Part shown: in pieces, positions 1 through 64,000 of the stretch
Numbering within the stretch: position 1 is the first letter of the stretch
Layout of the letters: the number at the start of each line of letters is the position of its first letter
NCBI RefSeq assembly: GCF_007827595.1
Contig: NZ_VISR01000003.1
Coordinates: forward strand, 248,001-312,000
Origin: Streptomyces sp. BK340
GTDB taxonomy: Bacteria; Actinomycetota; Actinomycetes; Streptomycetales; Streptomycetaceae
Length of the DNA stretch: 64,000 nucleotides
Reading direction: 5' to 3'
Translations under genes and position numbers: made by a program
The notes under the pieces: generated by a model
The model's database searches: none
What the model saw: the letters and a program-made list of their open reading frames with translations, nothing else
What the model was told of the DNA's origin: nothing

Positions 1-22
1 GAAGACAACGGCCGGGATCATG

Positions 23-736
23 TCAGCGCACCGCCTTCCGCGGCGTCGCGGGCACGCTGCGGGACAGCAGCTCGCGCGCCAGCCGTTCGGCCGCCCCGGC
101 CTCGCGTGCCGCGATGTGCGCCGCCAGCCGCTGGTGTGCCTCGACGTCGAGGAGTTCCGCGGTCCGCAGGTCGTCCGGTACGTCGGCGACCGGGAGTGTG
201 CCGTCCACCAGGCTGTTGAAGGCCAGCAGGTAGGCGACGTTCCCGGAACCCTCCACGATCAGCCGCCACCAGGCGACGTCCGCGTCGGCCAGCTCGGTCA
301 GGTCGGGCCCGGTGCGCGCGTACCGGCCCGCGGCCTCGACGATCTTCCCGGCGGTGTCCTCGGAGCACCTGATCGTGCACAGCCGGGCCGCGTCGGCGCC
401 GATGCACGCCCGCATCTCCAGGGCGTCGCGGGCGAGGTCCTCCACCGAGGGCCCTGCGTCGGCCGCCGCGATGCCCATGGCGAGGTCGAGGCCAGCGGTG
501 TGCCGCCAGTCCAGGACGAGCGTGCGGCCGCCGTGGCTGACCTCCAGCAGCCGTGCCTGCTGGAGCCGCTTGACGGCCTCCCGGACGGCATGTCTGTTCA
601 CCCCGAACTCGGCTGCCAAACCCCGTTCGGCGGTGAGCGCGGAACCGGCCGGCAGTTCACCGCCGAGGATCCTGTCACGCAGCACGGCGAAGAGCTGGTC
701 GGAGACCGCCTCACGCCGGATGAGTCCATCAGTCAT
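23..736 (-). CDS. FadR-type GntR-family transcriptional regulator (FCD domain)
   Basis: Cytoplasmic DNA-binding regulator of 237 residues. Residues about 5-70 form a GntR winged helix (ILGGELPAGSALTAERGLA, then a VNRHAVREAVKRLQQ recognition region). The rest is a helical FCD ligand-binding domain, with the acidic and histidine residues typical of metal- or acid-binding FadR-like proteins (for example DVEAHQRLAAHIA near the end). I chose the ATG at 736 because the GntR domain begins there; upstream extensions of the frame have no family resemblance. It is transcribed away from the SpoIIE-type phosphatase at 921, and a TGGTxxxACCA operator lies 38 bp upstream of its start. Family knowledge says such proteins usually repress acid or sugar-acid catabolism genes and themselves. 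The ligand cannot be read from sequence, and no obvious catabolic partner lies inside the window. Confidence 0.88.
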   Translation of the reverse strand: MTDGLIRREAVSDQLFAVLRDRILGGELPAGSALTAERGLAAEFGVNRHAVREAVKRLQQARLLEVSHGGRTLVLDWRHTAGLDLAMGIAAADAGPSVEDLARDALEMRACIGADAARLCTIRCSEDTAGKIVEAAGRYARTGPDLTELADADVAWWRLIVEGSGNVAYLLAFNSLVDGTLPVADVPDDLRTAELLDVEAHQRLAAHIAAREAGAAERLARELLSRSVPATPRKAVR

Positions 737-763
737 GGCGATCAGGGTGAATGCGACCGGCAC

Positions 764-786
764 ACTGGTCAACTGGTTGGACCAGT
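764..786. promoter_or_regulatory. Candidate FadR/GntR operator
   Basis: Inverted repeat with 7-bp arms ACTGGTC (764-770) and GACCAGT (780-786). The right half also contains TGGTTGGACCA (774-784), an exact fit to the TGGTnnnACCA core known for FadR-subfamily GntR regulators. It lies between the divergent starts at 736 and 921, so autoregulation is the simplest reading, with possible control of the phosphatase gene. Confidence 0.6.
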
Positions 787-920
787 ATTTCTGCGGCGCT
801 CCGCGCGCACGGAGCGCCGTCCTCGGACAGCCGGGGCCGCCGTGCTCCTCGCCGCCCTGAGCGGACCGGCCGGTCCCGGTCGCTGCGCGGTCGGCCATCC
901 AGAAACGATAGAAAGGTGTT

Positions 921-3749
921 ATGAGCGGAGTTTCAGGGCAATCAGGGCGGGATGTGCCTGATGCGTCCATGAGGGCTCGCCTCCGTCGGCCCCGTCGGCC
1001 GGGCGAGGCGTGGCGGTCGGGCTCACTGCTGAGTGTGCGCAGCGTCGCGGGCCAGGTCTTCCTGCTCCAGCTGGCCGTCGTGATGCTGCTCGTCGCCGCC
1101 GCCCTGGTGGCGCTCCTGGTGCAGGCTCAACGCGACGTGATGGCGGACGCCCGCCACCGGACGCTCACCGCGGCACAGACGTTCGCGCACTCCCCGGGCA
1201 TCGTGGCGGCGCTGGACAGCGCGGATCCGACCGCCGCGCTGCAGCCGCACGTCCAGGCGGCCCGGAAGGCCGCAGGCGTCGACGCCGTCATCGTGTACGG
1301 GCTGAACGGGATCACCCTTGCCCACAGCGACCCGCGTCAGATCGGGAAACGCGTCATCGGGCCCTACGCGGCGGCGGCGACCGGCAAGCCGTTCACGAGT
1401 ACGTTCAAGGGCTCACTGGGGCTCTCGGTGATCTCGGCGGTGCCCGTCAGGGGTCCCGACGGCTCGGTCATCGGGATCGTCTCCGTGCCCGTCACGGTCG
1501 AGACGGTGCAGCAGCGGGTGAACCGGCAGCTGCCGTTCCTCCTCGCCGGCGCCGCCACGGCCCTGGTGGTCGCCGCAGGCGGGTCGGGCCTGGTGAGCCG
1601 GCGGTTGCGGCGGCAGACCCACGGCCTGGGGCCGGCCGAGATGACCCGGATGTACGAGCACCACGACGCGGTGCTGCACGCGGTGCGGGAAGGAGTGCTG
1701 ATCGTCGGCGGTGACGGCCGGCTGCTGCTGGCCAACGACGAGGCACGACGGCTGCTGGACCTGCCGGCGGACACGGAGGGGCGGCACATCACCGATCTGG
1801 GTCTCGACGAGGACCTCGCCGGGCTGCTGGCCTCCGACCGCCCCGCCACCGACGAGGTGTACCTGGCGGCCGACCGGCTGCTCGCGGTCAGCAAGCGGCT
1901 CACCGCACCCCACGGAACGGTCGGCAGCGTGGTCACGCTCCGGGACACCACCGAGCTGCGGGCCCTCTCCGGCCGGGCGGAGGTGGCGCGCGAACGACTG
2001 CAGTCGCTCTACGACGCCGGCCTGCGGATCGGCACCACACTCGATGTGAAACGCACGGCCGAAGAACTGGCCGAGGTGGCGGCGGCCCGGTTCGCCGACG
2101 TCGTCACCGTCGATCTGCTGGACCCGGTCCTGCACGGCGGGGAGACCTCCGGTGCGGCCGCCGAGATCACCGAACTGCGCCGCTGCGCCGTCGCCGGTCT
2201 CGACGCGGGCCACCTCCTGCGCCCGGTCCGCGAGCTGAACCGGCTCGTTCCCGGCCATCCCGTCGCCACGGCGATGGCCGAGGGCCGCCCGGTCCTGGTC
2301 GGGGACCTGAGCGTCTCCGACGCCTGGCGGGCCCAGCAGCCCGGACGTGCCCGGCAGGTCCTCGATCACGGCATCCACTCCGTGCTCGTGGTACCCCTGC
2401 GCGCCCGCGGCGTGGTGCTGGGCGTCGTGGACTTCTGGCGCGCGCAGGGCTCGCCGTTGTTCGAGGACGAGGACGTGTCCTTCGCCGAGGAGCTGGCCGC
2501 CCGGGCAGCGGTGTGCATCGACAACGCCCGCCGCTACACCCGCGAACACGCCATGGCCGTCACCTTGCAGCACAGCCTGCTGCCCCGCGCGCTTCCCGAG
2601 CAGCCCGCGCTCGACGTGGCCTACCGCTATCTGCCGGCCCAGGCCGGGGTGGGCGGGGACTGGTTCGATGTCATCCCGCTGTCCGGTACCCGGGTGGCGC
2701 TGGTCGTGGGCGATGTCGTCGGGCACGGTCTGCACGCCGCGGCGACGATGGGCCGGCTGCGCACCGCCGTGCACAACTTCGCCAGCCTGGACCTGCCCGT
2801 GGAGGAGCTGCTGGGCCGGCTGGACGAGTTGGTGGCGCAGATCGACGCCGAGGAGGTCGACGCAGCGGAGGACGGCCAAGGGCTGGTCACAGGGGCGACC
2901 TGCCAGTACGCCGTCTACGACCCCACGTCCGGGCATCTGGCCATCGCCACCGCCGGCCACCCGGGACCCGCGGTGGTCCGGCCCGACGGGACCGTCGACT
3001 TCCCTGAGCTGCCCGTCTCCCCGCCGCTGGGACTCGGGGCCGGCCTTCCTGTCGAGACCGCCGCACTCACCGTGCCCGAGGATGCGCGGCTGGTGCTCTA
3101 CACCGACGGGCTGATCGAGGACCGCACCCGGGACCTGGACGCCGGACTGGAAGCCCTGCGCGACGCTCTGACAGGGCCCGGTCGCACACCGGAGGACACC
3201 TGCGCGGCGGTGATGGAGGCCATGCTGTCCGACCGGCCCCGGGACGACATCGCGCTGCTGGTGGCCCGCACACGCCGGCTCGGACCGGATCAGGTCGCCG
3301 AGTGGGAGGTGCCCCGCGACCCGGCGGCGGTGGCCCCCGTGCGCACCGCCTGTGCCCGCCGGCTGGCGGAGTGGGGGCTGGAGCAGGTCGGATTCACCGC
3401 CGAACTCATCCTCAGCGAGTTGATCACCAACGCCATCCGCTACGGAGCCGAGCCGATCTCCGTGCGGCTGCTGCGCACGAAGCCGGTCAGCAGCCCCGAC
3501 GCGGGCAGCCTGATCTTCGAGGTCGCCGACGGCAGCAGCACCTCGCCGCGGCTGCGCCGGGCGAAGGTCACCGACGAAGGCGGCCGCGGACTCTTCCTGG
3601 TCGCCCGCTTCGCCGAACGCTGGGGGACCCGCTACACGAGCACCGGCAAGGTCATCTGGGCCGAGCAGTCCCTGCATCACGACGCCACGCCGGAGGCGGA
3701 AGGACTCGGCGAACTCCTGCTCGGCCAATGGGACGACACCGCGCTGTGA
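921..3749 (+). CDS. Membrane multidomain SpoIIE-type (PP2C) serine phosphatase with PAS, GAF and HATPase domains
   Basis: A 942-residue signalling protein predicted to dephosphorylate an anti-sigma-factor antagonist. Order seen: basic N-terminus, membrane segment about 45-68, an extracellular cache-like sensor (about 70-203), a second membrane segment about 204-222, a PAS-like region (about 245-345), a GAF domain (about 360-545), the SpoIIE/PP2C core (GVGGDWFDV near 577, then VVGDVVGHG, and the metal-site DGLIED/DDIALLV motifs), and a C-terminal HATPase of the anti-sigma type (ELITNAIRYG near 832, DEGGRGLFLV). The start is supported by AGAAAGG six bases before the ATG. The architecture is common in Streptomyces: one polypeptide carries both the phosphatase and a potential anti-sigma kinase. 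Target sigma factor and signal are unknown. It is divergent from the FadR-type regulator. Confidence 0.9.
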   Translation: MSGVSGQSGRDVPDASMRARLRRPRRPGEAWRSGSLLSVRSVAGQVFLLQLAVVMLLVAAALVALLVQAQRDVMADARHRTLTAAQTFAHSPGIVAALDSADPTAALQPHVQAARKAAGVDAVIVYGLNGITLAHSDPRQIGKRVIGPYAAAATGKPFTSTFKGSLGLSVISAVPVRGPDGSVIGIVSVPVTVETVQQRVNRQLPFLLAGAATALVVAAGGSGLVSRRLRRQTHGLGPAEMTRMYEHHDAVLHAVREGVLIVGGDGRLLLANDEARRLLDLPADTEGRHITDLGLDEDLAGLLASDRPATDEVYLAADRLLAVSKRLTAPHGTVGSVVTLRDTTELRALSGRAEVARERLQSLYDAGLRIGTTLDVKRTAEELAEVAAARFADVVTVDLLDPVLHGGETSGAAAEITELRRCAVAGLDAGHLLRPVRELNRLVPGHPVATAMAEGRPVLVGDLSVSDAWRAQQPGRARQVLDHGIHSVLVVPLRARGVVLGVVDFWRAQGSPLFEDEDVSFAEELAARAAVCIDNARRYTREHAMAVTLQHSLLPRALPEQPALDVAYRYLPAQAGVGGDWFDVIPLSGTRVALVVGDVVGHGLHAAATMGRLRTAVHNFASLDLPVEELLGRLDELVAQIDAEEVDAAEDGQGLVTGATCQYAVYDPTSGHLAIATAGHPGPAVVRPDGTVDFPELPVSPPLGLGAGLPVETAALTVPEDARLVLYTDGLIEDRTRDLDAGLEALRDALTGPGRTPEDTCAAVMEAMLSDRPRDDIALLVARTRRLGPDQVAEWEVPRDPAAVAPVRTACARRLAEWGLEQVGFTAELILSELITNAIRYGAEPISVRLLRTKPVSSPDAGSLIFEVADGSSTSPRLRRAKVTDEGGRGLFLVARFAERWGTRYTSTGKVIWAEQSLHHDATPEAEGLGELLLGQWDDTAL

Positions 3750-4046
3750 GGAGAACCGGTACGTCCCTCCCTCCACCGTCAGTCACGCCGCGTGCCGAGG
3801 CGGCCCCGGCGGGGCGCGGGGCATACGGAGAAGGCGACTGCCGGGAAAGGGACGGTGCTCGCGGGCCTTCGCGGCGGCACCGCGCCATCGAGGCGGCCGG
3901 GTACCCTGGCCTCGATGGCCACTTCGTCGGCGCCGAGGAGCCGAGGAGACCGGGAAGCGCGGCGGGAGGCCCGCCGCTCCGGACCCGGTGGCGCTGCCGG
4001 CAGCCGGCCGAGGCCACCACCTCATCCCCCACGTCCGGGAGCCGCC
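3750..4046. other. Intergenic region, no gene seen
   Basis: About 300 bases between the phosphatase stop and the lipoprotein start. The downstream frame stays open through this stretch, but the translation is arginine- and proline-rich with no signal peptide and no ribosome binding site, so I treat it as untranslated leader and promoter region. No clear terminator hairpin was found. Confidence 0.4.
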
Positions 4047-5195
4047 GTGACTACACCGTGTGCCCGAGCAGCGGCGCTCCTCGGCTGCTTCGCTCTCGTG
4101 GCACTGGGCCTGAGCGCTTGCGAGGACACACCGACCCCCGGCCTCGCGAAGCCGGCGATGGCCACGTCCGCCGCGAATATGGGCGGCATGCGCGCACTGA
4201 TCGCAGCGGCGAAACAGGAGGGCACGCTCAGAACGATCGCGCTGCCGCACGACTGGGCCAACTACGGCGGCCTGATCGACGGCTTCGAGAAGAAGTACGG
4301 AATCAAGGTCACGGTCGAGAATCCGCTGGGCCACAGCGAGGACGAGATCGACGCCCTGCGCAAGCGGGGGAACGGGCCGACGGCACCCGACGTGATCGAC
4401 GTGGGCGATACGTTCGCACGGAAGGCGGCGGCGCAGAACCTTCTCGCGCCGTACAAGGTGACCTCCTTCGATCTGGTTCCCGGCAACCAGAAGGACGCGA
4501 AGGCACGCTGGGCCGACAACTACGGGGGCTACATCTCCATCGGCTGCGACGCCAACCGTGTCCACCCCTGTCCGCAGACCTTCGCCGATCTGCTGAAGCC
4601 CGGTTACCGGGGCAAGGTCGCACTGGAAGGCGCCCCGCCCCGCTCGGCCACCGCCTTCGCCAGTGTCTACGCGGCCGCGCTGGCGAACAACGGGTCGTTC
4701 GACGACATCCAGCCGGGTCTCGACTTCTTCGCCGAACTCAAGGATCGCGGCAACTTCACCTCTGTCGATTCCGACTCGGCGACGGTCGCGAGCGGCCGGA
4801 CGCCCATCAGCATCAACTGGGACTACATCAACCTCCACTACGCCGACGCGCTCCGGGACAAGGGCGTGAACTGGCAGGTCGCGATCCCCTTCGACGGCAG
4901 CTTCGCCCAGTACTTCGCGCTCGCGATCAACAAGAACGCCCCGCACCCGGCGGCCGCCCGCCTGTGGCACGAGTACCTCTTCAGCCCGGAGGGCCAGAAC
5001 CTCCGGCTGCGCGCCTACGCCCGCCCGGTCCTCATGGACGCCATGAGGCAGGACGGCACCCTCGACAAGGCGGCCGCCGATCGACTGCCGACGGTCGAGG
5101 GAACGCCGCAGTTCCCGACGGACGCGCAACTGGAGAAGGCGAAGGAGACCGTCACCCGGGGTTGGGCCAAGTCCGTCTCCGGCCGACCGGGATGA
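4047..5195 (+). CDS. Lipoprotein ABC-transporter solute-binding protein (SBP_bac_8-like), orphan
   Basis: A 382-residue exported lipoprotein. From the GTG at 4047 (GGGAG five bases upstream) it has a short N-region, a hydrophobic stretch and the lipobox LSAC, so the mature protein would begin at that Cys on the outer face of the membrane. The mature part resembles periplasmic iron/polyamine-type binding proteins: EGTLRTIALPHDW, then DGFEKKYGIKVTVENP, DVIDVGDTFARKA, WADNYGGYISIGCD, and a C-terminal lobe with LWHEYLFSPEGQN. Longer open-frame starts upstream would bury the signal peptide, so I reject them. No permease or ATPase genes follow, which is unusual for this family; it may serve a transporter encoded elsewhere. 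Substrate is not deducible. Confidence 0.85.
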   Translation: MTTPCARAAALLGCFALVALGLSACEDTPTPGLAKPAMATSAANMGGMRALIAAAKQEGTLRTIALPHDWANYGGLIDGFEKKYGIKVTVENPLGHSEDEIDALRKRGNGPTAPDVIDVGDTFARKAAAQNLLAPYKVTSFDLVPGNQKDAKARWADNYGGYISIGCDANRVHPCPQTFADLLKPGYRGKVALEGAPPRSATAFASVYAAALANNGSFDDIQPGLDFFAELKDRGNFTSVDSDSATVASGRTPISINWDYINLHYADALRDKGVNWQVAIPFDGSFAQYFALAINKNAPHPAAARLWHEYLFSPEGQNLRLRAYARPVLMDAMRQDGTLDKAAADRLPTVEGTPQFPTDAQLEKAKETVTRGWAKSVSGRPG

Positions 5196-5548
5196 TCCCC
5201 GTCGCCCCGTCAGCTGTGCGGCGAACGGGCACCGGCACCGAGCGGGCCCGTCGTCGCTTCCCGCGCCGGCCGGGGCGGGGCACCGTGCGGTCGGCTGGTG
5301 GCCTCTGCCGCGTCCTCGCTGAGGCGGGCGGTGATGCCCGGGTGGCTGCCGCCTCTTCCCGAAGCCGGGCGTCACGTCCCGGGCCGCCCTGCGCGACGCG
5401 CTGGAGCAGCCGGGCCGGCCGTAACCCTCGTGGCGCGCCCTCTCCGCAGTCGCACTCACGCCGTCCCGTCGGACACGGGGTACGGGACGAAGGTGCTGGT
5501 GTTCTGGTCGATCCGCAGCGGGTGGCCGAGCGGCGGCGCGGCGCGTTG
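5196..5548. other. Intergenic region, no gene seen
   Basis: About 350 bases between the lipoprotein stop and the recognisable metE remnant. Frames are open because of GC content, but none gives a convincing protein. It may contain decayed upstream parts of the metE copy, which I could not recognise. Confidence 0.4.
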
Positions 5549-5765
5549 GGGGCCGGCGTCCACGACATCCACTCCCCCCGCGTCCCGAGCGCCGAGGAGG
5601 CCGCCCGAGCTGCTGCGCACCGGCCTGCAGGCCATTCCCGCCGATCGGCTCTGGGGCAACCCCGACTGCGGTCTGAAGACCCTCGGCTGGCCCGAGACCC
5701 GGTCCTCCCTGGCGAACCTGGTCGCCGCCGCCCGCACGGTCCGCGGGGAGCTGCCCGAGTCATGA
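5549..5765 (+). pseudogene. metE: 3' remnant of cobalamin-independent methionine synthase, frameshifted
   Basis: Two adjacent frames together give the conserved MetE C-terminus. One reads [19 protein letters not shown]; the next frame continues [15 protein letters not shown] then [18 protein letters not shown] and ends at the TGA at 5763. The break is at about 5601-5607, where an extra C in a GCCGCCC run would account for the shift. The Val normally before NPDCG is Gly here and the Arg of KTRGW is Leu, which fits loss of constraint. The catalytic barrel and N-terminal half are missing. The fragment converges with the cobalamin-controlled ferredoxin gene and overlaps its 3' end by six bases. 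The family identity is clear; how the fragment arose is not. Confidence 0.78.
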
Positions 5766-6176
5766 CGTGACCGGACGTTCCCTGGGGCCGGGGCGCCGCG
5801 GCGGCGTGAAGGCGTACAGGTCGAGGATGTCCGGACGCGGAGCCACTCCCGGGCCGCCGGCGTGTACCCAGGCGACGATGTCCTCGGTCGCGTCCGGGTC
5901 GTTGACGAGCCCCAGCCAGACCGGCCGCGCACCGGCGGCCCGGCCCGCGGCGGACGGCTGTACGACGATGACATTGGCCTGATCGCACACGTCGAGGCAG
6001 TCGGAGATGCGCACCGGCACCTCCGACCGCAGTCGCGCGGTCTGTGCCGCGTGATCCACTCCGGTCACCTTGGGACTGCCGCAGCAGCAGTCCCGGCACA
6101 CGACGACCCGGCACGGCGCCGGCCGGCCCGCTTCCACGGCCTCGCCTGATGTCTCTTCCCACGGCGTTTCGGGCAC
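5760..6176 (-). CDS. (2Fe-2S) ferredoxin domain protein, thioredoxin-like fold
   Basis: Small soluble protein of 138 residues from the GTG at 6176. Cysteines cluster at about 22, 27, 30, 31 and 32 ([15 protein letters not shown]) and again at 60 and 64 (SDCLDVC), the pattern of thioredoxin-like [2Fe-2S] ferredoxins found beside cobalamin or cobalt-uptake genes. The frame stays open to a GTG at 6308, but that start lies against the riboswitch core. The GTG at 6176 has GGGGAG eight bases upstream, and that motif is itself in a hairpin. I therefore take 6176 as the start and the upstream part as leader RNA. Control by cobalamin is inferred from the leader. Its redox partner is unknown. Confidence 0.75.
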
Positions 6177-6184
6177 GACGGCCA

Positions 6185-6200
6185 CTCCCCTCCCGGGGAG
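6185..6200 (-). promoter_or_regulatory. Shine-Dalgarno-sequestering hairpin (riboswitch expression platform)
   Basis: On the minus strand CTCCCC-GGGA-GGGGAG forms a perfect 6-bp stem whose 3' arm is the ribosome binding site of the ferredoxin gene (eight bases from GTG 6176). Together with the cobalamin aptamer upstream, this suggests control of translation initiation. Confidence 0.6.
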
Positions 6201-6305
6201 ATCCGCCCCGGAGTTGCTCGAGGAGGCGACCGCGTGAGTCTCCTGGCTCCCGGGTCGCCGCTCGCCCCGCCTGCCCGCCCACGGGGTGGCATGCCGGAAC
6301 TCGCT

Positions 6306-6470
6306 CACCGGTCACAGTGGCGGGACCGCGCCGGATTCACACCGGCTTCCTCGGACCGCCGTCGCCTTATGTCGCGATCATCATCCCATCGTCGGTGCCG
6401 ACTCGTCGCCCTCAGTCCATCGATCTCCAGGTGTTGTTGGTCGAGCCGCGTTGTGAACCCTCCTGTCTTT
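6306..6470 (-). promoter_or_regulatory. Cobalamin riboswitch
   Basis: Read on the minus strand, 6352-6311 gives GAGGAAGCCGGTGTGAATCC followed by GGCGCGGTCCCGCCACTGTG. This is the conserved core of the adenosylcobalamin aptamer: the GGAA-GGTG-AATCC element and the B12 box GCCACTGT. The 5' limit (about 6470) is estimated from the usual aptamer length. A small GTCGGcaCCGAC hairpin occurs in that 5' part. It lies in the leader of the ferredoxin gene. Confidence 0.85.
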
Positions 6471-6619
6471 ACATAACCATGTGTCACCGATCGCAACCTG
6501 GGACGAAGAGTGATCATCTTTGGAGACGAAGTGACGGTGGTGTGCAGCATGCGTGGCCGTGCCGGTGAATTGCACGTGTCGGAGCAGTGACCACCCGTTC
6601 CAGCCGAGGAGACAGAGCA

Positions 6620-9600
6620 TTGAGCGCACGGGTGGCCGAGGAACTGACGTTCCAGGTACTGGGGACGGTCCGGGCCCATCGCGGTGAGAGCGCGATACCG
6701 GTCGGTCCTCCCCAGCAGGCTGCCGTGCTCTCGGTCCTGCTGCTGCGTGCCGGGCACTGTGCGTCCTTCGACGAACTCGCCGACGCTCTGTGGGAGAACG
6801 ACCTCCCCAAGTCCGCGGCGACGACGATCCGTACCTATGTGTGGCGGCTGCGCCGGGTACTGGAGGCGGACCCCTCGGTTCCGGAGATTCTGACGTCCGT
6901 GGGCGACGGCTACCGGCTCGACGTGGCGGGCGGCGCGGTCGACGCATGGCACGCCGAGTCGCTGGCCCGGCAGACCGCCCGGCTCAAGAGCGAGGGCCGC
7001 ACCAAGGAGGCCGAGGAAACCGCCGGCCGCGCCCTTGCCCTGTGGAAGGGCACCTCGTTGGCGGGCATCCCCGGCCCCTTCGCCGAACGCAGGCGCGACC
7101 GGCTGGAGGAACTCAAGGTCTCACTGCAGGAAGAGCGCCTCGCGCTTGCCATCCAGCTCCACCGCTTCCAGTTCTCGCTCCCCCAGCTGGCCGAGCTCAC
7201 CGCCGAACATCCGCTGCGCGAACGGCCCTACGCCCTGCTGATGCGCGCCCTGTGCGCGACCGGACGGCAGTCCGAGGCGCTTGCCGTGTACGACCGCGTG
7301 CGCCGCCGCCTCGCCGAGGAGCTCGGCGTCGACCCGGGACGCGAGCTGGCCGTGGAGTACGCACGGATCCTCAACGGCGTGCCCGCAGTCGACGACGTTC
7401 CCGAGGAGGCAACCGGAACCCGGCCGCGTGCCGAGGCCGGTTCCGCTCCGCACGTCACGTCCGACCGGCCACAGGAGCGCGACACCGGGCCGGAGCCGAC
7501 GCCGGCGTCCCGGCCGGCGGCGGACGGACCGCGCTCGGCCTTTCTGCCCGTCCCGGCCCAACTGCCCGCCGACGTACCGTCCTTCGTCGGCCGCGAGGCG
7601 CTCACCCGACAGATGTGCGAGCTGCTCACCGCCGCGGGCCAGCGCGCGCTGACCACGGTGGCCGTCACCGGTATGAGCGGGGTGGGCAAGACGACCCTCG
7701 CCCTGCACGTGGCGCACCGCGTCCGGGACCACTACCCGGACGGCCAGCTCTACGCGGATCTGCGCGGCAGCAGTGTCTCTCCGGCCGATCCGTTCGTCGT
7801 CCTGGGCAGTTTCCTCACCGCGCTCGGTGCACCGGCCGACGAGCTGCCCGAGGAAGTCGAGGACCGGGGGCGGCTGTTCAGGTCCCTGCTCGACCGCCGA
7901 CGGATCCTGGTCGTCCTGGACAACGCACGTGACGAGATGCAGTTGCGTCCTCTGATGCCCGGCAACGCCGGCTGCGCGGTGATCGCCACCAGCCTGCCCC
8001 GGCTGTCCGGGCTGGACGCCACGGCCCACATCAGTGTGGACGTGCTCACCCGGCAGGAGGCGCTGGACCTGCTGGAGGCGGCGGTCGGCTCCGCACGTCT
8101 CGCCGCCGAGCCGGACGCCGCCGGTGCACTGGTCGCCGCATGCGGTCATCTGCCGCTGGCCACGCGGATCGTCGCGGCGCGCCTGGCGGCGCGTCCGGCC
8201 TGGTCCATCGCGTCCCTGGTCCGCAAGCTCGCCGACGAACGCGGTCGCATCGCCCATCTGCGTCTCGGCGATGTCGCCATCGACGCGGCCTTCGAACTGG
8301 GGTACCGGCAATTGTCCGCCGCTCAGGCCCGTGCCTTCCGGCTTCTGGCGCCGGTGACCGAGCCCGACATCGGGCTGCCTGCCGTGGCAGCGGTACTCGA
8401 TCTGGACCAGGACAGCGCCGAGGAGGTCGTGGAGTCCCTGGTGGACGGGTCCATGGTGGTGTCGCCCGCGCCCGGCCGTTACCGCTATCACGAGTTGCTG
8501 GGGGCCTTCGCCCGTGCTCTGCCCGCGCCGCCGGACTCGGAGCCGGCCGCGGCGGCGATCCGTCGCCTGCTCGACTTCCTGCTGGCCAGCGCCTGCTCCG
8601 CGTTCCGCCACGTCGTTCCCGGTGACCCGGTCAGTGACTACCTCGGGCCGGTGCGTTCACCCGGCCTGCGCTTCGCCGACGCGCCCGCGGCCCGTGCCTG
8701 GGTGGCCGAGGAGGCCGACGGAATGCTGACGGCCCTGGCGCACACGGTGCACGATCCGGCCGCGCTGCGCATGGCGGCGGATCTGCTCATCGCGCTCAGC
8801 GCCTTCGGCCAGGAAGTGCCCTTGTACCGGCTGGAGACGGGGGCGCAGGCCCTGGCGGAGGCCGCCGCCGCGCACGGCGACCGGCGGACACTGGGCCGGG
8901 CCCGGTGGCTCAGCGGTGCCCTCGCGCTTCGGGCCGGTGATCCGGCCCGGGCCGGGCGGCTCGCCGCCGAGGCGGTGGCGGCCTGCCGTGACACGGGTGA
9001 CAAGGTCATCCTGCGCCAGGCCCTCAACGACCTCGGGCTGGCGGCACAGTTCCTCGGCCGCCACGAGGACGCGCTCGCCCACTTAGAGGCGTCGCTGGAA
9101 CTGGCCGAGGAACTCGGCCACCGTTCCGGGAAGGTGGCGACCACCCTGAACGCGGCGCTCACCCGGATCCGCAGCGGACAGGCCGCCGCCGCGGTCGCCC
9201 CGTGCGAGGAGGTGCTGACGGATCTGCGGTCCCGGGGTGACGACGCCGGCATGACCGCCTACGCGCTCTATGTGCTCGGGCTGGCCCAGCACGCTCAGCA
9301 CCGGTGGGAGGCGGCAGCCGGGCGTTTCGGGGAGTGTCTCGCCGTGTGCCGTGACGCGGGCATCCGGGATCGCGCCGCGCATGCGGGCTATCGGCTCGCG
9401 GACTCGCTGAGCCGTCTGGGTGACCTGGACGGCGCCCTCCGGCACGCGGAGGAGGCGGTCACGATGTTGCAGGATGCCGGCGGGGACCGCGACCTGGCCG
9501 CGGCCCGGCTGGTGCTCGGCCGGCTGCTGACCGACCGTGGTGACGTCGACCGGGGCCGGTCACAGCTGGAGGAGGCCCACGAGACGTTCACCCGGCTGGG

Positions 9601-9679
9601 TCTGCCCGAGGCGCGGCAGACCGCCGACGCGCTCGCGGCACTGGGGGATTCCGTGACATCCAGCAGGCCTCGCGGGTGA
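6620..9679 (+). CDS. AfsR-like SARP transcriptional activator (wHTH-BTAD-NB-ARC-TPR)
   Basis: A 1019-residue regulator. Residues about 5-95 are an OmpR-type winged helix (FQVLGTVRAHRGE, SAATTIRTYVWRLRRVLEAD, SVGDGYRLDV). A BTAD follows to about 245 (RPYALLMRALCATGRQSEALA, ELGVDPGREL). The NB-ARC ATPase has its Walker A GMSGVGKTTL near 350, and the C-terminal third is TPR-like (RQALNDLGLAAQFLGRHEDA). I chose the TTG at 6620 because GAGGAGA lies eight bases before it; the GTG at 6587 has its purine motif only two bases away. SARPs bind heptameric direct repeats with an 11-bp period. Such repeats occur in the intergenic region at 10017-10080, so it is probably the activator of the adjacent peptide cluster. 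Confidence 0.9.
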   Translation: MSARVAEELTFQVLGTVRAHRGESAIPVGPPQQAAVLSVLLLRAGHCASFDELADALWENDLPKSAATTIRTYVWRLRRVLEADPSVPEILTSVGDGYRLDVAGGAVDAWHAESLARQTARLKSEGRTKEAEETAGRALALWKGTSLAGIPGPFAERRRDRLEELKVSLQEERLALAIQLHRFQFSLPQLAELTAEHPLRERPYALLMRALCATGRQSEALAVYDRVRRRLAEELGVDPGRELAVEYARILNGVPAVDDVPEEATGTRPRAEAGSAPHVTSDRPQERDTGPEPTPASRPAADGPRSAFLPVPAQLPADVPSFVGREALTRQMCELLTAAGQRALTTVAVTGMSGVGKTTLALHVAHRVRDHYPDGQLYADLRGSSVSPADPFVVLGSFLTALGAPADELPEEVEDRGRLFRSLLDRRRILVVLDNARDEMQLRPLMPGNAGCAVIATSLPRLSGLDATAHISVDVLTRQEALDLLEAAVGSARLAAEPDAAGALVAACGHLPLATRIVAARLAARPAWSIASLVRKLADERGRIAHLRLGDVAIDAAFELGYRQLSAAQARAFRLLAPVTEPDIGLPAVAAVLDLDQDSAEEVVESLVDGSMVVSPAPGRYRYHELLGAFARALPAPPDSEPAAAAIRRLLDFLLASACSAFRHVVPGDPVSDYLGPVRSPGLRFADAPAARAWVAEEADGMLTALAHTVHDPAALRMAADLLIALSAFGQEVPLYRLETGAQALAEAAAAHGDRRTLGRARWLSGALALRAGDPARAGRLAAEAVAACRDTGDKVILRQALNDLGLAAQFLGRHEDALAHLEASLELAEELGHRSGKVATTLNAALTRIRSGQAAAAVAPCEEVLTDLRSRGDDAGMTAYALYVLGLAQHAQHRWEAAAGRFGECLAVCRDAGIRDRAAHAGYRLADSLSRLGDLDGALRHAEEAVTMLQDAGGDRDLAAARLVLGRLLTDRGDVDRGRSQLEEAHETFTRLGLPEARQTADALAALGDSVTSSRPRG

Positions 9680-9714
9680 GGGCCGGCCGGCTCCGGTCGA
9701 CGGGCCGGCCGACC

Positions 9715-9742
9715 GTGAGTGAGGGGCCGGACCCTCACTCAC
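9715..9742. terminator. Bidirectional terminator hairpin
   Basis: Perfect 11-bp inverted repeat GTGAGTGAGGG (9715-9725), loop GCCGGA, CCCTCACTCAC (9732-9742). It lies between the convergent 3' ends of the SARP gene and the small secreted peptide gene. No T-run, as is usual in this GC background. Confidence 0.75.
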
Positions 9743-9757
9743 ACCCTTGCGGACGCC

Positions 9758-9949
9758 TCAGCTGTTGACCGTGCAGGTACTGCAGCTGGAGCCCGTGCTG
9801 TTCCAGGCGGCGACGTGGTGGCCGGTACGGGCCCCGGCGTCGGCCCCCGCGCTCGCGGCGGTGCCGATCATGCCGGTCAGAAGGCCGACGAGCCCGAGGG
9901 CGGCGGCGTACTGCCACCGGGTCGGCTTCCTCTTCTTCGTGCGCATCAT
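9758..9949 (-). CDS. Small secreted peptide with C-terminal CxxC motif
   Basis: A 63-residue peptide starting at two tandem ATGs (9949 and 9946). It has a basic N-terminus (MMRTKKRKPTRW), a hydrophobic core (AAALGLVGLLTGMIG) and a signal-peptidase-like AASA-GADA site. The predicted mature peptide is about 28 residues and ends SSCSTCTVNS. No domain is recognised. It is convergent with the SARP gene and divergent from the 23-residue peptide gene. The divergent intergenic region has matching TGTTGAC repeats pointing each way, which suggests co-regulation with the cluster. The ribosome binding site is weak (GAGAG eleven bases upstream). It could be a second product precursor, a target or immunity factor, or an unrelated small exported protein. 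Confidence 0.6.
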   Translation of the reverse strand: MMRTKKRKPTRWQYAAALGLVGLLTGMIGTAASAGADAGARTGHHVAAWNSTGSSCSTCTVNS

Positions 9950-10016
9950 GTCGCGTGTCTCTCACTCCGTGCGGCGGGGCCGCTTGTACCTGTCAGCGCA
10001 CAGGGTGGCACGGTCA

Positions 10017-10096
10017 CGTCAACAACTGATCAACGATTGATCGAAGTCGGTCACCGACCGGCTGTCGACGGCCTGTTGACACGTGCTGCCTAGCGT
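10017..10096. promoter_or_regulatory. Divergent promoter region with SARP-type heptad repeats
   Basis: Rightward: TGTCGAC (10063-10069) and TGTTGAC (10074-10080), exactly 11 bp apart, with a weaker CACCGAC one period further upstream (10052-10058). A -10-like TAGCGT follows at 10091-10096, ten bases after the last repeat. Leftward (minus strand): CGTTGAT (10035-10029) and TGTTGAC (10024-10018), again with an 11-bp period. This is the spacing described for SARP binding sites. GATCAA-CGA-TTGATC (10028-10042) is also palindromic, so a different regulator could bind there. Confidence 0.55.
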
Positions 10097-10153
10097 TCTC
10101 ATCGGTCGGGCCTTCCGGCCACGTACAGAACCGAGAAATCGAAGGAGAGTGAC

Positions 10154-10225
10154 ATGACTCGCAACCACGCCGTCGGCATGCGTCCCCGTCTGGACAAGGT
10201 GAAGGTCAAGGCCGCCAAGGCCTGA
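10154..10225 (+). CDS. 23-residue peptide, candidate RiPP precursor or peptide scaffold
   Basis: A short gene with an excellent ribosome binding site (AAGGAGA five bases before ATG). The peptide starts MTRNHAVGM, continues RPRLDK and ends KVKVKAAKA. It is lysine-, valine- and alanine-rich at its C-terminus and has no Cys, Ser or aromatic residue; its only Thr is residue 2, so lanthionine or azole chemistry on the C-terminus is unlikely. It is the first gene after the SARP-type promoter and is followed 15 bases later by a strong hairpin, then by an M16 peptidase gene. Such a layout (tiny highly translated gene, attenuator, modifying enzymes, ABC exporter) is typical of peptide natural-product precursors. 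I do not recognise the peptide family. Confidence 0.65.
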   Translation: MTRNHAVGMRPRLDKVKVKAAKA

Positions 10226-10240
10226 GGCCCCGCATGATGC

Positions 10241-10276
10241 GCGGCTGCCGGGGAGTTCCGTCTCCCCGGCAGCCGC
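10241..10276 (+). terminator. Strong hairpin (attenuator) after the precursor gene
   Basis: Perfect 15-bp stem: GCGGCTGCCGGGGAG (10241-10255), six-base loop TTCCGT, CTCCCCGGCAGCCGC (10262-10276). It begins 15 bases after the peptide stop codon. A partial terminator here would give more precursor message than enzyme message, as in many RiPP operons; it could also stabilise the short transcript. Confidence 0.75.
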
Positions 10277-10358
10277 CGGTGCGCCGCCGCCCCTCCCCCC
10301 TCGTTCATCCGCACACCGCGTCGGCCCGCCGCCGCGTACGGCCCCGAGAGAGTGGCCC

Positions 10359-11600
10359 TTGACTGACTACGACCTCACCACCCGTCCTCCGGGGCCGGCA
10401 ACCGCGTCCGTCCCCCTGCTGACCGTGGTCGACGAACGGCTGAAAACCACCAGCATCTGCTGGGCGCTGGCCACCGGCTCCCGCGACGACCCGGAGGGCC
10501 GCGGCGGGATCGCCCACCTCCTGGAACACCTGGTGATGTCCTGCCCTCTCGGCACCGGCGGGACGCACCTGTCGTTCAGCGAGTACGTGGAGCGCCGCGG
10601 CGGGCAGGCCAACGCCCAGACGGGCCTCGAAGTCATGCTGTACTACGCGCAGGTGCACGCCGACGACGCCGAGGACGTCGCCGCCGCTCTGCTGCGCGCC
10701 GTGCTCGAACCGGAGCTCGGCGACAGCACCCTGGACAGCGAACGAACCGTGGTACTGCAGGAATTGGCGGCAGCGGCCGCCGACCCCTCGGACGCCGTCC
10801 AGGACGCGGTCCTCGCCCAGCTCTTTCCCGGACATCCGCTGGGCCGCCCGGTCGGCGGCGAGCCGGACCAGCTGGGCAGGGTGACCACGAGCGACCTGGA
10901 GACCGTCCACCGCGAACGGTTCGTCCGGGCACCGGGTGTCCTGGTCGTCGTGGGACCGAGCGTCCCGCAGGTGCTGACCCGGGCCGCCGCCCGAGCGACC
11001 GGCCGGCCGGTGGCCCAGGCGCCGCACGTCCCCCTGGAGCCCGTCGGCGCCGGCGATCCGCTGCCCGATCCCGCCACCCACGACTTCACCTGGCTCTGCT
11101 TCGGCGCCCGCTCCCCCAGGGCCGGAGTCCCGGGGCGCGCCGCCCACGGTGTCCTCGCCCACCTTCTCGGCTCCAGTCCCTCGTCCCTGCTGTACCGCAC
11201 CCTGCGCAGCGAGCACGGGCTGTCCTACTCGTTCCACGCGTGGGACCGCGGTTACCGGGAGGCGGGTGCCTGGCGGCTGCTGATCGGCGCGGAGGCGTCC
11301 GCCGCCGGCCGGGTACAGGTCGTCGTGGACGAGTTGCTGGCCGCCGTCGCCGAACAGGGCCCGTCACCCGACGACTTCGACGCCGCTTTGCGGCAGGCGG
11401 AGATGAGCCTCGTCCTGGAGTCGGAGACACCCCTGGAGTACGCCAAGCTGATCGCCGAGCGCAGCGTCTCGGCCGGACGTCCCTGGAGCCTCGAGGAGGA
11501 GATCACCGAGCTGCGCCGGGTGAGCGCCGAGGACGTCCGGCGGGCCGCCGCCGACGTCCGGCGGGATCTCCTGCTGACCGTCCGGTCGGTGGCCGCATGA
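10359..11600 (+). CDS. M16-family zinc metallopeptidase
   Basis: A 413-residue protein from the TTG at 10359 (GAGAG eight bases upstream). It has the inverted zinc motif HLLEH (residues 53-57) and the third ligand region SERTVVLQEL about 75 residues later, followed by the M16 second-half features (YRTLRSEHGLSYSFHAW). With one complete HxxEH it is the active type rather than the inactive partner. M16 peptidases cleave short peptides held in a closed chamber and act in PQQ and other peptide-derived pathways. As the first enzyme gene after the 23-residue peptide it is the obvious candidate to trim or release the product. It has no signal peptide, so cytoplasmic. Its stop overlaps the next start (ATGATG). 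Confidence 0.88.
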   Translation: MTDYDLTTRPPGPATASVPLLTVVDERLKTTSICWALATGSRDDPEGRGGIAHLLEHLVMSCPLGTGGTHLSFSEYVERRGGQANAQTGLEVMLYYAQVHADDAEDVAAALLRAVLEPELGDSTLDSERTVVLQELAAAAADPSDAVQDAVLAQLFPGHPLGRPVGGEPDQLGRVTTSDLETVHRERFVRAPGVLVVVGPSVPQVLTRAAARATGRPVAQAPHVPLEPVGAGDPLPDPATHDFTWLCFGARSPRAGVPGRAAHGVLAHLLGSSPSSLLYRTLRSEHGLSYSFHAWDRGYREAGAWRLLIGAEASAAGRVQVVVDELLAAVAEQGPSPDDFDAALRQAEMSLVLESETPLEYAKLIAERSVSAGRPWSLEEEITELRRVSAEDVRRAAADVRRDLLLTVRSVAA

Positions 11601-12421
11601 TGTACGCCGTCGAAAGCTATCTGGAGGCCGCGCGCGACGCCGGTCTGCTGCGCACCGTGTCCGGCCTGCCCGTTGTGGCGGGCGACTCCACCGATCCCCT
11701 GTCGGACGCCCGGCACCTGCTGGTGGAGTACGCGGACCCCGGGCTGCTGTCGGACTCCGGCACCGCCCCCTCCCTGTGGCGGGCCCTGCTCGCCGGCCAC
11801 CCCGGCGCCTCGGTCGTCGTCGTACGCGCCGGTGCGCAGGTCCGGCTGCCGCGACCGTGGCACCGGGAGCTCACCTACGTACGGCTGCCGGCGGACGCCG
11901 ACGTCCCGGTCGACCCGGCCGGCCCCCGTGTCACGCCGGCCGAGGAGGAACACCGGCCGCTGCTCGCGGACTGGCTGGTACGTGCCATCCTGCACGCCGC
12001 GCGCGAGCAGGGCCGGCCGGCTGATCCCGGGGCCGCGACCGCCGAGGCCGACGCCCTGCTCGACACTCCGTCCCGGCACTCCCTGCTGGTGTGGGAGCAC
12101 GGTGTGCCCGTGGGGCACGCGACCGTCATCGGCCGGGCCTGGGACGAGATCTCGGCACGGTCCCACATGGAACTGGTGGACGTACTCGTCGAACCCGACG
12201 CGGACGCCTCCGCGGGCCGCGCCGCCCTGGTCGCCGCAGTCGCGCGTCTCGCCCGGACGGCACGGACGCCGTTGGTCGGGCACGTGGTGCACGGCCGCGA
12301 CGGCAACGGCGACCGGGTCGTCGAAAGCCTTTGTGCGCAGGGCTGGACGGTGGACCACCGCTACTGGAGGGCCCGTACCGAGGACCTCGCCGTGACACTG
12401 AAGGGAGCGGGGCAGGCATGA
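11597..12421 (+). CDS. GNAT-fold acyltransferase-like protein
   Basis: A 274-residue protein with ATG at 11597 overlapping the M16 stop. The C-terminal half looks like a GNAT domain: SLLVWEHGVPVGHATV (central strands), then MELVDVLVEPDADASAGRAAL (where the acyl-CoA loop would be) and VVESLCAQGWTVDHRYW (closing strand). The N-terminal 110 residues are divergent. The pyrophosphate-binding Q/RxxGxG/A loop is poorly conserved, so activity is uncertain; it could be a GNAT-like binding protein. Position inside the operon suggests a role in modifying the peptide or a pathway intermediate. Confidence 0.55.
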   Translation: MMYAVESYLEAARDAGLLRTVSGLPVVAGDSTDPLSDARHLLVEYADPGLLSDSGTAPSLWRALLAGHPGASVVVVRAGAQVRLPRPWHRELTYVRLPADADVPVDPAGPRVTPAEEEHRPLLADWLVRAILHAAREQGRPADPGAATAEADALLDTPSRHSLLVWEHGVPVGHATVIGRAWDEISARSHMELVDVLVEPDADASAGRAALVAAVARLARTARTPLVGHVVHGRDGNGDRVVESLCAQGWTVDHRYWRARTEDLAVTLKGAGQA

Positions 12422-13485
12422 CCGTCACACGACTCGACCTCGCACTGCTGCACAAGCTGCTGCAGGTCCCGGAGCACGAGGGCGCGTACCGTCTGGTGCG
12501 CCGCGCCCAGCAGACCTCGGGCACGCTCTCCCAGTTGGTCGTCTCGCTGGCCGTCGCGGAAGGCGTCGAGGCCGGCAGCGGCAGCAGGGATCTGCTGGCC
12601 AGGGCGGCCTCCCGCGCGGCCCGGTACGCCGAGCTGCGTACGGCGCTGGACGGCTGCACCGGGGTGCGTACCGTCAAGGGGCCCTCCCTCGCCGCCCATT
12701 ACCCGCCCGGCGTCCGGCGCCCGGTCGGTGACCTCGACCTCGTCGCGTCGGACGAGGAGCAGCTGTGGCGGGCCGCGGCCGTCCTGTGCTCGCTGGGCGG
12801 CGAGCCGGCGGAGTTGTCGCTGTTCACCGCCGACGGACGCCTGCACGTCATGCTCGCCGTGCTGTGGCCCTCCCCCGACGCGTTGCTGGAGGAGGAGATC
12901 CGGGTGGAGCTGTGCACAGCCGCGTTCTCCGGCGACTTCGCCACCGTGCCCGTCCGTCCGGACCTGCCCGCCGAGCAGTCTCTCGCCGACCTGCTGTCGG
13001 TGGCGGAAGAGCGCTTCCAGCGGGAGTTCCACGCCAAGGACGCGGTCGACCTGCTGATGCTGCTCGACAGCGGTGCGCCTGCGGCGACGGCAGCGGCGGC
13101 GGCCGGCCACCGGCTGGCGCCCGAACTGCTGGAACTGGTCGATCTGCTGAGCGACGCCGTCGTACACCCGGCAGCCGGGGAGCTTCGGCAGGCCCTGGCC
13201 GCCGGCGCGGCCGAGGAGTCCGCTCGCCGTGCCGCCGCGGCCCGGCCGGTACAGCAACAGCAGCGAACGGTGGCGGCACGGCTGGAAGCGGGGCAGCCGG
13301 TCTGGGGCATGCCTCTGACCCGTACGGCACACCCCGGGCAGCGGTGCCTCCTCGAACACCGGTCCGCGCTGTCCCTGGCCCGTACCCCGGTCGGTGACTT
13401 CCTGCTGGTGGCGGACGAAGTCGTGGATCCGGACGTGCATGCCGCGGCCCTCGCCGCGGCGACGGGCGAGGAGGCCGGCGCGTGA
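12418..13485 (+). CDS. Nucleotidyltransferase-fold protein (PF14907-like)
   Basis: A 355-residue protein with ATG at 12418 inside the previous stop (ATGA). The signature VKGPSLAAHYPPGVRRPVGD followed by LDLV is the KG...R.x.D(i/l)DL motif of the uncharacterised nucleotidyltransferase family NTP_transf_5. The paired aspartates D-L-D are the expected metal ligands. The middle part (REFHAKDAVDLLMLLDSG) also fits the family. Members occur in some lasso-peptide clusters, where their role is unsettled. The C-terminal region from about 290 (PVWGMPLTRTAHPG) is not recognised. It presumably transfers a nucleotidyl group to a peptide or small-molecule substrate, but this is inference. Confidence 0.7.
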   Translation: MTVTRLDLALLHKLLQVPEHEGAYRLVRRAQQTSGTLSQLVVSLAVAEGVEAGSGSRDLLARAASRAARYAELRTALDGCTGVRTVKGPSLAAHYPPGVRRPVGDLDLVASDEEQLWRAAAVLCSLGGEPAELSLFTADGRLHVMLAVLWPSPDALLEEEIRVELCTAAFSGDFATVPVRPDLPAEQSLADLLSVAEERFQREFHAKDAVDLLMLLDSGAPAATAAAAAGHRLAPELLELVDLLSDAVVHPAAGELRQALAAGAAEESARRAAAARPVQQQQRTVAARLEAGQPVWGMPLTRTAHPGQRCLLEHRSALSLARTPVGDFLLVADEVVDPDVHAAALAAATGEEAGA

Positions 13486-14453
13486 CGAGCCCGGACGTAC
13501 CCGCGATCGAAGTGAGCGCGCTCACCCGCGAGTTCGGCTCCCGACGCCGGTCCGGCGCGACGGTCTCCGCGCTGCGCGGCGTCGACCTGACGGTCCGCAC
13601 CGGCGAGGTGCACGGCCTGCTCGGGCCGAACGGCGCCGGGAAGACGACCCTGTGCAAGATCCTCACCACCGTCCTGCTGCCCAGCGGCGGAACTGCCCGG
13701 GTGTGCGGGCACGACGTGGCCGCGGCGCCGCGGGCCGTCAAGCCGCTGATCGGCATCGTCTTCGGCGGCGACCGGGGCCTGTACGGCCGGATCACCCCCC
13801 GCCAGAACCTCACCCTGTGGGGCGCGCTCTACGGCCTGCACGGCCGTGAACTCGCCCGCCGGGTCGACGGACTGCTGGAACGGGTGGGCCTGAGCGAGCG
13901 GGCGGGAGACCGTGTCGACGGGTTCTCCCGGGGCATGAAGCAGCGCCTCCACCTCGCCCGCGGACTGGTCAGCGACCCCCGGGTCCTCATCCTCGACGAA
14001 CCCACCACCGGTATGGACCCGCTGGCCGCCTTCGACTTCCGCACGCTGGTGCACGAGCTGCGCGCGGAGGGCCGTACCGTGCTCATCACCACGCACGACA
14101 TGGCGGAGGCCGAAGCCGTCTGCGACCAGGTCACGCTGATCGACCGCGGTCAGGTGCTGGTGACCGACCGGCCGGAGGTACTGGCCCGGCAGATGTCCGC
14201 CTACGAGTGCGTGACGGCGGCCGGGGTGCCGGCCTCCGTCGCCGAGGAGCTGAAGCAGCTCACCGGCGTCTCCTCGGTCGACCGGACGCCCGACGGGCGG
14301 ATCACCGTGGAGATCTCGGCCGCCGAGACCACCTCCGAGGTGCTGCGCAGGCTGGTCGCGGCCGGCGTCACCTCGCTGGCCACCGTCAGCCCCGGCCTGG
14401 CCGAGGTCTACCGGCACCTGGTGCGGGACCGCGGAATGCGGGTGGGCCGGTGA
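13482..14453 (+). CDS. ABC transporter ATP-binding protein (DrrA-like exporter class)
   Basis: A 323-residue cytoplasmic ATPase from the GTG at 13482 (GTGA overlap with the previous stop). Walker A GPNGAGKTT (near 48), Q-loop region GIVFGGDRGL, signature FSRGMKQRL, Walker B VLILDEPTTGMDP and switch His (TTHDMAE) are all intact. The C-terminal 80-residue extension is typical of drug-export ATPases paired with ABC-2 permeases. With the two permeases that follow it forms an exporter for the cluster product or for self-protection. Confidence 0.93.
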   Translation: MTSPDVPAIEVSALTREFGSRRRSGATVSALRGVDLTVRTGEVHGLLGPNGAGKTTLCKILTTVLLPSGGTARVCGHDVAAAPRAVKPLIGIVFGGDRGLYGRITPRQNLTLWGALYGLHGRELARRVDGLLERVGLSERAGDRVDGFSRGMKQRLHLARGLVSDPRVLILDEPTTGMDPLAAFDFRTLVHELRAEGRTVLITTHDMAEAEAVCDQVTLIDRGQVLVTDRPEVLARQMSAYECVTAAGVPASVAEELKQLTGVSSVDRTPDGRITVEISAAETTSEVLRRLVAAGVTSLATVSPGLAEVYRHLVRDRGMRVGR

Positions 14454-15223
14454 CTCCCGCCCTGTTCTGGCAGGTGTTCCGCCTGCAGGTGCTGATGACC
14501 CTGCGGACCCCGGACACCCTCCACGTCTTCGTGACGGCGCCGCTGTACACCTGCGTCTTCCTCGCCATCACCGAACACGCCGACCGGCGCGACCTGGCCG
14601 GATTCGCCGTGCTGGCACCGGTGCTGATGTCGCTGTGGTCGATGGCGCTGATGGCGGGTGGAGAGCTGATCGGCCACGAGCGCGAGCGGGGCACGCTGGA
14701 GGCCGTGGTGGCCACACCGGCGCGCTACTCGGCGGTGGTCACGGCCCGGATCGCCGCGGTGACGGTGCTGAGCACGCTGAGCCTGGCCGAGGCCTGGCTC
14801 GTCGCCTGGGCCGGCTTCGGCCTGGTGGTGACGATCGCCCACCCGCTGCTCTTCGTGGTCGGCGTCCTGCTCACCGCGGCCGCCATGGCGGGCACCGCGA
14901 GCTGTGTGTCGGCCCTGTTCGTGCTGGCCCCCTCCGCCCGGATCCTGCAGAACACACTGAGTTTTCCCTTCTTCCTGCTCGGCGGGGTCCTGGTGCCCGT
15001 GAGCTACCTCCCGGACTGGCTGCGCCCGGCCAGCAAGGCCGTGTTCCTGACCTGGAGCGCGGACGTCCTGCGGGACGCCGTGAGTCCCGGTCCGGCCCGG
15101 GACACCACGGGCGGCCTGCTGGCCGTGCTGCTGCTGGGGCTGGCCGGCTACGCCGCCGGAACGCTGCTGATAGACCGAATTCTGCGCAGGGTCCGGGTCA
15201 CCGGCACCCTGGCCCGGATGTGA
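14450..15223 (+). CDS. ABC-2 type transporter permease, first subunit
   Basis: A 257-residue membrane protein; the GTG at 14450 overlaps the ATPase stop by four bases. About six hydrophobic segments are visible (for example LHVFVTAPLYTCVFLAI, FAVLAPVLMSLWSMALMAGG, and LLAVLLLGLAGYAAGTLL), with the ABC-2 motif GHERERGTLEAVVATPARY in a cytoplasmic loop. It probably pairs with the next gene as a heterodimeric pore. Confidence 0.88.
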   Translation: MTPALFWQVFRLQVLMTLRTPDTLHVFVTAPLYTCVFLAITEHADRRDLAGFAVLAPVLMSLWSMALMAGGELIGHERERGTLEAVVATPARYSAVVTARIAAVTVLSTLSLAEAWLVAWAGFGLVVTIAHPLLFVVGVLLTAAAMAGTASCVSALFVLAPSARILQNTLSFPFFLLGGVLVPVSYLPDWLRPASKAVFLTWSADVLRDAVSPGPARDTTGGLLAVLLLGLAGYAAGTLLIDRILRRVRVTGTLARM

Positions 15224-15229
15224 GGCCGC

Positions 15230-16045
15230 ATGGACATCACCACCTCCCGTGTGACCGGCGTGGGCCGGGTGGTCCGCGCGGCCGCGGCCAATGCCTTCGC
15301 CGACTTCCGCGCGACCTACACCTGGTACAGCTGGACGTTCGGCTGGCTGGGCCGGATGCTGTGCCAGGTCACCTTCTTCGCTCTGCTCGGCTCCTATCTG
15401 CACTCGCCCGGGCAGACCCGCTATCTCGTCCTCGGCAACTCGGTGATGACCTGCGTCATCGAGGCCATGACGGTGGTGGTGTCGACCAGCTGGGAGCGCG
15501 GGCACGGCACGCTGGCGCTGCTGGCCGCCGCGCCCAGCGAGATGGGGTGGGTCTTCCTCGGCCGCAGCCTGCAGTGGCCCGTGAGCGGCTGTGCGACCTC
15601 GCTCGTCGCGCTGGTGCTGCTGGATCCGCTGTTCGGCGTGCGGTTCGCGGCGGCACAGCTTCCGGTACTGGTGGCGCTGGTGCTGCTGACCGCGTTCAGC
15701 ACGTACTGCTTCGGGCTGTTCCTCGGCGCTTTCGTGCTCGCCGCGCCGGCCGTCCGCAACATCGTGTTCAACACCGCCTTCCTCGTCACCATGGCGATCA
15801 GCGGCGTGCAGGTGCCGACCGGTTTCTGGCCGTTCGGCGTGCGCCTGCTGGCCGGTGCGCTGCCGGCCACGCACGGCGTGGCGGCGGTGCGCGCGCTCGC
15901 CGACGGGGCCGGCGCGGCCGCCGTCGCACGGCCGGCGGCCTGGGCCGCGCTCGCGGGCGCGCTGTGGCTGGCCGCCGCGCTGACCGCGTTCCGTGTCTCG
16001 GCACAGCTGGTCCGCCGCCACGACGGCTACGAGTTCACCGCATGA
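15230..16045 (+). CDS. ABC-2 type transporter permease, second subunit
   Basis: A 271-residue membrane protein, ATG at 15230, six bases after the previous stop. Six hydrophobic stretches are visible, including TYTWYSWTFGWLGRMLCQVT near the N-terminus and NIVFNTAFLVTMAISGVQVP. The loop SWERGHGTLALLAAAPSE matches the ABC-2 (E)xGTLE..L..P motif. It has the same fold as the preceding gene but low sequence similarity, so the exporter is probably heterodimeric. Confidence 0.88.
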   Translation: MDITTSRVTGVGRVVRAAAANAFADFRATYTWYSWTFGWLGRMLCQVTFFALLGSYLHSPGQTRYLVLGNSVMTCVIEAMTVVVSTSWERGHGTLALLAAAPSEMGWVFLGRSLQWPVSGCATSLVALVLLDPLFGVRFAAAQLPVLVALVLLTAFSTYCFGLFLGAFVLAAPAVRNIVFNTAFLVTMAISGVQVPTGFWPFGVRLLAGALPATHGVAAVRALADGAGAAAVARPAAWAALAGALWLAAALTAFRVSAQLVRRHDGYEFTA

Positions 16046-16077
16046 GCGACGAACCGTTCGAACAGAAAGGTCATCCC

Positions 16078-16899
16078 ATGTCCCACCCGGCGGCGCCGGA
16101 GGAGCTGAGCGTCCTGGTCGTCAAGCCGGACGGCTACCGCTGCCCCCAGGTGCGCGAGTACGTCGACGAACTCCTCCAGGCCTCGCGGCTGACCGTCGAG
16201 CTGCGCTACGAGGTCTGTCTGGAGGACGAGGACGTCATGGACACCTGGCCCAAGTTCGCCGGGCCCAAGTACCCGATCACCGCCGAGTTGCTGAGGCTGT
16301 ACCTGACCAGCGGACCGTGCGAGGTCATCGTGGTGCACGGGCCGGACGTGGTGCGCCGTTGCGCGCACCTGCGCGGCGAGGTGCGGGCACGGTTCGGTAC
16401 CTCGGCGTTCGCCAACTGCGTGCACACCCCGACCGAGCCCCAGGAGATCGGCCCCAACGTCGAGAAGTACCTGGTCAGTCTGCCGACCGGGCAGCCGTTC
16501 ACACGGCACCGCGACGACGGCGTCACGGAGGGGATCAGCGGCCGGCTGGCCGCCCTGCCGCGTTCCGTGCTGCTCGCGGAGGCGCGGGCCTTCTGGGGGA
16601 CCGCGCAGAAGGAGGGCTGGCGCGCTGCCTGGCGCTCCCGTCCGGAAGGCGGCGGCTTCGGTGCCTGTCTGCTGCCCGGTGATCCGCACTCCGTGGACCA
16701 CGGCATGTCCCTGATCGCCGACGCCCTGCCCGGACTGACGGTGCGCGAGGTGATCTCCGCCTATGTGGAGGCCGAGGTGGAGGGCTGGTCCTGCCTTCTG
16801 TCCGGTACGCGCGCCGAGGCCCGGGAACTGGCCCGCCTGCTGGCGGCGCAAGGCCTGTACGCCGAGGTCCGGGCTCTGACCCCCGCCCGGCGGAACTGA
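16078..16899 (+). CDS. NDK-like protein with extra C-terminal domain
   Basis: A 273-residue protein. The first half resembles nucleoside diphosphate kinase: LVVKPDGY at the N-terminus, and SAFANCVHTPTEPQE near 110-125, matching the NDK N-x-x-H-(G)-S-D-S-x-E active-site loop with the phosphoryl-accepting His retained (about 117) but the GSDS changed to TPTE. Residues after about 160 are not NDK; the end (RAEARELARLLAAQGLYAEV) recalls an L7/L12-type C-terminal fold. I chose the ATG at 16078, with GAAAGG seven bases upstream. The in-frame ATG at 16042 overlaps the permease stop like other genes of this operon and is a fair alternative. Possible roles: peptide or metabolite phosphotransfer, or a nucleotide-binding adaptor. 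Confidence 0.68.
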   Translation: MSHPAAPEELSVLVVKPDGYRCPQVREYVDELLQASRLTVELRYEVCLEDEDVMDTWPKFAGPKYPITAELLRLYLTSGPCEVIVVHGPDVVRRCAHLRGEVRARFGTSAFANCVHTPTEPQEIGPNVEKYLVSLPTGQPFTRHRDDGVTEGISGRLAALPRSVLLAEARAFWGTAQKEGWRAAWRSRPEGGGFGACLLPGDPHSVDHGMSLIADALPGLTVREVISAYVEAEVEGWSCLLSGTRAEARELARLLAAQGLYAEVRALTPARRN

Positions 16900-16979
16900 A
16901 CCGCAGCGCCGGTCTCACCCCTTGCCGTCGCGCGGCCCGCGCGCCGCCCGCCTCCCCCTTCCCCGTCGAAGGAGCGTCA

Positions 16980-18307
<1,328 letters not shown>

Positions 18308-18308
<1 letters not shown>

Positions 18309-19567
18309 TGTCTGACCGGCCGGCGATTCCGACGCCGCGACAGCCCGCCGCCGACAGCGACATCGCGTTCGTCGGAGGCGGCTTCCGCACCACCACGTTC
18401 CTCTCCTCCGCCCCCGGCCTGCTGCGCCGGCGGATCCGCGTCTACGAGCGCGGCACCACCGTGGGCCCCGGCGGCTTCGCCCGGTACAGGATCACCACCA
18501 CCTCCATCGGCTCCCGCTTCTTCAAGCACCTGGACCCGAGCGGCCCGTTCGCGTCCCTGGCCCGCTCCCGCGCGCTGGCCGACGTCGTCCACGCCGAGCA
18601 GCCGGTGGCCATGGAGCGGCTGGCCACCGCCCTCACCGCACTCGGAGGCACGCTCGCGGACGCCCTCGGACCGGAGGGGGTGCGCCTGGGCAGCGCGGTC
18701 GTCGCGGTGCACGCCGACAGCCGGCAGCGGCGGGTGGTGCTGCAACTCTCCGACGGCAGCACGGAGTCGGCACGGCACGTGGTGCTCGCCACCGGGCGCA
18801 CCGAACGGCCGCATCCGGAGCTGGCCCGCTGGCGGTCGAAGGTGCTGGCGTCGGGAACCGTGATCTCCGTCGGCCACCGCCAGGACGTCAAGGACAGGCT
18901 CCTCGCGGCCGCCGGCCGCCCGGTCGTCGTCGCCGGCTGCTCGCACAGCGCGATGTCCGCCCTGCAGACCCTGCTCGACGTGCGGGCGGAACTGCGCTCC
19001 GAGCACCCCGGCGCGCCGCTGCCCGCCCTCCGGGTCGTCAGGCGCGGTCCGGCCCGGCTCATGTACGACAGCGCGGATCTCGCCCGGCTCGGTCAGGTGC
19101 CGGGCCGGGAGCGCCCGTTCGACCCCGTCGCCGACGTGTGCCCGGCCACCGGCATCGTCTACCGGGACTCGGGGCTGCGTCACCAGTCACGTGCCCTGTA
19201 CTGCGCCCTCTGGGCGGGCGAGGTGCCCGGCGCCGCGCTCGTGGACGCGCCCGTACTCGCCGACGCTGCCGACGGCTTCGACGAGGCCGCACTGATCGTC
19301 CAGGCGCTCGGCTACCACGGCCGGGCGCCGGACATCCACGTGGACGGCGTGCCGGCGCGCCCCGGGGACTCCCCCGCCCGGCTGCTCGCCGACGACGACG
19401 GAGCGCTGCTGCTGAGCGGGACCGCGCACCCCCTGCTGTCCGTGCTGCGGGTGGAACCCACCCCGCTCGACCGCAGGGACGACACCGCCTACGCGAGCGA
19501 CCTGTACGAGCGGCTGGCGAGCCGCCTGGACCGACTGGTGGCACCGGTGGCGGAGGTGGGCGCATGA
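18308..19567 (+). CDS. FAD/NAD(P)-binding oxidoreductase
   Basis: A 419-residue flavoprotein-like enzyme whose ATG shares its first base with the previous stop (TGATG). It starts with a dinucleotide-binding motif (IAFVGGGFRTTTFL, VYERGTTVGPGGF) and has a second one in the middle (VVVAGCSHSAMSAL), with the family's ATG-like motif VVLATGRTERPHPE. The layout resembles two-Rossmann FAD/NAD(P) proteins of the L-lysine/L-ornithine N-hydroxylase and FAD-NAD-binding (PF13454) groups. The substrate is unknown. Coupling to the aminotransferase gene implies that they act on the same intermediate. Confidence 0.72.
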
Positions 19568-20895
19568 GCGGCGGACCGGTTCCGGACGCGCTGGCCGCGC
19601 TGATCGATGAGCGGCGAGGCGGCGTCCCGGCACGCCCGTACGTGGTCGGCGTCACCGGAGTCGACACCGCGGGCAAGTCGCGGATGGCCGAACGGCTGCG
19701 GGTCGCGCTGCAGGCCAGGGGCGTGCCCGCCGCGGTGGTGCACGTCGACGACTTCCACCGCCCGCGGGCCGAACGCTACGACCCCGCGCTGCCGGAGCCG
19801 CGCCAGTACTACGAGCGCAGCATCGACTTCACCCGGCTGGCCGCCGAAGTCCTGGCCCCCCTGCGGGCCGAGGGGAGGCTGCACCGCACCGTGGCGCGCC
19901 TGGACCTGCCCACGGACGAGTGGACCACGATCCGCTACGACATCGATCCCGGCGCTGTGGTGATCCTGGAGGGCGTCTTCCTGTACCGCGCCGAGACCAG
20001 GCCCCATGTCGACCTCTTCGTGCACCTGCACGTGGACGAGGACACGGTGCTGGAACGGGCCCGGTCGCGTGATCTGCCCGCCCAGGGCGAAGAGGTGATG
20101 CGGAAGTACCACGACAAGTACCTGCCCGCCCAGCGGGCCTACCTCGGCGAGCACGCACCGCGGACGCTCGCGGACGTGATCCTCGACAACTCCCGCTGGC
20201 AGGAGCCCGTCGTACTGTCCTGGCCCGGCGGGCCGCACGCCGTGCTGTTCGACCTGTGGAAGACACTGGTGCCGCTGCCGGACGAGCTGAAACGGCGCAC
20301 GTTCGAGGCCACCGCCGTGGAGCTCGGTCAGCGGTCCGAGGATCTCGCGGACGCGTGGAAACGCACCAGGGAGGTGCGTGAGACCAGGCCGTTCGCCGAC
20401 TACCTGGACTGGCTGCGCGACCATCTGGCGGGCACCTGGTCGCCTGCCCAGGCGGCCCGGGCGGCGGCCACCCGCCGCCGGCTGCACGGCGAGGCCTTCG
20501 CCACCCCGCTGCCGGGCGCCGTCCAGGCCGTGACGGTGGCGAGGCAGTTGGGCCTGCGCACGGCCCTGGTCTCCAACTGCACCTCCGACGTGCGGGAGAT
20601 GGTGCGCGGGTCGGCCTTCGCCGACCGCTTCGACGAACTGCTGCTCTCCGCCGAAGCCGGCGTCATGAAACCGGATCCGGAGCTGTTCCGCACAGCCGCC
20701 GACCGGCTCGGTGTTCCGCCGTCGGCCTGTGTCTTCGTCGGTGACGGCACCGACGGGGAGCTCGCCGGTGCCGCCGCCGCGGGCATGACCGCCGTCCTGG
20801 TGGAGTGCGGTGAGCCGCGCTCGTGGGCCGGGCCCAGGATCGCCGCCCTGCCCGACCTGACCGACCTGCTCGTGACCGTCCTCGCCAAGGGGTGA
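19564..20895 (+). CDS. P-loop kinase (uridine-kinase-like) fused to HAD-type phosphatase
   Basis: A 443-residue fusion with ATG at 19564 overlapping the previous stop (ATGA). Residues about 25-215 are a uridine kinase-like domain: Walker A GVTGVDTAGKSRMA, VVHVDDFHRPRAERYD, VVILEGVFLYRAE, and a lid with ARSRDLPAQGEE. Residues about 225-440 are a HAD domain: motif I is altered (AVLFDLWKTL, where the second Asp of DxD is Trp), motif II is ALVSNCTS, the Lys is in GVMKPDPELF, and motif IV is CVFVGDGTDGELAGA. The change at the general acid position suggests the HAD half may be a phosphonatase-like or degenerate enzyme. A kinase and HAD in one chain may phosphorylate and then process the same substrate. 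Confidence 0.82.
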   Translation: MSGGPVPDALAALIDERRGGVPARPYVVGVTGVDTAGKSRMAERLRVALQARGVPAAVVHVDDFHRPRAERYDPALPEPRQYYERSIDFTRLAAEVLAPLRAEGRLHRTVARLDLPTDEWTTIRYDIDPGAVVILEGVFLYRAETRPHVDLFVHLHVDEDTVLERARSRDLPAQGEEVMRKYHDKYLPAQRAYLGEHAPRTLADVILDNSRWQEPVVLSWPGGPHAVLFDLWKTLVPLPDELKRRTFEATAVELGQRSEDLADAWKRTREVRETRPFADYLDWLRDHLAGTWSPAQAARAAATRRRLHGEAFATPLPGAVQAVTVARQLGLRTALVSNCTSDVREMVRGSAFADRFDELLLSAEAGVMKPDPELFRTAADRLGVPPSACVFVGDGTDGELAGAAAAGMTAVLVECGEPRSWAGPRIAALPDLTDLLVTVLAKG

Positions 20896-20905
20896 CCCCG
20901 CTCCC

Positions 20906-22498
20906 ATGCACATCCATCACAAGGTCCTGCTCGTTCCCATGCAGCCGACGCCCAACGGCCGGCTGCACATCGGCCACGGCGGCGGCACCTATCTCCGGGC
21001 CGACGTCATCGCCCGGGCGCTGCGTGCCCAGGGCCACGAGGTCGCGGTCATCACCGGCAGCGACGCCTACGAGGACTGGGTGGTGGCCGCCGCCCACCGC
21101 GAGGGCCGCTCCCCGGAGGAGACCTACCGCGACCACCACGCGGGCATCGCGCGCGACCTCGCCCGCCTGTCCATCGGCTTGGACGTGTGGATCGATCCGG
21201 CGGGTCCCGAGCACCGCGACGCCTACCGGCGGCTGCACGAGGACGTCCTGACCCGGCTGCGGACCACCGGCGCCGCCCGCCCGGAGAGGGAGCGGATCCC
21301 CTACGCGCAGGACACGGGCCGGCCGCTCGTCGGCCCGTGGATCGCGGGCGACTGCCCGCACTGCGAACGCCCGTGCGGGGGCAGCACCTGCACCTACTGC
21401 GGCGAGTACTTCGTCCCCGAGCAGATCCTGCGGGCCCGGTCCCGGCTGACGGACAGCCCGGTCGAGTGGCGCACGGAGGAGAACTGGTTCGCGACGGCCG
21501 CCGATCCACAGGCCGTCGCCGACCGGCACCGGGCGGCCGGACTGCGGCCCGTGTTCCTCGCTCCGCTGCTGCGTGCCCTGGACAAGCACGGCGGCCGTGT
21601 CCGGCTGACCGGTCAGGGCGACTGGGGCATCCGGAGCGGGACTCTGCCTGCGGGGAAGGTCATCAGCAACGGCTACTTCCTCTACAGCGTCTACTGCGGT
21701 GAGGTGCACCAGACACTGACCGGTGCCGCCGTGAACCCGTTCGCCCCGGGCAGCGGCGTCACGACGGTCGGCCTGTTCGGCAGTGACAACTCCACTCCTG
21801 GGCTGCTCGTCCCCGACGTGCTGGCACAGGGTTCGCAGGGCACGCTGAGCCCCTTCGACGCCACGGTCGTCAACGGCATGCTGCACTTCGAGGGACACAA
21901 GTGCTCCACCAGCAAGCGGCACGGCATCTGGCTCTCCGAGCTGCTGGAGGGCACTTCCGTGACCTCCGACGAGCTGCGCTACGCCCTGCTCCACGCGCCG
22001 CTCGACCACGGCCCCGCCGAGACGTCGACCCAGGCGCTGACCGGGCACGTCAACGCCCTGCGTGACTGGGAGGCCAAGGTACTGCGCCCGGCCCTCGACC
22101 GGCTGCGCCGGCAGTCCGGTCCGGTGCGGCGGGCGGACCTGGCGCTCAAGGCCGCGGCCGACCAGTACGCGCTGCTCACGCCTTACTCACCCGATCTGAC
22201 GGCCGCCGTGGGGGCGTTCGACGACTGGGCGCGCACTCCGCTCGACGCCGACGCGGAGTGGCTGGTCGGCGTGGCGCTGCTCGGCCGTCCGCTGCTGCCG
22301 GACCTGGCGGGCCTGGTCTGGGCACAGCTCGGCTTCACCGGCGAACCCGCGATGGGACAGGCGGAACGCCTCGAACCGCTCCCGCCGCAGTTCCCGGCCG
22401 CTGCTCCCGCACCGGCCCACGGGCCACTGGACGCGGCGGCACTGCAACCGTACGTCCACCTCCAGGAGCCGGACGGCGGGCCCGGCGCGGGCGGCTGA
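20906..22498 (+). CDS. Class I aminoacyl-tRNA synthetase, methionyl-tRNA-synthetase paralogue
   Basis: A 530-residue enzyme with all MetRS hallmarks. HIGH is at residues 21-24 (PNGRLHIGHGGG), a zinc knuckle near 150-167 is CPHCERPCGGSTCTYC, the KMSKS equivalent is KCSTSKRHGIW near 331, and a short C-terminal anticodon-domain-like helix bundle ends LAGLVWAQLGFTGEP. It is the last gene of the cluster. It may supply an aminoacyl-tRNA or aminoacyl-adenylate for a pathway reaction, or be a drug-resistant MetRS that protects the producer; both are known uses of extra synthetases in antibiotic clusters. Active-site motifs are intact, so catalysis is plausible; amino-acid specificity is not provable here. 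Confidence 0.87.
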   Translation: MHIHHKVLLVPMQPTPNGRLHIGHGGGTYLRADVIARALRAQGHEVAVITGSDAYEDWVVAAAHREGRSPEETYRDHHAGIARDLARLSIGLDVWIDPAGPEHRDAYRRLHEDVLTRLRTTGAARPERERIPYAQDTGRPLVGPWIAGDCPHCERPCGGSTCTYCGEYFVPEQILRARSRLTDSPVEWRTEENWFATAADPQAVADRHRAAGLRPVFLAPLLRALDKHGGRVRLTGQGDWGIRSGTLPAGKVISNGYFLYSVYCGEVHQTLTGAAVNPFAPGSGVTTVGLFGSDNSTPGLLVPDVLAQGSQGTLSPFDATVVNGMLHFEGHKCSTSKRHGIWLSELLEGTSVTSDELRYALLHAPLDHGPAETSTQALTGHVNALRDWEAKVLRPALDRLRRQSGPVRRADLALKAAADQYALLTPYSPDLTAAVGAFDDWARTPLDADAEWLVGVALLGRPLLPDLAGLVWAQLGFTGEPAMGQAERLEPLPPQFPAAAPAPAHGPLDAAALQPYVHLQEPDGGPGAGG

Positions 22499-22531
22499 CA
22501 CGGCGGGGTCCAGGGCTGTGCGCAGCGCTCG

Positions 22532-23680
22532 TCACCGGCGGCGGCGCGGGGCGGACAGCGCGGCGGTGAAGTCGTCCAGGGCCGCGAGGCTGTGGGCGCT
22601 GACGACGGCGTCGCAGTAGGGCAGTGCCGCGGCCATGCCGGCCACGAGCGGACGGTAACGAGGGCTCGCCGTGCGCGGGTTGACCCAGACGACGCGGTAG
22701 GCGACCCGGGACAGCCGCGCCATGTGGGTGGCGAGGTCGGCGGGCGGGCCGGTGTCCCAGCCGTCGGAGACGATGGCGACCACGGCGCCGTGCGCCATGC
22801 CGCGCCGTCCGAACCGCTCGTTGAACTCCGCCAGACACTGCGCTATCCGGGTGCCCCCGGACCAGTCCGGGGCCGCCCGTCCGGCCCGTGCCAGGGCGTC
22901 GTCCGGCCCTGCCCGCCGGAGGACGGGTGTGAGGCGGGTGAGGCGGGTGGCGAAGGTGAAGACCTCGGCGCGGGCGGCGCGGGCGGCGCAGTAGAGCAGT
23001 TGCAGCATCGCGCGGGCATAGGGCTCCATCGAGCCGGAGATGTCGCAGAGCACGACCAGGTCCCGGGACCGGGTGCGGGGCACGAAGCGGCGTAGCCGCA
23101 GCGGGTGTCCGCCGGTGCGACGGCTTTCGGAGAGGGTGCGGCGCACGTCGATGCGCCGGCCGTGGTGTGCGGTGCGGTGCCGCCGGGACGGCCGGGTCGG
23201 GGTGCGGAGCACCAGGATGCGCATCACCTCGGAGAGGCGCGCCAGTTCCTCGGCCGACAGGTCCGCGAAGTCGCGGCTCGCGAGGCGGTCGAGCGGACTG
23301 GCGGCGAGGGGGACCGGAGCCTCCCGCTGCTGTGCGCCGGCCTCCCGGCTGCGTCCGTCCGCGGTGGCCTCGCGGGCCCCGGGGACGCGGCCGGGAAGGG
23401 TGCGCGGGAGGGAGCGGGCCGGGTCACCGGGCTGTCCGCGCTGTACCGCGCGGTCCGCCGGGCCGCCGAAGACCTCCCGGAAGACCGTGTCGAACGGCTC
23501 GATCTGCCCGGGGTCGGACACCAGGGTGGCGAGCGCACAGTGCCGCAGTTCGCGTGTGGTCGACGGTGTCAGCAGGGTCAGCGCCCGGGCGAAGGCCCGG
23601 GTGCGGTCGGGGCCCACCTCGATCCCCGCGTCGCGCAGGACGGCGGTGAACGAGGCGGCCAGTTCCGGCAGGTCAGGCAT
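22532..23680 (-). CDS. coxE: CoxE-like von Willebrand factor A domain protein
   Basis: A 382-residue protein. The N-terminal half is helical with a proline- and arginine-rich middle. The C-terminal half is a VWA domain with the MIDAS motif DISGSM near 213 and the later T/D positions (WSGGTRIAQCL, IVSDGWDTG). In aerobic CO dehydrogenase operons CoxE works with the AAA+ protein CoxD in inserting sulfur and copper at the MoCuS active site. Its ATG overlaps the stop of the MoxR-type gene. It is the last gene of the cox set, ending 33 bases from the end of the synthetase gene, which converges on it. Confidence 0.88.
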   Translation of the reverse strand: MPDLPELAASFTAVLRDAGIEVGPDRTRAFARALTLLTPSTTRELRHCALATLVSDPGQIEPFDTVFREVFGGPADRAVQRGQPGDPARSLPRTLPGRVPGAREATADGRSREAGAQQREAPVPLAASPLDRLASRDFADLSAEELARLSEVMRILVLRTPTRPSRRHRTAHHGRRIDVRRTLSESRRTGGHPLRLRRFVPRTRSRDLVVLCDISGSMEPYARAMLQLLYCAARAARAEVFTFATRLTRLTPVLRRAGPDDALARAGRAAPDWSGGTRIAQCLAEFNERFGRRGMAHGAVVAIVSDGWDTGPPADLATHMARLSRVAYRVVWVNPRTASPRYRPLVAGMAAALPYCDAVVSAHSLAALDDFTAALSAPRRRR

Positions 23681-24581
23681 CGGTGCCCGCCTCCGCGTCG
23701 ATCAGTTCCGCCAGTCCCGCCCGGCGCACGGCATCGAGGTCCTCGGCGTACTTCAGCACCGCCCCGAGGGTGCGGTCGGCGGCTTCGGCGTCGAGGACGG
23801 ACAGGCCCAGTGTGCGCAGTGCGCCGGCCCAGTCGATCGCCTCGGCGATGCCGGGCGGCTTGGTCAGCTCCTGCCGGGCCCGCAGGCGCGCCACTGCGTG
23901 CGCCACGCGCGGGGCCAGCCACTCGGCCGACTCCGGCACCCGTCTGCGGATGATCGCGGCGACCCGCGCGGTGTCCGGGTAGTCGATCCAGTGGTAGAGG
24001 CAGCGGCGTTTGAGCGCGTCGTGCAGATCCCGGGTGCGGTTGGAGGTCAGTACGGCCACCGGGGGTACCGCGGCCGTCCGCGTGCCCAGTTCCGGGATGG
24101 TGACCGCGGCGTCGGCGAGCAGTTCCAGCAAGAACGCCTCGAACTCGTCGTCGGCACGGTCCACCTCGTCGATGAGGAGCACCGCCGGCCGTGGTCCCGG
24201 GTGGCAGATCGCGGCGAGCAGCGGCCGTGGCAGCAGGTAGTCCTCGGTGAACAGGTCGGCGTCCCGCAGGGGCTCCCCACGCGACTCGGCGAGCCGGATG
24301 GCCAGCAACTGCCGTGGGTAGTTCCACTCGTAGAGGGCCTCGGCCGAGGACAGTCCCTCGTAGCACTGCAGCCGGATCAGCGGGGTGTCCAGCACGGCGG
24401 CGAGCGCGCGGGCCGCCTCGGTCTTGCCGACGCCCGGCTCGCCCTCCAGCAGGATCGGCTGCCGCATGCGCACGGCCAGCAGCAGCGCCGTGGCCAGGGC
24501 GTCGTCGGCCAGGTAGCCGAGCGCGTCGAGCCCCGAGCGCAGGGCGGGGACATCGGGTACGAGGGGGTCGAGGTCAGGCAT
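23673..24581 (-). CDS. coxD: CoxD-like MoxR-family AAA+ ATPase
   Basis: A 302-residue AAA+ chaperone. Walker A GEPGVGKTEAARAL (near 45), Walker B VLLIDEVDRAD, sensor 1 region VLTSNRTRDL and arginine finger/sensor 2 (CLYHWIDYPD) are intact. MoxR ATPases paired with a VWA protein mature metal centres; in CO dehydrogenase the pair is needed for functional active-site assembly. It overlaps both neighbours by eight bases, so the three accessory genes are translationally coupled. Confidence 0.9.
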   Translation of the reverse strand: MPDLDPLVPDVPALRSGLDALGYLADDALATALLLAVRMRQPILLEGEPGVGKTEAARALAAVLDTPLIRLQCYEGLSSAEALYEWNYPRQLLAIRLAESRGEPLRDADLFTEDYLLPRPLLAAICHPGPRPAVLLIDEVDRADDEFEAFLLELLADAAVTIPELGTRTAAVPPVAVLTSNRTRDLHDALKRRCLYHWIDYPDTARVAAIIRRRVPESAEWLAPRVAHAVARLRARQELTKPPGIAEAIDWAGALRTLGLSVLDAEAADRTLGAVLKYAEDLDAVRRAGLAELIDAEAGTDA

Positions 24582-25500
24582 GCGCGTAACGGGAGGGGTC
24601 GTCGGCGAAGGCGTGCCGGCACCCCGGCCCGCAGAAGTACACCCGGCCGCCGGCCCGGTCGAGCGAGAGGGTGTCTGGCTTGACCGCCACGGTCATGCCG
24701 CACACGGGATCCACGCCCTCGGCCACGCCCTGCGGCGCCGCGGTGCCGATTCCGGGGCGCGCCACCCGGGCCGTCTGCGGCCGCAGGGCGATGATCTCGG
24801 CGTACACCGACAGCGCGATCTCCGCCGGTGTCCGTGCGCCGATGTCCAGACCGGCCGGGGTGTGGACGCGCGCGCGTTGTTCGTCGGTGACGTCCAGCCC
24901 GGCGAGCACCGCCGCGCCGCGCCTCGGACTGGCCACCAGCCCGATGTACGGGACCCCGGCGCGTGCGGCCCCGGTCAGCACGGTCTCCTCGTCGCGGCCG
25001 TGTGTGGCGATGACGACGACGTCCAGGTCGGGTGGCAGCGGCTCCCCGGGCGAGGCCGGCCGGGCGTCGAGGCCGAGCACACGGCCGACGTCGAGCAGGG
25101 CGCGGGCGATGGGGGCGTGTCCGTAGACGTACGCCAGCGCCGGGGGGAGGTTGGCCTCCAGGAAGATGTCGAGCGTTCCGCCCGACAGACAGGGATTGGC
25201 CACCGTGACCAGGCCTTCGACGGACTCCTGCGCGCCGTCGGTGCCGGTGTCCACGCCGGGCGTGATCCTCAGCAGCAGCGACTCGCCGGTCTGCAGCACC
25301 CGCAGCCCCTGCAGTTGCACCGTCGTCTCGGCGCAGCTGCCGCCCACGAAGCCCTCGACCGTGCCGTCGGGCAGCACCAGCGCGCTGTCCCCGGGCTTGG
25401 CGCTCGTGGGACGTTCCGCGTGGACGACGGTGGCCAGCACGAACGGTGTCCGGCCGTGCCGGAGCGCGTCCGCCCGGGTCAGCAGTTCGGGGTCGGTCAT
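24574..25500 (-). CDS. coxF: XdhC/CoxF-type molybdenum-cofactor maturation protein with C-terminal YHS domain
   Basis: A 308-residue protein from the ATG at 25500 (TGAGG upstream). The N-terminal part is the XdhC/CoxI domain (FVLATVVHAERPTSAKPGD, EGFVGGSCAE). The middle is a Rossmann-like XdhC C-terminal domain (VVVIATHGRDEETVL, YIGLVASPRRG). The last 50 residues are a YHS-type metal-binding module (DPVCGMTVAV, YFCGPGCRHAF). XdhC-family proteins bind molybdenum cofactor and hand it to the apo-enzyme. The YHS tail, with Cys residues known for copper or other soft-metal binding in other proteins, is suggestive in a pathway that needs a Mo-S-Cu centre. Confidence 0.87.
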   Translation of the reverse strand: MTDPELLTRADALRHGRTPFVLATVVHAERPTSAKPGDSALVLPDGTVEGFVGGSCAETTVQLQGLRVLQTGESLLLRITPGVDTGTDGAQESVEGLVTVANPCLSGGTLDIFLEANLPPALAYVYGHAPIARALLDVGRVLGLDARPASPGEPLPPDLDVVVIATHGRDEETVLTGAARAGVPYIGLVASPRRGAAVLAGLDVTDEQRARVHTPAGLDIGARTPAEIALSVYAEIIALRPQTARVARPGIGTAAPQGVAEGVDPVCGMTVAVKPDTLSLDRAGGRVYFCGPGCRHAFADDPSRYAHA

Positions 25501-25510
25501 CGCGGGCGCC

Positions 25511-27883
25511 TCAGGTGATCGCAAGGTCGGTGCGCAGCGGCCGGCCCTGCGCGGCCCGCCACACCGCGGCGGGCGTCAGCGGCATGTCGACATGGCGTAC
25601 GCCGAGCGGCTTCAGCGCGTCGACCACGGCGTTGACCACCGCGGCGGGCGAGCCCACCGTGGCGGACTCGCCGACGCCCTTGGCTCCGATGGGGTGGTGC
25701 GGGGAGGGGGTGACGGTCTCGCCGAGCTCCCACGAGGGGCATTCGACCGAGGTGGGCAGCAGGTAGTCCATGAACGACCCGCCGAGACAGTTGCCGTCCT
25801 CGTCGAAGGCGATCACCTGCATGAGCGCCATGCCGAGGCCGTCGGCGAGTCCGCCGTGCACCTGACCCTCGACGATCATGGGGTTGATCCGGTTGCCGCA
25901 GTCGTCCACGGCGACGAACCGGCGGACCTTCACCTGGCCGGTGCTCGCGTCCACGTCGACGACGCAGATGTACGCGCCGAAGGGGAAGGTGAGGTTCGGC
26001 GGGTTGTAGACGCAGCTGGCGTCCAGGTGGCCCTCGACGCCCTCGGGCAGTTCCAGGGTGGAGTGCGCGGCGAGCGCGATCTCGGTCATGGTCCGTCCCT
26101 GGTCGGGGTCGCCCGTGACGTACCAGCGGCCCTTCTCCCATTCCAGGTCGTCCGGGCTCACTTCGAGCATGGCTGAGGCGACGGTCTTCGCGCGTTCGCG
26201 CACCTTGCGGGCGACCATCGCGGCCGCCGCTCCGGACACCGGCGTCGAGCGGGATCCGTAGGTGCCGAGCCCGAACGGGGTCTGGTCGGTGTCGCCGTGC
26301 ACCACCTCGACGTCCTCGGGAGGGATGCCCAGTTCCTCGGCGACGATCTGCGCGAACGTAGTCTCGTGGCCCTGGCCCTGGGTCTGCACGGAGATCCGCA
26401 GGACCGCCTTGCCGGTCGGGTGGACCCGCAGCTCGGCACCGTCGGCCATGCCCAGGCCCAGGATGTCCATGTGCCCCCGCGGGCCCGCGCCGACCGCCTC
26501 GGTGAAGAAGCTGACCCCGATGCCCATCAGCTCGCCGCGCTCGCGCTTCTCGGCCTGTTCCCGGCGCAGGTCCTCGTAGTGCGCGATGTCCATCGCCAGC
26601 CGCAGGGCGCGCGGGTAGTCACCGGAGTCGTACTCCCACCCCGTCTGCGTCCGGTACGGGAACTGCCCGGGCCGCAGCAGGTTGCGCATCCGCAACTCGC
26701 CCGGGTCCATGCCGAGTTCGGCGGCGAGCACGTCGACCATGCGCTCGACCAGGTACACGGCCTCGGTGACGCGGAACGAGCAGGCGTAGGCGACACCGCC
26801 GGGCGCCTTGTCGGTGTAGACACCGGTCACGGTGCAGTGCGCGGCGGCCAGGTCGTACGAGCCGGTGAACACCCCGAAGAAGCCGGCCGGGAACTGCGTC
26901 GGCTGCGCGGTGGCGTTGAACGCGCCGTGGTCGGCGATCACCCGGACGCGCAGGCCCAGGATCTTCCCGTCCTTCGTCGCCGCGATCTCCCCGTGCATGT
27001 GGTAGTCGCGGGCGAAGGACGTGCTCATCAGGTTCTCCGAGCGGTCCTCCACCCACTTGACCGGCTTGCCGGTGACGATCGAACCGACGACCGCGCACAC
27101 GTAACCCGGGTAGATGCCGACCTTGTTGCCGAATCCGCCTCCGATGTCCGGGGAGATGATGCGTATCTTGTGCTCCGGGATGCCGGCCACCATCGCGTAC
27201 AGCGTGCGGTGGGCGTGCGGGGCCTGCGTGGTGGACCAGACCGTCAGCTTCCCGGTGATGGCGTCCATGTCCGCGACGGTGCCGCAGGTCTCCAGCGGCG
27301 CCGGGTGCACCCTCGGATACAGCATGTCCTGCGCCACCACGACCTCGGCGCCCGCGAAGACCTCGTCGGTGCGCTCCTTGTCGCCCGCCGACCAGTCGAA
27401 GATGTGGTTGTCCCGCTGCCCCTCCTTGTCGTCGCGGATCACCGGTGCGTCCGGCTCCATCGCCCGCAGGGCGTCGACGACCGGCGGCAGCGGCTCGTAC
27501 TCCACGTCGATCAGCTCGAGAGCGTCCCGCGCGGCGTAGCGGTCCTCGGCGACGACGAAGGCGACCTCCTGGCCCTGGAAACGCACCTTGTCGGTGGCGA
27601 GCACCGCCTGGGTGTCGTACGAGATCGTGGGCATCCAGGCCAGCCCGAGACCGGCCAGGGTCTCCCCGGTGATCACGGCCCTGACCTTCGGGTGCGCCTC
27701 GGCGGCGCTGGTGTCGATCGACACGATCCGGGCGTGCGCCAGCGGGCTGCGCAGTATGGCGCCGTGCAGCATGCCGGGCAGCCGTACGTCGTCGACGTAG
27801 GTCCCGTGGCCGCGGACGAACCGCGCGTCCTCCTTGCGGGGCATCCGGCCGAAACCGACCGGCCGTTCCTCGGTGGTCGTCAT
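25511..27883 (-). CDS. coxL: Aerobic carbon monoxide dehydrogenase, large (molybdenum) subunit, form I
   Basis: A 790-residue molybdenum hydroxylase. The form I signature AYXCSFR is present as AYACSFR at about residues 364-370; its Cys binds the copper of the Mo-S-Cu site. Other features are EDRSENLMST, DIGGGFGNKVGIYPGYV and the C-terminal GAKGVGESATVGSPAAV with the catalytic Glu. Form II and aldehyde-oxidase relatives lack the Cys motif, so this can be called a true CO dehydrogenase rather than a generic paralogue. It oxidises CO to CO2 and passes electrons through the CoxS iron-sulfur centres to FAD in CoxM and then to quinone. ATG overlaps the coxS stop. Confidence 0.96.
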   Translation of the reverse strand: MTTTEERPVGFGRMPRKEDARFVRGHGTYVDDVRLPGMLHGAILRSPLAHARIVSIDTSAAEAHPKVRAVITGETLAGLGLAWMPTISYDTQAVLATDKVRFQGQEVAFVVAEDRYAARDALELIDVEYEPLPPVVDALRAMEPDAPVIRDDKEGQRDNHIFDWSAGDKERTDEVFAGAEVVVAQDMLYPRVHPAPLETCGTVADMDAITGKLTVWSTTQAPHAHRTLYAMVAGIPEHKIRIISPDIGGGFGNKVGIYPGYVCAVVGSIVTGKPVKWVEDRSENLMSTSFARDYHMHGEIAATKDGKILGLRVRVIADHGAFNATAQPTQFPAGFFGVFTGSYDLAAAHCTVTGVYTDKAPGGVAYACSFRVTEAVYLVERMVDVLAAELGMDPGELRMRNLLRPGQFPYRTQTGWEYDSGDYPRALRLAMDIAHYEDLRREQAEKRERGELMGIGVSFFTEAVGAGPRGHMDILGLGMADGAELRVHPTGKAVLRISVQTQGQGHETTFAQIVAEELGIPPEDVEVVHGDTDQTPFGLGTYGSRSTPVSGAAAAMVARKVRERAKTVASAMLEVSPDDLEWEKGRWYVTGDPDQGRTMTEIALAAHSTLELPEGVEGHLDASCVYNPPNLTFPFGAYICVVDVDASTGQVKVRRFVAVDDCGNRINPMIVEGQVHGGLADGLGMALMQVIAFDEDGNCLGGSFMDYLLPTSVECPSWELGETVTPSPHHPIGAKGVGESATVGSPAAVVNAVVDALKPLGVRHVDMPLTPAAVWRAAQGRPLRTDLAIT

Positions 27884-28422
27884 GCCCGCACCTCCTCGCG
27901 GCCCGGCGCCGGCTCCTCACGGCCGGGTGCCGGCTCGGTGCCCGCGTCGGCGCTCTTCCGCCCGCCGCCGTGCTCGGCGGCCCAGCGGACGGAGCGCACG
28001 ATGTTCTCGTAACCGGTGCAGCGGCACACCTGTCCGGAGATCGCCTCGCGGATGTCCTCCTCGGAAGGATCGGCGTCGTGGTCGAGCAGCCAGCGGGCGG
28101 TCATCATCATTCCCGGCGTACAGAAGCCGCACTGCAGCCCGTGGCAGGCGATGAAGCCCTGTTGCACCGGGTCGAGTTCGGCCCCGTGCGCCAGGCCCTC
28201 GACGGTGCGCACCTCATGGCCGTCGGCCATCACCGCGAGCACGGTGCAGGACTTGACGGGCGTCCCGTCCAGCCAGACGGTGCACACCCCGCAGTTGGAG
28301 GTGTCGCAGCCCCAGTGGGTGCCGGTGAGTCCGAGTTCGTCGCGCAGAAGGTGCACGAGCAGCAGCCTGGGCTCCACGTCCCTCGTGTGCTGTTCGCCGT
28401 TCACGGTCACGGTGATCCGCAT
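27880..28422 (-). CDS. coxS: CO dehydrogenase small [2Fe-2S] subunit
   Basis: A 180-residue electron-transfer subunit from the ATG at 28422, with AGGAGG seven bases upstream. The N-terminal plant-type [2Fe-2S] ligands are in GCDTSNCGVCTVW plus the later SC, and the C-terminal cluster is in CGFCTPGMMM and CRCTGYENIV. The last 30 residues are an unusual tail with a short direct repeat (EPAPGRE twice), absent from most CoxS proteins, and rich in Gly, Pro and Glu. The preceding extension of the frame to 28446 has no ribosome site and is rejected. Confidence 0.95.
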   Translation of the reverse strand: MRITVTVNGEQHTRDVEPRLLLVHLLRDELGLTGTHWGCDTSNCGVCTVWLDGTPVKSCTVLAVMADGHEVRTVEGLAHGAELDPVQQGFIACHGLQCGFCTPGMMMTARWLLDHDADPSEEDIREAISGQVCRCTGYENIVRSVRWAAEHGGGRKSADAGTEPAPGREEPAPGREEVRA

Positions 28423-28423
28423 G

Positions 28424-29296
28424 TCACGCCTCCTGCCCCTGGGCACGTGCGGCGGCGGCGCGCAGCGCGCGCGTGGTCAGCTCCCCGGCCAGATGCCGCT
28501 TGTAGTCGACCGGGCCGCGCTGGTCGGCCGTCGGCCTGCACTCCTGCGCGGCGATCCGGCCCGCCTCGGCGAAGGCCTCGTCGTCCGGCCGTCCGCCGCG
28601 CAGGAAGTCCTCGGCCCGTTCGGCCACGAACCGTGGGGCCCCCACCGCGGTCAGGCCGATCCCGGCCTCGGTGACGGCCCCGCCGGAGATCTCCAGCACT
28701 GCTCCGGCGGCGACGACCGCCCAGTCGCCGACCCGGCGCTCGACCTTGCGGTAGGCGCTGGCGTGCGAGCGGATGGGCACGCGGATCTCCACGAGCAGCT
28801 CTGCCTCGTGCAGCGCGGTCTCGTACGGACCGAGGAAGAACTCCCTGATCGCGATGGTGCGTCTGCCGCCGGGCCCCTGGGCGACGAGGGTCGCCCGCAG
28901 TGCCGAGAACGCCGCGGACAGGTCCTCCGACGGGTCGGCCTGGCACAGCGAGCCACCCACGGTGCCGCGGTTGCGGACCAGCGGATCGGCGATGACCCGT
29001 TCCGCGTCCCGCAGGATGGGGAAGTGCTCGCCGACGACCGGTGAGGCGAGCAGCTCCGCGTGGCGGACCATGGCTCCGACGGCCAGGTCGTGCCCGTCCA
29101 CCCGGATGAGCGCCAGCTCGGTCAGGCCGTTGATGTCGATCAGGGCTTCGGGCTGGGCCAGCCGCAGCTTCATCATCGGCAGCAGGCTGTGTCCGCCCGC
29201 CACCACCCGGGCCTCGGGGCCGTACCGTGCGAGCAGTTCGACGGCCTGCTCGAGGCTGGTGGCCTTCTCGTACTGGAATGCAGCCGGTACTTGCAT
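28424..29296 (-). CDS. coxM: CO dehydrogenase medium (FAD) subunit
   Basis: A 290-residue FAD-binding subunit of the molybdenum hydroxylase family, ATG at 29296 with AGGAGG five bases upstream. FAD-binding motifs are AGGHSLLPMMK and the GTVGGSLCQADPSED loop; the C-terminal domain is the usual CO-dehydrogenase flavoprotein fold. It is the first gene of the cox operon and ends one base before the coxS start, so the three structural genes are coupled in M-S-L order, as in actinobacterial CO oxidisers. Predicted electron acceptor: membrane quinone. Confidence 0.94.
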   Translation of the reverse strand: MQVPAAFQYEKATSLEQAVELLARYGPEARVVAGGHSLLPMMKLRLAQPEALIDINGLTELALIRVDGHDLAVGAMVRHAELLASPVVGEHFPILRDAERVIADPLVRNRGTVGGSLCQADPSEDLSAAFSALRATLVAQGPGGRRTIAIREFFLGPYETALHEAELLVEIRVPIRSHASAYRKVERRVGDWAVVAAGAVLEISGGAVTEAGIGLTAVGAPRFVAERAEDFLRGGRPDDEAFAEAGRIAAQECRPTADQRGPVDYKRHLAGELTTRALRAAAARAQGQEA

Positions 29297-29369
29297 CGGG
29301 CCCTCCTGGATCGCTGTGCCCGTTGCTGCAGTGATGCTGCGCTCTTCCGTACCGGTCATGCAATGGGTG

Positions 29370-29387
29370 GATAAGCATTCACTTATC
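29370..29387. promoter_or_regulatory. Candidate LysR-type operator between coxM and its regulator
   Basis: Perfect inverted repeat GATAAG (29370-29375), six-base spacer CATTCA, CTTATC (29382-29387). It contains the TAAG-N6-CTTA form of the T-N11-A LysR box. It is 23 bp upstream of the LysR gene and 74 bp upstream of coxM, as expected for divergent control. Confidence 0.6.
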
Positions 29388-29409
29388 AGGCCGGAGGCGG
29401 GAAAATCGG

Positions 29410-30369
29410 ATGGTGACCGTCACGCAGCTCAGCAGCTTCGTGCTGGTTGCCCGGCTCGGTTCGGTGGGCGCCGCGGCGCGGGCTCTGGACGTGAGCGAGT
29501 CCGCCGTGTCGCAGGCGCTCGCCGCGCTGCGGACGCACTACGGCGATCCGCTCATCCGGCGCACCGGCGGCGGTGGGATGCGTCTGACACCCGCCGGGGC
29601 GCGACTGCTGCCGGTCGCGACGCGGATGGTCGCGCTGAGCGCGGATGCCGAGGCCGCGGTGCGGGCGGCCCGGGGTGCGCCCGACGAGCTGCGGGTCGTC
29701 GCCACGAGCACGCTGGCCGAGTTCGTGCTCCCGTCGCTCGTGGAGGCCTTCGCCAGTCGCTCGGGGCGCCGGACCGAGACCTCGTTCGGGGTGGCCTCCG
29801 GCAACGAGATCCGCGTACTGGTGGAGAACCGGCTGGCCGATGTCGCGCTCGGACCGTATCTGGGCGCGGCCCGCAGGGGCGAACTGGTCAGCGAGCCGCT
29901 GTTCCGCACCCAGCTGGTCGTGGTGACCGGCGCCAGGTCGCCGCGGCCGCCCGGTCCCCCGCCGCAGTGGTCGTGGCTGGTCGACTCCTCCGGGACCGAT
30001 CCGGACGCGGACTCCGGGCGGCTGCTGCGCCGGCTCCAGGTCGGCGAGGGACATGTGTGGGTGTTCCCCAACCAGGCCGCGACCTGGGCGGCCGCCGCCG
30101 AGGGCGCGGGGGTGGCACCGGCGCCGGCGCATCTGGTGTCGCCCCGCATCCTCCGGGACGAGCTGCGCATCCTGGAGACCCCGGCCACGCCGTCGGACGC
30201 CACGTGGCACGCCACCGTCCTGCGGCCGGAGCAGCGTTCGCCGGCCACCGACGCGTTCCTGCACTTCCTGCACACGCCCGCGGCGACCCGCGTCATGCGC
30301 GCGCCCGGCGCGGGAGTCCCGCCCTCCCGGTTCCGGCCCCCGGTGTACGTCACGCTCTGGGGCGCGTGA
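29410..30369 (+). CDS. LysR-family regulator, divergent from the cox operon
   Basis: A 319-residue regulator. N-terminal HTH: TQLSSFVLVARLGSVGAAAR, SESAVSQALAALRTHYGDPL. The effector domain follows (LRVVATSTLAEFVLPSLVEA). The ATG at 29410 is read with GGAGG twelve bases upstream, a little far; the GTG at 29413 is equally possible. LysR proteins are usually activators that respond to a small ligand. Its position and the palindrome in the gap make it the likely controller of coxMSL expression. Confidence 0.86.
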   Translation: MVTVTQLSSFVLVARLGSVGAAARALDVSESAVSQALAALRTHYGDPLIRRTGGGGMRLTPAGARLLPVATRMVALSADAEAAVRAARGAPDELRVVATSTLAEFVLPSLVEAFASRSGRRTETSFGVASGNEIRVLVENRLADVALGPYLGAARRGELVSEPLFRTQLVVVTGARSPRPPGPPPQWSWLVDSSGTDPDADSGRLLRRLQVGEGHVWVFPNQAATWAAAAEGAGVAPAPAHLVSPRILRDELRILETPATPSDATWHATVLRPEQRSPATDAFLHFLHTPAATRVMRAPGAGVPPSRFRPPVYVTLWGA

Positions 30370-30485
30370 GGGAGCAGACCGAGGCGCCGCACCCTGCGGA
30401 GCCCGGGTGAGCGAACGGGGCAGGCCCGCGACAGGCCCGGCTCCGGTACCGCCGCCGGATGATCACGGCGCCTACGCTCGGGTAC

Positions 30486-31448
30486 ATGGTTGAGCATCGC
30501 ATGGTTGACGTGAACGGCGTTCGGCTGCACATCGCCGAGCAGGGCGACGGCCCCTTGGTCGTGCTGCTGCACGGCTTCCCCGAGTCATGGCACTCCTGGC
30601 ACCACCAGTTCGGCCCCCTGGCCGCGGCGGGGTTCCGAGTCGTCGCCCCCGACCAGCGCGGATACGGACGCAGCGACCACCCCCACGATGTCGACGCCTA
30701 CACCATCCTCCACCTGGTCGGCGATGTCGTCGGACTGATCCACGCCCTGGGTGAGGAGAAGGCGTATGTCGTCGGGCACGACTGGGGTGCGCCGGTCGCC
30801 TGGCACACCGCCCTGCTGCGGCCCGACATGGTGCTCGGAGTGGCCGGCCTGAGCGTGCCGCCGCCCTTCCGCGGGCCCCAGCCTCCGCTGGCCGCCATGG
30901 ACCAGCTGTTCGGCGGCCGCTTCTACTGGAACTACTTCAACCGGCCCGGCGTCGCCGACGCCGAGCTCGCGAAGGACACCCGCACCGCTCTGCGGAGGAT
31001 CTTCTACTGGGCTTCCGGCGACGCTCCCGGCGCCGGCGAGGGCCGGCAGCCTCTGGTGGACCCCGAGCGCGGCTGGCTCGCGGCCATGACCGACCCCGAG
31101 GAACTGCCCGAGTGGTTCACCGAGGACGACCTCGACGCCCTCACCGAGAGCTTCTCCCAGGGCTTCACCGGGGCGCTCAACTGGTACCGCAACCTCGACC
31201 GCAACTGGGAACTGACCGCTGCGTGGCACGGCGCCGTCGTCACCCCGCCCGCCCTGTACGTCTACGGCGACCGTGACATCGTCCCCGCCTTCCCCGGCAC
31301 GCCCGAACTCATCGAGCGCCTGCCCGCCCTGATGCCCAACCTGCGGCGCGAGCCCCTCAAGCTGGCGGGCTGCGGCCACTGGACTCAGCAGGAACGCCCC
31401 GACGAGGTGAACGCGGCGCTCATCGACTTCCTCAGGGCGACTTCCTGA
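30486..31448 (+). CDS. Epoxide hydrolase of the alpha/beta-hydrolase fold
   Basis: A 320-residue enzyme. HGFPESW (oxyanion motif, 29-35), nucleophile Asp99 in VVGHDWGAP, cap-domain Tyr region (YWNYFNRPG, NWYRNLDRNW), the charge-relay acid in YGDRDIVP and the His in GCGHWTQQERP together fit epoxide hydrolase rather than haloalkane dehalogenase. I chose the ATG at 30486; the frame also has an ATG at 30501 and an earlier one at 30459, and none has a strong ribosome site. Its stop overlaps the 3' end of the decayed dehydrogenase on the other strand. Confidence 0.88.
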   Translation: MVEHRMVDVNGVRLHIAEQGDGPLVVLLHGFPESWHSWHHQFGPLAAAGFRVVAPDQRGYGRSDHPHDVDAYTILHLVGDVVGLIHALGEEKAYVVGHDWGAPVAWHTALLRPDMVLGVAGLSVPPPFRGPQPPLAAMDQLFGGRFYWNYFNRPGVADAELAKDTRTALRRIFYWASGDAPGAGEGRQPLVDPERGWLAAMTDPEELPEWFTEDDLDALTESFSQGFTGALNWYRNLDRNWELTAAWHGAVVTPPALYVYGDRDIVPAFPGTPELIERLPALMPNLRREPLKLAGCGHWTQQERPDEVNAALIDFLRATS

Positions 31449-31843
31449 AGTCGGGCGTGGCCACCACGTTGGCCAGGGGCTCTCCGGCCGTGTACCGGGC
31501 CGGCTGGGCGCGGACCAGCGCCAGTGCCCGGGGGGCGGAACGGCGAGGTGGTGGCGGCCGCGTGGGGGCTGATCAGGGTGCGGGGAGTCGTCCACAGGGG
31601 ACGCCCCGGCGGCAGCGGCTCCGGGTCCGTGACGTCGAGTGCCGCGCTCAACCGCCCGCTGCGCAGCTCGCCGACCAGTGCCGTGGTGTCCACGACCGGG
31701 CCACGGGCGATGTTGACCAGCAGGGCTCCGTCCCTCGTCCGCGCCAGGAAGCGTGCGCCGACCAGCCCTCGGGTCGCGTCCGTGAGCGCAGGCCATCCCG
31801 GAGGAAGACCGCCGAGGTCGGCCGGCGTGAACGGCAGCAGGAG
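31432..31843 (-). pseudogene. Decayed D-2-hydroxyacid dehydrogenase (internal deletion plus frameshift)
   Basis: On the minus strand the frame begins with an N-terminus-like piece (LLLPFTPADLGGLPPGW). It then jumps at about 31785-31795 directly into the C-terminal NAD-domain sequence ATRGLVGARFLARTRDGALL, VNIARGPVVD and LDVTDPEPLPPGRPLW. About 180 residues that normally lie between these are missing. Near 31528-31540 the frame shifts, and the normal C-terminus continues in another frame (ALALVRAQPARYTAGEPLAN) to the stop at 31432. Two independent lesions make it non-functional. It resembles the phosphoglycerate/hydroxypyruvate-reductase type common in Streptomyces. Confidence 0.8.
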
Positions 31844-31884
31844 TCGCTTTCACGCCGGTCGTCAGGGGAGAACGCCCCCCGAGG

Positions 31885-32925
31885 TCACCCCTCGTCACCC
31901 GCTCCACCGCGCTGCAACTCGGCGTCGGTGAGCCCCTCCAGCTCACCGTGGGTGTCCAGCCAGTACAGCAGGGCGACCGCGGGAAAGACCAGCACGAAGG
32001 CGACGAGGGTGACGAGCCCGAGCCAGCGCAGTGTGGTGTGCGCGCCCGCGCCCTCCGCGACGGTGAGTGAGGTCGGGATCAGGTAGGGGCGCTGGGCCAT
32101 GCCCCAGGCGATGACGGCCGACGCCACCACCGCGACCGCCGTGACCCGGGACCAGTCCGCGGACGGGCGGGTGAGCAGCCACGCGGTCGCGAGGGTGGTC
32201 AGGACCGCCACGCTCACGAAGACGAGGCCCACCCCGTGGGTGAGCCCGTGCCACACGTAGGGGGCGTCCCCGTGCGTGACGAACAGGGTGATCACGGCGA
32301 GTACGGCGACGACCGCCAGTGCCGCCAGCGCCCGCCGCCGGAAGTAACCGTCGAGGTCCGGCACGGAGAAGCGCCGGGCGTCGCCGGCCAGGAACACGGC
32401 CCCGAGCAGCGCCGTGGTCGCGATGGCGAGCAGGCCGAACAGCAGTGAGGTGGGGTTGGCCCAGGCGTCCGTCGACGCCGTCGCGGCCGCGGTCACCCGG
32501 CCCGAGGCCACTCCCCCGGCCGCGGCGCCCAGGAAGAACGGCGTCAGCAGCGAGGCGACGGCGAACATCGCACCGTACAGGCGCCGGCCGGCCAGCCTCG
32601 TCAGGGGCTTGCGCAGGGCGAAGCCGGCCCCGCGGAGCACGGTGCCCACGGCGGCCAGTGCCAGCGGCAGCCACATCGCCGTGAACACCCGCTGGAAGAA
32701 CACGGGAAAGCCCGTCCACATGATGACCAGCACGAAGATCAGCCAGACGTTGTTGACCTCCCACACCGGAGCCATCGCGTGGTCGATCAGCCATCGGGGG
32801 CGCTTGCCGCGTTCCGCTCCGCCGGCGGTCAGATCCCAGAAGCCCGCTCCGTAGTCGGTGCCGCCACCGCAGGCGTACGCGGCGACCGCGAGCAGCAGGA
32901 CGACCGCGATGACTCCGGCGATCAC
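31885..32925 (-). CDS. cydB: Cytochrome bd quinol oxidase subunit II
   Basis: A 346-residue integral membrane protein from the GTG at 32925, which overlaps the cydA stop (GTGA). It begins IAGVIAVVLLLAVAAYAC, has GGGTDYGAGFWDL and VWEVNNVWLIFVLVIMWTGF as in CydB, and about eight hydrophobic segments. With CydA it oxidises quinol and reduces O2 to water at high affinity without proton pumping. The CydCD assembly transporter is not in the window. Confidence 0.93.
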   Translation of the reverse strand: MIAGVIAVVLLLAVAAYACGGGTDYGAGFWDLTAGGAERGKRPRWLIDHAMAPVWEVNNVWLIFVLVIMWTGFPVFFQRVFTAMWLPLALAAVGTVLRGAGFALRKPLTRLAGRRLYGAMFAVASLLTPFFLGAAAGGVASGRVTAAATASTDAWANPTSLLFGLLAIATTALLGAVFLAGDARRFSVPDLDGYFRRRALAALAVVAVLAVITLFVTHGDAPYVWHGLTHGVGLVFVSVAVLTTLATAWLLTRPSADWSRVTAVAVVASAVIAWGMAQRPYLIPTSLTVAEGAGAHTTLRWLGLVTLVAFVLVFPAVALLYWLDTHGELEGLTDAELQRGGAGDEG

Positions 32926-34406
32926 GTCCGGCCCCCCTGGGACGAGCCGGTCGCTTCGCCTCCGGATCCGGGCGTGCCGGCGGACCCGACCGGGGAACGC
33001 GGCCCGTACGGCGTGTCCGTCTCCGGTGCCTCCCGCGGAGTCTGCGGTCCGCCCCGCTCGTCGGCGAGCCGCCAGCGTGCGCGCATCTTCAGCAGCACCG
33101 CCAGGAACGACCCGAAGACGAAGACGTACACCAGGACGACCAGCCCGAACATGATCCACAAGCTGGTGGAACGCGTCGACGTCACCGCTTCCGCGACACG
33201 CATGTTCTGGTAGACGATCCACGGCTGGCGTCCCACCTCGGTGGTGATCCAGCCGCATTCGACGGCGACGACGGAGGCCACGCCCGCGCACGCGGCGCCC
33301 CGGAAGAACCACGGGGAGGTGGGCAGCCGGCGGCGCCACAGCCACAGGACGCCGTACCAGAGGGCGAGCAGGATCAGCAGCGAGCCGATGAAGACCATGG
33401 TGTCGAACGCGAAGTGCGTGATGGTGGCCTCGGCAGGCGTCGGGCGGTCACCGGCCGGCACCGACGTGAGACCGGTGACCTTGGTGTCCGGGCGGAAACC
33501 GGCGAGGATCGAGTCGAGTTGGGGGATCTTGACACCGCCGGAGACCGCACCGTCGGGGTGCAGCCGGCCGTAGAGGTACTCCGGGACATGGGTGTCGGTG
33601 TTCCAGACGATCTCCATCGCGGCGAACTTCACCGGCTGCTTGTGGAACACCTGCCGGGCGATGGAGTCCCCGAGCATGAACTGCACCGGTGTGAGCACCG
33701 CGGCCAGCGTGAAAGGGATCGTGAAGCCGAGCCGGTGATACCGGTCCCGGCGCCCGCGCAGCCGGCCGACGGCGTAGACGCCGGCCACGACGTAGCCCGC
33801 CGTGACGAACATCGCCACGACGAAGTGCCAGTACTGCGGACCGAACATGGGCGTGAAGATCGCCTTCCAGATCTTCACGTCGACGGGATTGCCTGCGGCG
33901 TCCAGGGTGAAGCCCCGCGGGGTGTTCATCCACGAGTTGGCGGCCAGGATGCCGAAGGCGCCGAGCAGGGCCGCGAAGGGCAGGGGCAGTGCGAGCAGGA
34001 AGTGGGTGCGGGCGGGGAGCCTTCGCCATCCGTACAGATAGATGGCGATGAGGACGGCCTCCAGGAAGAAGGCCCATGCCTCGACCCCGAAGCCGATGCC
34101 GAAGACATCGCCCCACCTGCCCATCATGCCCGGCCACAGCAGCCCGAACTCGAAGGACAGCACGGTGCCGGTGACGACGCCGATGGCGAACTGGACCGCC
34201 ATCACCGCCGACCAGCGGCGGGCCAGCAGCAGGGCGGTCTCGTCGCCGCGGCGCAGGCCGTAGCCGTGCATGATCAGTGTGATCAGCGGCAGCGCCACGC
34301 CCAGCGGCACCAGGATGATGTGGGAGGCGAGGGTGAAGGCCATCTGGGATCTGGCCGGGAGCATCTGCGCCGGCGTGTCCGCCAGCAGGGTGACCGTGAA
34401 GTGCAT
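32922..34406 (-). CDS. cydA: Cytochrome bd quinol oxidase subunit I
   Basis: A 494-residue membrane subunit, ATG at 34406 with GGGAG six bases upstream. Conserved CydA features: RSQMAFTLASHIILVPLGVA near the N-terminus (haem b595 His region), EFGLLWPGMMGRWGDVFG, EAWAFFLEAVLIAIYLYGW, the quinol-loop region, and VAVECGWITTEVGRQPWIVY. The C-terminal 40 residues are a charged, proline-rich tail. Its nearness to the CO dehydrogenase cluster makes a CO-oxidising, bd-terminated chain attractive, since bd oxidases tend to tolerate inhibitory gases better than haem-copper oxidases, but no regulatory link is visible. Confidence 0.94.
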   Translation of the reverse strand: MHFTVTLLADTPAQMLPARSQMAFTLASHIILVPLGVALPLITLIMHGYGLRRGDETALLLARRWSAVMAVQFAIGVVTGTVLSFEFGLLWPGMMGRWGDVFGIGFGVEAWAFFLEAVLIAIYLYGWRRLPARTHFLLALPLPFAALLGAFGILAANSWMNTPRGFTLDAAGNPVDVKIWKAIFTPMFGPQYWHFVVAMFVTAGYVVAGVYAVGRLRGRRDRYHRLGFTIPFTLAAVLTPVQFMLGDSIARQVFHKQPVKFAAMEIVWNTDTHVPEYLYGRLHPDGAVSGGVKIPQLDSILAGFRPDTKVTGLTSVPAGDRPTPAEATITHFAFDTMVFIGSLLILLALWYGVLWLWRRRLPTSPWFFRGAACAGVASVVAVECGWITTEVGRQPWIVYQNMRVAEAVTSTRSTSLWIMFGLVVLVYVFVFGSFLAVLLKMRARWRLADERGGPQTPREAPETDTPYGPRSPVGSAGTPGSGGEATGSSQGGRT

Positions 34407-34441
34407 GGGTGTCTCCCGGTGGGCAGACGGACCGGGGCGAG

Positions 34442-35281
34442 TCAGCCGCCGGTGGCGAAGCCGGGGAAGAGGGTCATCCCGCCGTCCACGTAGAGGGTGG
34501 CGCCCACGACGTAGTCCATGAGGTCGGAGGCGATGCCGACGACGGCGTAGGCGATGTCCTCGGGATCGCCGACACGGCCGTAGGGGATCAGCCGCAGGAG
34601 GTCCTTCTGGGCCTCCGGGGTCTCCCAGGCACTGCGGTTGATGGGGGTCTTGATGGCCCCGGGGGCGACCGCGTTCACCCGGATCTTCTTCGGGGCGAGT
34701 TCCTGGGCGAGGGTCTGCATCATCATCTGGACGCCGCCCTTGGAGGAGGCGTAGTTCACGTGCCCCGCCCACGGGATGATCTGGTGCACCGAACTCATGC
34801 AGATGATCTTCCCGGCGGCACGCGAGACCTCGGGCACGACACCGCGCCGCAGGAACTCCTTCGTCGCCTCGCGCGCGCACAGGAACTGCCCGGTGAGGTT
34901 GACGTCCAGGACCTTCTGCCACTGGGCGACGGTCATCTCGGTGAGCGGGGCGTCGCGTTGCAGTCCGGCGTTGGCGACCAGGATGTCGATCGTGCCGAAC
35001 TCCTGGACCATCCGGTCCGTCATCGCCACGACCTGGCCCTCGTCGGACACGTCCGCCTCGTAGGCCGCCGCCTTCACCCCGAGGGCCTTGATCTCCTCGA
35101 CCACCTGCTCGGCGTCCTCACGCCCGGCCACGTAGTTCACGACCACGTCGGCGCCGGCCCGGCCCAGGGCGACGGCCGTGGCCCGGCCGATCCCGGAGTT
35201 GGCGCCGGTGACGAGCGCTTTCTGCCCCTTGAGCAGATGTGCGGGGATCACGTTCTGCGATGCACCCTCGGCGGCACTCAC
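34442..35281 (-). CDS. Short-chain dehydrogenase/reductase (glucose 1-dehydrogenase-like)
   Basis: A 279-residue NAD(P)-dependent SDR. Cofactor motif TGANSGIGRA, NAG motif (VANAGLQ), catalytic Ser in CMSSVHQ, and Tyr-x-x-x-Lys in YASSKGG are intact; the C-terminus is DYVVGATLYVDGGM. I chose the GTG at 35281, nine bases downstream of GGAGGAG, over the GTG at 35299, which would sit inside its own ribosome site. SDRs of this group act on sugars or secondary alcohols; the neighbours (GH15, GMC oxidoreductase) suggest sugar or polyol metabolism. Confidence 0.9.
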   Translation of the reverse strand: MSAAEGASQNVIPAHLLKGQKALVTGANSGIGRATAVALGRAGADVVVNYVAGREDAEQVVEEIKALGVKAAAYEADVSDEGQVVAMTDRMVQEFGTIDILVANAGLQRDAPLTEMTVAQWQKVLDVNLTGQFLCAREATKEFLRRGVVPEVSRAAGKIICMSSVHQIIPWAGHVNYASSKGGVQMMMQTLAQELAPKKIRVNAVAPGAIKTPINRSAWETPEAQKDLLRLIPYGRVGDPEDIAYAVVGIASDLMDYVVGATLYVDGGMTLFPGFATGG

Positions 35282-35503
35282 GATGTCTGGCTCCTCCACT
35301 CCGTGGCCCGGGCAGCCGGGCCGTGGCCCGGAGGTTCAGCCGCCACACAAACACCGTGGACGAGGGGCCGCAGCGCGGGTGAGCCCGCGTTGGGCTGACC
35401 GACTGAGGTTCTTCGCCCGATCGGCGGCGGGCTCGTCGGCCACGGGTACCCCACCGCGCCGTGGGCTCACCTGCCCCGCAAAAAGGCAGGCACGGGCCGG
35501 GGT

Positions 35504-37330
35504 TCAGCCGGGGGTGCGCCAGAGCCGGTCGAGCGCGTCGTTCAGCGTCGTCGCGGCCATGATCAGGGACAGATGAGTGAAAGCCTGCGGGAAATTGCCG
35601 AGTTGTTCTCCGCTCGGGCCTATCTCCTCGGCGAACAGGCCGACGTGGTTCGCGTAGGTCTGCATCTTCTCGAAGGCGTAGCGGGCCTCGGCGAGCCGCC
35701 CCGCGCGGACGAGGGCGTCGACGTACAGGAACGTGCACAGACTGAACGTCCCTTCACTCCCGCGCAGTCCGTCGGGAGACGCCTGGGGGTCGTAGCGGTA
35801 GACCAGGCTGTCGGAGACGAGGACCCGGTCCATGGCGTCCAGCGTGCTGAGCCAGCCGGGGCTTCCGGGGGAGATGAACCCGACCCGGGGAGCGAGCAGG
35901 AGGGACGCGTCCAGGACGTCGCCTCCGTAGTACTGGACGAGGGCCTGTTCCTTCTCGTTCCAGCCGCGTTCCATGACCTGCTCCAGGATCTCGTCCCGGG
36001 CGCGGGTCCAGCGCGCGGTGTCGGCCGGCCTGCTGAACTCGGCCGCCAGCTTCAGGCCACGGTCGAAGGCGGTCCAGCACATCACCCGGCTGTAGGTGAA
36101 GTCCTTGCGTCCGCCCCGGGTCTCCCAGATCCCCTCGTCGGGCCGGTCCCAGGAGTCGGCGAGCCAGTCGAGGGTGGCCGCCAGGCCCTTCCACCCGTGG
36201 TAGCCCGCGTGCTCTCCGACCTCGCGGCCCTCGGCCAGGCCGTACAGGGCCTCGCCGTAGATGTCGAGCTGCAACTGGTCGGAGGCGGCGTTGCCGGCCC
36301 GGACCGGGTAGGAGCCGCGGTACCCCTCGAAGTGCTCCAGGATCTCCTCCGTGAGATGAGGGTCACCGTCGACCCGGTACATGATCTGCAGGGGTTCGCC
36401 GTCCGATCCCTCGTGGGCGCGGAGGCGGTCGCCGAGCCAGTGGATGAACTGGGTCGCCTCGTCCACGAAGCCGAGGTCGAGCAGGGCCCGGATCGACAGC
36501 GACCCGTCCCGTACCCAGGTGTACCGGTAGTCCCAGTTGCGCTCACCCCCGACCTGCTCGGGCAGCCCCATGGTGGCGGCGGCGACCGGAGCGCCCGTGG
36601 GGGCGTAGGTCAGCAGCTTGAGCGTGATGGCGGAGCGGTACACCGTGTCCGTCCAGCGGCCGCTGTAGCGCGAGGTGCGCACCCACAGCTGCCAGAAGTT
36701 GATGTTCTCGAAGATGCCCTCGGTGATCCCTTCGGTGGTGGGTGGTGGCGGCGCCTCTGCTCCGGGCGGGCCCATGGTGAACACCACGGCGGCCGCCTCC
36801 CCGGCGTTGAGCGTGCGCGCGCCGCGGACGTCCTTCCCGTCCTGTTCGAGCGGGATGTCGCTCTGCAGGTGGGCGGTCGCGCCCGGGGCGTGGAACGTCG
36901 CCCGTTCGGGAGTGAGATCGAGTCGGTGGTCCGCCCGTGCGTAGTCGAACCGCGGCCGGCAGGACAGCTCGAACCGTACGGTGCCGCGCACCGCGCGGGC
37001 GACTCGCACCAGCTGGTGCCGGTCCGTCGCTCTCGAACCCGGCTGGACCGGCATGTAGTCGACGATCTCGCCGACTCCGTCGGGCGACATGAAACGGGTC
37101 ACCAGGACGGCGGTGTCCGGGTAGTAGAGCTGTTTCCAGGTGCCCTCGGGGTGCTCCGGGGCGAGCAGGAAGTAGCCGCCGCCGTCGTGGTCGAGCAGGG
37201 CGGCGAAGACGCTGGGCGAGTCGAAGCGCGGCGCCGCGAACCAGTCGATCACGCCGTGCGACGACACCAGAGCCGCGGTCTGCAGGTCCCCGATCAGCCC
37301 GTGCTCGGCGATGGGCGGGTACCGATCCAT
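35504..37330 (-). CDS. Glycoside hydrolase family 15 (glucoamylase/trehalase-like)
   Basis: A 608-residue cytoplasmic enzyme with AAGGAG before ATG 37330. The N-terminus YPPIAEHGLIGDLQTAALVS and the motifs NWDYRYTWVRDGSLS, GWKGLAATLDWLADSWDRPD and TYSRVMCWTAFDRGLKLA are those of the bacterial GH15 clade that includes trehalases and glucan hydrolases. It has no signal peptide. It lies 22 bases downstream of the GMC oxidoreductase gene, in the same direction, so the two are probably one transcript. Confidence 0.92.
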   Translation of the reverse strand: MDRYPPIAEHGLIGDLQTAALVSSHGVIDWFAAPRFDSPSVFAALLDHDGGGYFLLAPEHPEGTWKQLYYPDTAVLVTRFMSPDGVGEIVDYMPVQPGSRATDRHQLVRVARAVRGTVRFELSCRPRFDYARADHRLDLTPERATFHAPGATAHLQSDIPLEQDGKDVRGARTLNAGEAAAVVFTMGPPGAEAPPPPTTEGITEGIFENINFWQLWVRTSRYSGRWTDTVYRSAITLKLLTYAPTGAPVAAATMGLPEQVGGERNWDYRYTWVRDGSLSIRALLDLGFVDEATQFIHWLGDRLRAHEGSDGEPLQIMYRVDGDPHLTEEILEHFEGYRGSYPVRAGNAASDQLQLDIYGEALYGLAEGREVGEHAGYHGWKGLAATLDWLADSWDRPDEGIWETRGGRKDFTYSRVMCWTAFDRGLKLAAEFSRPADTARWTRARDEILEQVMERGWNEKEQALVQYYGGDVLDASLLLAPRVGFISPGSPGWLSTLDAMDRVLVSDSLVYRYDPQASPDGLRGSEGTFSLCTFLYVDALVRAGRLAEARYAFEKMQTYANHVGLFAEEIGPSGEQLGNFPQAFTHLSLIMAATTLNDALDRLWRTPG

Positions 37331-37352
37331 GGAGGTCTCCTTCGGGGGGAGG

Positions 37353-38939
37353 TCATTGCAGCCGCTCCGCGATGTGGTCGCCGACCCGCAGGGCGTTGGC
37401 CATGGCGGTCAGCGAGGGATTGACCGCTCCGATGCTCGGGAAGAAGCTCGTGTCGACGACGTAGAGGTTGTCGAGGTCGTGGGCCTTGCAGTTGACGTCC
37501 AGGGCCGAGGTCGCGGGGTCGGTGCCGAAGCGGACCGTGCCGGCCTGGTGCGCCGTGGCGCCGATGGGCATCCCCTTGTGCAGGTAGATGCTGTGCGGCA
37601 GGAGACGGTGTTCGTGCATGCCCAAGTGGCTGAGCATGCCCTGCAGTTTGTGCCGCAGGCGCTCCAGCCCGGCGATGTTGTTCTTCTCGTCGAGGGCGAG
37701 GTGGATCCCGTCGTCCCGGTCCAGGGTGACCCGGTTCCCGGCGGCCGGCAGGTCCTCCCCGCACAGCCAGAAGTCGACCGCGTGGTGGGCCAGCACCTCG
37801 AACGGCATGTCCGGGGCGACCGCCCCGGCCCAGCGGGGCGCTTCGCCGTGGATCTGCTCGGAGTCGGACTTGCCGAGCATCTGGATCCCGCCCAGGGGGT
37901 AGTCCCAGTCGTCGGATCCCAGGTACCAGTCGTGCAGCGCCAGAGTCTTCTGGAACTTGGTGTCGTTCGGTTCCCTGGACACGGCCATGAGGGCGAGGTT
38001 GTTGTGCCGCATGTAGTTCCGGCCCACCACGTCCGAGCTGTTGGCCAGGCCCTGCGGATGCCGGTCGTCGGCCGAACGCAGCAGCAGGACGGCGGAGTTG
38101 ACGGCGCCGCAGGCCACGACCACGATGTCGGCGCTGAACTCCACGGTGGCGGGGTCTCCGTCCCCCACGGTGGCGACGACCTTGGTGACACTGCGGCCCG
38201 TCGCGTCCGTCTCCAGCCGCCGTACGTCCGCGTGGGTGACCATCTCGACGTTGGCCTGTTCCAGGACGGGGTCGACGCAGATGACCTGGGCGTCGGACTT
38301 CGCGCCGACCAGGCAGGGGAAGCCGTCGACGCGGTCGCAGCGGATGCAGGCGCTGGTGTGGACGGCCCGGCCCCGGTCGTCCTGGGTGAGGTTCACGCCG
38401 ATCGGGAGGTGGAAGGGGTGCAGCCCCTGCTTCTCCAGGTCGTGGCTGAGCTGCTCGATGCGCGGCTCGTGCTGGACCGGCGGGTAGGCGTACTGAGCGC
38501 TGGTGGGACCCTCGGTGGGGTCCTCGCCGTGCCGGCCGTGCACGAGGTAGAGGTGTTCGGCCTGCGAGTAGTAGGGCTCGAAGTCCTCGTAGCGCAGCGG
38601 CCAGGCGGGCGAGATGCCGTCGTGGTGGCGGATCTCGCCGAAGTCCTCCGGGCGCAGCCGGAAGAGGGCGGCGCCGTAGAACTTGGTGTTGCCGCCCACG
38701 TAGTAGTTGACCTCGGGCGGAAACTTGTTGCCGCTCTTGTCGAACCAGAACTCCGGGGCGCGGTACTTGCCCTTGACGAAGACCGCGGTCGAGTCCCAGT
38801 TGTCGCGCTCGCGGGGCAGATAGCCGCCGCGTTCGAGAAGGAGGATCCGTTTCCCCGTGCCCGCCAGCCGGTGGGCGATGGTGCCGCCGCCCGCACCGGT
38901 GCCGATCACGATGACGTCGTAGTGCTGCGCTTCGGTCAT
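37353..38939 (-). CDS. GMC-family FAD-dependent oxidoreductase
   Basis: A 528-residue flavoenzyme from the ATG at 38939. FAD-binding DVIVIGTGAGGGTIAHRLAG at the N-terminus, GGNTKFYGAALFRLRPEDFG, a cysteine-containing loop (SACIRCDRVDGFPCLVGAK), and the C-terminal GMC signature HQAGTVRFGTDPATSALD with LYVVDTSFFPSIGAVNPSLT. The His/Asn catalytic pair is present (H of ATAHQAG, N of AVNPSLT). GMC enzymes oxidise sugars, cholesterol or choline; the paired GH15 gene suggests a sugar or glycoside substrate. Confidence 0.9.
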   Translation of the reverse strand: MTEAQHYDVIVIGTGAGGGTIAHRLAGTGKRILLLERGGYLPRERDNWDSTAVFVKGKYRAPEFWFDKSGNKFPPEVNYYVGGNTKFYGAALFRLRPEDFGEIRHHDGISPAWPLRYEDFEPYYSQAEHLYLVHGRHGEDPTEGPTSAQYAYPPVQHEPRIEQLSHDLEKQGLHPFHLPIGVNLTQDDRGRAVHTSACIRCDRVDGFPCLVGAKSDAQVICVDPVLEQANVEMVTHADVRRLETDATGRSVTKVVATVGDGDPATVEFSADIVVVACGAVNSAVLLLRSADDRHPQGLANSSDVVGRNYMRHNNLALMAVSREPNDTKFQKTLALHDWYLGSDDWDYPLGGIQMLGKSDSEQIHGEAPRWAGAVAPDMPFEVLAHHAVDFWLCGEDLPAAGNRVTLDRDDGIHLALDEKNNIAGLERLRHKLQGMLSHLGMHEHRLLPHSIYLHKGMPIGATAHQAGTVRFGTDPATSALDVNCKAHDLDNLYVVDTSFFPSIGAVNPSLTAMANALRVGDHIAERLQ

Positions 38940-39107
38940 GCGGGCCACCGCCCTCGGAGCCTCGTCCGGTCCTGCCCGGGGTGAGCGAGAGATCCGCCCC
39001 GGCCGCCATCCCGCCCCGCACACCAACGTATCTCCGGGTGATCTACCCGGCGAGTTGGGCTGTCCGGGTGAACCGGGGCGCGGCGGCTCCGCGGTCCGGG
39101 CCGCCCC

Positions 39108-40040
39108 TCACAGGATCGCGAGCGGGTTGACCGGGCATCCGGTGGCCGAGGGCAGCCGGAGCGGGGCGATCACGCAGAGGAAGGACCAGCGGCCCTCCTG
39201 TGCGCAGACCGGCGCGAGGTCCTCGAGCCGCAGGTAGTCGAGCAGGTGCAGTCCCATCGCGTGGACGGCGAGCACATGCACCGGGTACGCGACCCCCTGC
39301 ACAGGGCTGGGGCCGGTGTCGTTGTTGCCGTCGCTCCCGAGCACGGACACCTCGCGCTCCGCCAGGAACTCCATGGCCGCAGGATGGAACCCGGCGCGGG
39401 CGTCGGACACGTCCCAGGGGCCGAGTTCCTCGCGCCGCAGGCGGTGCCCGACCCGTACGAGGAGAATGTCGCCCCGGCCCACGCGCAGCCCCTGCTCGGC
39501 CTCGGCGGCGGCGAGGTCGTCGGCGGTCACGTGCGCCCCGGGTTCGAGCCAGGGGACGCCGTGCAGCCGGGGGATGTCGAGGAGAACTCCACGGCCGACG
39601 ATGCCGTCGCGGACCAGGTCGACGGACAGGGCGCCGGCGCCGTCCGGTGAGAGCACCTCCGCCGCCGGCAGGCCGCCGTGCAGCGTGCCGTCGTAGATGA
39701 CGTGGCACAGCGCGTCGAGGTGGCTGTTCCCGTCGCCGTGGATGTTCATGGCGAAACGGTCGCGGGCGAAGTCCAGGCCGCTCGCACTGGGCCGGCCGCC
39801 TTCCGGGGCGATGAGCCGGTGCTGGGCCGGTTCGGCGTCGTCCGGTGCGACACGCTTGTTCACGGGGGCCGCGAGCGACACCGTACGTCCGGACCGCACC
39901 TCGCGGGCGGCCGCCAGCACCTGCGCCCCGGTGATCGTCTCCAGGGCGCCCCGGTCCACGTCGCCGCCAGGTGCCGTGTCCCTGAGCCGACGGTACAGCG
40001 ACCGGAAGTCGGCCTCGCTCATCACCTGGGACGTCCGCAT
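39108..40040 (-). CDS. Cyclase-family metal-dependent hydrolase (kynurenine-formamidase-like)
   Basis: A 310-residue protein with the metal-binding motif HGDGNSHLDALCH, matching the HxGTHxDxPxH signature of the putative cyclase family, and later residues (GRGDILLVRVG, FLAEREVSVLGSDGNND, PVHVLAVHAMG) typical of this fold. I took the ATG at 40040, directly after GGGGAG; the ATG at 40022 is an alternative. Members hydrolyse formamides or cyclic compounds; the substrate is not evident. Confidence 0.85.
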   Translation of the reverse strand: MRTSQVMSEADFRSLYRRLRDTAPGGDVDRGALETITGAQVLAAAREVRSGRTVSLAAPVNKRVAPDDAEPAQHRLIAPEGGRPSASGLDFARDRFAMNIHGDGNSHLDALCHVIYDGTLHGGLPAAEVLSPDGAGALSVDLVRDGIVGRGVLLDIPRLHGVPWLEPGAHVTADDLAAAEAEQGLRVGRGDILLVRVGHRLRREELGPWDVSDARAGFHPAAMEFLAEREVSVLGSDGNNDTGPSPVQGVAYPVHVLAVHAMGLHLLDYLRLEDLAPVCAQEGRWSFLCVIAPLRLPSATGCPVNPLAIL

Positions 40041-40387
40041 CTCCCCACCATCCGGCAGCAGTCGGGTTCCCGCACACCGAGTCGCCCGTGCCGGAACCAC
40101 CGGATGCCGTGCCTTCGATGCGATCGGCACCGGGGCACGTCCGCCACAGCCGTGTCCGGAGGAGCTCGTCCGTGCAGCGCCGGCTCTCCGAACGCCGTCG
40201 CACGACAGCGAGCGCCCTCGTCGCGGTCTGCACGACAGCGGCCCTCCTCGTCCTCGACGCACGCACGGCGTCGGTCTCGGCGGCCAGGACCTGTGGTCCC
40301 GTCGTCCGAAGGGGCGCGGGTTTCACCCCGCGTGTCTTACCGACGGTGAGCTCCTGCGTGCCTGCCCGCTCGGTCACGTGAGCCTGC
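40041..40387. other. Intergenic region, no gene seen
   Basis: About 350 bases between the cyclase start and the hairpin downstream of the helicase gene. A plus-strand frame of about 97 residues is open (40088-40381), but it has no ribosome site and no recognisable sequence, so I treat it as chance. Confidence 0.4.
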
Positions 40388-40446
40388 GGCCGGACCCTGG
40401 CTGCGGCCGGCCCTCTGCAGGGGGCACGAGCCCTGCGGGTCCGGCC
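40388..40446. terminator. Candidate terminator downstream of the helicase gene
   Basis: Nested inverted repeats: outer 10-bp arms GGCCGGACCC (40388-40397) and GGGTCCGGCC (40437-40446), inner GCAGGG (40417-40422) and CCCTGC (40431-40436). It begins seven bases after the helicase stop on the minus strand. Confidence 0.45.
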
Positions 40447-40452
40447 CCTTCA

Positions 40453-43400
40453 TCAGGCGTCCCCGGTCGCGTTGTAGGCCGCGAGCCAGCCCGCGGCCAG
40501 GTGGTCGCCGCGGGTGAAGACCGCCGCGCCGCGCCGGCCCGCCGAGGGGTCGTCGGGGGCTGCGCGCGGATGGTCCAGCCGGGCCGGGGTGCCGTCCGAC
40601 GCGTAGCGGACCGTCACCGCGCCGTTCCAGAGGCAGACCACCGCGCCCTGCGGGGCCGTCACCTGCACGGAGCCGGAGTTCTGCGTGAGGACGGTGCCGG
40701 TGGTCCGCTGCTTCAGCAGCGCCTCGTAGCGTCCCGGCGGGAGCGCGCAGTCGCGCGGCGGGGTGGTGCCCGTCCAGTCCGGGGCGCCGACCCCGCGCTC
40801 CCGCGCCGCCCGCCACATCCGCGGGACCAGGCGGGGGGTGAGCTGGGGTGTGGCCATGCGCCCGCACATCCACAGCAGCCGCCCGGCCCCGCGGCCCGGC
40901 CCCAGCGTGCGCCAGCGGATGCGCTCGGCCAGGTCCCCGGCCACGACGGCCGCCCAGGGATGGACGGTGCCCAGCTCGCCCTGGGCGCCCAGCCAGGCCA
41001 GATAGCGCTGGGCCTCGTCCAGGATGCCGGTCAGGCTGTCGGCCGGGATGCCGAGCACATAACCGCCGCGCGTGGCGAACGCCTGCGGGCTGAAGGCCGC
41101 CAGCAGCAGTACCGCGTAGGCCAGTTCCCCGGCGAGCAGCCCCTCGTCCTGGTCCGGCTGCCTCTGGTCCTGCTCCAGCTGCTCCACCCGGCCCTGGTGG
41201 CGCAGCACCCGCCGCAGGGTCGTGCGCGCCCGGTCGCTGAAGGCGGCGTCCGCCAGTTCGGGGAGCTGCACGGTCAGCAGCCTCGTCAGCAGCTGCTCGG
41301 CCTGGTCCGGGTCCGCCGGTACCGGCAGCCTGCCCACCCCTTGGGCCAGTTCGTACGCCGACTCGGCGTCGACCATGAACCGGCTGGTCAGCATGCCCAG
41401 TTCGGTCGCCTGCAGGAACTCCTGGCCCTGCGGCCCGCGGGCGGAGCGCAGGAGGCCGGCCTCGGTCAGGTAGAGCGCGGCGTCGTGGAGCGGTTCCACG
41501 CTGTCGTGCCCCTGGTGGAAGGCGAACGTCCCGGTCCACCAGTCCTCGGCCTCCTCCAGGGACTCCACCCGGCCCTGCACCACCTCGGCGAGGAGGTGGT
41601 TGGGCAGCCGGTCCCCGATCCGCGAGCGCACGGTGTATCCGGCGGTCAGCCGGGCCTGCCACTCCGGACGCTCCGTCTCGTCCGCCAGCAGGAAGGCCCA
41701 GCCCTCCCGTTCCCCCGCGCCGACCCGCCCGGCACGGCCGAACATCTGCTGCACCATGGACACCTCGATCCGGTCCTGACCGAGCCGGACGTCACGCACG
41801 ATCACGGCACGGGCGGGGAGGTTCACCCCGGCGGCCACGGTGGAGGTCGCCACGAGGACATCGGTCTCGCGGGCCCGGAACGCCCGCTCGGCCTCGCGCT
41901 TGAACGGCCAGTCGCGGTAGTGGAGTCCCACACCGGCCTTGCCGCACAGCCGCTCGACGAGTTCCGAGTCGTCCGCGTCGACGCCGTGGGTCGGCACGCC
42001 CCGGTCCGCGGCGAGGGCGAGGGCCGTCGCGCGCACGCCCCGCTTGCTGCTGCAGAAGACGAGCACGCTGCCGCCCTCGTCGGTGACGGTGCGGGCCAGC
42101 CGCACGGCCGCGGCGGTGCGGGCCACGGCGGCACGCGTGGTCCGGTCGCCGTCCCTCGGCGCGGGGAGCAGGGGGATCTGCCAGGTCAGCCGGGTGGGCC
42201 GCCAGGCGGTACGGATCAGCCGGGCGCCCAGCCAGTCGGCGACCTCGTCGGCGTTTGCCACGGTCGCGGACAGTCCGACGATGCGCGTCCGGGCGCTGTC
42301 CTCGCGCACCCGGGTGAGCACGGCCTCCAGTACGGCGCCGCGCGCCGGATCGCCGAGCAGGTGGATCTCGTCGACGACCAGGCAGCCGACCTCCGCGAGG
42401 GCGCCGCCCAGCGAGCCGTTCCGGCAGATCGCCTCGAACTTCTCGGTGGTGGCGACCCAGACGTCGGCCTCGCGGATGAGGTCGGCGTCGACGGCGTACT
42501 CCCCCGTGAGCCGGACGACCGTGAGCCCGTGCCGCCGCCAGACGTCCAGTTCGCGGTCGAGTTCGTCGGTCAGCGACCGCTGGGGCACCAGCCAGGCGGC
42601 CTTGCGGCCATCGGCGTGGGCACGCAGTGCGGCGACCATGCCGACGGGCGTCTTGCCCGCGCCGGTCGGGGCGACGACGATCAGATGGTCGTCGCCGTCC
42701 ATCACCGCGGGGACGGCGTCGGCCTGGGCCGGGTTGAAGGTGGGGTGCGGCAGCAGCCGGGCCCAGTCCTCGGGGACGAGGTCGGTCACCGGCACGTACG
42801 GGATGCCGTCGGCGTCCGGAACGTCCTCCAGGGCGTCCCACTGGGCCTCGAACGCGTCCCGGGCCGCATGGGCGCCGGGCCCGGCGACGGGCGAGGGCGG
42901 CATCGCGGAGCCCGTGGGGAACGTACGGGCGGGGTGGGCCGTCAGCCCGGTCGCGGAGCCGAAGTCGGAGACCGTGCCGACCTGTTCGTGCTCCGTCCAG
43001 TGCCGGACGACACGGAACGGTACGCCCCGCTCGGCGAGGTGGTCGCGCAGGTCGGTGAAGGCGGGGCCGTCGGGGAGGATGACCCGGACGTCGTCGGCCG
43101 CCGCCACCGCGCCCTCGGGCGGCCGCCAGGCCGGGTCGGTCGCCTTGCACCACAGCAGCCGGCGCTCCTCGCTCTCCATCGGCACGGGCAGGTCGGCGGG
43201 CCACGCGGGGCGGGTGGAGGCGTGGATGGGGGTGATGGTGACGCCGGGCTCCGTGGGGCACGGCCCGAGGAGCAGGGACGACACCCGCGCCGCCGTCGTC
43301 GGCCGCGACACCCGCAGCCGTGGGGCCGCCGGCTTCTTCGCCTCCGGCGTGGACTTCTGCTGCGCGCCCGGCCGGGGGGCGAGTTTGTCGTACGTCTTCA

Positions 43401-43665
43401 CCCCGAGGTCGGCGAGGGTGTAGGCCGCGGGGCAGACCGGGCAGACCACGGCCACGTAGCGGTAGACGCGCCCGCCCGACTCGTACGGCCTGCGCAGTGC
43501 GTACATTCTGCCGTCGCACTCGGGGCAGGGGCGCGGCACCTCCTCCTCGTAGCTCCACCCCGGTTCGGTGAAGCGGGCGATGCTGCCGTCGGCGTCCAGC
43601 TTGACGCCCCAGCGCTCGCGCACGACCTCCGCCACCGTCTGGCCGAGCTCGGCCGTGTCCCCCAC
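40453..43665 (-). CDS. Large DEAD/DEAH-box (Ski2/Hel308-like) helicase
   Basis: A 1070-residue superfamily 2 helicase from the GTG at 43665, with AAAGGGGG four bases upstream. The N-terminal part has a zinc-ribbon-like CPECDGRMYALRRPY...CPVCPAAY. The helicase core has motif I APTGAGKT, motif II VVDEIHLLGD (DEIH), motif III LSATVAN, and in the second RecA domain VFCSSKRGVRAT, TSTVAAGVNLPARAVI and the motif VI sequence QQMFGRAGRVG. The C-terminal 300 residues are helical and unassigned. The frame extends to an ATG at 43746, but that would overlap the STAND gene by 35 bases and add a low-complexity Glu-Ala tract. It is last in the minus-strand set with the STAND NTPase, suggesting a common function. 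Confidence 0.85.
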   Translation of the reverse strand: MGDTAELGQTVAEVVRERWGVKLDADGSIARFTEPGWSYEEEVPRPCPECDGRMYALRRPYESGGRVYRYVAVVCPVCPAAYTLADLGVKTYDKLAPRPGAQQKSTPEAKKPAAPRLRVSRPTTAARVSSLLLGPCPTEPGVTITPIHASTRPAWPADLPVPMESEERRLLWCKATDPAWRPPEGAVAAADDVRVILPDGPAFTDLRDHLAERGVPFRVVRHWTEHEQVGTVSDFGSATGLTAHPARTFPTGSAMPPSPVAGPGAHAARDAFEAQWDALEDVPDADGIPYVPVTDLVPEDWARLLPHPTFNPAQADAVPAVMDGDDHLIVVAPTGAGKTPVGMVAALRAHADGRKAAWLVPQRSLTDELDRELDVWRRHGLTVVRLTGEYAVDADLIREADVWVATTEKFEAICRNGSLGGALAEVGCLVVDEIHLLGDPARGAVLEAVLTRVREDSARTRIVGLSATVANADEVADWLGARLIRTAWRPTRLTWQIPLLPAPRDGDRTTRAAVARTAAAVRLARTVTDEGGSVLVFCSSKRGVRATALALAADRGVPTHGVDADDSELVERLCGKAGVGLHYRDWPFKREAERAFRARETDVLVATSTVAAGVNLPARAVIVRDVRLGQDRIEVSMVQQMFGRAGRVGAGEREGWAFLLADETERPEWQARLTAGYTVRSRIGDRLPNHLLAEVVQGRVESLEEAEDWWTGTFAFHQGHDSVEPLHDAALYLTEAGLLRSARGPQGQEFLQATELGMLTSRFMVDAESAYELAQGVGRLPVPADPDQAEQLLTRLLTVQLPELADAAFSDRARTTLRRVLRHQGRVEQLEQDQRQPDQDEGLLAGELAYAVLLLAAFSPQAFATRGGYVLGIPADSLTGILDEAQRYLAWLGAQGELGTVHPWAAVVAGDLAERIRWRTLGPGRGAGRLLWMCGRMATPQLTPRLVPRMWRAARERGVGAPDWTGTTPPRDCALPPGRYEALLKQRTTGTVLTQNSGSVQVTAPQGAVVCLWNGAVTVRYASDGTPARLDHPRAAPDDPSAGRRGAAVFTRGDHLAAGWLAAYNATGDA

Positions 43666-43689
43666 GAGTCCCCCTTTGTCCGCCCGGCC

Positions 43690-43713
43690 GGCTTCGGCTT
43701 CGGCTTCGGCTTC
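43690..43713. repeat. Hexanucleotide tandem repeat
   Basis: GGCTTC repeated four times (plus strand), at the STAND gene stop and just before the helicase ribosome site. If the longer helicase start at 43746 were used it would encode an alternating Glu-Ala tract. Copy-number variation here could affect the spacing between the two genes. Confidence 0.7.
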
Positions 43714-46549
43714 AGTCGACGATGATGCCGGGATAGCAGTGATCATGATTCCAGCCGGGCTGGACGGCGTATCCGCAGTGGCAGGTCTCCGCCCGGGCGG
43801 GCTTGCCCTCCGAGCGGCGGCGCAGCGCGACCGCGAGCGGCTGCCGGGCGAGCCACGCCGCGGCGTCCTCGCCGTCCCACCGGCCGAGCGACTCGGCGGA
43901 GACGATGAGCCCGTCGGCCAGCGTCCCGAAGACGACGTCGGCCCGGCGGAGCAGGAAGCGCAGCACGTTCCCGCAGTAACCGGGGTCCATGTCGTCGAGA
44001 CGGTGGCGGCGGTCCTGCGCGTCCTGCCAGACCTCGTCCTGGTTGAGGAGGGTCACGTAGTGCTCCTCCAGCGTCCAGGTCCTGTCTCCCTCGCCGCTCA
44101 GCCGCTTCCCGACCGCCTCGTGCTCCTCGGACACCTTGCGCAGCAGCTTCTCGAACTCGGCGGGACGTTCCGCCGTGAGCCGCAGGCAGCGGTCCATGGC
44201 CTCCTCGCTGACGGCCAGGGCCTCCTTCGCGTGCCCGCTGAGCGAGAGGTAGGTGCCGAGGGTGGACAGGAACCCGGCCAGCACGGGCTCGTGAGCGGTG
44301 GGATTGGCCTCGGCCAGCCGCCGGCTGATCCCGACCGCCTCCCGGACGGCGGTCACCGCCTCGTCCCGGCGGCGCGCGCCCCACAGGAAGAAGCCCAGGT
44401 TGGCCACGGCCGCCGCCAGGTCGGACTCGTCCACCGCGACCGACCGGGTGAGGTCGGACACGTGTGCCGCGGGTCCGGCGGCCGCCAGCCGCCGGACGAT
44501 GGTCACCGCGCGCTCGGCGGCGGCCAGGGCCTCCGGCCAGCGCCGCAACCGCCAGGAGAAGACGGCCGCGTGCGCCAGCGTGACGGCGAGGCCCGGCTCG
44601 TACGTCGCGGGGTCGGTGGCCGCCAGCCGCTGGAAGATGCCCATGGCCCGCTCGGTCGCCGCGAGGCCCTCCTCGGGCTTGCGGGCCTCCGACATGCCCT
44701 GCCCCAGACGGGACAGGGAGAGGGCGAGGCCGGGTTCGTGCGCGGCGTCGAGGGCGGTCAGCCGCCGGAAGATGCCGACGGCCTCCTCGGCGGCCCGGCG
44801 GCTCGCCTCCGCACGGTCCGCCGCGAAGGCGCGCTCGCTCAGCTCGGCCAGGGCGGTGGCCAGAGCCGGCTCGTAGGCGCCGCTGTCGGCGGCGGCCAGC
44901 CGCCGGAGGATGCCGACCGCCTGCTCGGTGACGGTCACGGCGTCGTCCCGGTGGCCCGCGCGCAGCATACGGAAGCCGAGGTTCTGGTACAGCCTGGCGT
45001 GTTCGGCGGGGTCGTCGGTGGCGGCGAGCCGGTGGTCGGTGAGGCGCCGGGTGAAGGCGGCGATGCCGGCGTCGAGGTCAGGCTGACCCCGGCTGGGCAG
45101 ATGAGCGTCGACGGCTTCCAGGACGGCGGGGGCGAGGTCGAGGGCGGCGAGCGCGGTCAGGGCGGCACCGCCGGCGTCGACCGCCAGGGCCGGGTCCGCG
45201 CGCAGCAGGGTTTCCAGGTGCCGGACGGCGTGCGGCCAGCGGTGCGGCGCGGCCGCCGAGGCCAGGAAGGTCAGGGCGCGGCCGAGGTGCGCGGGTGGCG
45301 ATCCGTCCGGGTCGCGGGCGACGAGCGCGCCGGCGAAGTCCGCCGCCCAGGGAGCGGCGGGACGGCCGGTCACCTGGTGCCCGGGCAGGGTCAGGGCGAG
45401 GAAGTCCTCGGCGAGCCGGTCGGGGTAGAGCGGTTCCAGGACGGCGCCGGGCTCCTGCGGCGGGTAACAGGTGGTGTGGTCGGCGAGCAGCCGCCCGGGG
45501 CGCTCCAGACCGAGACCGCCCAGCAGCGCGGTGCCGGCCGCGTGCGTGGCGGCGCCGGTGAGCGCCGCGGTGAAGACCACCTGGCTCATGGCGCTGGGCG
45601 GGGTCTCGAAGTCCAGTCCCTCCAGCCGGAGTTCGTGGAGCCGGGTCCAGTGCCGGTGTTCCCGGTCGAGCAGGTAGGCGGACAGGCCCGCCATGTCCCG
45701 CGGGGGGCTGCTGCCCCGCGTGTGGGCGTCGACGGCCACCAGGGCGGCCATGTGCAGCGCGAGGACCAGACCGAACTCCGGCCGGTCCAGGTAGTCGGGC
45801 ACGGGGATGACGGACGGGTCGGTGAGACCGTAGCGGGCGGCGAAGCAGTCCCGGGCGACGGTGAACATGGTCTGCCGCTCGCCGGGTCCACCGGTCCGGT
45901 CGTCCAGCGGCGGCAGCGCGCGGTCGCCGGTCTCCGTCCCGGTGTCGTCCAGCGCGGCGCGCACGGCCGGCCAGGAGCTGACCGACCGGGCGAGCAGCAG
46001 CACCCGGGTCGGCAGCTGCCGGTCGAGCAGCTTGTTGCTGAACAGCCAGGTCAGATGGGAGAGCGGCCAGCGGTCGGCGTAGTCCACGACCAGCAGCAGC
46101 CCGGCGGCACCGTCGAGGCGCAGGTCCTGGCTGCCCAGGTGCGGCTGGACGGCGCCGGAACCGTGGGTGGCCGTGACGACCTTCCAGCCCGCCGCGGCGC
46201 TGTCGGCGGCGAACCGGGCCGCGAGCCGGGTCTTGCCCTGGCCGCCGGGGCCGTGCAGCCAGAGGGCCGCGGCGCGCGGGCCGTCGCCGTCGCGCCACGC
46301 GGCCAGCTCGGCCCGCTCCCGGTCCCGCCCGGTGAAGTCGACCGCCTGGAAACGGGCGTTGAGCAGGCGGCTGGGCTGGGCGGTGAGCCAGGCGGTGTCC
46401 TGGTCCGCGGCGGCGGCCGGCCGGTGCTCGGAGAGCAGGTAGACCGGGCCCCGGTCGGGGAAGACGTGCAGATCGGCGCCGATGACGCCGTACCCGAACC
46501 CGCCCTCGACCCGGACCACCTGCCGGGGCCCCGGGACGGCATCGGTCAC
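43712..46549 (-). CDS. STAND NTPase with C-terminal TPR repeats
   Basis: A 945-residue protein from the GTG at 46549 (GTGA overlap with the preceding stop). An N-terminal region with PVYLLSEHRPAAA and WLTAQPSRLLNARFQAVDFT, then GRDRERAELAAW, precedes an ATPase with Walker A LHGPGGQGKTRL (near 100) and Walker B LLLVVDYADRW. After a helical section, residues about 500-830 contain repeated TPR-like units (LYQNLGFRMLRAGHRDDA, LSLSRLGQGMSEARKPEE, VANLGFFLWGARRRDEA). This is the STAND architecture: ligand-sensing superstructure, nucleotide switch, N-terminal effector module. The upstream small gene is likely its partner. STAND proteins in bacteria often act in phage defence or programmed responses; function here is inferred. 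Confidence 0.82.
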   Translation of the reverse strand: MTDAVPGPRQVVRVEGGFGYGVIGADLHVFPDRGPVYLLSEHRPAAAADQDTAWLTAQPSRLLNARFQAVDFTGRDRERAELAAWRDGDGPRAAALWLHGPGGQGKTRLAARFAADSAAAGWKVVTATHGSGAVQPHLGSQDLRLDGAAGLLLVVDYADRWPLSHLTWLFSNKLLDRQLPTRVLLLARSVSSWPAVRAALDDTGTETGDRALPPLDDRTGGPGERQTMFTVARDCFAARYGLTDPSVIPVPDYLDRPEFGLVLALHMAALVAVDAHTRGSSPPRDMAGLSAYLLDREHRHWTRLHELRLEGLDFETPPSAMSQVVFTAALTGAATHAAGTALLGGLGLERPGRLLADHTTCYPPQEPGAVLEPLYPDRLAEDFLALTLPGHQVTGRPAAPWAADFAGALVARDPDGSPPAHLGRALTFLASAAAPHRWPHAVRHLETLLRADPALAVDAGGAALTALAALDLAPAVLEAVDAHLPSRGQPDLDAGIAAFTRRLTDHRLAATDDPAEHARLYQNLGFRMLRAGHRDDAVTVTEQAVGILRRLAAADSGAYEPALATALAELSERAFAADRAEASRRAAEEAVGIFRRLTALDAAHEPGLALSLSRLGQGMSEARKPEEGLAATERAMGIFQRLAATDPATYEPGLAVTLAHAAVFSWRLRRWPEALAAAERAVTIVRRLAAAGPAAHVSDLTRSVAVDESDLAAAVANLGFFLWGARRRDEAVTAVREAVGISRRLAEANPTAHEPVLAGFLSTLGTYLSLSGHAKEALAVSEEAMDRCLRLTAERPAEFEKLLRKVSEEHEAVGKRLSGEGDRTWTLEEHYVTLLNQDEVWQDAQDRRHRLDDMDPGYCGNVLRFLLRRADVVFGTLADGLIVSAESLGRWDGEDAAAWLARQPLAVALRRRSEGKPARAETCHCGYAVQPGWNHDHCYPGIIVD

Positions 46550-46986
46550 CTGGCTTCTCCGCCGTCGCCTCCCCGGCCAGGAGGAGCCTGGTGCACGACG
46601 ACGTTGCCGCCCTGCACCGCGAAGACCTGCCCGCCGTCCTTCGCGACGTTGTTCTGCACCCATGCGCGCTGCGTCTCGGGCAGCTGCCGGCGAATCTCGT
46701 CGATCAGCTCCCGCAGTTCGCCGGCGGCGTCGGGGTGTTCGCCGAGCAGCGACTCCAACTCCAGCTGCCACACGGGCAGCAGGCTCTGCCGCACCCGCTC
46801 GGCGTCGTCCGCACGCACGACCAGGGCCGCGTTGTTGTCCAACTGGGCCTCGATGGCGGCCTGGCGGCCCTCCCCGCGGCGGCCGAACAGCTTGGCGATC
46901 CCGCCCCGCGCGACCGTCCAGGAGTCGGTGGCCATGGCTCCGACCACCGTCGTGCCTCCGGCCAGAATCAGTTCCTCCAGCATCAT
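46546..46986 (-). CDS. Small protein with hydrophobic N-terminus, partner of the STAND NTPase
   Basis: A 146-residue protein from tandem ATGs (46986, 46983). It begins with a hydrophobic segment (LEELILAGGTTVVGAMATDSW), followed by a short charged linker (GIAKLFGRRGEG), a helical middle (AERVRQSLLPVWQLELESLL) and a C-terminal Gly/Val-rich motif VFAVQGGNVVVHQAPPG. Proteins of this shape are commonly encoded directly before Streptomyces STAND NTPase genes. The Gly-Asn-hydrophobic motif has a composition like known amyloid signalling motifs, but I cannot confirm homology. It is coupled to the downstream NTPase gene (GTGA). Confidence 0.65.
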   Translation of the reverse strand: MMLEELILAGGTTVVGAMATDSWTVARGGIAKLFGRRGEGRQAAIEAQLDNNAALVVRADDAERVRQSLLPVWQLELESLLGEHPDAAGELRELIDEIRRQLPETQRAWVQNNVAKDGGQVFAVQGGNVVVHQAPPGRGGDGGEAR

Positions 46987-47099
46987 GCCCCCGTCCTGCG
47001 CTCTCAAGAACCTTGTTCCGTACGCCTATTGTCCATCCTGGCGATCAAGACCGGCGCCGGGGCGGGACTGTCGGTGGTGGCGGGCATGCTGGTCGGTGA

Positions 47100-47369
47100 C
47101 TCGGCCAGAGCCGGTTCGGGCCCGGCAGCGCGGAGCGTGAGATCTTCCGGAGCGCCGCGGTCTTCCCGGCGCCCGGACCGGACTCGCTGCTGGGCCCGAA
47201 CCGGGGCACCCACCGGGAGGGGCACCTGCTCGCGTACGAGTTCTTTCCCCGCTGGGAGGAACAGCTGAGCGGGGTGGTCGCGCGCCTGGGCAAGTCGGCG
47301 GTCGCCGCGTTCGCCCTGGCACTCGCCGAATCGGCGACCCCGGCCGCCGGGACCGGACCGAAGACCTGA
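47100..47369 (+). pseudogene. Unidentified gene remnant without a start codon
   Basis: The frame ending at the TGA at 47367 reads like coding sequence (AEREIFRSAAVFPAPGPDSL, then HLLAYEFFPRWEEQLSGVVA). It is closed by a TGA at about 47097 and has no usable start before the end region. The upstream sequence (ILAIKTGAGAGLSVVAGML) lies in another frame. I read it as the 3' end of a broken gene but do not recognise the family. It converges on glpK, 15 bases away. The rest of 46987-47099 holds only the promoter side of the small gene on the minus strand. Confidence 0.3.
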
Positions 47370-47384
47370 CGCAGCGGGTCCCGC

Positions 47385-48899
47385 TCAGGGCGACCGCGGC
47401 GGTCTCACCCACCCCAGGGACCGCTCCACGGCCCGCTGCCAGTTCTCGTACTCCCACTGCCGCACCTCGGGGTCCATGTCGGGCAGCCACTGGCCGGCCC
47501 GGTGCCAGTTGCGGCGCAGTACCTCCAGGTCCGACCAGTAGCCGGCGGCGAGACCGGCCGCGTAGGCGGCGCCGAGGGAGACGGTCTCGGCGACCATGGG
47601 CCGAACCACGGGGACGTCGAGCACGTCGGCCACGAACTGCATGAGCAGATTGTCGGCCGTCATGCCGCCGTCCACCTTGAGCTGCTTGAGGGCGACCGAG
47701 GAGTCGGCGTTCATGGCGTCGACGACCTCTCGCGTCTGCCATCCGGTGGCCTCCAGGACGGCTCGGGCCAGGTGTCCCTTGGTGATGTACGAGGTGAGGC
47801 CGACGATGACCCCGCGCGCGTCGCTGCGCCAGTGGGGTGCGAACAGACCCGAGAAGGCGGGCACGATGTAGCAGCCGCCGTTGTCCTCGACCGAGCGCGC
47901 GAGGGTCTCGATCTCCGGGGCGCTGCTGATCAGGCCCAGGCGGTCGCGGAACCACTGGACCAGTGCGCCGGTGACGGCTATCGAACCCTCCAGGGCGTAG
48001 ACGGGCGGGGCGTCCCCGACCTTGTAGGCGACGGTGCTGAGGAGTCCGTTGCGGGACCGCACGAGGTCGTTGCCGGTGTTGAGCAGCAGGAAACTGCCCG
48101 TTCCGTAGGTGCACTTCGCCTCGCCCGGGGAGAAGCAGGTCTGGCCGAAGAGGGCGGCCTGCTGGTCGCCGAGGGCGGCCGTGATGGACACGCCCGGGAG
48201 CAGGCAGCGGGCGTCGCCGTACGTCTCGGCGGAGGACCTGATCTCGGGCAGCATCGAGTGGGGTACGCCGAAGAAGGCCAGGAGTTCCTCGTCCCAGGTG
48301 AGGCTGCGGATGTTCATCAGCATCGTGCGGCTGGCGTTGGTGGGGTCGGTGATGTGCAGGCCGCCGTCGGCGCCGCCGGTGAGGTTCCAGATCAGCCAGC
48401 TCTCGATCGTCCCGAACAGCACCTCACCGTCCTTCGCACGCTGTTCCAGGCCCTTGACGTGGTCGAACAACCAGCGGATCCGCAGCGCCGAGAAGTAGGT
48501 GGAGGGCGGCAGACCGCACCGTTCCAGGAAGAACTCCTCTCCGGGCTGTTGTCCGAGGGCCTCGACGAGCGGCGCCGTGCGGATGTCCTGCCAGACGAGA
48601 GCCCGGCCCAGCGGGGCTCCGGTGCGCCGGTCCCAGAGCACGGTGGTCTCCCGCTGGTTGGCCAGGCCGATGGCGGCGACCTGTCCCGCGTCGAGGCCGG
48701 CGCCGGACAGGGCCTCGGGCACGACGCGCTGCAGGTTGTGCCAGATCTCGACGGCGTCGTGCTCGACCCAGCCGGGCCGCGGGAAGTGCTGCTGGTGCTC
48801 CCTCTGCGCGACCGACACCAGCCGTCCGCGGTGGTCGAACAGAATGCATCGGGTGGAGTTGGTCCCCTGATCGACGGACATTACGTACCGTTCAGCCAT
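47385..48899 (-). CDS. glpK: Glycerol kinase
   Basis: A 504-residue FGGY-family kinase. [19 protein letters not shown] at the N-terminus, [29 protein letters not shown], the ATP-site [11 protein letters not shown], and FGGY-type signature [15 protein letters not shown] are intact. It phosphorylates glycerol to sn-glycerol 3-phosphate. It follows the gylR-like gene by 45 bases in the same direction. The usual partners glpF and glpD are absent, so this is a reduced glycerol locus, probably a second copy in addition to a canonical gyl operon elsewhere. Confidence 0.95.
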
Positions 48900-48944
48900 G
48901 ATCGGGTCTGCCTTCCGACGGGTCGGGGAGCGGCGGGTCCGGCT

Positions 48945-49712
48945 CTACCAGCGAGTGGCCCCCAGGTCTCTGGAGATCGCCCGCGAGGCCTCGCGGATCA
49001 GGGTGATCTGACTCGGACGGGGGTGGCCATGGCTGTCGCAGATCCGCTCGACGGGCCCGGACAGTCCGATGGCGCCGACGACGAGGCCGCCGTGGCCCCG
49101 GATCGGCGCGGCGAGCCCCGCCTCGCCCATGCTCATCTCCTGGATCTCGGCGGCCCAGCCGAGCTCCCGGACCTCGGCGAGCGCCCGGGTCAGCTGCTCG
49201 GGAGTGACCAGGGTGTGCCGGGTGTACGACTCCAGCTGCAGTTCCTGTCCCGGCTCCAGGGACGCCGCCCCGTAGGCCAGCAGTACCTTGCCGAGCGAGG
49301 AGGCGTGCAGGGGCAGCAGTGAGCCCACGTCCAGGGTCTGGAAGGTGTCGTCCGGCCGGAAGACGTGGTGGACCACGAGGACCCGGCCCTCCAGCGGGGT
49401 CCCGAGACGTACCGACTCACCGCTGCGGGCGGCGAGGGCGTCGGCCCAGTTGAGGGAGCGCGACCGCAGCTCGTTGACGTCCAGGTAGCTGGTGCCGAGG
49501 TGCAGCAGGGCGGCCCCGAGCTGGTACTTTCCGGTCGCCGCGTCCTGTTCCACGAAGTCCACGTGCTGGAGTGTGCGCAGGATGCCGTGGGCGGTGCCCT
49601 TCGCCAGGCCGAGCGAGGCCGCCACCTCGCCTAGCCCGAGCCGGCGGGGCCCGGCGGCCAGCAGCCGCAGGATCGCCGCCGCCCGTTCGATCGACTGGAC
49701 TGGGCCGGCCAT
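48945..49712 (-). CDS. gylR: IclR-family regulator, GylR-like
   Basis: A 255-residue regulator. HTH: QSIERAAAILRLLA, LGLGEVAASLGLAKGTAHGI, LRTLQHVDFVEQD; effector domain with VLVVHHVFRPDD, LPLHASSLGKVLLAY, EAGLAAPIRGHGGLVVGAIG. Its start matches the conserved GylR N-terminus. GylR proteins repress glycerol catabolism and respond to glycerol 3-phosphate. There is no Shine-Dalgarno sequence immediately before the ATG; a palindrome overlaps the first base, so a leaderless message under operator control is possible. It heads a two-gene unit with glpK. Confidence 0.9.
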   Translation of the reverse strand: MAGPVQSIERAAAILRLLAAGPRRLGLGEVAASLGLAKGTAHGILRTLQHVDFVEQDAATGKYQLGAALLHLGTSYLDVNELRSRSLNWADALAARSGESVRLGTPLEGRVLVVHHVFRPDDTFQTLDVGSLLPLHASSLGKVLLAYGAASLEPGQELQLESYTRHTLVTPEQLTRALAEVRELGWAAEIQEMSMGEAGLAAPIRGHGGLVVGAIGLSGPVERICDSHGHPRPSQITLIREASRAISRDLGATRW

Positions 49713-49749
49713 GAAGCGAGCGTATTACCGCTACGGGCGCTTCGCTTCA
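49712..49749 (-). promoter_or_regulatory. Candidate GylR/IclR operator overlapping the gylR start
   Basis: Imperfect inverted repeat: TGAAGCGAGCG (49712-49722) and CGCTTCGCTTCA (49738-49749) on the plus strand. It ends at the start codon of the regulator gene, which fits direct autorepression of the gylR-glpK unit. Confidence 0.5.
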
Positions 49750-49910
49750 CGGGCGGGTTGAGCGCCCTGGCTTCGGGTGGGACGTGGAGCGTTCGGTAAT
49801 GCCGACCGCCGTTCATTGACCCGCCCGGTTTGTCTTCATAACGTGCTTCAAAGCCCGGAAAAGCGACCACGGAACGGCGCACGACCGGCAGGACCACCCG
49901 AGGAGTGAAC

Positions 49911-50336
49911 ATGGCGGCTCAGCTCAACACGCTGCTGCGTGAGGCGTGCGAACACGTGTGTCCGCTGCCTCCCGTCACCGGCGCCGTCCCGGCCGTACGC
50001 CGCCGTGTGCGCGCCGTCCTCGGTGACTGGGACGTGCCCTCGGAGATCGTCGACGACGCTCTGCTGATGGTGTGCGAGCTGGTCACGAACGCGATCGTGC
50101 ACGCCCTGCCCCCGGCCAGGATGCGGCTCTCGTGGATTCGGTCCGAAGAGCGCTGCACCCTGCGTGTCGAGGTCACCGACACCGGGCCCGCGCTGCTGGG
50201 CGGCCGGGCCCGCACCGGGATCGACCCGGACGAGCACGGCCGGGGCGAGACGATCGTGCACGCCCTCGCGACGCGTCATGGCATACGCGTCCACGCCGGC
50301 GGGGTCACCCGCTGGGCCGACCTCGTCGCGACCTGA
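49911..50336 (+). CDS. Anti-sigma-type ATP-binding protein (RsbW/HATPase-like)
   Basis: A 141-residue single-domain protein, ATG at 49911 with GAGGAG six bases upstream. HATPase motifs: N-box ELVTNAIVHA, G1-like VEVTDTGPALL and the C-terminal GRGETIVHALATRHG; small Streptomyces paralogues of this class act as anti-sigma kinases or regulators. Its 3' end overlaps by 61 bases with the convergent SpoIIE-type phosphatase, a natural functional pair. Confidence 0.85.
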   Translation: MAAQLNTLLREACEHVCPLPPVTGAVPAVRRRVRAVLGDWDVPSEIVDDALLMVCELVTNAIVHALPPARMRLSWIRSEERCTLRVEVTDTGPALLGGRARTGIDPDEHGRGETIVHALATRHGIRVHAGGVTRWADLVAT

Positions 50337-51499
50337 AGCCCGGCCTCCGGCCGGCACCGCACGGGGACGGGTTCGGCCACGGTCTCCTTGCGCAGCAGCA
50401 GCAGCGCGGCGTCGTCGTGCAGCCGCCCGCCCACGTGGGCCAGCAGTTCGTCATGGAGCGCGGTCAGCGTCCGCGCCGGCTCGTCGCACGCATGCCGGGC
50501 CACGCCTTCGGCCAGCGGGTAGAACTCGCGCGCATGGTCCCGGGCCTCGGTCACCCCGTCGGTGTAGAGCAGCAGCTGGTCTCCGTCGGCGAAGGGCATG
50601 ACCTGGAGGCGCGGGGCCTGACCCGACAGGGCGCGCAGCCCGAGCGGCGGAGCGGGATCACTGGTCTCCACCGCCTCGACCTCTCCGGACGCGGAGATCA
50701 TCAGCGGGGGCGCGTGCCCGCAGTTGACGACCTCCAGCTGCCCCGTCCCGGGGTAGCCGGCGACCACGGCGGTGACGAAGTCGTCGGGGCCGAGATTGCG
50801 CGCCAGGCTCCGCTCGATCCGGTCGACGACGGCCAGTAGGTCGGGCTCGTCGTGGGCGGCCTCACGGAAGACGCCCAGTACCAGTGCGGCGGTCCCCACC
50901 GCGGGCAGCCCCTTGCCGCGTACGTCCCCGACGATCAGCCTGACCCCGTGCGGGGTGTCCACCAGCGCGTAGAGATCCCCGCCTATCCGGGCCTCGGCCG
51001 CGGCGGCGCTGTAGCGGACGGCCGTCCGGAACGGGCCGACGGTCTCCGGGACGGGCTGCAGGAGGGCGTGCTGGGCGGCCTCCGCGACCGTACGGACGGC
51101 CGCGAGGACGCGTTCCCGGCGGCCGCGCAGCGCGCTGGCCAGGGCGCTCGCCGTGGTGACGGCCAGCAGGGCGGACAGGACGGCCGCCAGTTCGCGCACG
51201 GGAACCCCGCCCGTGCTGCCCAGCACCGCACCCAGCACCACGGCCAGGAGACCGACGCAGAGCACACCACGCGGCCCGTTGGTGGTGGCGGCCAGCGCGG
51301 GTCCGGCGACCAGCAGCGGCAGGCAGATCATTCCCGCCCCGCCGGCGAGGTCGGCGACCACGACGACGGCGACGATCAGCACCGGCAGCACGTGCAGAAT
51401 GGCGGCGACCGGCCCGGCGGCCCGCCGGTGGGCGTCTGCCCAGGCACTCGCTCGCTCGCTCGACAGCCTCATCGGCCAGTGGTGTGGCACCTGGCTCAT
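50276..51499 (-). CDS. Membrane SpoIIE-type (PP2C) serine phosphatase
   Basis: A 407-residue protein. The N-terminal 125 residues carry about four hydrophobic segments (AAILHVLPVLIVAVVVVADL, GVLCVGLLAVVLGAVLG, LAAVLSALLAVTTASALAS), which anchor it in the membrane with no large extracellular sensor. The C-terminal half is the phosphatase: ARIGGDLYALVD, VRLIVGDVRGKGLPAVG, VVNCGHAPPL, LLLYTDGVTEARD, and HDDAALLLLRK. It should dephosphorylate an anti-sigma antagonist. The gene ends inside the convergent anti-sigma-type gene. Confidence 0.9.
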   Translation of the reverse strand: MSQVPHHWPMRLSSERASAWADAHRRAAGPVAAILHVLPVLIVAVVVVADLAGGAGMICLPLLVAGPALAATTNGPRGVLCVGLLAVVLGAVLGSTGGVPVRELAAVLSALLAVTTASALASALRGRRERVLAAVRTVAEAAQHALLQPVPETVGPFRTAVRYSAAAAEARIGGDLYALVDTPHGVRLIVGDVRGKGLPAVGTAALVLGVFREAAHDEPDLLAVVDRIERSLARNLGPDDFVTAVVAGYPGTGQLEVVNCGHAPPLMISASGEVEAVETSDPAPPLGLRALSGQAPRLQVMPFADGDQLLLYTDGVTEARDHAREFYPLAEGVARHACDEPARTLTALHDELLAHVGGRLHDDAALLLLRKETVAEPVPVRCRPEAGLQVATRSAQRVTPPAWTRMP

Positions 51500-51536
51500 G
51501 TCTCGTCCGCAGTCCTCGCGTATCCGGGGTCCTTAT

Positions 51537-51551
51537 ACCGGAATATCCGGT
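51537..51551. promoter_or_regulatory. Palindrome upstream of the phosphatase gene
   Basis: ACCGGA (51537-51542), ATA, TCCGGT (51546-51551), a near-perfect 15-bp palindrome 38 bp upstream of the phosphatase start on the minus strand. A regulator site is possible; which protein binds is unknown. The neighbouring IclR regulator gene ends 48 bp away. Confidence 0.35.
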
Positions 51552-51598
51552 TAATCCAGGAAACTGGTTGAGTGAGGGCTGCCACAAGGCGTGGATTT

Positions 51599-52357
51599 TC
51601 AGATAGTGAGCGAGAGAGTCCTGGTCACACGGCTCGCGATCAGGAGCAGCCGGGACCGGATCTCCTGCAGCTGCGCGTGCCGCTCCACCGGCAGGGAGAC
51701 ACCGAGCGAGCCGAGTACGTCCCCGGAGTACACGGGCACGGCTACGCACACCGTGCCGAGTGCGTACTCCTCGAGGTCCGTGGCGGCCGGTGCCAGGGGG
51801 GAGGTGTCGAGCCTGCGCAGCAGTTCCGGACGGCTGGTGATGGTCCGCGGTGTGAGATCGGGCAGGTGGTGCCGGGACAGGTACTCCTGGCGGCCGTCCT
51901 CGTCCAGTTCCCGCAGCACGGACTTGCCCAGCGCGGTGGCGTGTGCGGCGTCCTCGAAGCCCACCCACAGCTCCGCCCTGGGCGCACGGGGGCCGTCGAC
52001 GATATCGGCGACCCTGATCTCGCCGTCCTCGTAGAACGTGAGGTAGGCGGCGCCGGCCAGCTCGTCCCGCAGCGCGGCGAGCGTCGGCCGGACACGGCTG
52101 AGCAGCGCCTGTGTGTTGCCCGCCGAGTGCAGCGACATCAGCTTCTCCCCCAGGACGAAGACACCGTCGTCGAGTTTGCGCAGGTACCCGTCGTGGACCA
52201 GGGTGCGCAGCAGGTGGTAGGCGGTGGCCAGGGGCAGCCCGGTCTCACGTGCCAGCTGTTTCGCCGGCGCGCCGTTCTCGTGCGCGCTCACCGCCTCCAG
52301 CAGCCGGAAGGCACGCTGCACGGACGTGATGAGCGTCGGGCCGTCCTGAGCGCCCAT
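51599..52357 (-). CDS. IclR-family transcriptional regulator
   Basis: A 252-residue protein from the ATG at 52357. N-terminal HTH: TSVQRAFRLLEAVSAHEN, APAKQLARETGLPLATAYHL, LRTLVHDGYLRKLDDG. The IclR ligand domain has LWVGFEDAAHATALGKSVLR and CVAVPVYSGDVLGSLGVSLP. The regulated genes are not obvious. It follows the DUF6817-like gene by 43 bases in the same direction. Confidence 0.9.
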   Translation of the reverse strand: MGAQDGPTLITSVQRAFRLLEAVSAHENGAPAKQLARETGLPLATAYHLLRTLVHDGYLRKLDDGVFVLGEKLMSLHSAGNTQALLSRVRPTLAALRDELAGAAYLTFYEDGEIRVADIVDGPRAPRAELWVGFEDAAHATALGKSVLRELDEDGRQEYLSRHHLPDLTPRTITSRPELLRRLDTSPLAPAATDLEEYALGTVCVAVPVYSGDVLGSLGVSLPVERHAQLQEIRSRLLLIASRVTRTLSLTI

Positions 52358-52400
52358 AGGAACAGACTGCGTCGCGTACCCCGGCTCAGGCAAGCAGGGG

Positions 52401-52970
52401 TCACATCGCGGGCGCGGCCAGGACCGTACGGCAGTCGAGCCAGGCGTCGGCACTGAGCAGGTCCTGGAGCCGGGTGAAGAGGGCGAGGAGGCCGGGGCCC
52501 CACTGCTCGCGGAAGGCGGGGTCGATGCGGGCGAGGTCGAGTTCGTTCGCGGCCGACAGCTCGGCGAAGTCCCGGCGCAGCTGCGGCTCCGGAACCCGGG
52601 AGAGGCCGGTGAAGCGGTCGTGGACGGGGGCGCCGGGCCGGGCGAGGTCGGGGTAGGTGGCCTTCCGGTCGCAGGAGGCGTACACGTAGACGATCTCCTC
52701 GGCCTCGGTGCCGATCAGCGCCGCGAGGTCCGTACGGCGGTCCACGGGGAGCAGCCCGGTGGGAAAGCCGTCGGTGCCGTAGAACGCGTGGCAGAGCCCG
52801 GCGAGCTGGAGGGCAGGGCGGGCCCGCCACAGGGCGAGCCGGTCCTGGACGCGCCTCAGGTGCGCGAGGAGGGTGCCGCCGGGGTGGGCCATGCCTTCCG
52901 CCCCCAGCTCGCGCAGGAGGGCCACGGCACGGTCGGCGGCGGGGTGAGCGGGCTCGGTGTTCGTGTCCAT
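52401..52970 (-). CDS. DUF6817-like protein (HD-superfamily resemblance)
   Basis: A 189-residue soluble protein. HPGGTLLAHLRRVQDRLALW and LAGLCHAFYGTDGFPTGLLP contain spaced His/Asp residues of the kind seen in HD-like hydrolases, and the family resemblance is to actinobacterial DUF6817. The later section has VYVYASCDRKATYPDL. I took the ATG at 52970 (AAAGAG three bases upstream); an ATG at 53027 is an alternative. Substrate unknown; it may be cotranscribed with the IclR gene. Confidence 0.6.
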   Translation of the reverse strand: MDTNTEPAHPAADRAVALLRELGAEGMAHPGGTLLAHLRRVQDRLALWRARPALQLAGLCHAFYGTDGFPTGLLPVDRRTDLAALIGTEAEEIVYVYASCDRKATYPDLARPGAPVHDRFTGLSRVPEPQLRRDFAELSAANELDLARIDPAFREQWGPGLLALFTRLQDLLSADAWLDCRTVLAAPAM

Positions 52971-53051
52971 GCGCTCTTTCTCTCCCAGGTCGTCGAGGAC
53001 ATGCCGCCGGCTGTTTGTCGCGTCCATGGCAACAGGGTCGGCTCCTCGCAC

Positions 53052-54260
53052 TCACGCCGACGGGTGGGCCGGACGGACGCCGGACCGGAACTTCGGGACG
53101 CGTACGGTGATCTTCGTGCCGGCCCCGACGCCGGTCTCGATGACCAGGCCGTGCGCGTCGCCGTACACCTGGCGCAGTCGCATGTCCACGTTGCTCAGGC
53201 CGATGCCGGCGGACGGGCCGCCCCTGCCGTGCAGGATCTCGCGCAGGCGCTGCGGCTCCATGCCGACGCCGTTGTCCTCGATGACGACCCGGGCCTCGGT
53301 TCCCTCGTCCTCCGCGGTGATCGTGATGCGACTGCGTTCGACGGACCCCTCCAGACCGTGTTTGAGCGCGTTCTCGACGAGGGGTTGCAGGCAGAGGAAG
53401 GGCAGCGTGACCGGCAACACCTCGGGGGCGATCCGCAGGGTCACCTCCAGGCGTCTGCCGAAGCGGGCGCGGGCGAGTTCGAGGTACTGCTCGATGGAGC
53501 GCAACTCCTCCGCGAGGGTCGTGAAGTCGCCTCCCCGGCGGAAGGAGTAGCGGGTGAAGTCGGCGAACTCCAGGAGGAGTTCACGGGCCCGCTCGGGGTC
53601 GGTACGGACGAACGAGGCGATGCTCGCGAGGGAGTTGTAGATGAAGTGCGGGGAGATCTGGGCGCGCAGGGCCCGGATCTCCGCCTCGATCACACCGGAG
53701 CGGGCCCGGTCCAGGTCGACGAGTTCGAGCTGGACGGAGACCCAGCGGGCCACTTCCTCGGCAGCCCGGACGATCACGGCGGACTCCTGATCGCCGAACG
53801 CGGCGAGCGTGCCGGGGGTCCGGCCGTCGACGGTGAGCGGTGCCACGACCCCCCGGCGGACGGGGCAGGTGTCGTCGTCGCAGGACAGCGCGAAGGTCTG
53901 GGTACGGCCGGTGCGCAGGGCGTGGGCGAGGTGCGCCTCGGCCTCGTCGCGGTGGTGGTCGCCGACGCCGTCCCAGGCCAGCACGGACTCCTCGTCGGTC
54001 AGGGCCAGGGCGACCGTGCCGAGCAGCGGGCGCAGCCGCCGGGCCGCCTTGCGGGCGGTGTCCGGGGTCAGGCCGGCGCGCAGGGGCGGTGCGGCGAGCG
54101 AGGCGGTGTGCAGGGTGTGGAAGGTGGCCCGTTCGACGGGGGTGCCGGGACCCGCCGGGTTCTCCTGCTGCCGGCGGGCGCCGGCATGGCCGAGGGCGGC
54201 GCCCAGCACGAACAGGGCGAGCGCGGCGAGGGCCAGGGCGACGGTGCCGAGTGCGCTCAC
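53052..54260 (-). CDS. LytS-like sensor histidine kinase
   Basis: A 402-residue kinase from the GTG at 54260, which overlaps the symporter stop. One N-terminal membrane segment (LGTVALALAALALFVLGAAL), a GAF-like region (about 60-190), the His_kinase motif with phosphoacceptor His (QISPHFIYNSLASIASFV), then HATPase boxes (VENALKHGLEG, VVIEDNGVGM, GIGLSNVDMRLRQ). This is the LytS/YehU group that normally pairs with LytTR response regulators. The cognate regulator is encoded at 56448-57215, separated by two transport genes. Confidence 0.9.
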   Translation of the reverse strand: MSALGTVALALAALALFVLGAALGHAGARRQQENPAGPGTPVERATFHTLHTASLAAPPLRAGLTPDTARKAARRLRPLLGTVALALTDEESVLAWDGVGDHHRDEAEAHLAHALRTGRTQTFALSCDDDTCPVRRGVVAPLTVDGRTPGTLAAFGDQESAVIVRAAEEVARWVSVQLELVDLDRARSGVIEAEIRALRAQISPHFIYNSLASIASFVRTDPERARELLLEFADFTRYSFRRGGDFTTLAEELRSIEQYLELARARFGRRLEVTLRIAPEVLPVTLPFLCLQPLVENALKHGLEGSVERSRITITAEDEGTEARVVIEDNGVGMEPQRLREILHGRGGPSAGIGLSNVDMRLRQVYGDAHGLVIETGVGAGTKITVRVPKFRSGVRPAHPSA

Positions 54261-56002
54261 GGGCGCACCCGGGTGCCGAGCAGGGCGGGCCGGCCGGTGA
54301 GTGTCTCGGGCAGATGGAGCCGGGCCATCGTGGCGGCGGCGCCGGCGGGGACGCGGTCGCGGGTGGCCAGGGAGATCAGCACCATCGCCGCGAACCCCAC
54401 CGGCACCGACCAGACGGCGGGCCAGGCCAGCAGGGTGTGCAGCCGGCCGGAGCGGGCGCCGCCCGCGATCGTCACCGTCACCGCGGTGAGCGCCGAGCCG
54501 CCGCCGAGGAGCAGTCCGGCGACGGCGCCGGGCGGGGTGAGGCCGCGCCACCAGATGCCGAGGAGGAGCAGCGGGCAGAACGAGGAGGCGGACACGGCGA
54601 AGGCCAGGCCGACCGCGTCGGCCACGGGCAGGTCGCTGACGACGGTGTTCGCGGCGGTCGGTACGGCGATCGCCGGCAGTGTCGCCAGCCGGAAGTGCCG
54701 GATGCCGAGGGTCGGCAGCACGTCCTGGGCGAGGACGCCGGCGACGGACATGGTGAGCCCGGAGACGGTGGACAGGAACGCCGCGCAGGCGCCGCCCGCG
54801 ACGAGGGCGCCGAGCAGGTCGCCGCCCACTCCGCCGATCAGCCGCTGCGGCAGCACGAGGACGGCCGCGTCGGTGTCACCGGTGAGCAGCAGGTCGGGCG
54901 CGTAGAGGCGGCCGAGCACGCCGTAGAGCGGGATCAGCAGGTAGAAGGCGCCGAGCAGACCGAGCACGACGACGGTGGTGCGGCGGGCGGCGCGGCCGTC
55001 GGGGTTGGTGTAGAACCGCACGACGACGTGCGGCAGGCCCATGGTGCCGAGGAAAGTGGCGAGGATCAGCCCGTAGGTGGCGTACAGGCCGTGCTGTTCA
55101 CGGCCGGCCGAGAGCGGGTTCGCCCAGCTCGACGGGGCCGTCTGGGTGAGGCCGACGTGGGGCAGGGGCACGCGGGCCCCGGACGGGAAGCGCAGGGTGG
55201 TGTCGGCGCCGATCCGGTGGGTGCCGGCGTCGAGGGTGAGCGGGCCGCCGTCCAGGTGCCGTCCGTCGACGGTTCCGCTCGCGGCGATCCGTACCGGCTC
55301 GTGGACGGTGAGGGTCAGCTGGCTGTCGAAGCGCACCGGGGTGGAGTGCCGGAAGACGGGCCGTTCGTCCCAGGACGGGGCCGGGGTGTGGTCCGCGCGC
55401 CAGGCGAGCAGCAGGAACACGGCGGGCACCAGGAGGGCGGTGAGTTTCAGCCAGTACTGGAACGCCTGGACGAAGGTGATGCTGCGCATGCCTCCGGCGG
55501 CGACCGCCACGGTGACCACGGCGGCGACGACCAGGCCGCCGAACCAGCCGGGCGCGCCGGTGAGCAGCCGCAGGGTCAGTCCGGCGCCGCGCAGTTGCGG
55601 CAGCAGATACAGCCAGCCGACGCCGACGACGAGCACGCTCGCGATCCGCCGGACGGCCCGGGACTCCAGCCGTGCCTCGGCGAAGTCCGGCAGGGTGTAG
55701 GCGCCGGAACGACGCAGCGGGGCGGCGACGAAGGCCAGCAGGACCAGGAACCCGGCGGTGTAGCCGATCGGGAACCACAGCATGTCGACGCCCTGGGCGA
55801 GGACCAGCCCGGCGACGCCCAGGAAGGAGGCTGCGGAGAGATACTCACCGCCGACGGCGAACGCGTTGAGCCGCGGCGGGACGCTGCGCGAGGCGACGTA
55901 GAAGTCCGAGGTGGTCCGGGAGATCCGCAGCCCCAGCGCGCCGACGAGCACCGTGGCCAGGACCACGGCCGTCACGCCGGCGATCGAGTACGTCTGGTTC
56001 AA
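54257..56002 (-). CDS. Sodium:solute symporter (cation/acetate symporter-like)
   Basis: A 581-residue polytopic protein of the SSS family. It has about 13 hydrophobic segments, with the early SSS signature (SRTTSDFYVASRSVPPRLNA, AVGGEYLSAASFLGVAGLV), GAYTLPDFAEARL, RSITFVQAFQYWLKLTA and PHVVVRFYTNPDG. A 90-residue beta-rich insert near 205-295 lies between transmembrane segments, as in ActP-like acetate/monocarboxylate transporters. The start is a TTG within the upstream stop (TTGA). It probably takes up a short carboxylate. Partner of the DUF485-like gene. Confidence 0.88.
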   Translation of the reverse strand: MNQTYSIAGVTAVVLATVLVGALGLRISRTTSDFYVASRSVPPRLNAFAVGGEYLSAASFLGVAGLVLAQGVDMLWFPIGYTAGFLVLLAFVAAPLRRSGAYTLPDFAEARLESRAVRRIASVLVVGVGWLYLLPQLRGAGLTLRLLTGAPGWFGGLVVAAVVTVAVAAGGMRSITFVQAFQYWLKLTALLVPAVFLLLAWRADHTPAPSWDERPVFRHSTPVRFDSQLTLTVHEPVRIAASGTVDGRHLDGGPLTLDAGTHRIGADTTLRFPSGARVPLPHVGLTQTAPSSWANPLSAGREQHGLYATYGLILATFLGTMGLPHVVVRFYTNPDGRAARRTTVVVLGLLGAFYLLIPLYGVLGRLYAPDLLLTGDTDAAVLVLPQRLIGGVGGDLLGALVAGGACAAFLSTVSGLTMSVAGVLAQDVLPTLGIRHFRLATLPAIAVPTAANTVVSDLPVADAVGLAFAVSASSFCPLLLLGIWWRGLTPPGAVAGLLLGGGSALTAVTVTIAGGARSGRLHTLLAWPAVWSVPVGFAAMVLISLATRDRVPAGAAATMARLHLPETLTGRPALLGTRVRP

Positions 56003-56334
56003 CGCGCGGTCACGTCACCCTCGTTGCGCTCGGCACGGCGGACGTACCAGGCGCCGGCGCACAGCAGGGCGGGATACGGCGCCACGCCCAGGACGAGCCA
56101 GACGCCCGGCCGGTTGCCGGCGAGCGGGAGCATCCGCAGGAGTACGGGCAGCAGGCCCAGTGGGGCCGCGAGCAGGAGGGTGACGGTCAGCGCAGCCCGC
56201 AGCTGACGGCGCATCAACGGCCCTACTGCCGGGTCGTCGTCGGGCTGGGCGGCCGCGGTGCGGGGCAGGGCGGCGCGGTCGGCGGCGGGCCGTCCGGTGA
56301 CCACTTCCCTGCGCGGGACGGACTCCGCACCCAT
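55999..56334 (-). CDS. Small membrane protein of the DUF485 type, symporter partner
   Basis: A 111-residue protein with a long charged N-terminus and two hydrophobic segments (LRAALTVTLLLAAPLGLLPV and WLVLGVAPYPALLCAGAWYV). Proteins of this size and topology are commonly encoded directly before acetate-type SSS transporters. It overlaps the symporter start by four bases. Confidence 0.7.
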   Translation of the reverse strand: MGAESVPRREVVTGRPAADRAALPRTAAAQPDDDPAVGPLMRRQLRAALTVTLLLAAPLGLLPVLLRMLPLAGNRPGVWLVLGVAPYPALLCAGAWYVRRAERNEGDVTAR

Positions 56335-56447
56335 GACGCACTCCCGACGCCGCGGTGATCACCTTGTTGCGGTGAGTGTACGCAGCGCGCCATCGGTGAG
56401 GTAGACGCCGGACGAGGTTCGCGCACGCCCGCCACGGCAGGCCGCGG

Positions 56448-57215
56448 TCACCGCGGTCTGCCCACCGCGCCCTGGGCCTGCCGCGCCAGCAGGTCCCGCA
56501 GTTCCCGGGCGTTGCGGCGGCTCACGGCGAGGATCCGGTCGCCGACGCGGACGGTCAGGTTGCCGCCGTCCAGGCGCAGTTCCTCGATGCGGCCGAGGGC
56601 GACCAGGCGGCTGCGGTGGATGCGGACGAAGCCGCGGGAGCGCCACTGCTCCTCCAGCGCGGACAGCGGGATCCGCACCAGGTGGCTGCCGCGCGGGGTG
56701 TGCAGGCGCGCGTAGTCGCCCTGCGCCTCGACGTAGGTGATGTCGTCGATGGGGACGAAGCGTGTCACCCCGCCCAGCTCCACGGGCACCTGGTCGCCGA
56801 ACGCGCCGGCCGGGCCCTGCACGGCGCGGGTCAGCTCGGCGACGCGCCGTACGGCCTCCGCGAAGCGCTCCTTGCGCAGGGGCTTGAGGAGGTAGTCCAC
56901 GGCCTTGAGGTCGAACGCCCTGAGCGCGAAGTCCTCGTGGGCGGTGACGAAGACGATCGGCGGTGGTGCGGCGAAGCCGCCGAGCAGGGCCGCCAGGTCG
57001 AGACCGCTGAGGCCGGGCATGTTGATGTCGAGGAAGACGACGTCGACGGCCTCGGCGCCGTCCGGCCCGGCCTCCCTGGCGCGTTCGAGCAGCCGCAGCG
57101 CCTCGGCGGCGTCCAGGGCGGGCAGGACGGTGCCGATCCGCGGGTCGCCGTCCAGCAGGTACAGCAGCTCCTCCAGGGCGGGTTCCTCGTCGTCCACCGC
57201 GAGTGCGCGCAGCAT
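56448..57215 (-). CDS. LytTR-family response regulator
   Basis: A 255-residue protein from the ATG at 57215 (GAGGGG upstream). The receiver domain has ALAVDDEEPALEELLYLL, phosphoacceptor Asp63 in VVFLDINMPG, Thr in VFVTAHEDFALRAF and Lys in DYLLKPLRKE. The C-terminal LytTR DNA-binding domain covers about 150-250 (ITYVEAQGDYARLHTPRG, FVRIHRSRLVAL). With the downstream symporter and the LytS-like kinase it forms a four-gene sensing and uptake unit. There is a 113-bp gap before the DUF485-like gene, where its target promoter could lie. Confidence 0.92.
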   Translation of the reverse strand: MLRALAVDDEEPALEELLYLLDGDPRIGTVLPALDAAEALRLLERAREAGPDGAEAVDVVFLDINMPGLSGLDLAALLGGFAAPPPIVFVTAHEDFALRAFDLKAVDYLLKPLRKERFAEAVRRVAELTRAVQGPAGAFGDQVPVELGGVTRFVPIDDITYVEAQGDYARLHTPRGSHLVRIPLSALEEQWRSRGFVRIHRSRLVALGRIEELRLDGGNLTVRVGDRILAVSRRNARELRDLLARQAQGAVGRPR

Positions 57216-57259
57216 CTCCGCATCCCCTCGTCTCCGCTTCCCTGCGAATGCCCAGAGTG

Positions 57260-59635
57260 TCAGTCCGGCAGCCGCATGCGCACCCTCTCCCCCGGACCGA
57301 CGCGCACCACGCGGTCCGGCAGCCGGATGTCGATGGGCGTGGGCCCCGAGGCCTTCGGCATGGCGGCCTCCAGCTGGCCGGAGCGCAGCCGCAGCCGTAC
57401 GCCCCAGTGGCCCTGGTAGCGCAACGAGAAGCCGTAGGAGGAGAGTTCCGGGAGCGGGACGGGGTCGAGCCGGAGTTCGCCGTCGCGGGTCTCCAGGCCG
57501 GTGAGGCAGCGCTGGACGAGGTCGAGGGTCCCGGCCATGGCACCGAGGTGGATGCCCTCGCCGGTGGTGCCGCCCTGGACGTCGGCGATGTCCCCGCGCA
57601 GCGTCTCCTGGACGAAGGACCAGGCGTCGGCGCGGCGGGCGCGGGCCAGGATCCAGCCGTGCACCAGACCGCTGAGGGTGGAGCCGTGCGTGGTGCGGTG
57701 CAGGTAGTGGTCGACCGTCGCGGTCCAGGTGTCCTCGTCGAGGCGGTGCCCCAGCCAGGAGAAGAGGGAGCGGAGTTCGTCCGGTGAGAACAGGTAGCCG
57801 AGCATCAGGACGTCGGCCTGCTTGGACGCCTTGTAGCGGTTGACGGTGTCGCCCTCCGCCTCCAGGATCCGGTCCAGGCGCCGGATGTCGCCGTACCGTT
57901 CGCGGTAGCCGTGCCAGTCCAGTTCGGCGAGGTCGCCGTACCCGTCGAACTGGCTGATCACACCGTCGTGGAAGGGCACGTGGAGGGTGCGGGAGACCTC
58001 TTCCCAGCGGGCGAGTTCGTCCTCCTCCAGGCCGGTGCGCTCGACGAGTTCGCGGCGGCGCGGCTCGGGCAGGTTGCGCAGCAGGTCCAGGGTCCGGGTG
58101 AGGACCCAGGCGGCGGTGACGTTGGTGTACGCGTTGTCGTCCAGACCGGGCCCGGGTGCGCCGGGGTAGGCGTCGTGGTACTCGTCGGGGCCGAGCACGC
58201 CTCGGATGCGGTGCCGGCCGAGGTGTTCGTCGTAGCCGGCCGAGTCGGCCCAGAAGCGGGCGATCTCGAGGAGCGTCTCGGCGCCGTCGGTGTGCAGGAA
58301 GTCCAGGTCGCCGCTGGCCTCGCAGTACTGCAGCACGTTGTACGCCACGGCCGAGCCGACGTGCCGCTGCAGCCGGGTGTGGTCGGGCATCCAGCGCCCG
58401 GAGCGGGGGTTGAGGTGCAGCTCCTGGGTCTCCTCGCGGCCGTCGCTGCCGCTCTGCCACGGGTACAGCGCACCACGCAGGCCGGCCTCGCGGGCCGCGT
58501 GCCGGGCCGCGTCCAGGCGGCGGTGGCGGTAACGCAGCAGGGCGCGGGAGACCTCGGGCAGATGGAGGTTGAGGTAGGGCAGGACGAACAGCTCGTCCCA
58601 GAATACGTGCCCCCGGTACGCCTCGCCGTGCAGTCCGCGGGCGGGCACGCCGACGTCGAGGTCGGCCGTGTGCGGGGAGAGGGTCTGCAGCACGTGGAAG
58701 AGGTGCAGGCGCAGGATGCGGCCGGGATCTCCCGGAACGTCGAGTTCGGACCGCCGCCACAGCTGCTCCCAGGCCGTGAGGTGCGAGGTGAGCAGCTCGT
58801 CGAAGCCCGGCGCGTCGGCGACCCGGTCGAGGGCCGCGCACAGCGGGTCGCTGATGGCGGGGTCGTGGGAGGTGTGCAGGGCGACGGTCTTGTCCACGGT
58901 GACCGTGCGTCCGGGCTCCATGGACAGCCACAGGCGCTGCACGGCCCGCTGCGTCTCATGGGCGTCCGACACCGGCACGTCGGCCACCAGCCGCGAGGCG
59001 AGCCCGACGGCGGCGTCCGAGGTACGGGTGTGGCAGCGCAGCCACATCGTGCCGGGCGCTGCCGCGCTGCCCGTCTCGACGTGGGTGAGGTGGCGGCCGT
59101 CGAGGTCCCGGTAGCGGGCCACGCCGGAGTTGGTGACGCCTCCGTCGAGCGCGGCCTCGACGTCCAGCTCGGTGGTGCGGCCCTCCACGGTGAGGTCGGT
59201 GCGCAGGGCGGCGAGGTGCGGGTCGGCCATGTGGACGAGGCGCAGCTGCCGGACGAGGAGCGTGCCGTCGGCGCCGAGCCGGTAGCGGGTACGGCGCTCC
59301 AGTACACCCGGGTCCAGGTGCAGGACCAACTGGTGTTCGGCGACCGGGGTGGTGTCGGGGGTGAGCCAGTCGCCCCCGGCGGGGCGGAAGCGGAGCGGCA
59401 GCCAGTTGGGCAGGTTGACCATGTCCTCGTTCTGGACGCGGCGCCCGGCGACCTCGGAGGTGAGCCGGTTGTAGCAGCCGGCCGCGTAGGTGCCGGGGTA
59501 GTGCACCGCGTCCGCGACGCACTCGGGCAGCGCCCCACGGGTGGCGAAGTAGCCGTTGCCGAGCGTGCACAGGGACTCCCGCAGGCGTTCCTCCGCGGGG
59601 TCGTAGCCGTCGTACTCCCACAGCAGACCCGTCAC
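57260..59635 (-). CDS. Glycoside hydrolase family 65 phosphorylase (trehalose/kojibiose/maltose phosphorylase-like)
   Basis: A 791-residue enzyme from the GTG at 59635, with AAGGGGG about nine bases upstream. N-terminal beta-sandwich (LRESLCTLGNGYFATRGALP), linker, then the (alpha/alpha)6 catalytic domain with HVFWDELFVLPYLNL, the general acid Glu in GVLGPDEYHD, and the phosphate-binding region KQADVL...THGSTLS. It reversibly phosphorolyses an alpha-glucobiose to beta-glucose 1-phosphate and glucose; which disaccharide cannot be told. A beta-phosphoglucomutase partner is not adjacent. Confidence 0.9.
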   Translation of the reverse strand: MTGLLWEYDGYDPAEERLRESLCTLGNGYFATRGALPECVADAVHYPGTYAAGCYNRLTSEVAGRRVQNEDMVNLPNWLPLRFRPAGGDWLTPDTTPVAEHQLVLHLDPGVLERRTRYRLGADGTLLVRQLRLVHMADPHLAALRTDLTVEGRTTELDVEAALDGGVTNSGVARYRDLDGRHLTHVETGSAAAPGTMWLRCHTRTSDAAVGLASRLVADVPVSDAHETQRAVQRLWLSMEPGRTVTVDKTVALHTSHDPAISDPLCAALDRVADAPGFDELLTSHLTAWEQLWRRSELDVPGDPGRILRLHLFHVLQTLSPHTADLDVGVPARGLHGEAYRGHVFWDELFVLPYLNLHLPEVSRALLRYRHRRLDAARHAAREAGLRGALYPWQSGSDGREETQELHLNPRSGRWMPDHTRLQRHVGSAVAYNVLQYCEASGDLDFLHTDGAETLLEIARFWADSAGYDEHLGRHRIRGVLGPDEYHDAYPGAPGPGLDDNAYTNVTAAWVLTRTLDLLRNLPEPRRRELVERTGLEEDELARWEEVSRTLHVPFHDGVISQFDGYGDLAELDWHGYRERYGDIRRLDRILEAEGDTVNRYKASKQADVLMLGYLFSPDELRSLFSWLGHRLDEDTWTATVDHYLHRTTHGSTLSGLVHGWILARARRADAWSFVQETLRGDIADVQGGTTGEGIHLGAMAGTLDLVQRCLTGLETRDGELRLDPVPLPELSSYGFSLRYQGHWGVRLRLRSGQLEAAMPKASGPTPIDIRLPDRVVRVGPGERVRMRLPD

Positions 59636-59672
59636 CGAAGCGGTCCCCCTTCGTGTGTGGGTGTCGGACCGG

Positions 59673-61982
59673 TCACCGCTCGGACAGCAGGCCGGTGAGG
59701 ATCCGGTCCGGGGTGAGGGGCAGTTCGCGGAAGCGGACCCCGGTGGCGTGGTGGACGGCGTTGCCGAGGGCGGCGGCGGTACCGACGATGCCGATCTCGC
59801 CGATGCCCTTGCTGCCCATGGGATTGAGCTGGGTGTCGTCCTCCTCGATCCAGTCTGCCTCGATGTCGGGGACGTCGGCATGGGCGGGCACGTGGTAGGA
59901 GGCGAGGTCGGCCTCGGGGAAGTCGCCGAACGGGCTGTCCATCGTGCTGCCCTCGGTCAGGGCCATGCCCAGGCCCATGGTCATGCCGCCGACGAACTGG
60001 GAGCGTGCGGTACGGGCGTTGAGGATCCGTCCGGCGGCGTAGACGCCGAGCAGACGGCGGACCCGGATCTCGCCGGTGACGGTGTCCACGGCTACCTCGG
60101 CGAAATGGGCGCCGAACGCGTACCGCGCGTAGGGGCTGTCGGCGTCGGCCCGGCCGGCGGTGTCGGCGCGAGTCGTGAGGCCCTCGGCGGGCAGCGGGCC
60201 GGTGTGCGCGGTGAGGCGGGACGCGAGGGCGGCGCACGCCTCGTGCACGGCCCAGCCCCAGGAGGCGGTGCCGGAGGAGCCGCCGGCCACGGGGGCCGGG
60301 GGCAGGTCGCTGCGGCCCACCTCGGTGCGTACCCGGTCGAGGGTGACGCCGAGCGCCTCGGCGGCGACCTGTGCAAGGACGGTACGGGCTCCGGTGCCGA
60401 TGTCGGCCGCGTTCACCCGGACGACGAAGGTGCCGTCGGGCAGGGCCTGCGCGGCGGCGCTGGACGGGAAGAGCAGGACGGGGTAGGCCGCCGCGGCCAC
60501 GCCGGTGCCGAGGAGCAGCGGGCCCTCGGCGCGGGAGCGGGGCCGCGGATCCCGGTGCTCCCAGTCGAAGCGGCGGGCGCCCTCCCGCAGGCACTCGACC
60601 AGATGCCTGCTGCTGAAGGGTTTGCCGCTGTCCGGCTCGCGGTCGGGTTCGTTGCGGATGCGCAGTTCCAGCGGGTCCATGCCGAGCGCGTCGGCGAGCT
60701 CGTCCACGGCCGACTCCAGGGCGTACGTGCCGGGGGCCTCGCCGGGTGCGCGCATCCAGGACGGGCCGGGGACGTCCAGCGGCACCACCCGGTGGGAGCT
60801 GCGCAGATGCGGGGTGGCGTACATGACGCGGGCGGGGATCGCGGCCAGCTCCACGAAGTCCCTGACGTGGGAGGTGTACGTGGTGACCTCGTGCAGCAGC
60901 GCGGTGAGGCGGCCGTCCGCCGTCGCGCCGAGGCGCAGCCGGTTCCGGGTGGGGGCGCGGTGGCCGACGGTGGTGGGCAGGTACCGGCGGGGGTAGGCCA
61001 GGGTGACGGGACGGCCGGTGCGGCGTGCGGCCATGACGGCGAGGACGACGTCGGGGCGCGGGGTGCCCTTGGAGCCGAAGCCGCCGCCCACGTGCTCGGC
61101 GACGACCGTGATCCGGTCCTCGGGCAGCTCGAACAGCTCTGCGAGCACGGTACGTACAGCCGTACCGCCCTGGCTGGAGGTGTACACCATGAGCCGGTCG
61201 CCCGCGCCGTTCCAGTCCGCGGTGGTCGCGTGCGGCTCCATCGGGTGGTTGTGCAGGGGCGGCACCCGGTACTCGACGTCCACACGCACGTCGGCGGCCG
61301 CGAAGGCACCTTCCGGGTCGCCGTGCTCGACCTGGCCCGGCTGGCCCGTGTCCGTCTCCTCGGGTTCGTAGGCGTCCGGGTGGTCCGGCCGGAGGTCGAC
61401 GTCGTGCCCCCGGATGTCGTAGGTGACCCGGACGGCCCGGGCGGCGGCGCGGGCCGCCTCCGGCGTCTCGGCGACGGCCAGGGCCACGCACCAGCCCCGG
61501 TGCGGCACGTCCGGGTTCTGCAGCACGGCGAGGGTGGCGTCCTCCGGTTCGGTGAGGCGGGGTGCGTCGCCGGGAGTGAGGACGGCCAGGACACCGGGCA
61601 GGGCGAGGGCAGCCGACGCGTCCACGGCCCGGACCCGGCCACGCGCCACCGCGGCCGGCACGGGCCAGGCGTGCACACGACCGGGCAGCGGATGCTCGGC
61701 GGCGTAACGGGCGGCACCGGTGACCTTCTGCCGGCCTTCCCGGCGCTCTGCGGGGGCGCCGAGCGCCGTCCCGGCGCGGGGCGGCGGCTCCTCGTGCGGC
61801 TGGGCGGGGCGCGCCACCGGGTCCTCGCGGGGCAGGACGGTGCCGTCCGTGGCGTCGCCGCGCGGCAGGCCGGTACGGGCCATGGGGTCGTCCCGTGGCC
61901 GCCCGGTCCCGGTCAGCGGGTCGTCCCCCGGCAGACCACCGCGGGTCAGTGGGTCTTCGTGGGGCGGGCCGACGGGGGGCAT
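59673..61982 (-). CDS. Xanthine/aldehyde dehydrogenase molybdenum-binding subunit (YagR-like) with repetitive N-terminus
   Basis: A 769-residue molybdenum hydroxylase large subunit. The ATG at 61982 has AGGAGG five bases upstream, so the unusual N-terminus is really translated: about 70 residues of 11-residue tandem repeats precede the normal domain start (GRQKVTGAARYAAE). Family motifs include RVPPLHNHPMEPHATTADW, EHVGGGFGSKGTPRPDVVLA, PSWMRAPGEAPGTYALESAV and the catalytic Glu in GSKGIGEIGIVGTAAALGNA. It lacks the AYxCSFR loop of CO dehydrogenase. With the two subunits encoded upstream it matches the YagTSR aldehyde oxidoreductase arrangement. Substrate probably an aldehyde or a purine-like heterocycle. 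Confidence 0.9.
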   Translation of the reverse strand: MPPVGPPHEDPLTRGGLPGDDPLTGTGRPRDDPMARTGLPRGDATDGTVLPREDPVARPAQPHEEPPPRAGTALGAPAERREGRQKVTGAARYAAEHPLPGRVHAWPVPAAVARGRVRAVDASAALALPGVLAVLTPGDAPRLTEPEDATLAVLQNPDVPHRGWCVALAVAETPEAARAAARAVRVTYDIRGHDVDLRPDHPDAYEPEETDTGQPGQVEHGDPEGAFAAADVRVDVEYRVPPLHNHPMEPHATTADWNGAGDRLMVYTSSQGGTAVRTVLAELFELPEDRITVVAEHVGGGFGSKGTPRPDVVLAVMAARRTGRPVTLAYPRRYLPTTVGHRAPTRNRLRLGATADGRLTALLHEVTTYTSHVRDFVELAAIPARVMYATPHLRSSHRVVPLDVPGPSWMRAPGEAPGTYALESAVDELADALGMDPLELRIRNEPDREPDSGKPFSSRHLVECLREGARRFDWEHRDPRPRSRAEGPLLLGTGVAAAAYPVLLFPSSAAAQALPDGTFVVRVNAADIGTGARTVLAQVAAEALGVTLDRVRTEVGRSDLPPAPVAGGSSGTASWGWAVHEACAALASRLTAHTGPLPAEGLTTRADTAGRADADSPYARYAFGAHFAEVAVDTVTGEIRVRRLLGVYAAGRILNARTARSQFVGGMTMGLGMALTEGSTMDSPFGDFPEADLASYHVPAHADVPDIEADWIEEDDTQLNPMGSKGIGEIGIVGTAAALGNAVHHATGVRFRELPLTPDRILTGLLSER
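61767..61982 (-). repeat. 33-bp coding tandem repeat (11-residue units, about six copies)
   Basis: The translated N-terminus of the molybdenum subunit consists of units of the form LPxxDPLTxTG: PPHEDPLTRGG, LPGDDPLTGTG, RPRDDPMARTG, LPRGDATDGTV, LPREDPVARPA, QPHEEPPPRAG. DNA identity between neighbouring units is high in the middle copies. Such expansions can vary between strains. Confidence 0.8.
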
Positions 61983-62019
61983 CGGGCCTCCTGGAGTGGG
62001 GTGGGGCGGGTCCGGGGCC

Positions 62020-63015
62020 TCACGGCGCCACGGGGGCAGGGGCGAGGCGGTTCAGGACCTCCAGGGCGAGGTTGTGGGCCAGCGGCACCTTGTAGGCGTT
62101 GTCGCGCAAGGGCTCGGCGCGCTCGAGTTCGAGAGCCACGGCGCCTTCGAAGGCCGCGGGGGTCGCGGCGGCGCCCAGCAGGGCCGTCTCGGCGTGATGG
62201 GCCCGCCAGGGGCGGTGGGCCAGGCCGCCGAAGGCGAGTCCCACCTGGTCCACGACGCCCTCGGCGACCCTGAGCACGACGGCCACGGAGGCCAGGGCGA
62301 AGGCGTACGACGCCCGGTCGCGGGCCTTGCGGTAGGCGGAGGGCACGCCGGCTCGGGCGGCCGGCAGCAGCACGCCGGTGATCAGTTCTCCGGGGCGGAT
62401 CTCGGTGTCCCGTTCCGGGTGCGCACCGGGCAGCCGGTGGAAGTCGGCGACCGGGATGACGCGGCTGCCCTCTGTGCCGTACAGCTCGACGCGGGCGTCC
62501 AGCGCGGTCAGCGCCACGGCCATGTCGGACGGGTTGGTGGCGATGCAGTGCGGGGAGTGGCCGAGCACGGCGTGGTCGCGGTGGACGCCGTCACGGGCGC
62601 CGCAGCCACTGCCCGGCTCGCGCTTGTTGCAGGGTTTGTCCAGGTCCTGGAAGTAGGGGCAGCGGGTGCGCTGGAGCAGGTTGCCGCCGGTCGTGGCCGC
62701 GTTGCGCAGCTGGCCGGAGGCACCCGCCAGGAGCGCCTGGGACAGCACCGGGTAGCGGTCGCGGACGAGCGGGTGGGCGGCGAGGTCGCTGTTGCGGACG
62801 GTCGCGCCGACGCGCAGGGCACCGTCCGGCAGCTCCTCGACCGCGTCCAGCGGCAGCCGGCCGATGTCGATGAGGCAGGTGGGGCTCTCCACCCCGAGTT
62901 TCATCAGATCGACCAGGTTGGTGCCGCCGGCGAGGTAGCGGGCGCCGGGGTGGGCGGCGAAGGCCTCGGCGGCCTCCTCGACACTGCCGGGCCTGAGGTA
63001 TCCGAAGCCTTTCAC
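62020..63015 (-). CDS. Xanthine/aldehyde dehydrogenase FAD subunit (YagS-like) with [4Fe-4S] loop
   Basis: A 331-residue FAD subunit from the GTG at 63015 (GTGA overlap with the upstream stop). FAD motif AGGTNLVDLMKLGV, NAATTGGNLLQ, then the extra cysteine loop RCPYFQDLDKPCNKREPGSG, typical of the YagS type that binds a [4Fe-4S] cluster between FAD and the [2Fe-2S] subunit. Coupled to the iron-sulfur subunit upstream; it starts 38 bases before the molybdenum subunit. Confidence 0.92.
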   Translation of the reverse strand: MKGFGYLRPGSVEEAAEAFAAHPGARYLAGGTNLVDLMKLGVESPTCLIDIGRLPLDAVEELPDGALRVGATVRNSDLAAHPLVRDRYPVLSQALLAGASGQLRNAATTGGNLLQRTRCPYFQDLDKPCNKREPGSGCGARDGVHRDHAVLGHSPHCIATNPSDMAVALTALDARVELYGTEGSRVIPVADFHRLPGAHPERDTEIRPGELITGVLLPAARAGVPSAYRKARDRASYAFALASVAVVLRVAEGVVDQVGLAFGGLAHRPWRAHHAETALLGAAATPAAFEGAVALELERAEPLRDNAYKVPLAHNLALEVLNRLAPAPVAP

Positions 63016-63551
63016 CGGAGCACGTCCTCGACCGCCTCGACGATGCGCGGGTAGGCCCCGCACCGGCACAGGTTGCCGCTGAGCCGCTCGCGGATCTCGG
63101 GCCGGTCGAGTGGGACGGGCCTGCCGGAGGGGGCTTCGGGGTCGGTGACGTGGGAGGGGTGGCCGGCCGCGGCCTCGGCGATCAGGCCGACGGCGGAACA
63201 GATCTGTCCCGGGGTGCAGTACCCGCACTGGAAGGCGTCACGGTCGAGGAAGGCCTGCTGGAGCGGGTGCGGCGCTTCGCCGGCCGCGGCCAACCCCTCG
63301 ATGGTCACGATCTCGCTGCCGTCGAGGGTGACGGCGAGCGCCAGGCAGCTGTTCAGGCGGCGCCCGTCGACCAGGACGGTGCAGGCGCCGCACTGACCGT
63401 GGTCGCAGCCCTTCTTGGACCCGGTGAGATCGAGGTCCTCGCGCAGCAGATCCAGCAGGACCCGGCGGTGGTCGACGAGGAGGGTGTGCGGTTTCCCGTT
63501 CACGCGGAGGGTGATCTCCGAGTGCTGGCCGAGCTGGTTTTCGCTGGTCAT
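63012..63551 (-). CDS. Xanthine/aldehyde dehydrogenase [2Fe-2S] subunit (YagT-like)
   Basis: A 179-residue subunit from the ATG at 63551. Ligand motifs GCDHGQCGACTVLVDGRR with NSC, then CGYCTPGQICSAVGL and CRCGAYPRIVEAV. First gene of the three-gene molybdenum hydroxylase operon. YagT of E. coli carries a Tat signal; here the N-terminus (MTSENQLGQHSEITLRVNG) has none, so the complex is probably cytoplasmic. Confidence 0.93.
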   Translation of the reverse strand: MTSENQLGQHSEITLRVNGKPHTLLVDHRRVLLDLLREDLDLTGSKKGCDHGQCGACTVLVDGRRLNSCLALAVTLDGSEIVTIEGLAAAGEAPHPLQQAFLDRDAFQCGYCTPGQICSAVGLIAEAAAGHPSHVTDPEAPSGRPVPLDRPEIRERLSGNLCRCGAYPRIVEAVEDVLR

Positions 63552-63691
63552 GGCGGGGTGGGCCTCCCGGGCGGGCCGTGGTGCCGTGCCCACCGTGTAA
63601 CCAGGCTGCGGCGCCTCACACGTCCCGGCGCGCACCGGTCGCCCCACCCGCAGGGGGCGAGGGAAGCTCGCCCTCGCCGCCCTGAGGGTCG

Positions 63692-64000
63692 TCACGGATA
63701 GCTGACGACGTTCGCCACGTTGCCGGCCGGGTTCGACGGTCCTCCCGTGTTGTTGACGACGTGGCTGATGGTGCCGGTGCCGCCGAGGGACACGGTCACC
63801 ATGCTGGTGAAGCGGACGCCGGCGGTGTTCGGTGCCTCGATGGCGTGCGCTGCGGTGACGGAGGGGTTGACGTTGAAGTAGCAGTAGCTGCCGAGGCCGT
63901 AGGCCTGGTGGCCGGTGACCGAGTCGGCGACCTTGTAGGCGGCGTAGCCCTGGGTGGAGCCGTTCATCCAGGCCGCCTGGTTGGGCGGGTCGTACGGCAT
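63692..64000 (-). CDS. C-terminal part of a secreted protein (cut by the window edge)
   Basis: About 102 residues are visible; the reading frame continues past the end of the window and the apparent Met at 64000 is unlikely to be the start. The sequence (QAYGLGSYCYFNVNPSVTAA, RFTSMVTVSLGGTGTISHVV, ending NPAGNVANVVSYP) resembles the conserved C-terminus of exported Streptomyces proteins often annotated as adenylyl cyclase or pectate-lyase-like. Identity cannot be settled from this fragment. Confidence 0.5.
   Translation of the reverse strand: MPYDPPNQAAWMNGSTQGYAAYKVADSVTGHQAYGLGSYCYFNVNPSVTAAHAIEAPNTAGVRFTSMVTVSLGGTGTISHVVNNTGGPSNPAGNVANVVSYP

Follow-up and report, generated by a model that had tools for sequence, protein, structure and literature searches.

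The window analysed here is a 64,000-nucleotide stretch of Streptomyces sp. BK340 (contig NZ_VISR01000003.1), and twelve ORFs on its + strand between positions 10154 and 22498 were all present in an ORF check. The preliminary description had reported twelve co-directional genes, most of them overlapping by 1-4 bases, and the ORF coordinates agree, with such overlaps at 7 of the 11 junctions. The first gene (10154..10225) encodes a candidate carrier-type peptide, MTRNHAVGMRPRLDKVKVKAAKA, recognised by its ORF, a motif search and its codon pattern, and shortly past its stop codon lies a 15-bp perfect hairpin on the + strand, a partial terminator (10241..10276). Then follow an M16 peptidase with a TTG start and an intact HLLEH site (10359..11600), a tandem-GNAT-fold protein called C (11597..12421), a PF14907-like nucleotidyltransferase called D with an intact KG...R...GDLDL motif (12418..13485), an ABC transporter ATPase (13482..14453) with two ABC-2 permeases (14450..15223 and 15230..16045), and an NDK-like protein, which keeps the invariant NDK-site Lys, Asn and His and has a C-terminal extension (16042..16899). 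The operon ends with a class III PLP enzyme, an aminotransferase or an amino-acid racemase (16980..18308), an FAD/NAD(P) enzyme that is a distant relative of Lys/Orn N-hydroxylases (18308..19567), a fusion of a uridine-kinase-like P-loop kinase and a HAD phosphatase (19564..20895) and a MetRS-like enzyme for amino-acid activation, of the hydrazine-synthetase type and lacking a cupin (20906..22498).

Most of the gene names first proposed for this operon are confirmed by Pfam, namely M16, ABC (the second permease being below the cut-offs), class III aminotransferase, PRK-type kinase plus HAD, and tRNA-synt_1g. The names PF14907 (24.8 vs 31.2 bits), NDK (20.7 vs 27) and GNAT (14.6 vs 20.7) fall below the Pfam cut-offs, and conserved catalytic residues or predicted folds support them.

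The 23-residue ORF is a member of a family of 19-23-residue peptides, in which the core is H-x4-RPRLDK and the short tail is mostly basic. It had been described as lysine/alanine-rich, and it turned out that the ORF is indeed non-random, but the K/A-rich tail is not its conserved part, which is the H-x4-RPRLDK core. This core was found in 26 genomes, the window and 25 further ones, from Streptomyces and relatives. A Shine-Dalgarno sequence precedes the ORF and the third codon positions are about twice as variable as the first and second; together with the recurrence of the motif, this indicates that it is not a chance ORF, and it is predicted to be translated. In a motif search of 58 loci (1,113,119 bases; the count includes one locus added after the search), 14 loci had exactly one match each and the remaining ones had none, and for 12 new loci, whose result was predicted beforehand, the peptide and an intact HxxEH site were found in all 12. 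Five further matches to a looser pattern (L145 6727, L147 16766, L151 13271, L152 6836 and L155 10726) were judged to be chance. Across 10 representatives (9 for D and the ABC ATPase), the mean pairwise identity is 0.72 for the peptide core, 0.46 for M16, 0.38 for C, 0.41 for D and 0.56 for the ABC ATPase. The recurrence of the family beside M16 bears out the earlier idea of an unfamiliar cluster centred on a ribosomal peptide, together with a peptidase and an exporter. We did not find the family described in the literature searched, which covered journals open without subscription, so it may have been listed before, for instance among the 42 candidate RiPP families in the supplement of PMC7794033.

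The peptide is closely linked to M16 and C. Among 27 loci with C and an M16 of intact site, 26 have the peptide; in the 27th (L116), M16 is intact, but the contig reaches no further than 145 bases upstream of it, and its 5202 bases contain no peptide. It had been asked whether the peptide always precedes M16, and it lies directly upstream in 25 of the 26 peptide loci; in the other (L146) the two genes are 6.4 kb apart on different strands, and the peptide has its own hairpin and T-run terminator. The HxxEH site is intact in all 26 peptide loci, and it is broken in the three loci of the set whose M16 has no working peptide beside it (L018 with HLLER, L019 with HLLAR and L122 with HMLDH, the first two being close relatives of each other). 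The integrity of the M16 site appears to track the peptide, a correlation that covers the collected loci and leaves room for an intact M16 without the peptide outside the set. The M16 of the window is a weak match to the PqqF model, at 56.8 bits where the cut-off is 320. The conserved sequence, the operon independence in L146 and the partnership with M16 and C would also suit a small accessory protein, which activates M16, C or D and stays unmodified; MbtH proteins, for instance, bind and activate NRPS enzymes. We consider this improbable, as 19-23 residues with a basic tail is the size of a peptidase substrate and the catalytic site of M16 is lost in the three loci above.

A strong hairpin lies shortly past the peptide stop codon in all 14 loci compared, with the best-folding window starting 0-16 nt after it. 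A short ORF before such a hairpin resembles a regulatory leader, in which ribosome stalling would govern the read-through into an export/resistance operon, and the GNAT, the nucleotidyltransferase and the exporter look like a resistance set. On their own, the hairpins do not distinguish between the models: of the 265 gene ends called in these loci, 67 fold as strongly as the weakest of the 14 and 11 as strongly as the median of the 14. In L146, the peptide stands by itself on the strand opposite to M16 and thus is no leader ORF. Besides, no antiterminator pairing between the ORF and a hairpin arm was found in 10 loci (z from -1.3 to +0.8). L146 and this negative pairing test led us to reject the leader-ORF/attenuator as the main reading; the M16 site, whose integrity follows the peptide in the set, also speaks against it, and only a very slim chance is left to it.

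Upstream of the operon, an SARP/AfsR-like regulator with BTAD, NB-ARC and TPR parts according to Pfam (6587..9679, +) likely regulates the peptide promoter. A motif scan located this promoter before the peptide (TCGACGG-4-TTGACAC-8-TAGCGT; 10065..10096, +), and it is called SARP-type by the heptamer rule for such promoters. The arrangement could mean that the peptide is a signal for export, which M16 would process and the SARP/TPR regulator would detect. However, the SARP/AfsR-like family occurs near only 5 of 13 chassis loci (the term is explained below), and the SARP-type promoter with full spacing is present in only 3 of 14 peptide loci (the window, L002 and L015), with a weak form in L016 and none found in the other 10 of the 14 scanned. 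C and D would also be left unexplained, and we hold a signal to be very improbable.

In the preliminary description, all twelve genes made up a single signature set. They do stand together here, but across loci they separate into two parts, a widespread chassis and a cargo cassette, and the cassette is also present without the chassis in L042/L043; a single fixed signature is rejected. The peptide, M16, C and the nucleotidyltransferase, usually with the ABC exporter, appear to form the chassis, which stands beside varied tailoring genes. C, its hallmark, has a tandem GNAT fold in the predicted structure, and structure comparison finds the same fold in aminoacyl-tRNA-dependent ligases. D has the catalytic DxD and the nucleotidyltransferase fold of the MNT/Pol-beta superfamily with a small beta part at the C-terminal end, and Foldseek alone gave no match for it at E <= 0.001. 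In the NDK-like protein, K28, N125 and H128 are invariant in the 13 aligned rows; a plasmid search with this protein gave no match. No RRE domain was identified among the operon proteins. The exporter is absent from the sequenced stretch examined in L086 and L149, and no D was seen in L149 either. L092 contains C, D and the exporter, no M16, and a peptide variant, spotted by eye, without the H motif.

In the window, the cargo cassette consists of the class III PLP enzyme, the flavoenzyme, the kinase-HAD fusion and the MetRS-like protein. For the class III enzyme, two solved chains match at E <= 1e-60, both racemases, while the best NCBIfam names are aminotransferases below the cut-off. Only a profile comparison aligns the flavoenzyme with Lys/Orn N-hydroxylases (probability 85.5%, E 5.7e-6), and a PDB sequence search gave it one weak match. 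The MetRS-like protein keeps HIGH, KxSTS and the zinc knuckle, has a shorter C-terminal part and scores 69.3 bits in one run and 87.8 in another against TIGR00398 (cut-off 336.35) and 346.5 against the best NCBIfam MetRS model (cut-off 551). It clusters with hydrazine-synthetase-type enzymes and with MetRS-like proteins from N-hydroxylase clusters, apart from housekeeping MetRS; no operon protein matches a cupin in Pfam.

The MetRS paralogue had been proposed to supply aminoacyl-tRNA or to confer resistance. The retained class I signature motifs, and the tandem-GNAT fold that C shares with aminoacyl-tRNA-dependent ligases, would be in keeping with this. However, its identity is about 20% to the housekeeping MetRS of the same strain and 41-44% to the MetRS-like proteins of L044-L046, and on this comparison the proposal was dropped; the gene of L044 adjoins an N-hydroxylase, and the shorter C-terminal part also weighs against a resistance copy or tRNA supplier, which we rate as highly unlikely.

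The tailoring genes differ among the chassis loci. For instance, the neighbours are a P450, two dCTP-deaminase-like proteins and a class II aaRS in L016, TruD and two 2OG oxygenases in L085, two thymidylate-kinase-like proteins, a NUDIX protein and two glycosyltransferases in L086, one glycosyltransferase and two APH in L093, and an SAH hydrolase and a class III enzyme in L092. Among the selected neighbours scanned, nucleoside-type genes occur in about half of the first-set chassis types, and none was seen in L088/L090, L091 and L095. The gene calls in the relatives come from a simple GC-frame script, with some starts misplaced, and L116, L092, L020 (the same cluster as L053) and L005/L118 (the same as L002) are left out of the counts. 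Another group, the type X loci (L094 and L096-L113; n=19), was set aside: its D homologue mostly lies beside an SARP, a DDAH-like protein, an MFS protein and an NRPS (Pfam names from L113 only), no peptide motif was found and no M16 relative called in these loci, and DxD is altered in 5 of 5 aligned D homologues. L114 and L115, with weak D matches and no M16 called, were also set aside.

The best reading of the operon, judged from its sequence and its relatives, is a new carrier-peptide system. The 23-residue peptide would be a ribosomally made carrier, on which the cargo enzymes assemble a small molecule before M16 cuts it off and the ABC transporter exports it; we give this a probability of about 0.5. 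In such a pathway, C and D may attach the cargo to the peptide or activate it there, and the cargo of this locus would be the work of the class III PLP enzyme, the flavoenzyme, the kinase-HAD fusion and the MetRS-like enzyme. An activated amino acid could be coupled to an amine, a hydroxylamine or a hydroxyl that the other three cassette enzymes produce, and the kinase-HAD fusion may add a phosphate and later remove it. M16 would then cut the finished cargo off the peptide, and the released molecule would leave through the ABC transporter. A nucleoside kind is the likeliest class of cargo, because of the neighbours at the other chassis loci.

The same nucleotide-type neighbours, the constant, mostly basic peptide, the nucleotidyltransferase with its intact DxD and the exporter could also belong to a Trojan-horse conjugate in the manner of microcin C, in which the M16-trimmed peptide is kept in the product, joined to a nucleotide or nucleoside, and exported. 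We find this rather unlikely: one core motif beside wholly unlike tailoring genes fits a handle better than a part of the product, and no MccB-type (ThiF) match was found among the scanned genes. If the carrier reading is true, a core motif common to about ten kinds of clusters would be a modular tethering system outside PKS/NRPS logic, and H-x4-RPRLDK beside an M16 gene would be a genome-mining hook for clusters without a recognised biosynthetic signature in their core enzymes. More tentatively, and at less than even odds, the peptide, the nucleotidyltransferase, the tandem-GNAT protein and M16 could be a general plug-in carrier for many unrelated cassettes, with nucleoside-type antibiotics built while tethered. 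Polyketides are likewise built while tethered to acyl carrier proteins.

To our knowledge, very few known pathways use a carrier peptide for a small molecule, namely those of the pearlins and, more loosely, PQQ. PQQ has the PqqA peptide of about 23 residues and the M16 peptidases PqqF/PqqG, and a peptide of that size with an M16 peptidase is also seen here. However, the scanned genes have no PqqC, PqqD or PqqE match, the peptide motif differs, and a tandem GNAT and a nucleotidyltransferase are present instead. The pearlin pathways (TglA, TmoA and AmmA) resemble the proposed one in that a ribosomal peptide is the scaffold of a small molecule and a protease is dedicated to the pathway (PMC9303977 and PMC10885120). 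In contrast to them, no PEARL (LanB-like) match was found among the twelve genes (by Pfam; outside the operon, selected genes), the peptide has 19-23 residues against 50 in TglA according to a published abstract, the peptidase is M16 rather than M50 or TldD/E, and one core motif is common to clusters with unlike tailoring. M16 peptidases also occur in RiPP clusters of class V/III lanthipeptides, in class V together with an ABC transporter in Streptomyces (PMC7794033 and PMC10885120), but all 26 peptides lack Cys and the operon has no lanthionine-enzyme match. The hydrazine synthetases Spb40, Tri28 and PyrN (MetRS-like/cupin) resemble this locus in MetRS-like amino-acid activation beside a flavoenzyme (PMC11705231); here, in contrast, the operon has no cupin match, its flavoenzyme resembles N-hydroxylases only distantly, and it also contains a kinase-HAD fusion and a class III PLP enzyme. 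PsmN of a lasso peptide, a protein annotated as nucleotidyltransferase that modifies a ribosomal peptide (PMC9266682), is similar in its description, and no lasso machinery match was found here. Finally, the passages of PMC8724604 consulted mention no ribosomal peptide or M16 for pseudouridimycin; this and other nucleoside clusters described there show a similar logic of cryptic kinase/phosphatase, oxidation, transamination and amide ligation, and the TruD-like protein of L085 is a further likeness to pseudouridimycin.

The ORFs found at 10154-22498 bear out the preliminary description of twelve plus-strand genes, in which a short peptide is followed by peptidase, GNAT-like, nucleotidyltransferase, exporter and tailoring genes; neighbouring genes share 1-4 bases at 7 of the 11 junctions. 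The source genome is 10.3 Mb in size. A SARP/AfsR-type regulator (6587-9679; BTAD, NB-ARC and TPR in Pfam) lies upstream. Downstream, the first two genes, VWA/CoxE-like and AAA (Pfam), run in the opposite direction and seem to have no connection with the operon. SARP-type promoters follow a heptamer-spacing rule, and the layout heptamer-4-heptamer-8-TAGCGT precedes the peptide gene in the window and in loci L002 and L015. A 63-codon ORF (9758-9949, -) divergent to the peptide gene shows, by eye, a basic start, a hydrophobic stretch and C-terminal CSTCTVNS; its Pfam scan gave zero matches.

The first gene (10154-10225, +) encodes 23 residues with the motif H-x4-RPRLDK, and, judged from sequence comparison, the peptide is a conserved family. 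With the nucleotidyltransferase D as query, 37 of 394 genomes of the family gave matches at E <= 1e-12, and M16 peptidase, tandem-GNAT protein C and D co-occur in part of these loci. Fourteen loci with M16 and C contain one short ORF each with H-x4-(R/S)PRL-x-K, a pattern that is absent from all other loci searched (58 loci and 1,113,119 bases in total, counting one locus added after the motif search). A second set was obtained by searching 392 genomes of the genus with aligned C sequences as query (E <= 1e-15 matches in 15, 12 of them new), and in all 12 new loci the peptide is present and the M16 site is intact, as predicted beforehand. Together, the 26 peptide loci contain 24 distinct sequences. 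All 26 keep the H and PRL-x-K, 22 have the full RPRLDK, and the tail is 5-8 residues long and carries a net charge of +1 to +3 in 25 of the 26. Codon differences, compared among 11 loci, concentrate at third positions (0.379, versus 0.197 at first and 0.162 at second), and the peptide core is more conserved between representatives (identity 0.716) than the ABC ATPase (0.560), M16 (0.461), D (0.409) and C (0.380). In the literature searched, whose coverage is partial, we met no description of the H-x4-RPRLDK peptide or this gene set. Among 396 genomes of the phylum, C is matched over its full length in just two, G000 and G048 (the latter of the window's genus), and two further matches are weak and partial; a predicted-protein search gave 22 relatives, the named ones nearly all from Streptomyces and one from Umezawaea. 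A second genus of the family, possibly Kitasatospora, accounts for several of the loci with peptide, M16, C and D (the chassis).

M16 lies directly downstream of the peptide in 25 of the 26 loci. In the remaining one, L146, the peptide is on the opposite strand to M16, 6.4 kb away, with its own hairpin and T-run at its end, which rules out a leader role for the M16 operon in this locus. Pairing of the peptide ORF with a hairpin arm was not seen in 10 loci (z -1.3 to +0.8). The peptide probably works in trans and together with M16. The HxxEH site of M16 is intact in all 26 peptide loci (in L053, L091 and L095 the gene calls were truncated and the site was read from the sequence upstream). It is lost in L018 (1356-3478, HLLER) and L019 (1205-3327, HLLAR), where M16 is followed by an NDK-like gene, with no peptide, C or D nearby, and also in a second, decayed chassis copy of the window's own genome (L122, 9655-14969, contig C20), in which the peptide has lost its start codon, M16 reads HMLDH and C is broken. 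As L018 and L019 are near relatives, these represent about two independent losses. Among the loci compared, which were collected without an M16 query, M16 integrity follows the peptide. Besides, L092 has C, D and exporter without M16 and a variant peptide lacking the H motif (MPLITMRPRLVKVKPKSNR), and in L116, with M16 intact, the contig ends 145 bases upstream of M16.

We consider the peptide a carrier for small-molecule cargo with a probability of roughly one half. In such a scheme, the SARP regulator would turn on the peptide promoter, and the hairpin after the peptide would keep peptide output high and enzyme output lower. D and C would put cargo on the peptide or activate it there, cassette enzymes would tailor the bound cargo, and M16 would release it for export by the ABC transporter. 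The main rival is that the peptide remains attached in the product. Class III and V lanthipeptides are matured by M16 proteases (PMC10885120, PMC7794033), a family also present in the window operon. Carrier peptides are the scaffold of pearlin synthesis (PMC9303977, in part), similar to the carrier role proposed here.

Cargo cassettes differ between chassis loci, as seen in Pfam scans of selected neighbours. For example, L016 has a P450, two dCTP-deaminase-like proteins, a class II aaRS domain, two methyltransferases, a PLP decarboxylase and a P-loop kinase-like protein, and L085 has TruD together with two 2OG oxygenases and a P-loop protein that scores below cut-off. L086 carries two thymidylate-kinase-like proteins, of which one barely passes the cut-off and the other passes it clearly, as well as NUDIX, a phosphatase and two glycosyltransferases; L020/L053 carry SPASM and B12-type radical SAM proteins, histidine phosphatase, NDK-like protein and carbamoyltransferase. 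There are sugar-type enzymes, a glycosyltransferase and AdoMet synthetase in L089, one glycosyltransferase, two APH and an SAH-hydrolase NAD domain in L093, SAH hydrolase and a class III enzyme in L092, and an adjoining YcaO-TfuA set in L088/L090 (scanned in L088). Nucleotide- or nucleoside-type genes occur in about half of the ten chassis types of the first set, and none was seen among the examined neighbours of L088/L090, L091 and L095.

The window cassette (16980-22498) is also found without the chassis in L042 (4148-16826) and L043 (7545-16894) of the second genus. Identities to the window are 78-80% for the PLP enzyme, 56-58% for the flavoenzyme, 55-60% for kinase and HAD together, which are separate genes there, and 59-60% for the MetRS-like protein. 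L042, the one scanned, additionally contains four ATP-grasp ligases (one Ddl-like), an MFS exporter and a VanX-like dipeptidase, and this cluster may make a D-Ala-type peptide antibiotic. Since the cassette accompanies both the chassis and this ligase set, it probably makes a common building block used by two different assembly systems. The two nearest solved chains of the PLP enzyme (16980-18308) at E <= 1e-60 are racemases.

The MetRS-like protein shares 41-44% identity with those of L044-L046, 32-34% with those of L047, L048, L051 and L052, and only about 20% with the housekeeping MetRS that the window's genome encodes. Lys/Orn N-hydroxylases lie near the MetRS-like genes of L044 and L048, the two scanned, with a cupin too in L048. 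Such MetRS-like enzymes are believed to adenylate an amino acid and hand it over to an N-hydroxylated amine (PMC11705231, in part). The window flavoenzyme aligns distantly to Lys/Orn N-hydroxylases, and the operon has no cupin match. In L044-L046 the MetRS-like protein adjoins the N-hydroxylase, and a PF10014 2OG-Fe dioxygenase takes the expected cupin place (scanned in L044), a possible cupin-free hydrazine synthetase.

Several further observations concern single loci. L020 (4520-11950) and L021 (3581-11486) share the set of SPASM and B12-type radical SAM, histidine-phosphatase, NDK-like and carbamoyltransferase genes; no chassis was seen near L021, whose NDK-like protein has, by eye, a CYTH-like N-terminus. 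D homologues in L094 and L096-L113 have a changed DxD site in all 5 aligned rows and are possible pseudo-enzymes; most of them adjoin a SARP regulator, and the NRPS clusters in which they lie also encode a DDAH-like enzyme and an MFS protein. A 47-residue ORF of L088 (5662-5805, +) and a 45-residue ORF of L090 (13541-13678, -) both end in SILEGVITPW; they adjoin the YcaO and TfuA genes, lie just upstream of the RNH peptide and are candidate thioamide RiPP precursors. The L146 peptide (882-941, -) forms a separate divergent unit beside 1429-7290 (+), and its neighbours are a 448-aa SAH-hydrolase-like protein (by eye), then a class III PLP enzyme and, after it, a 729-aa protein with no assigned family, whose start reads like that of a 725-aa protein in L122.
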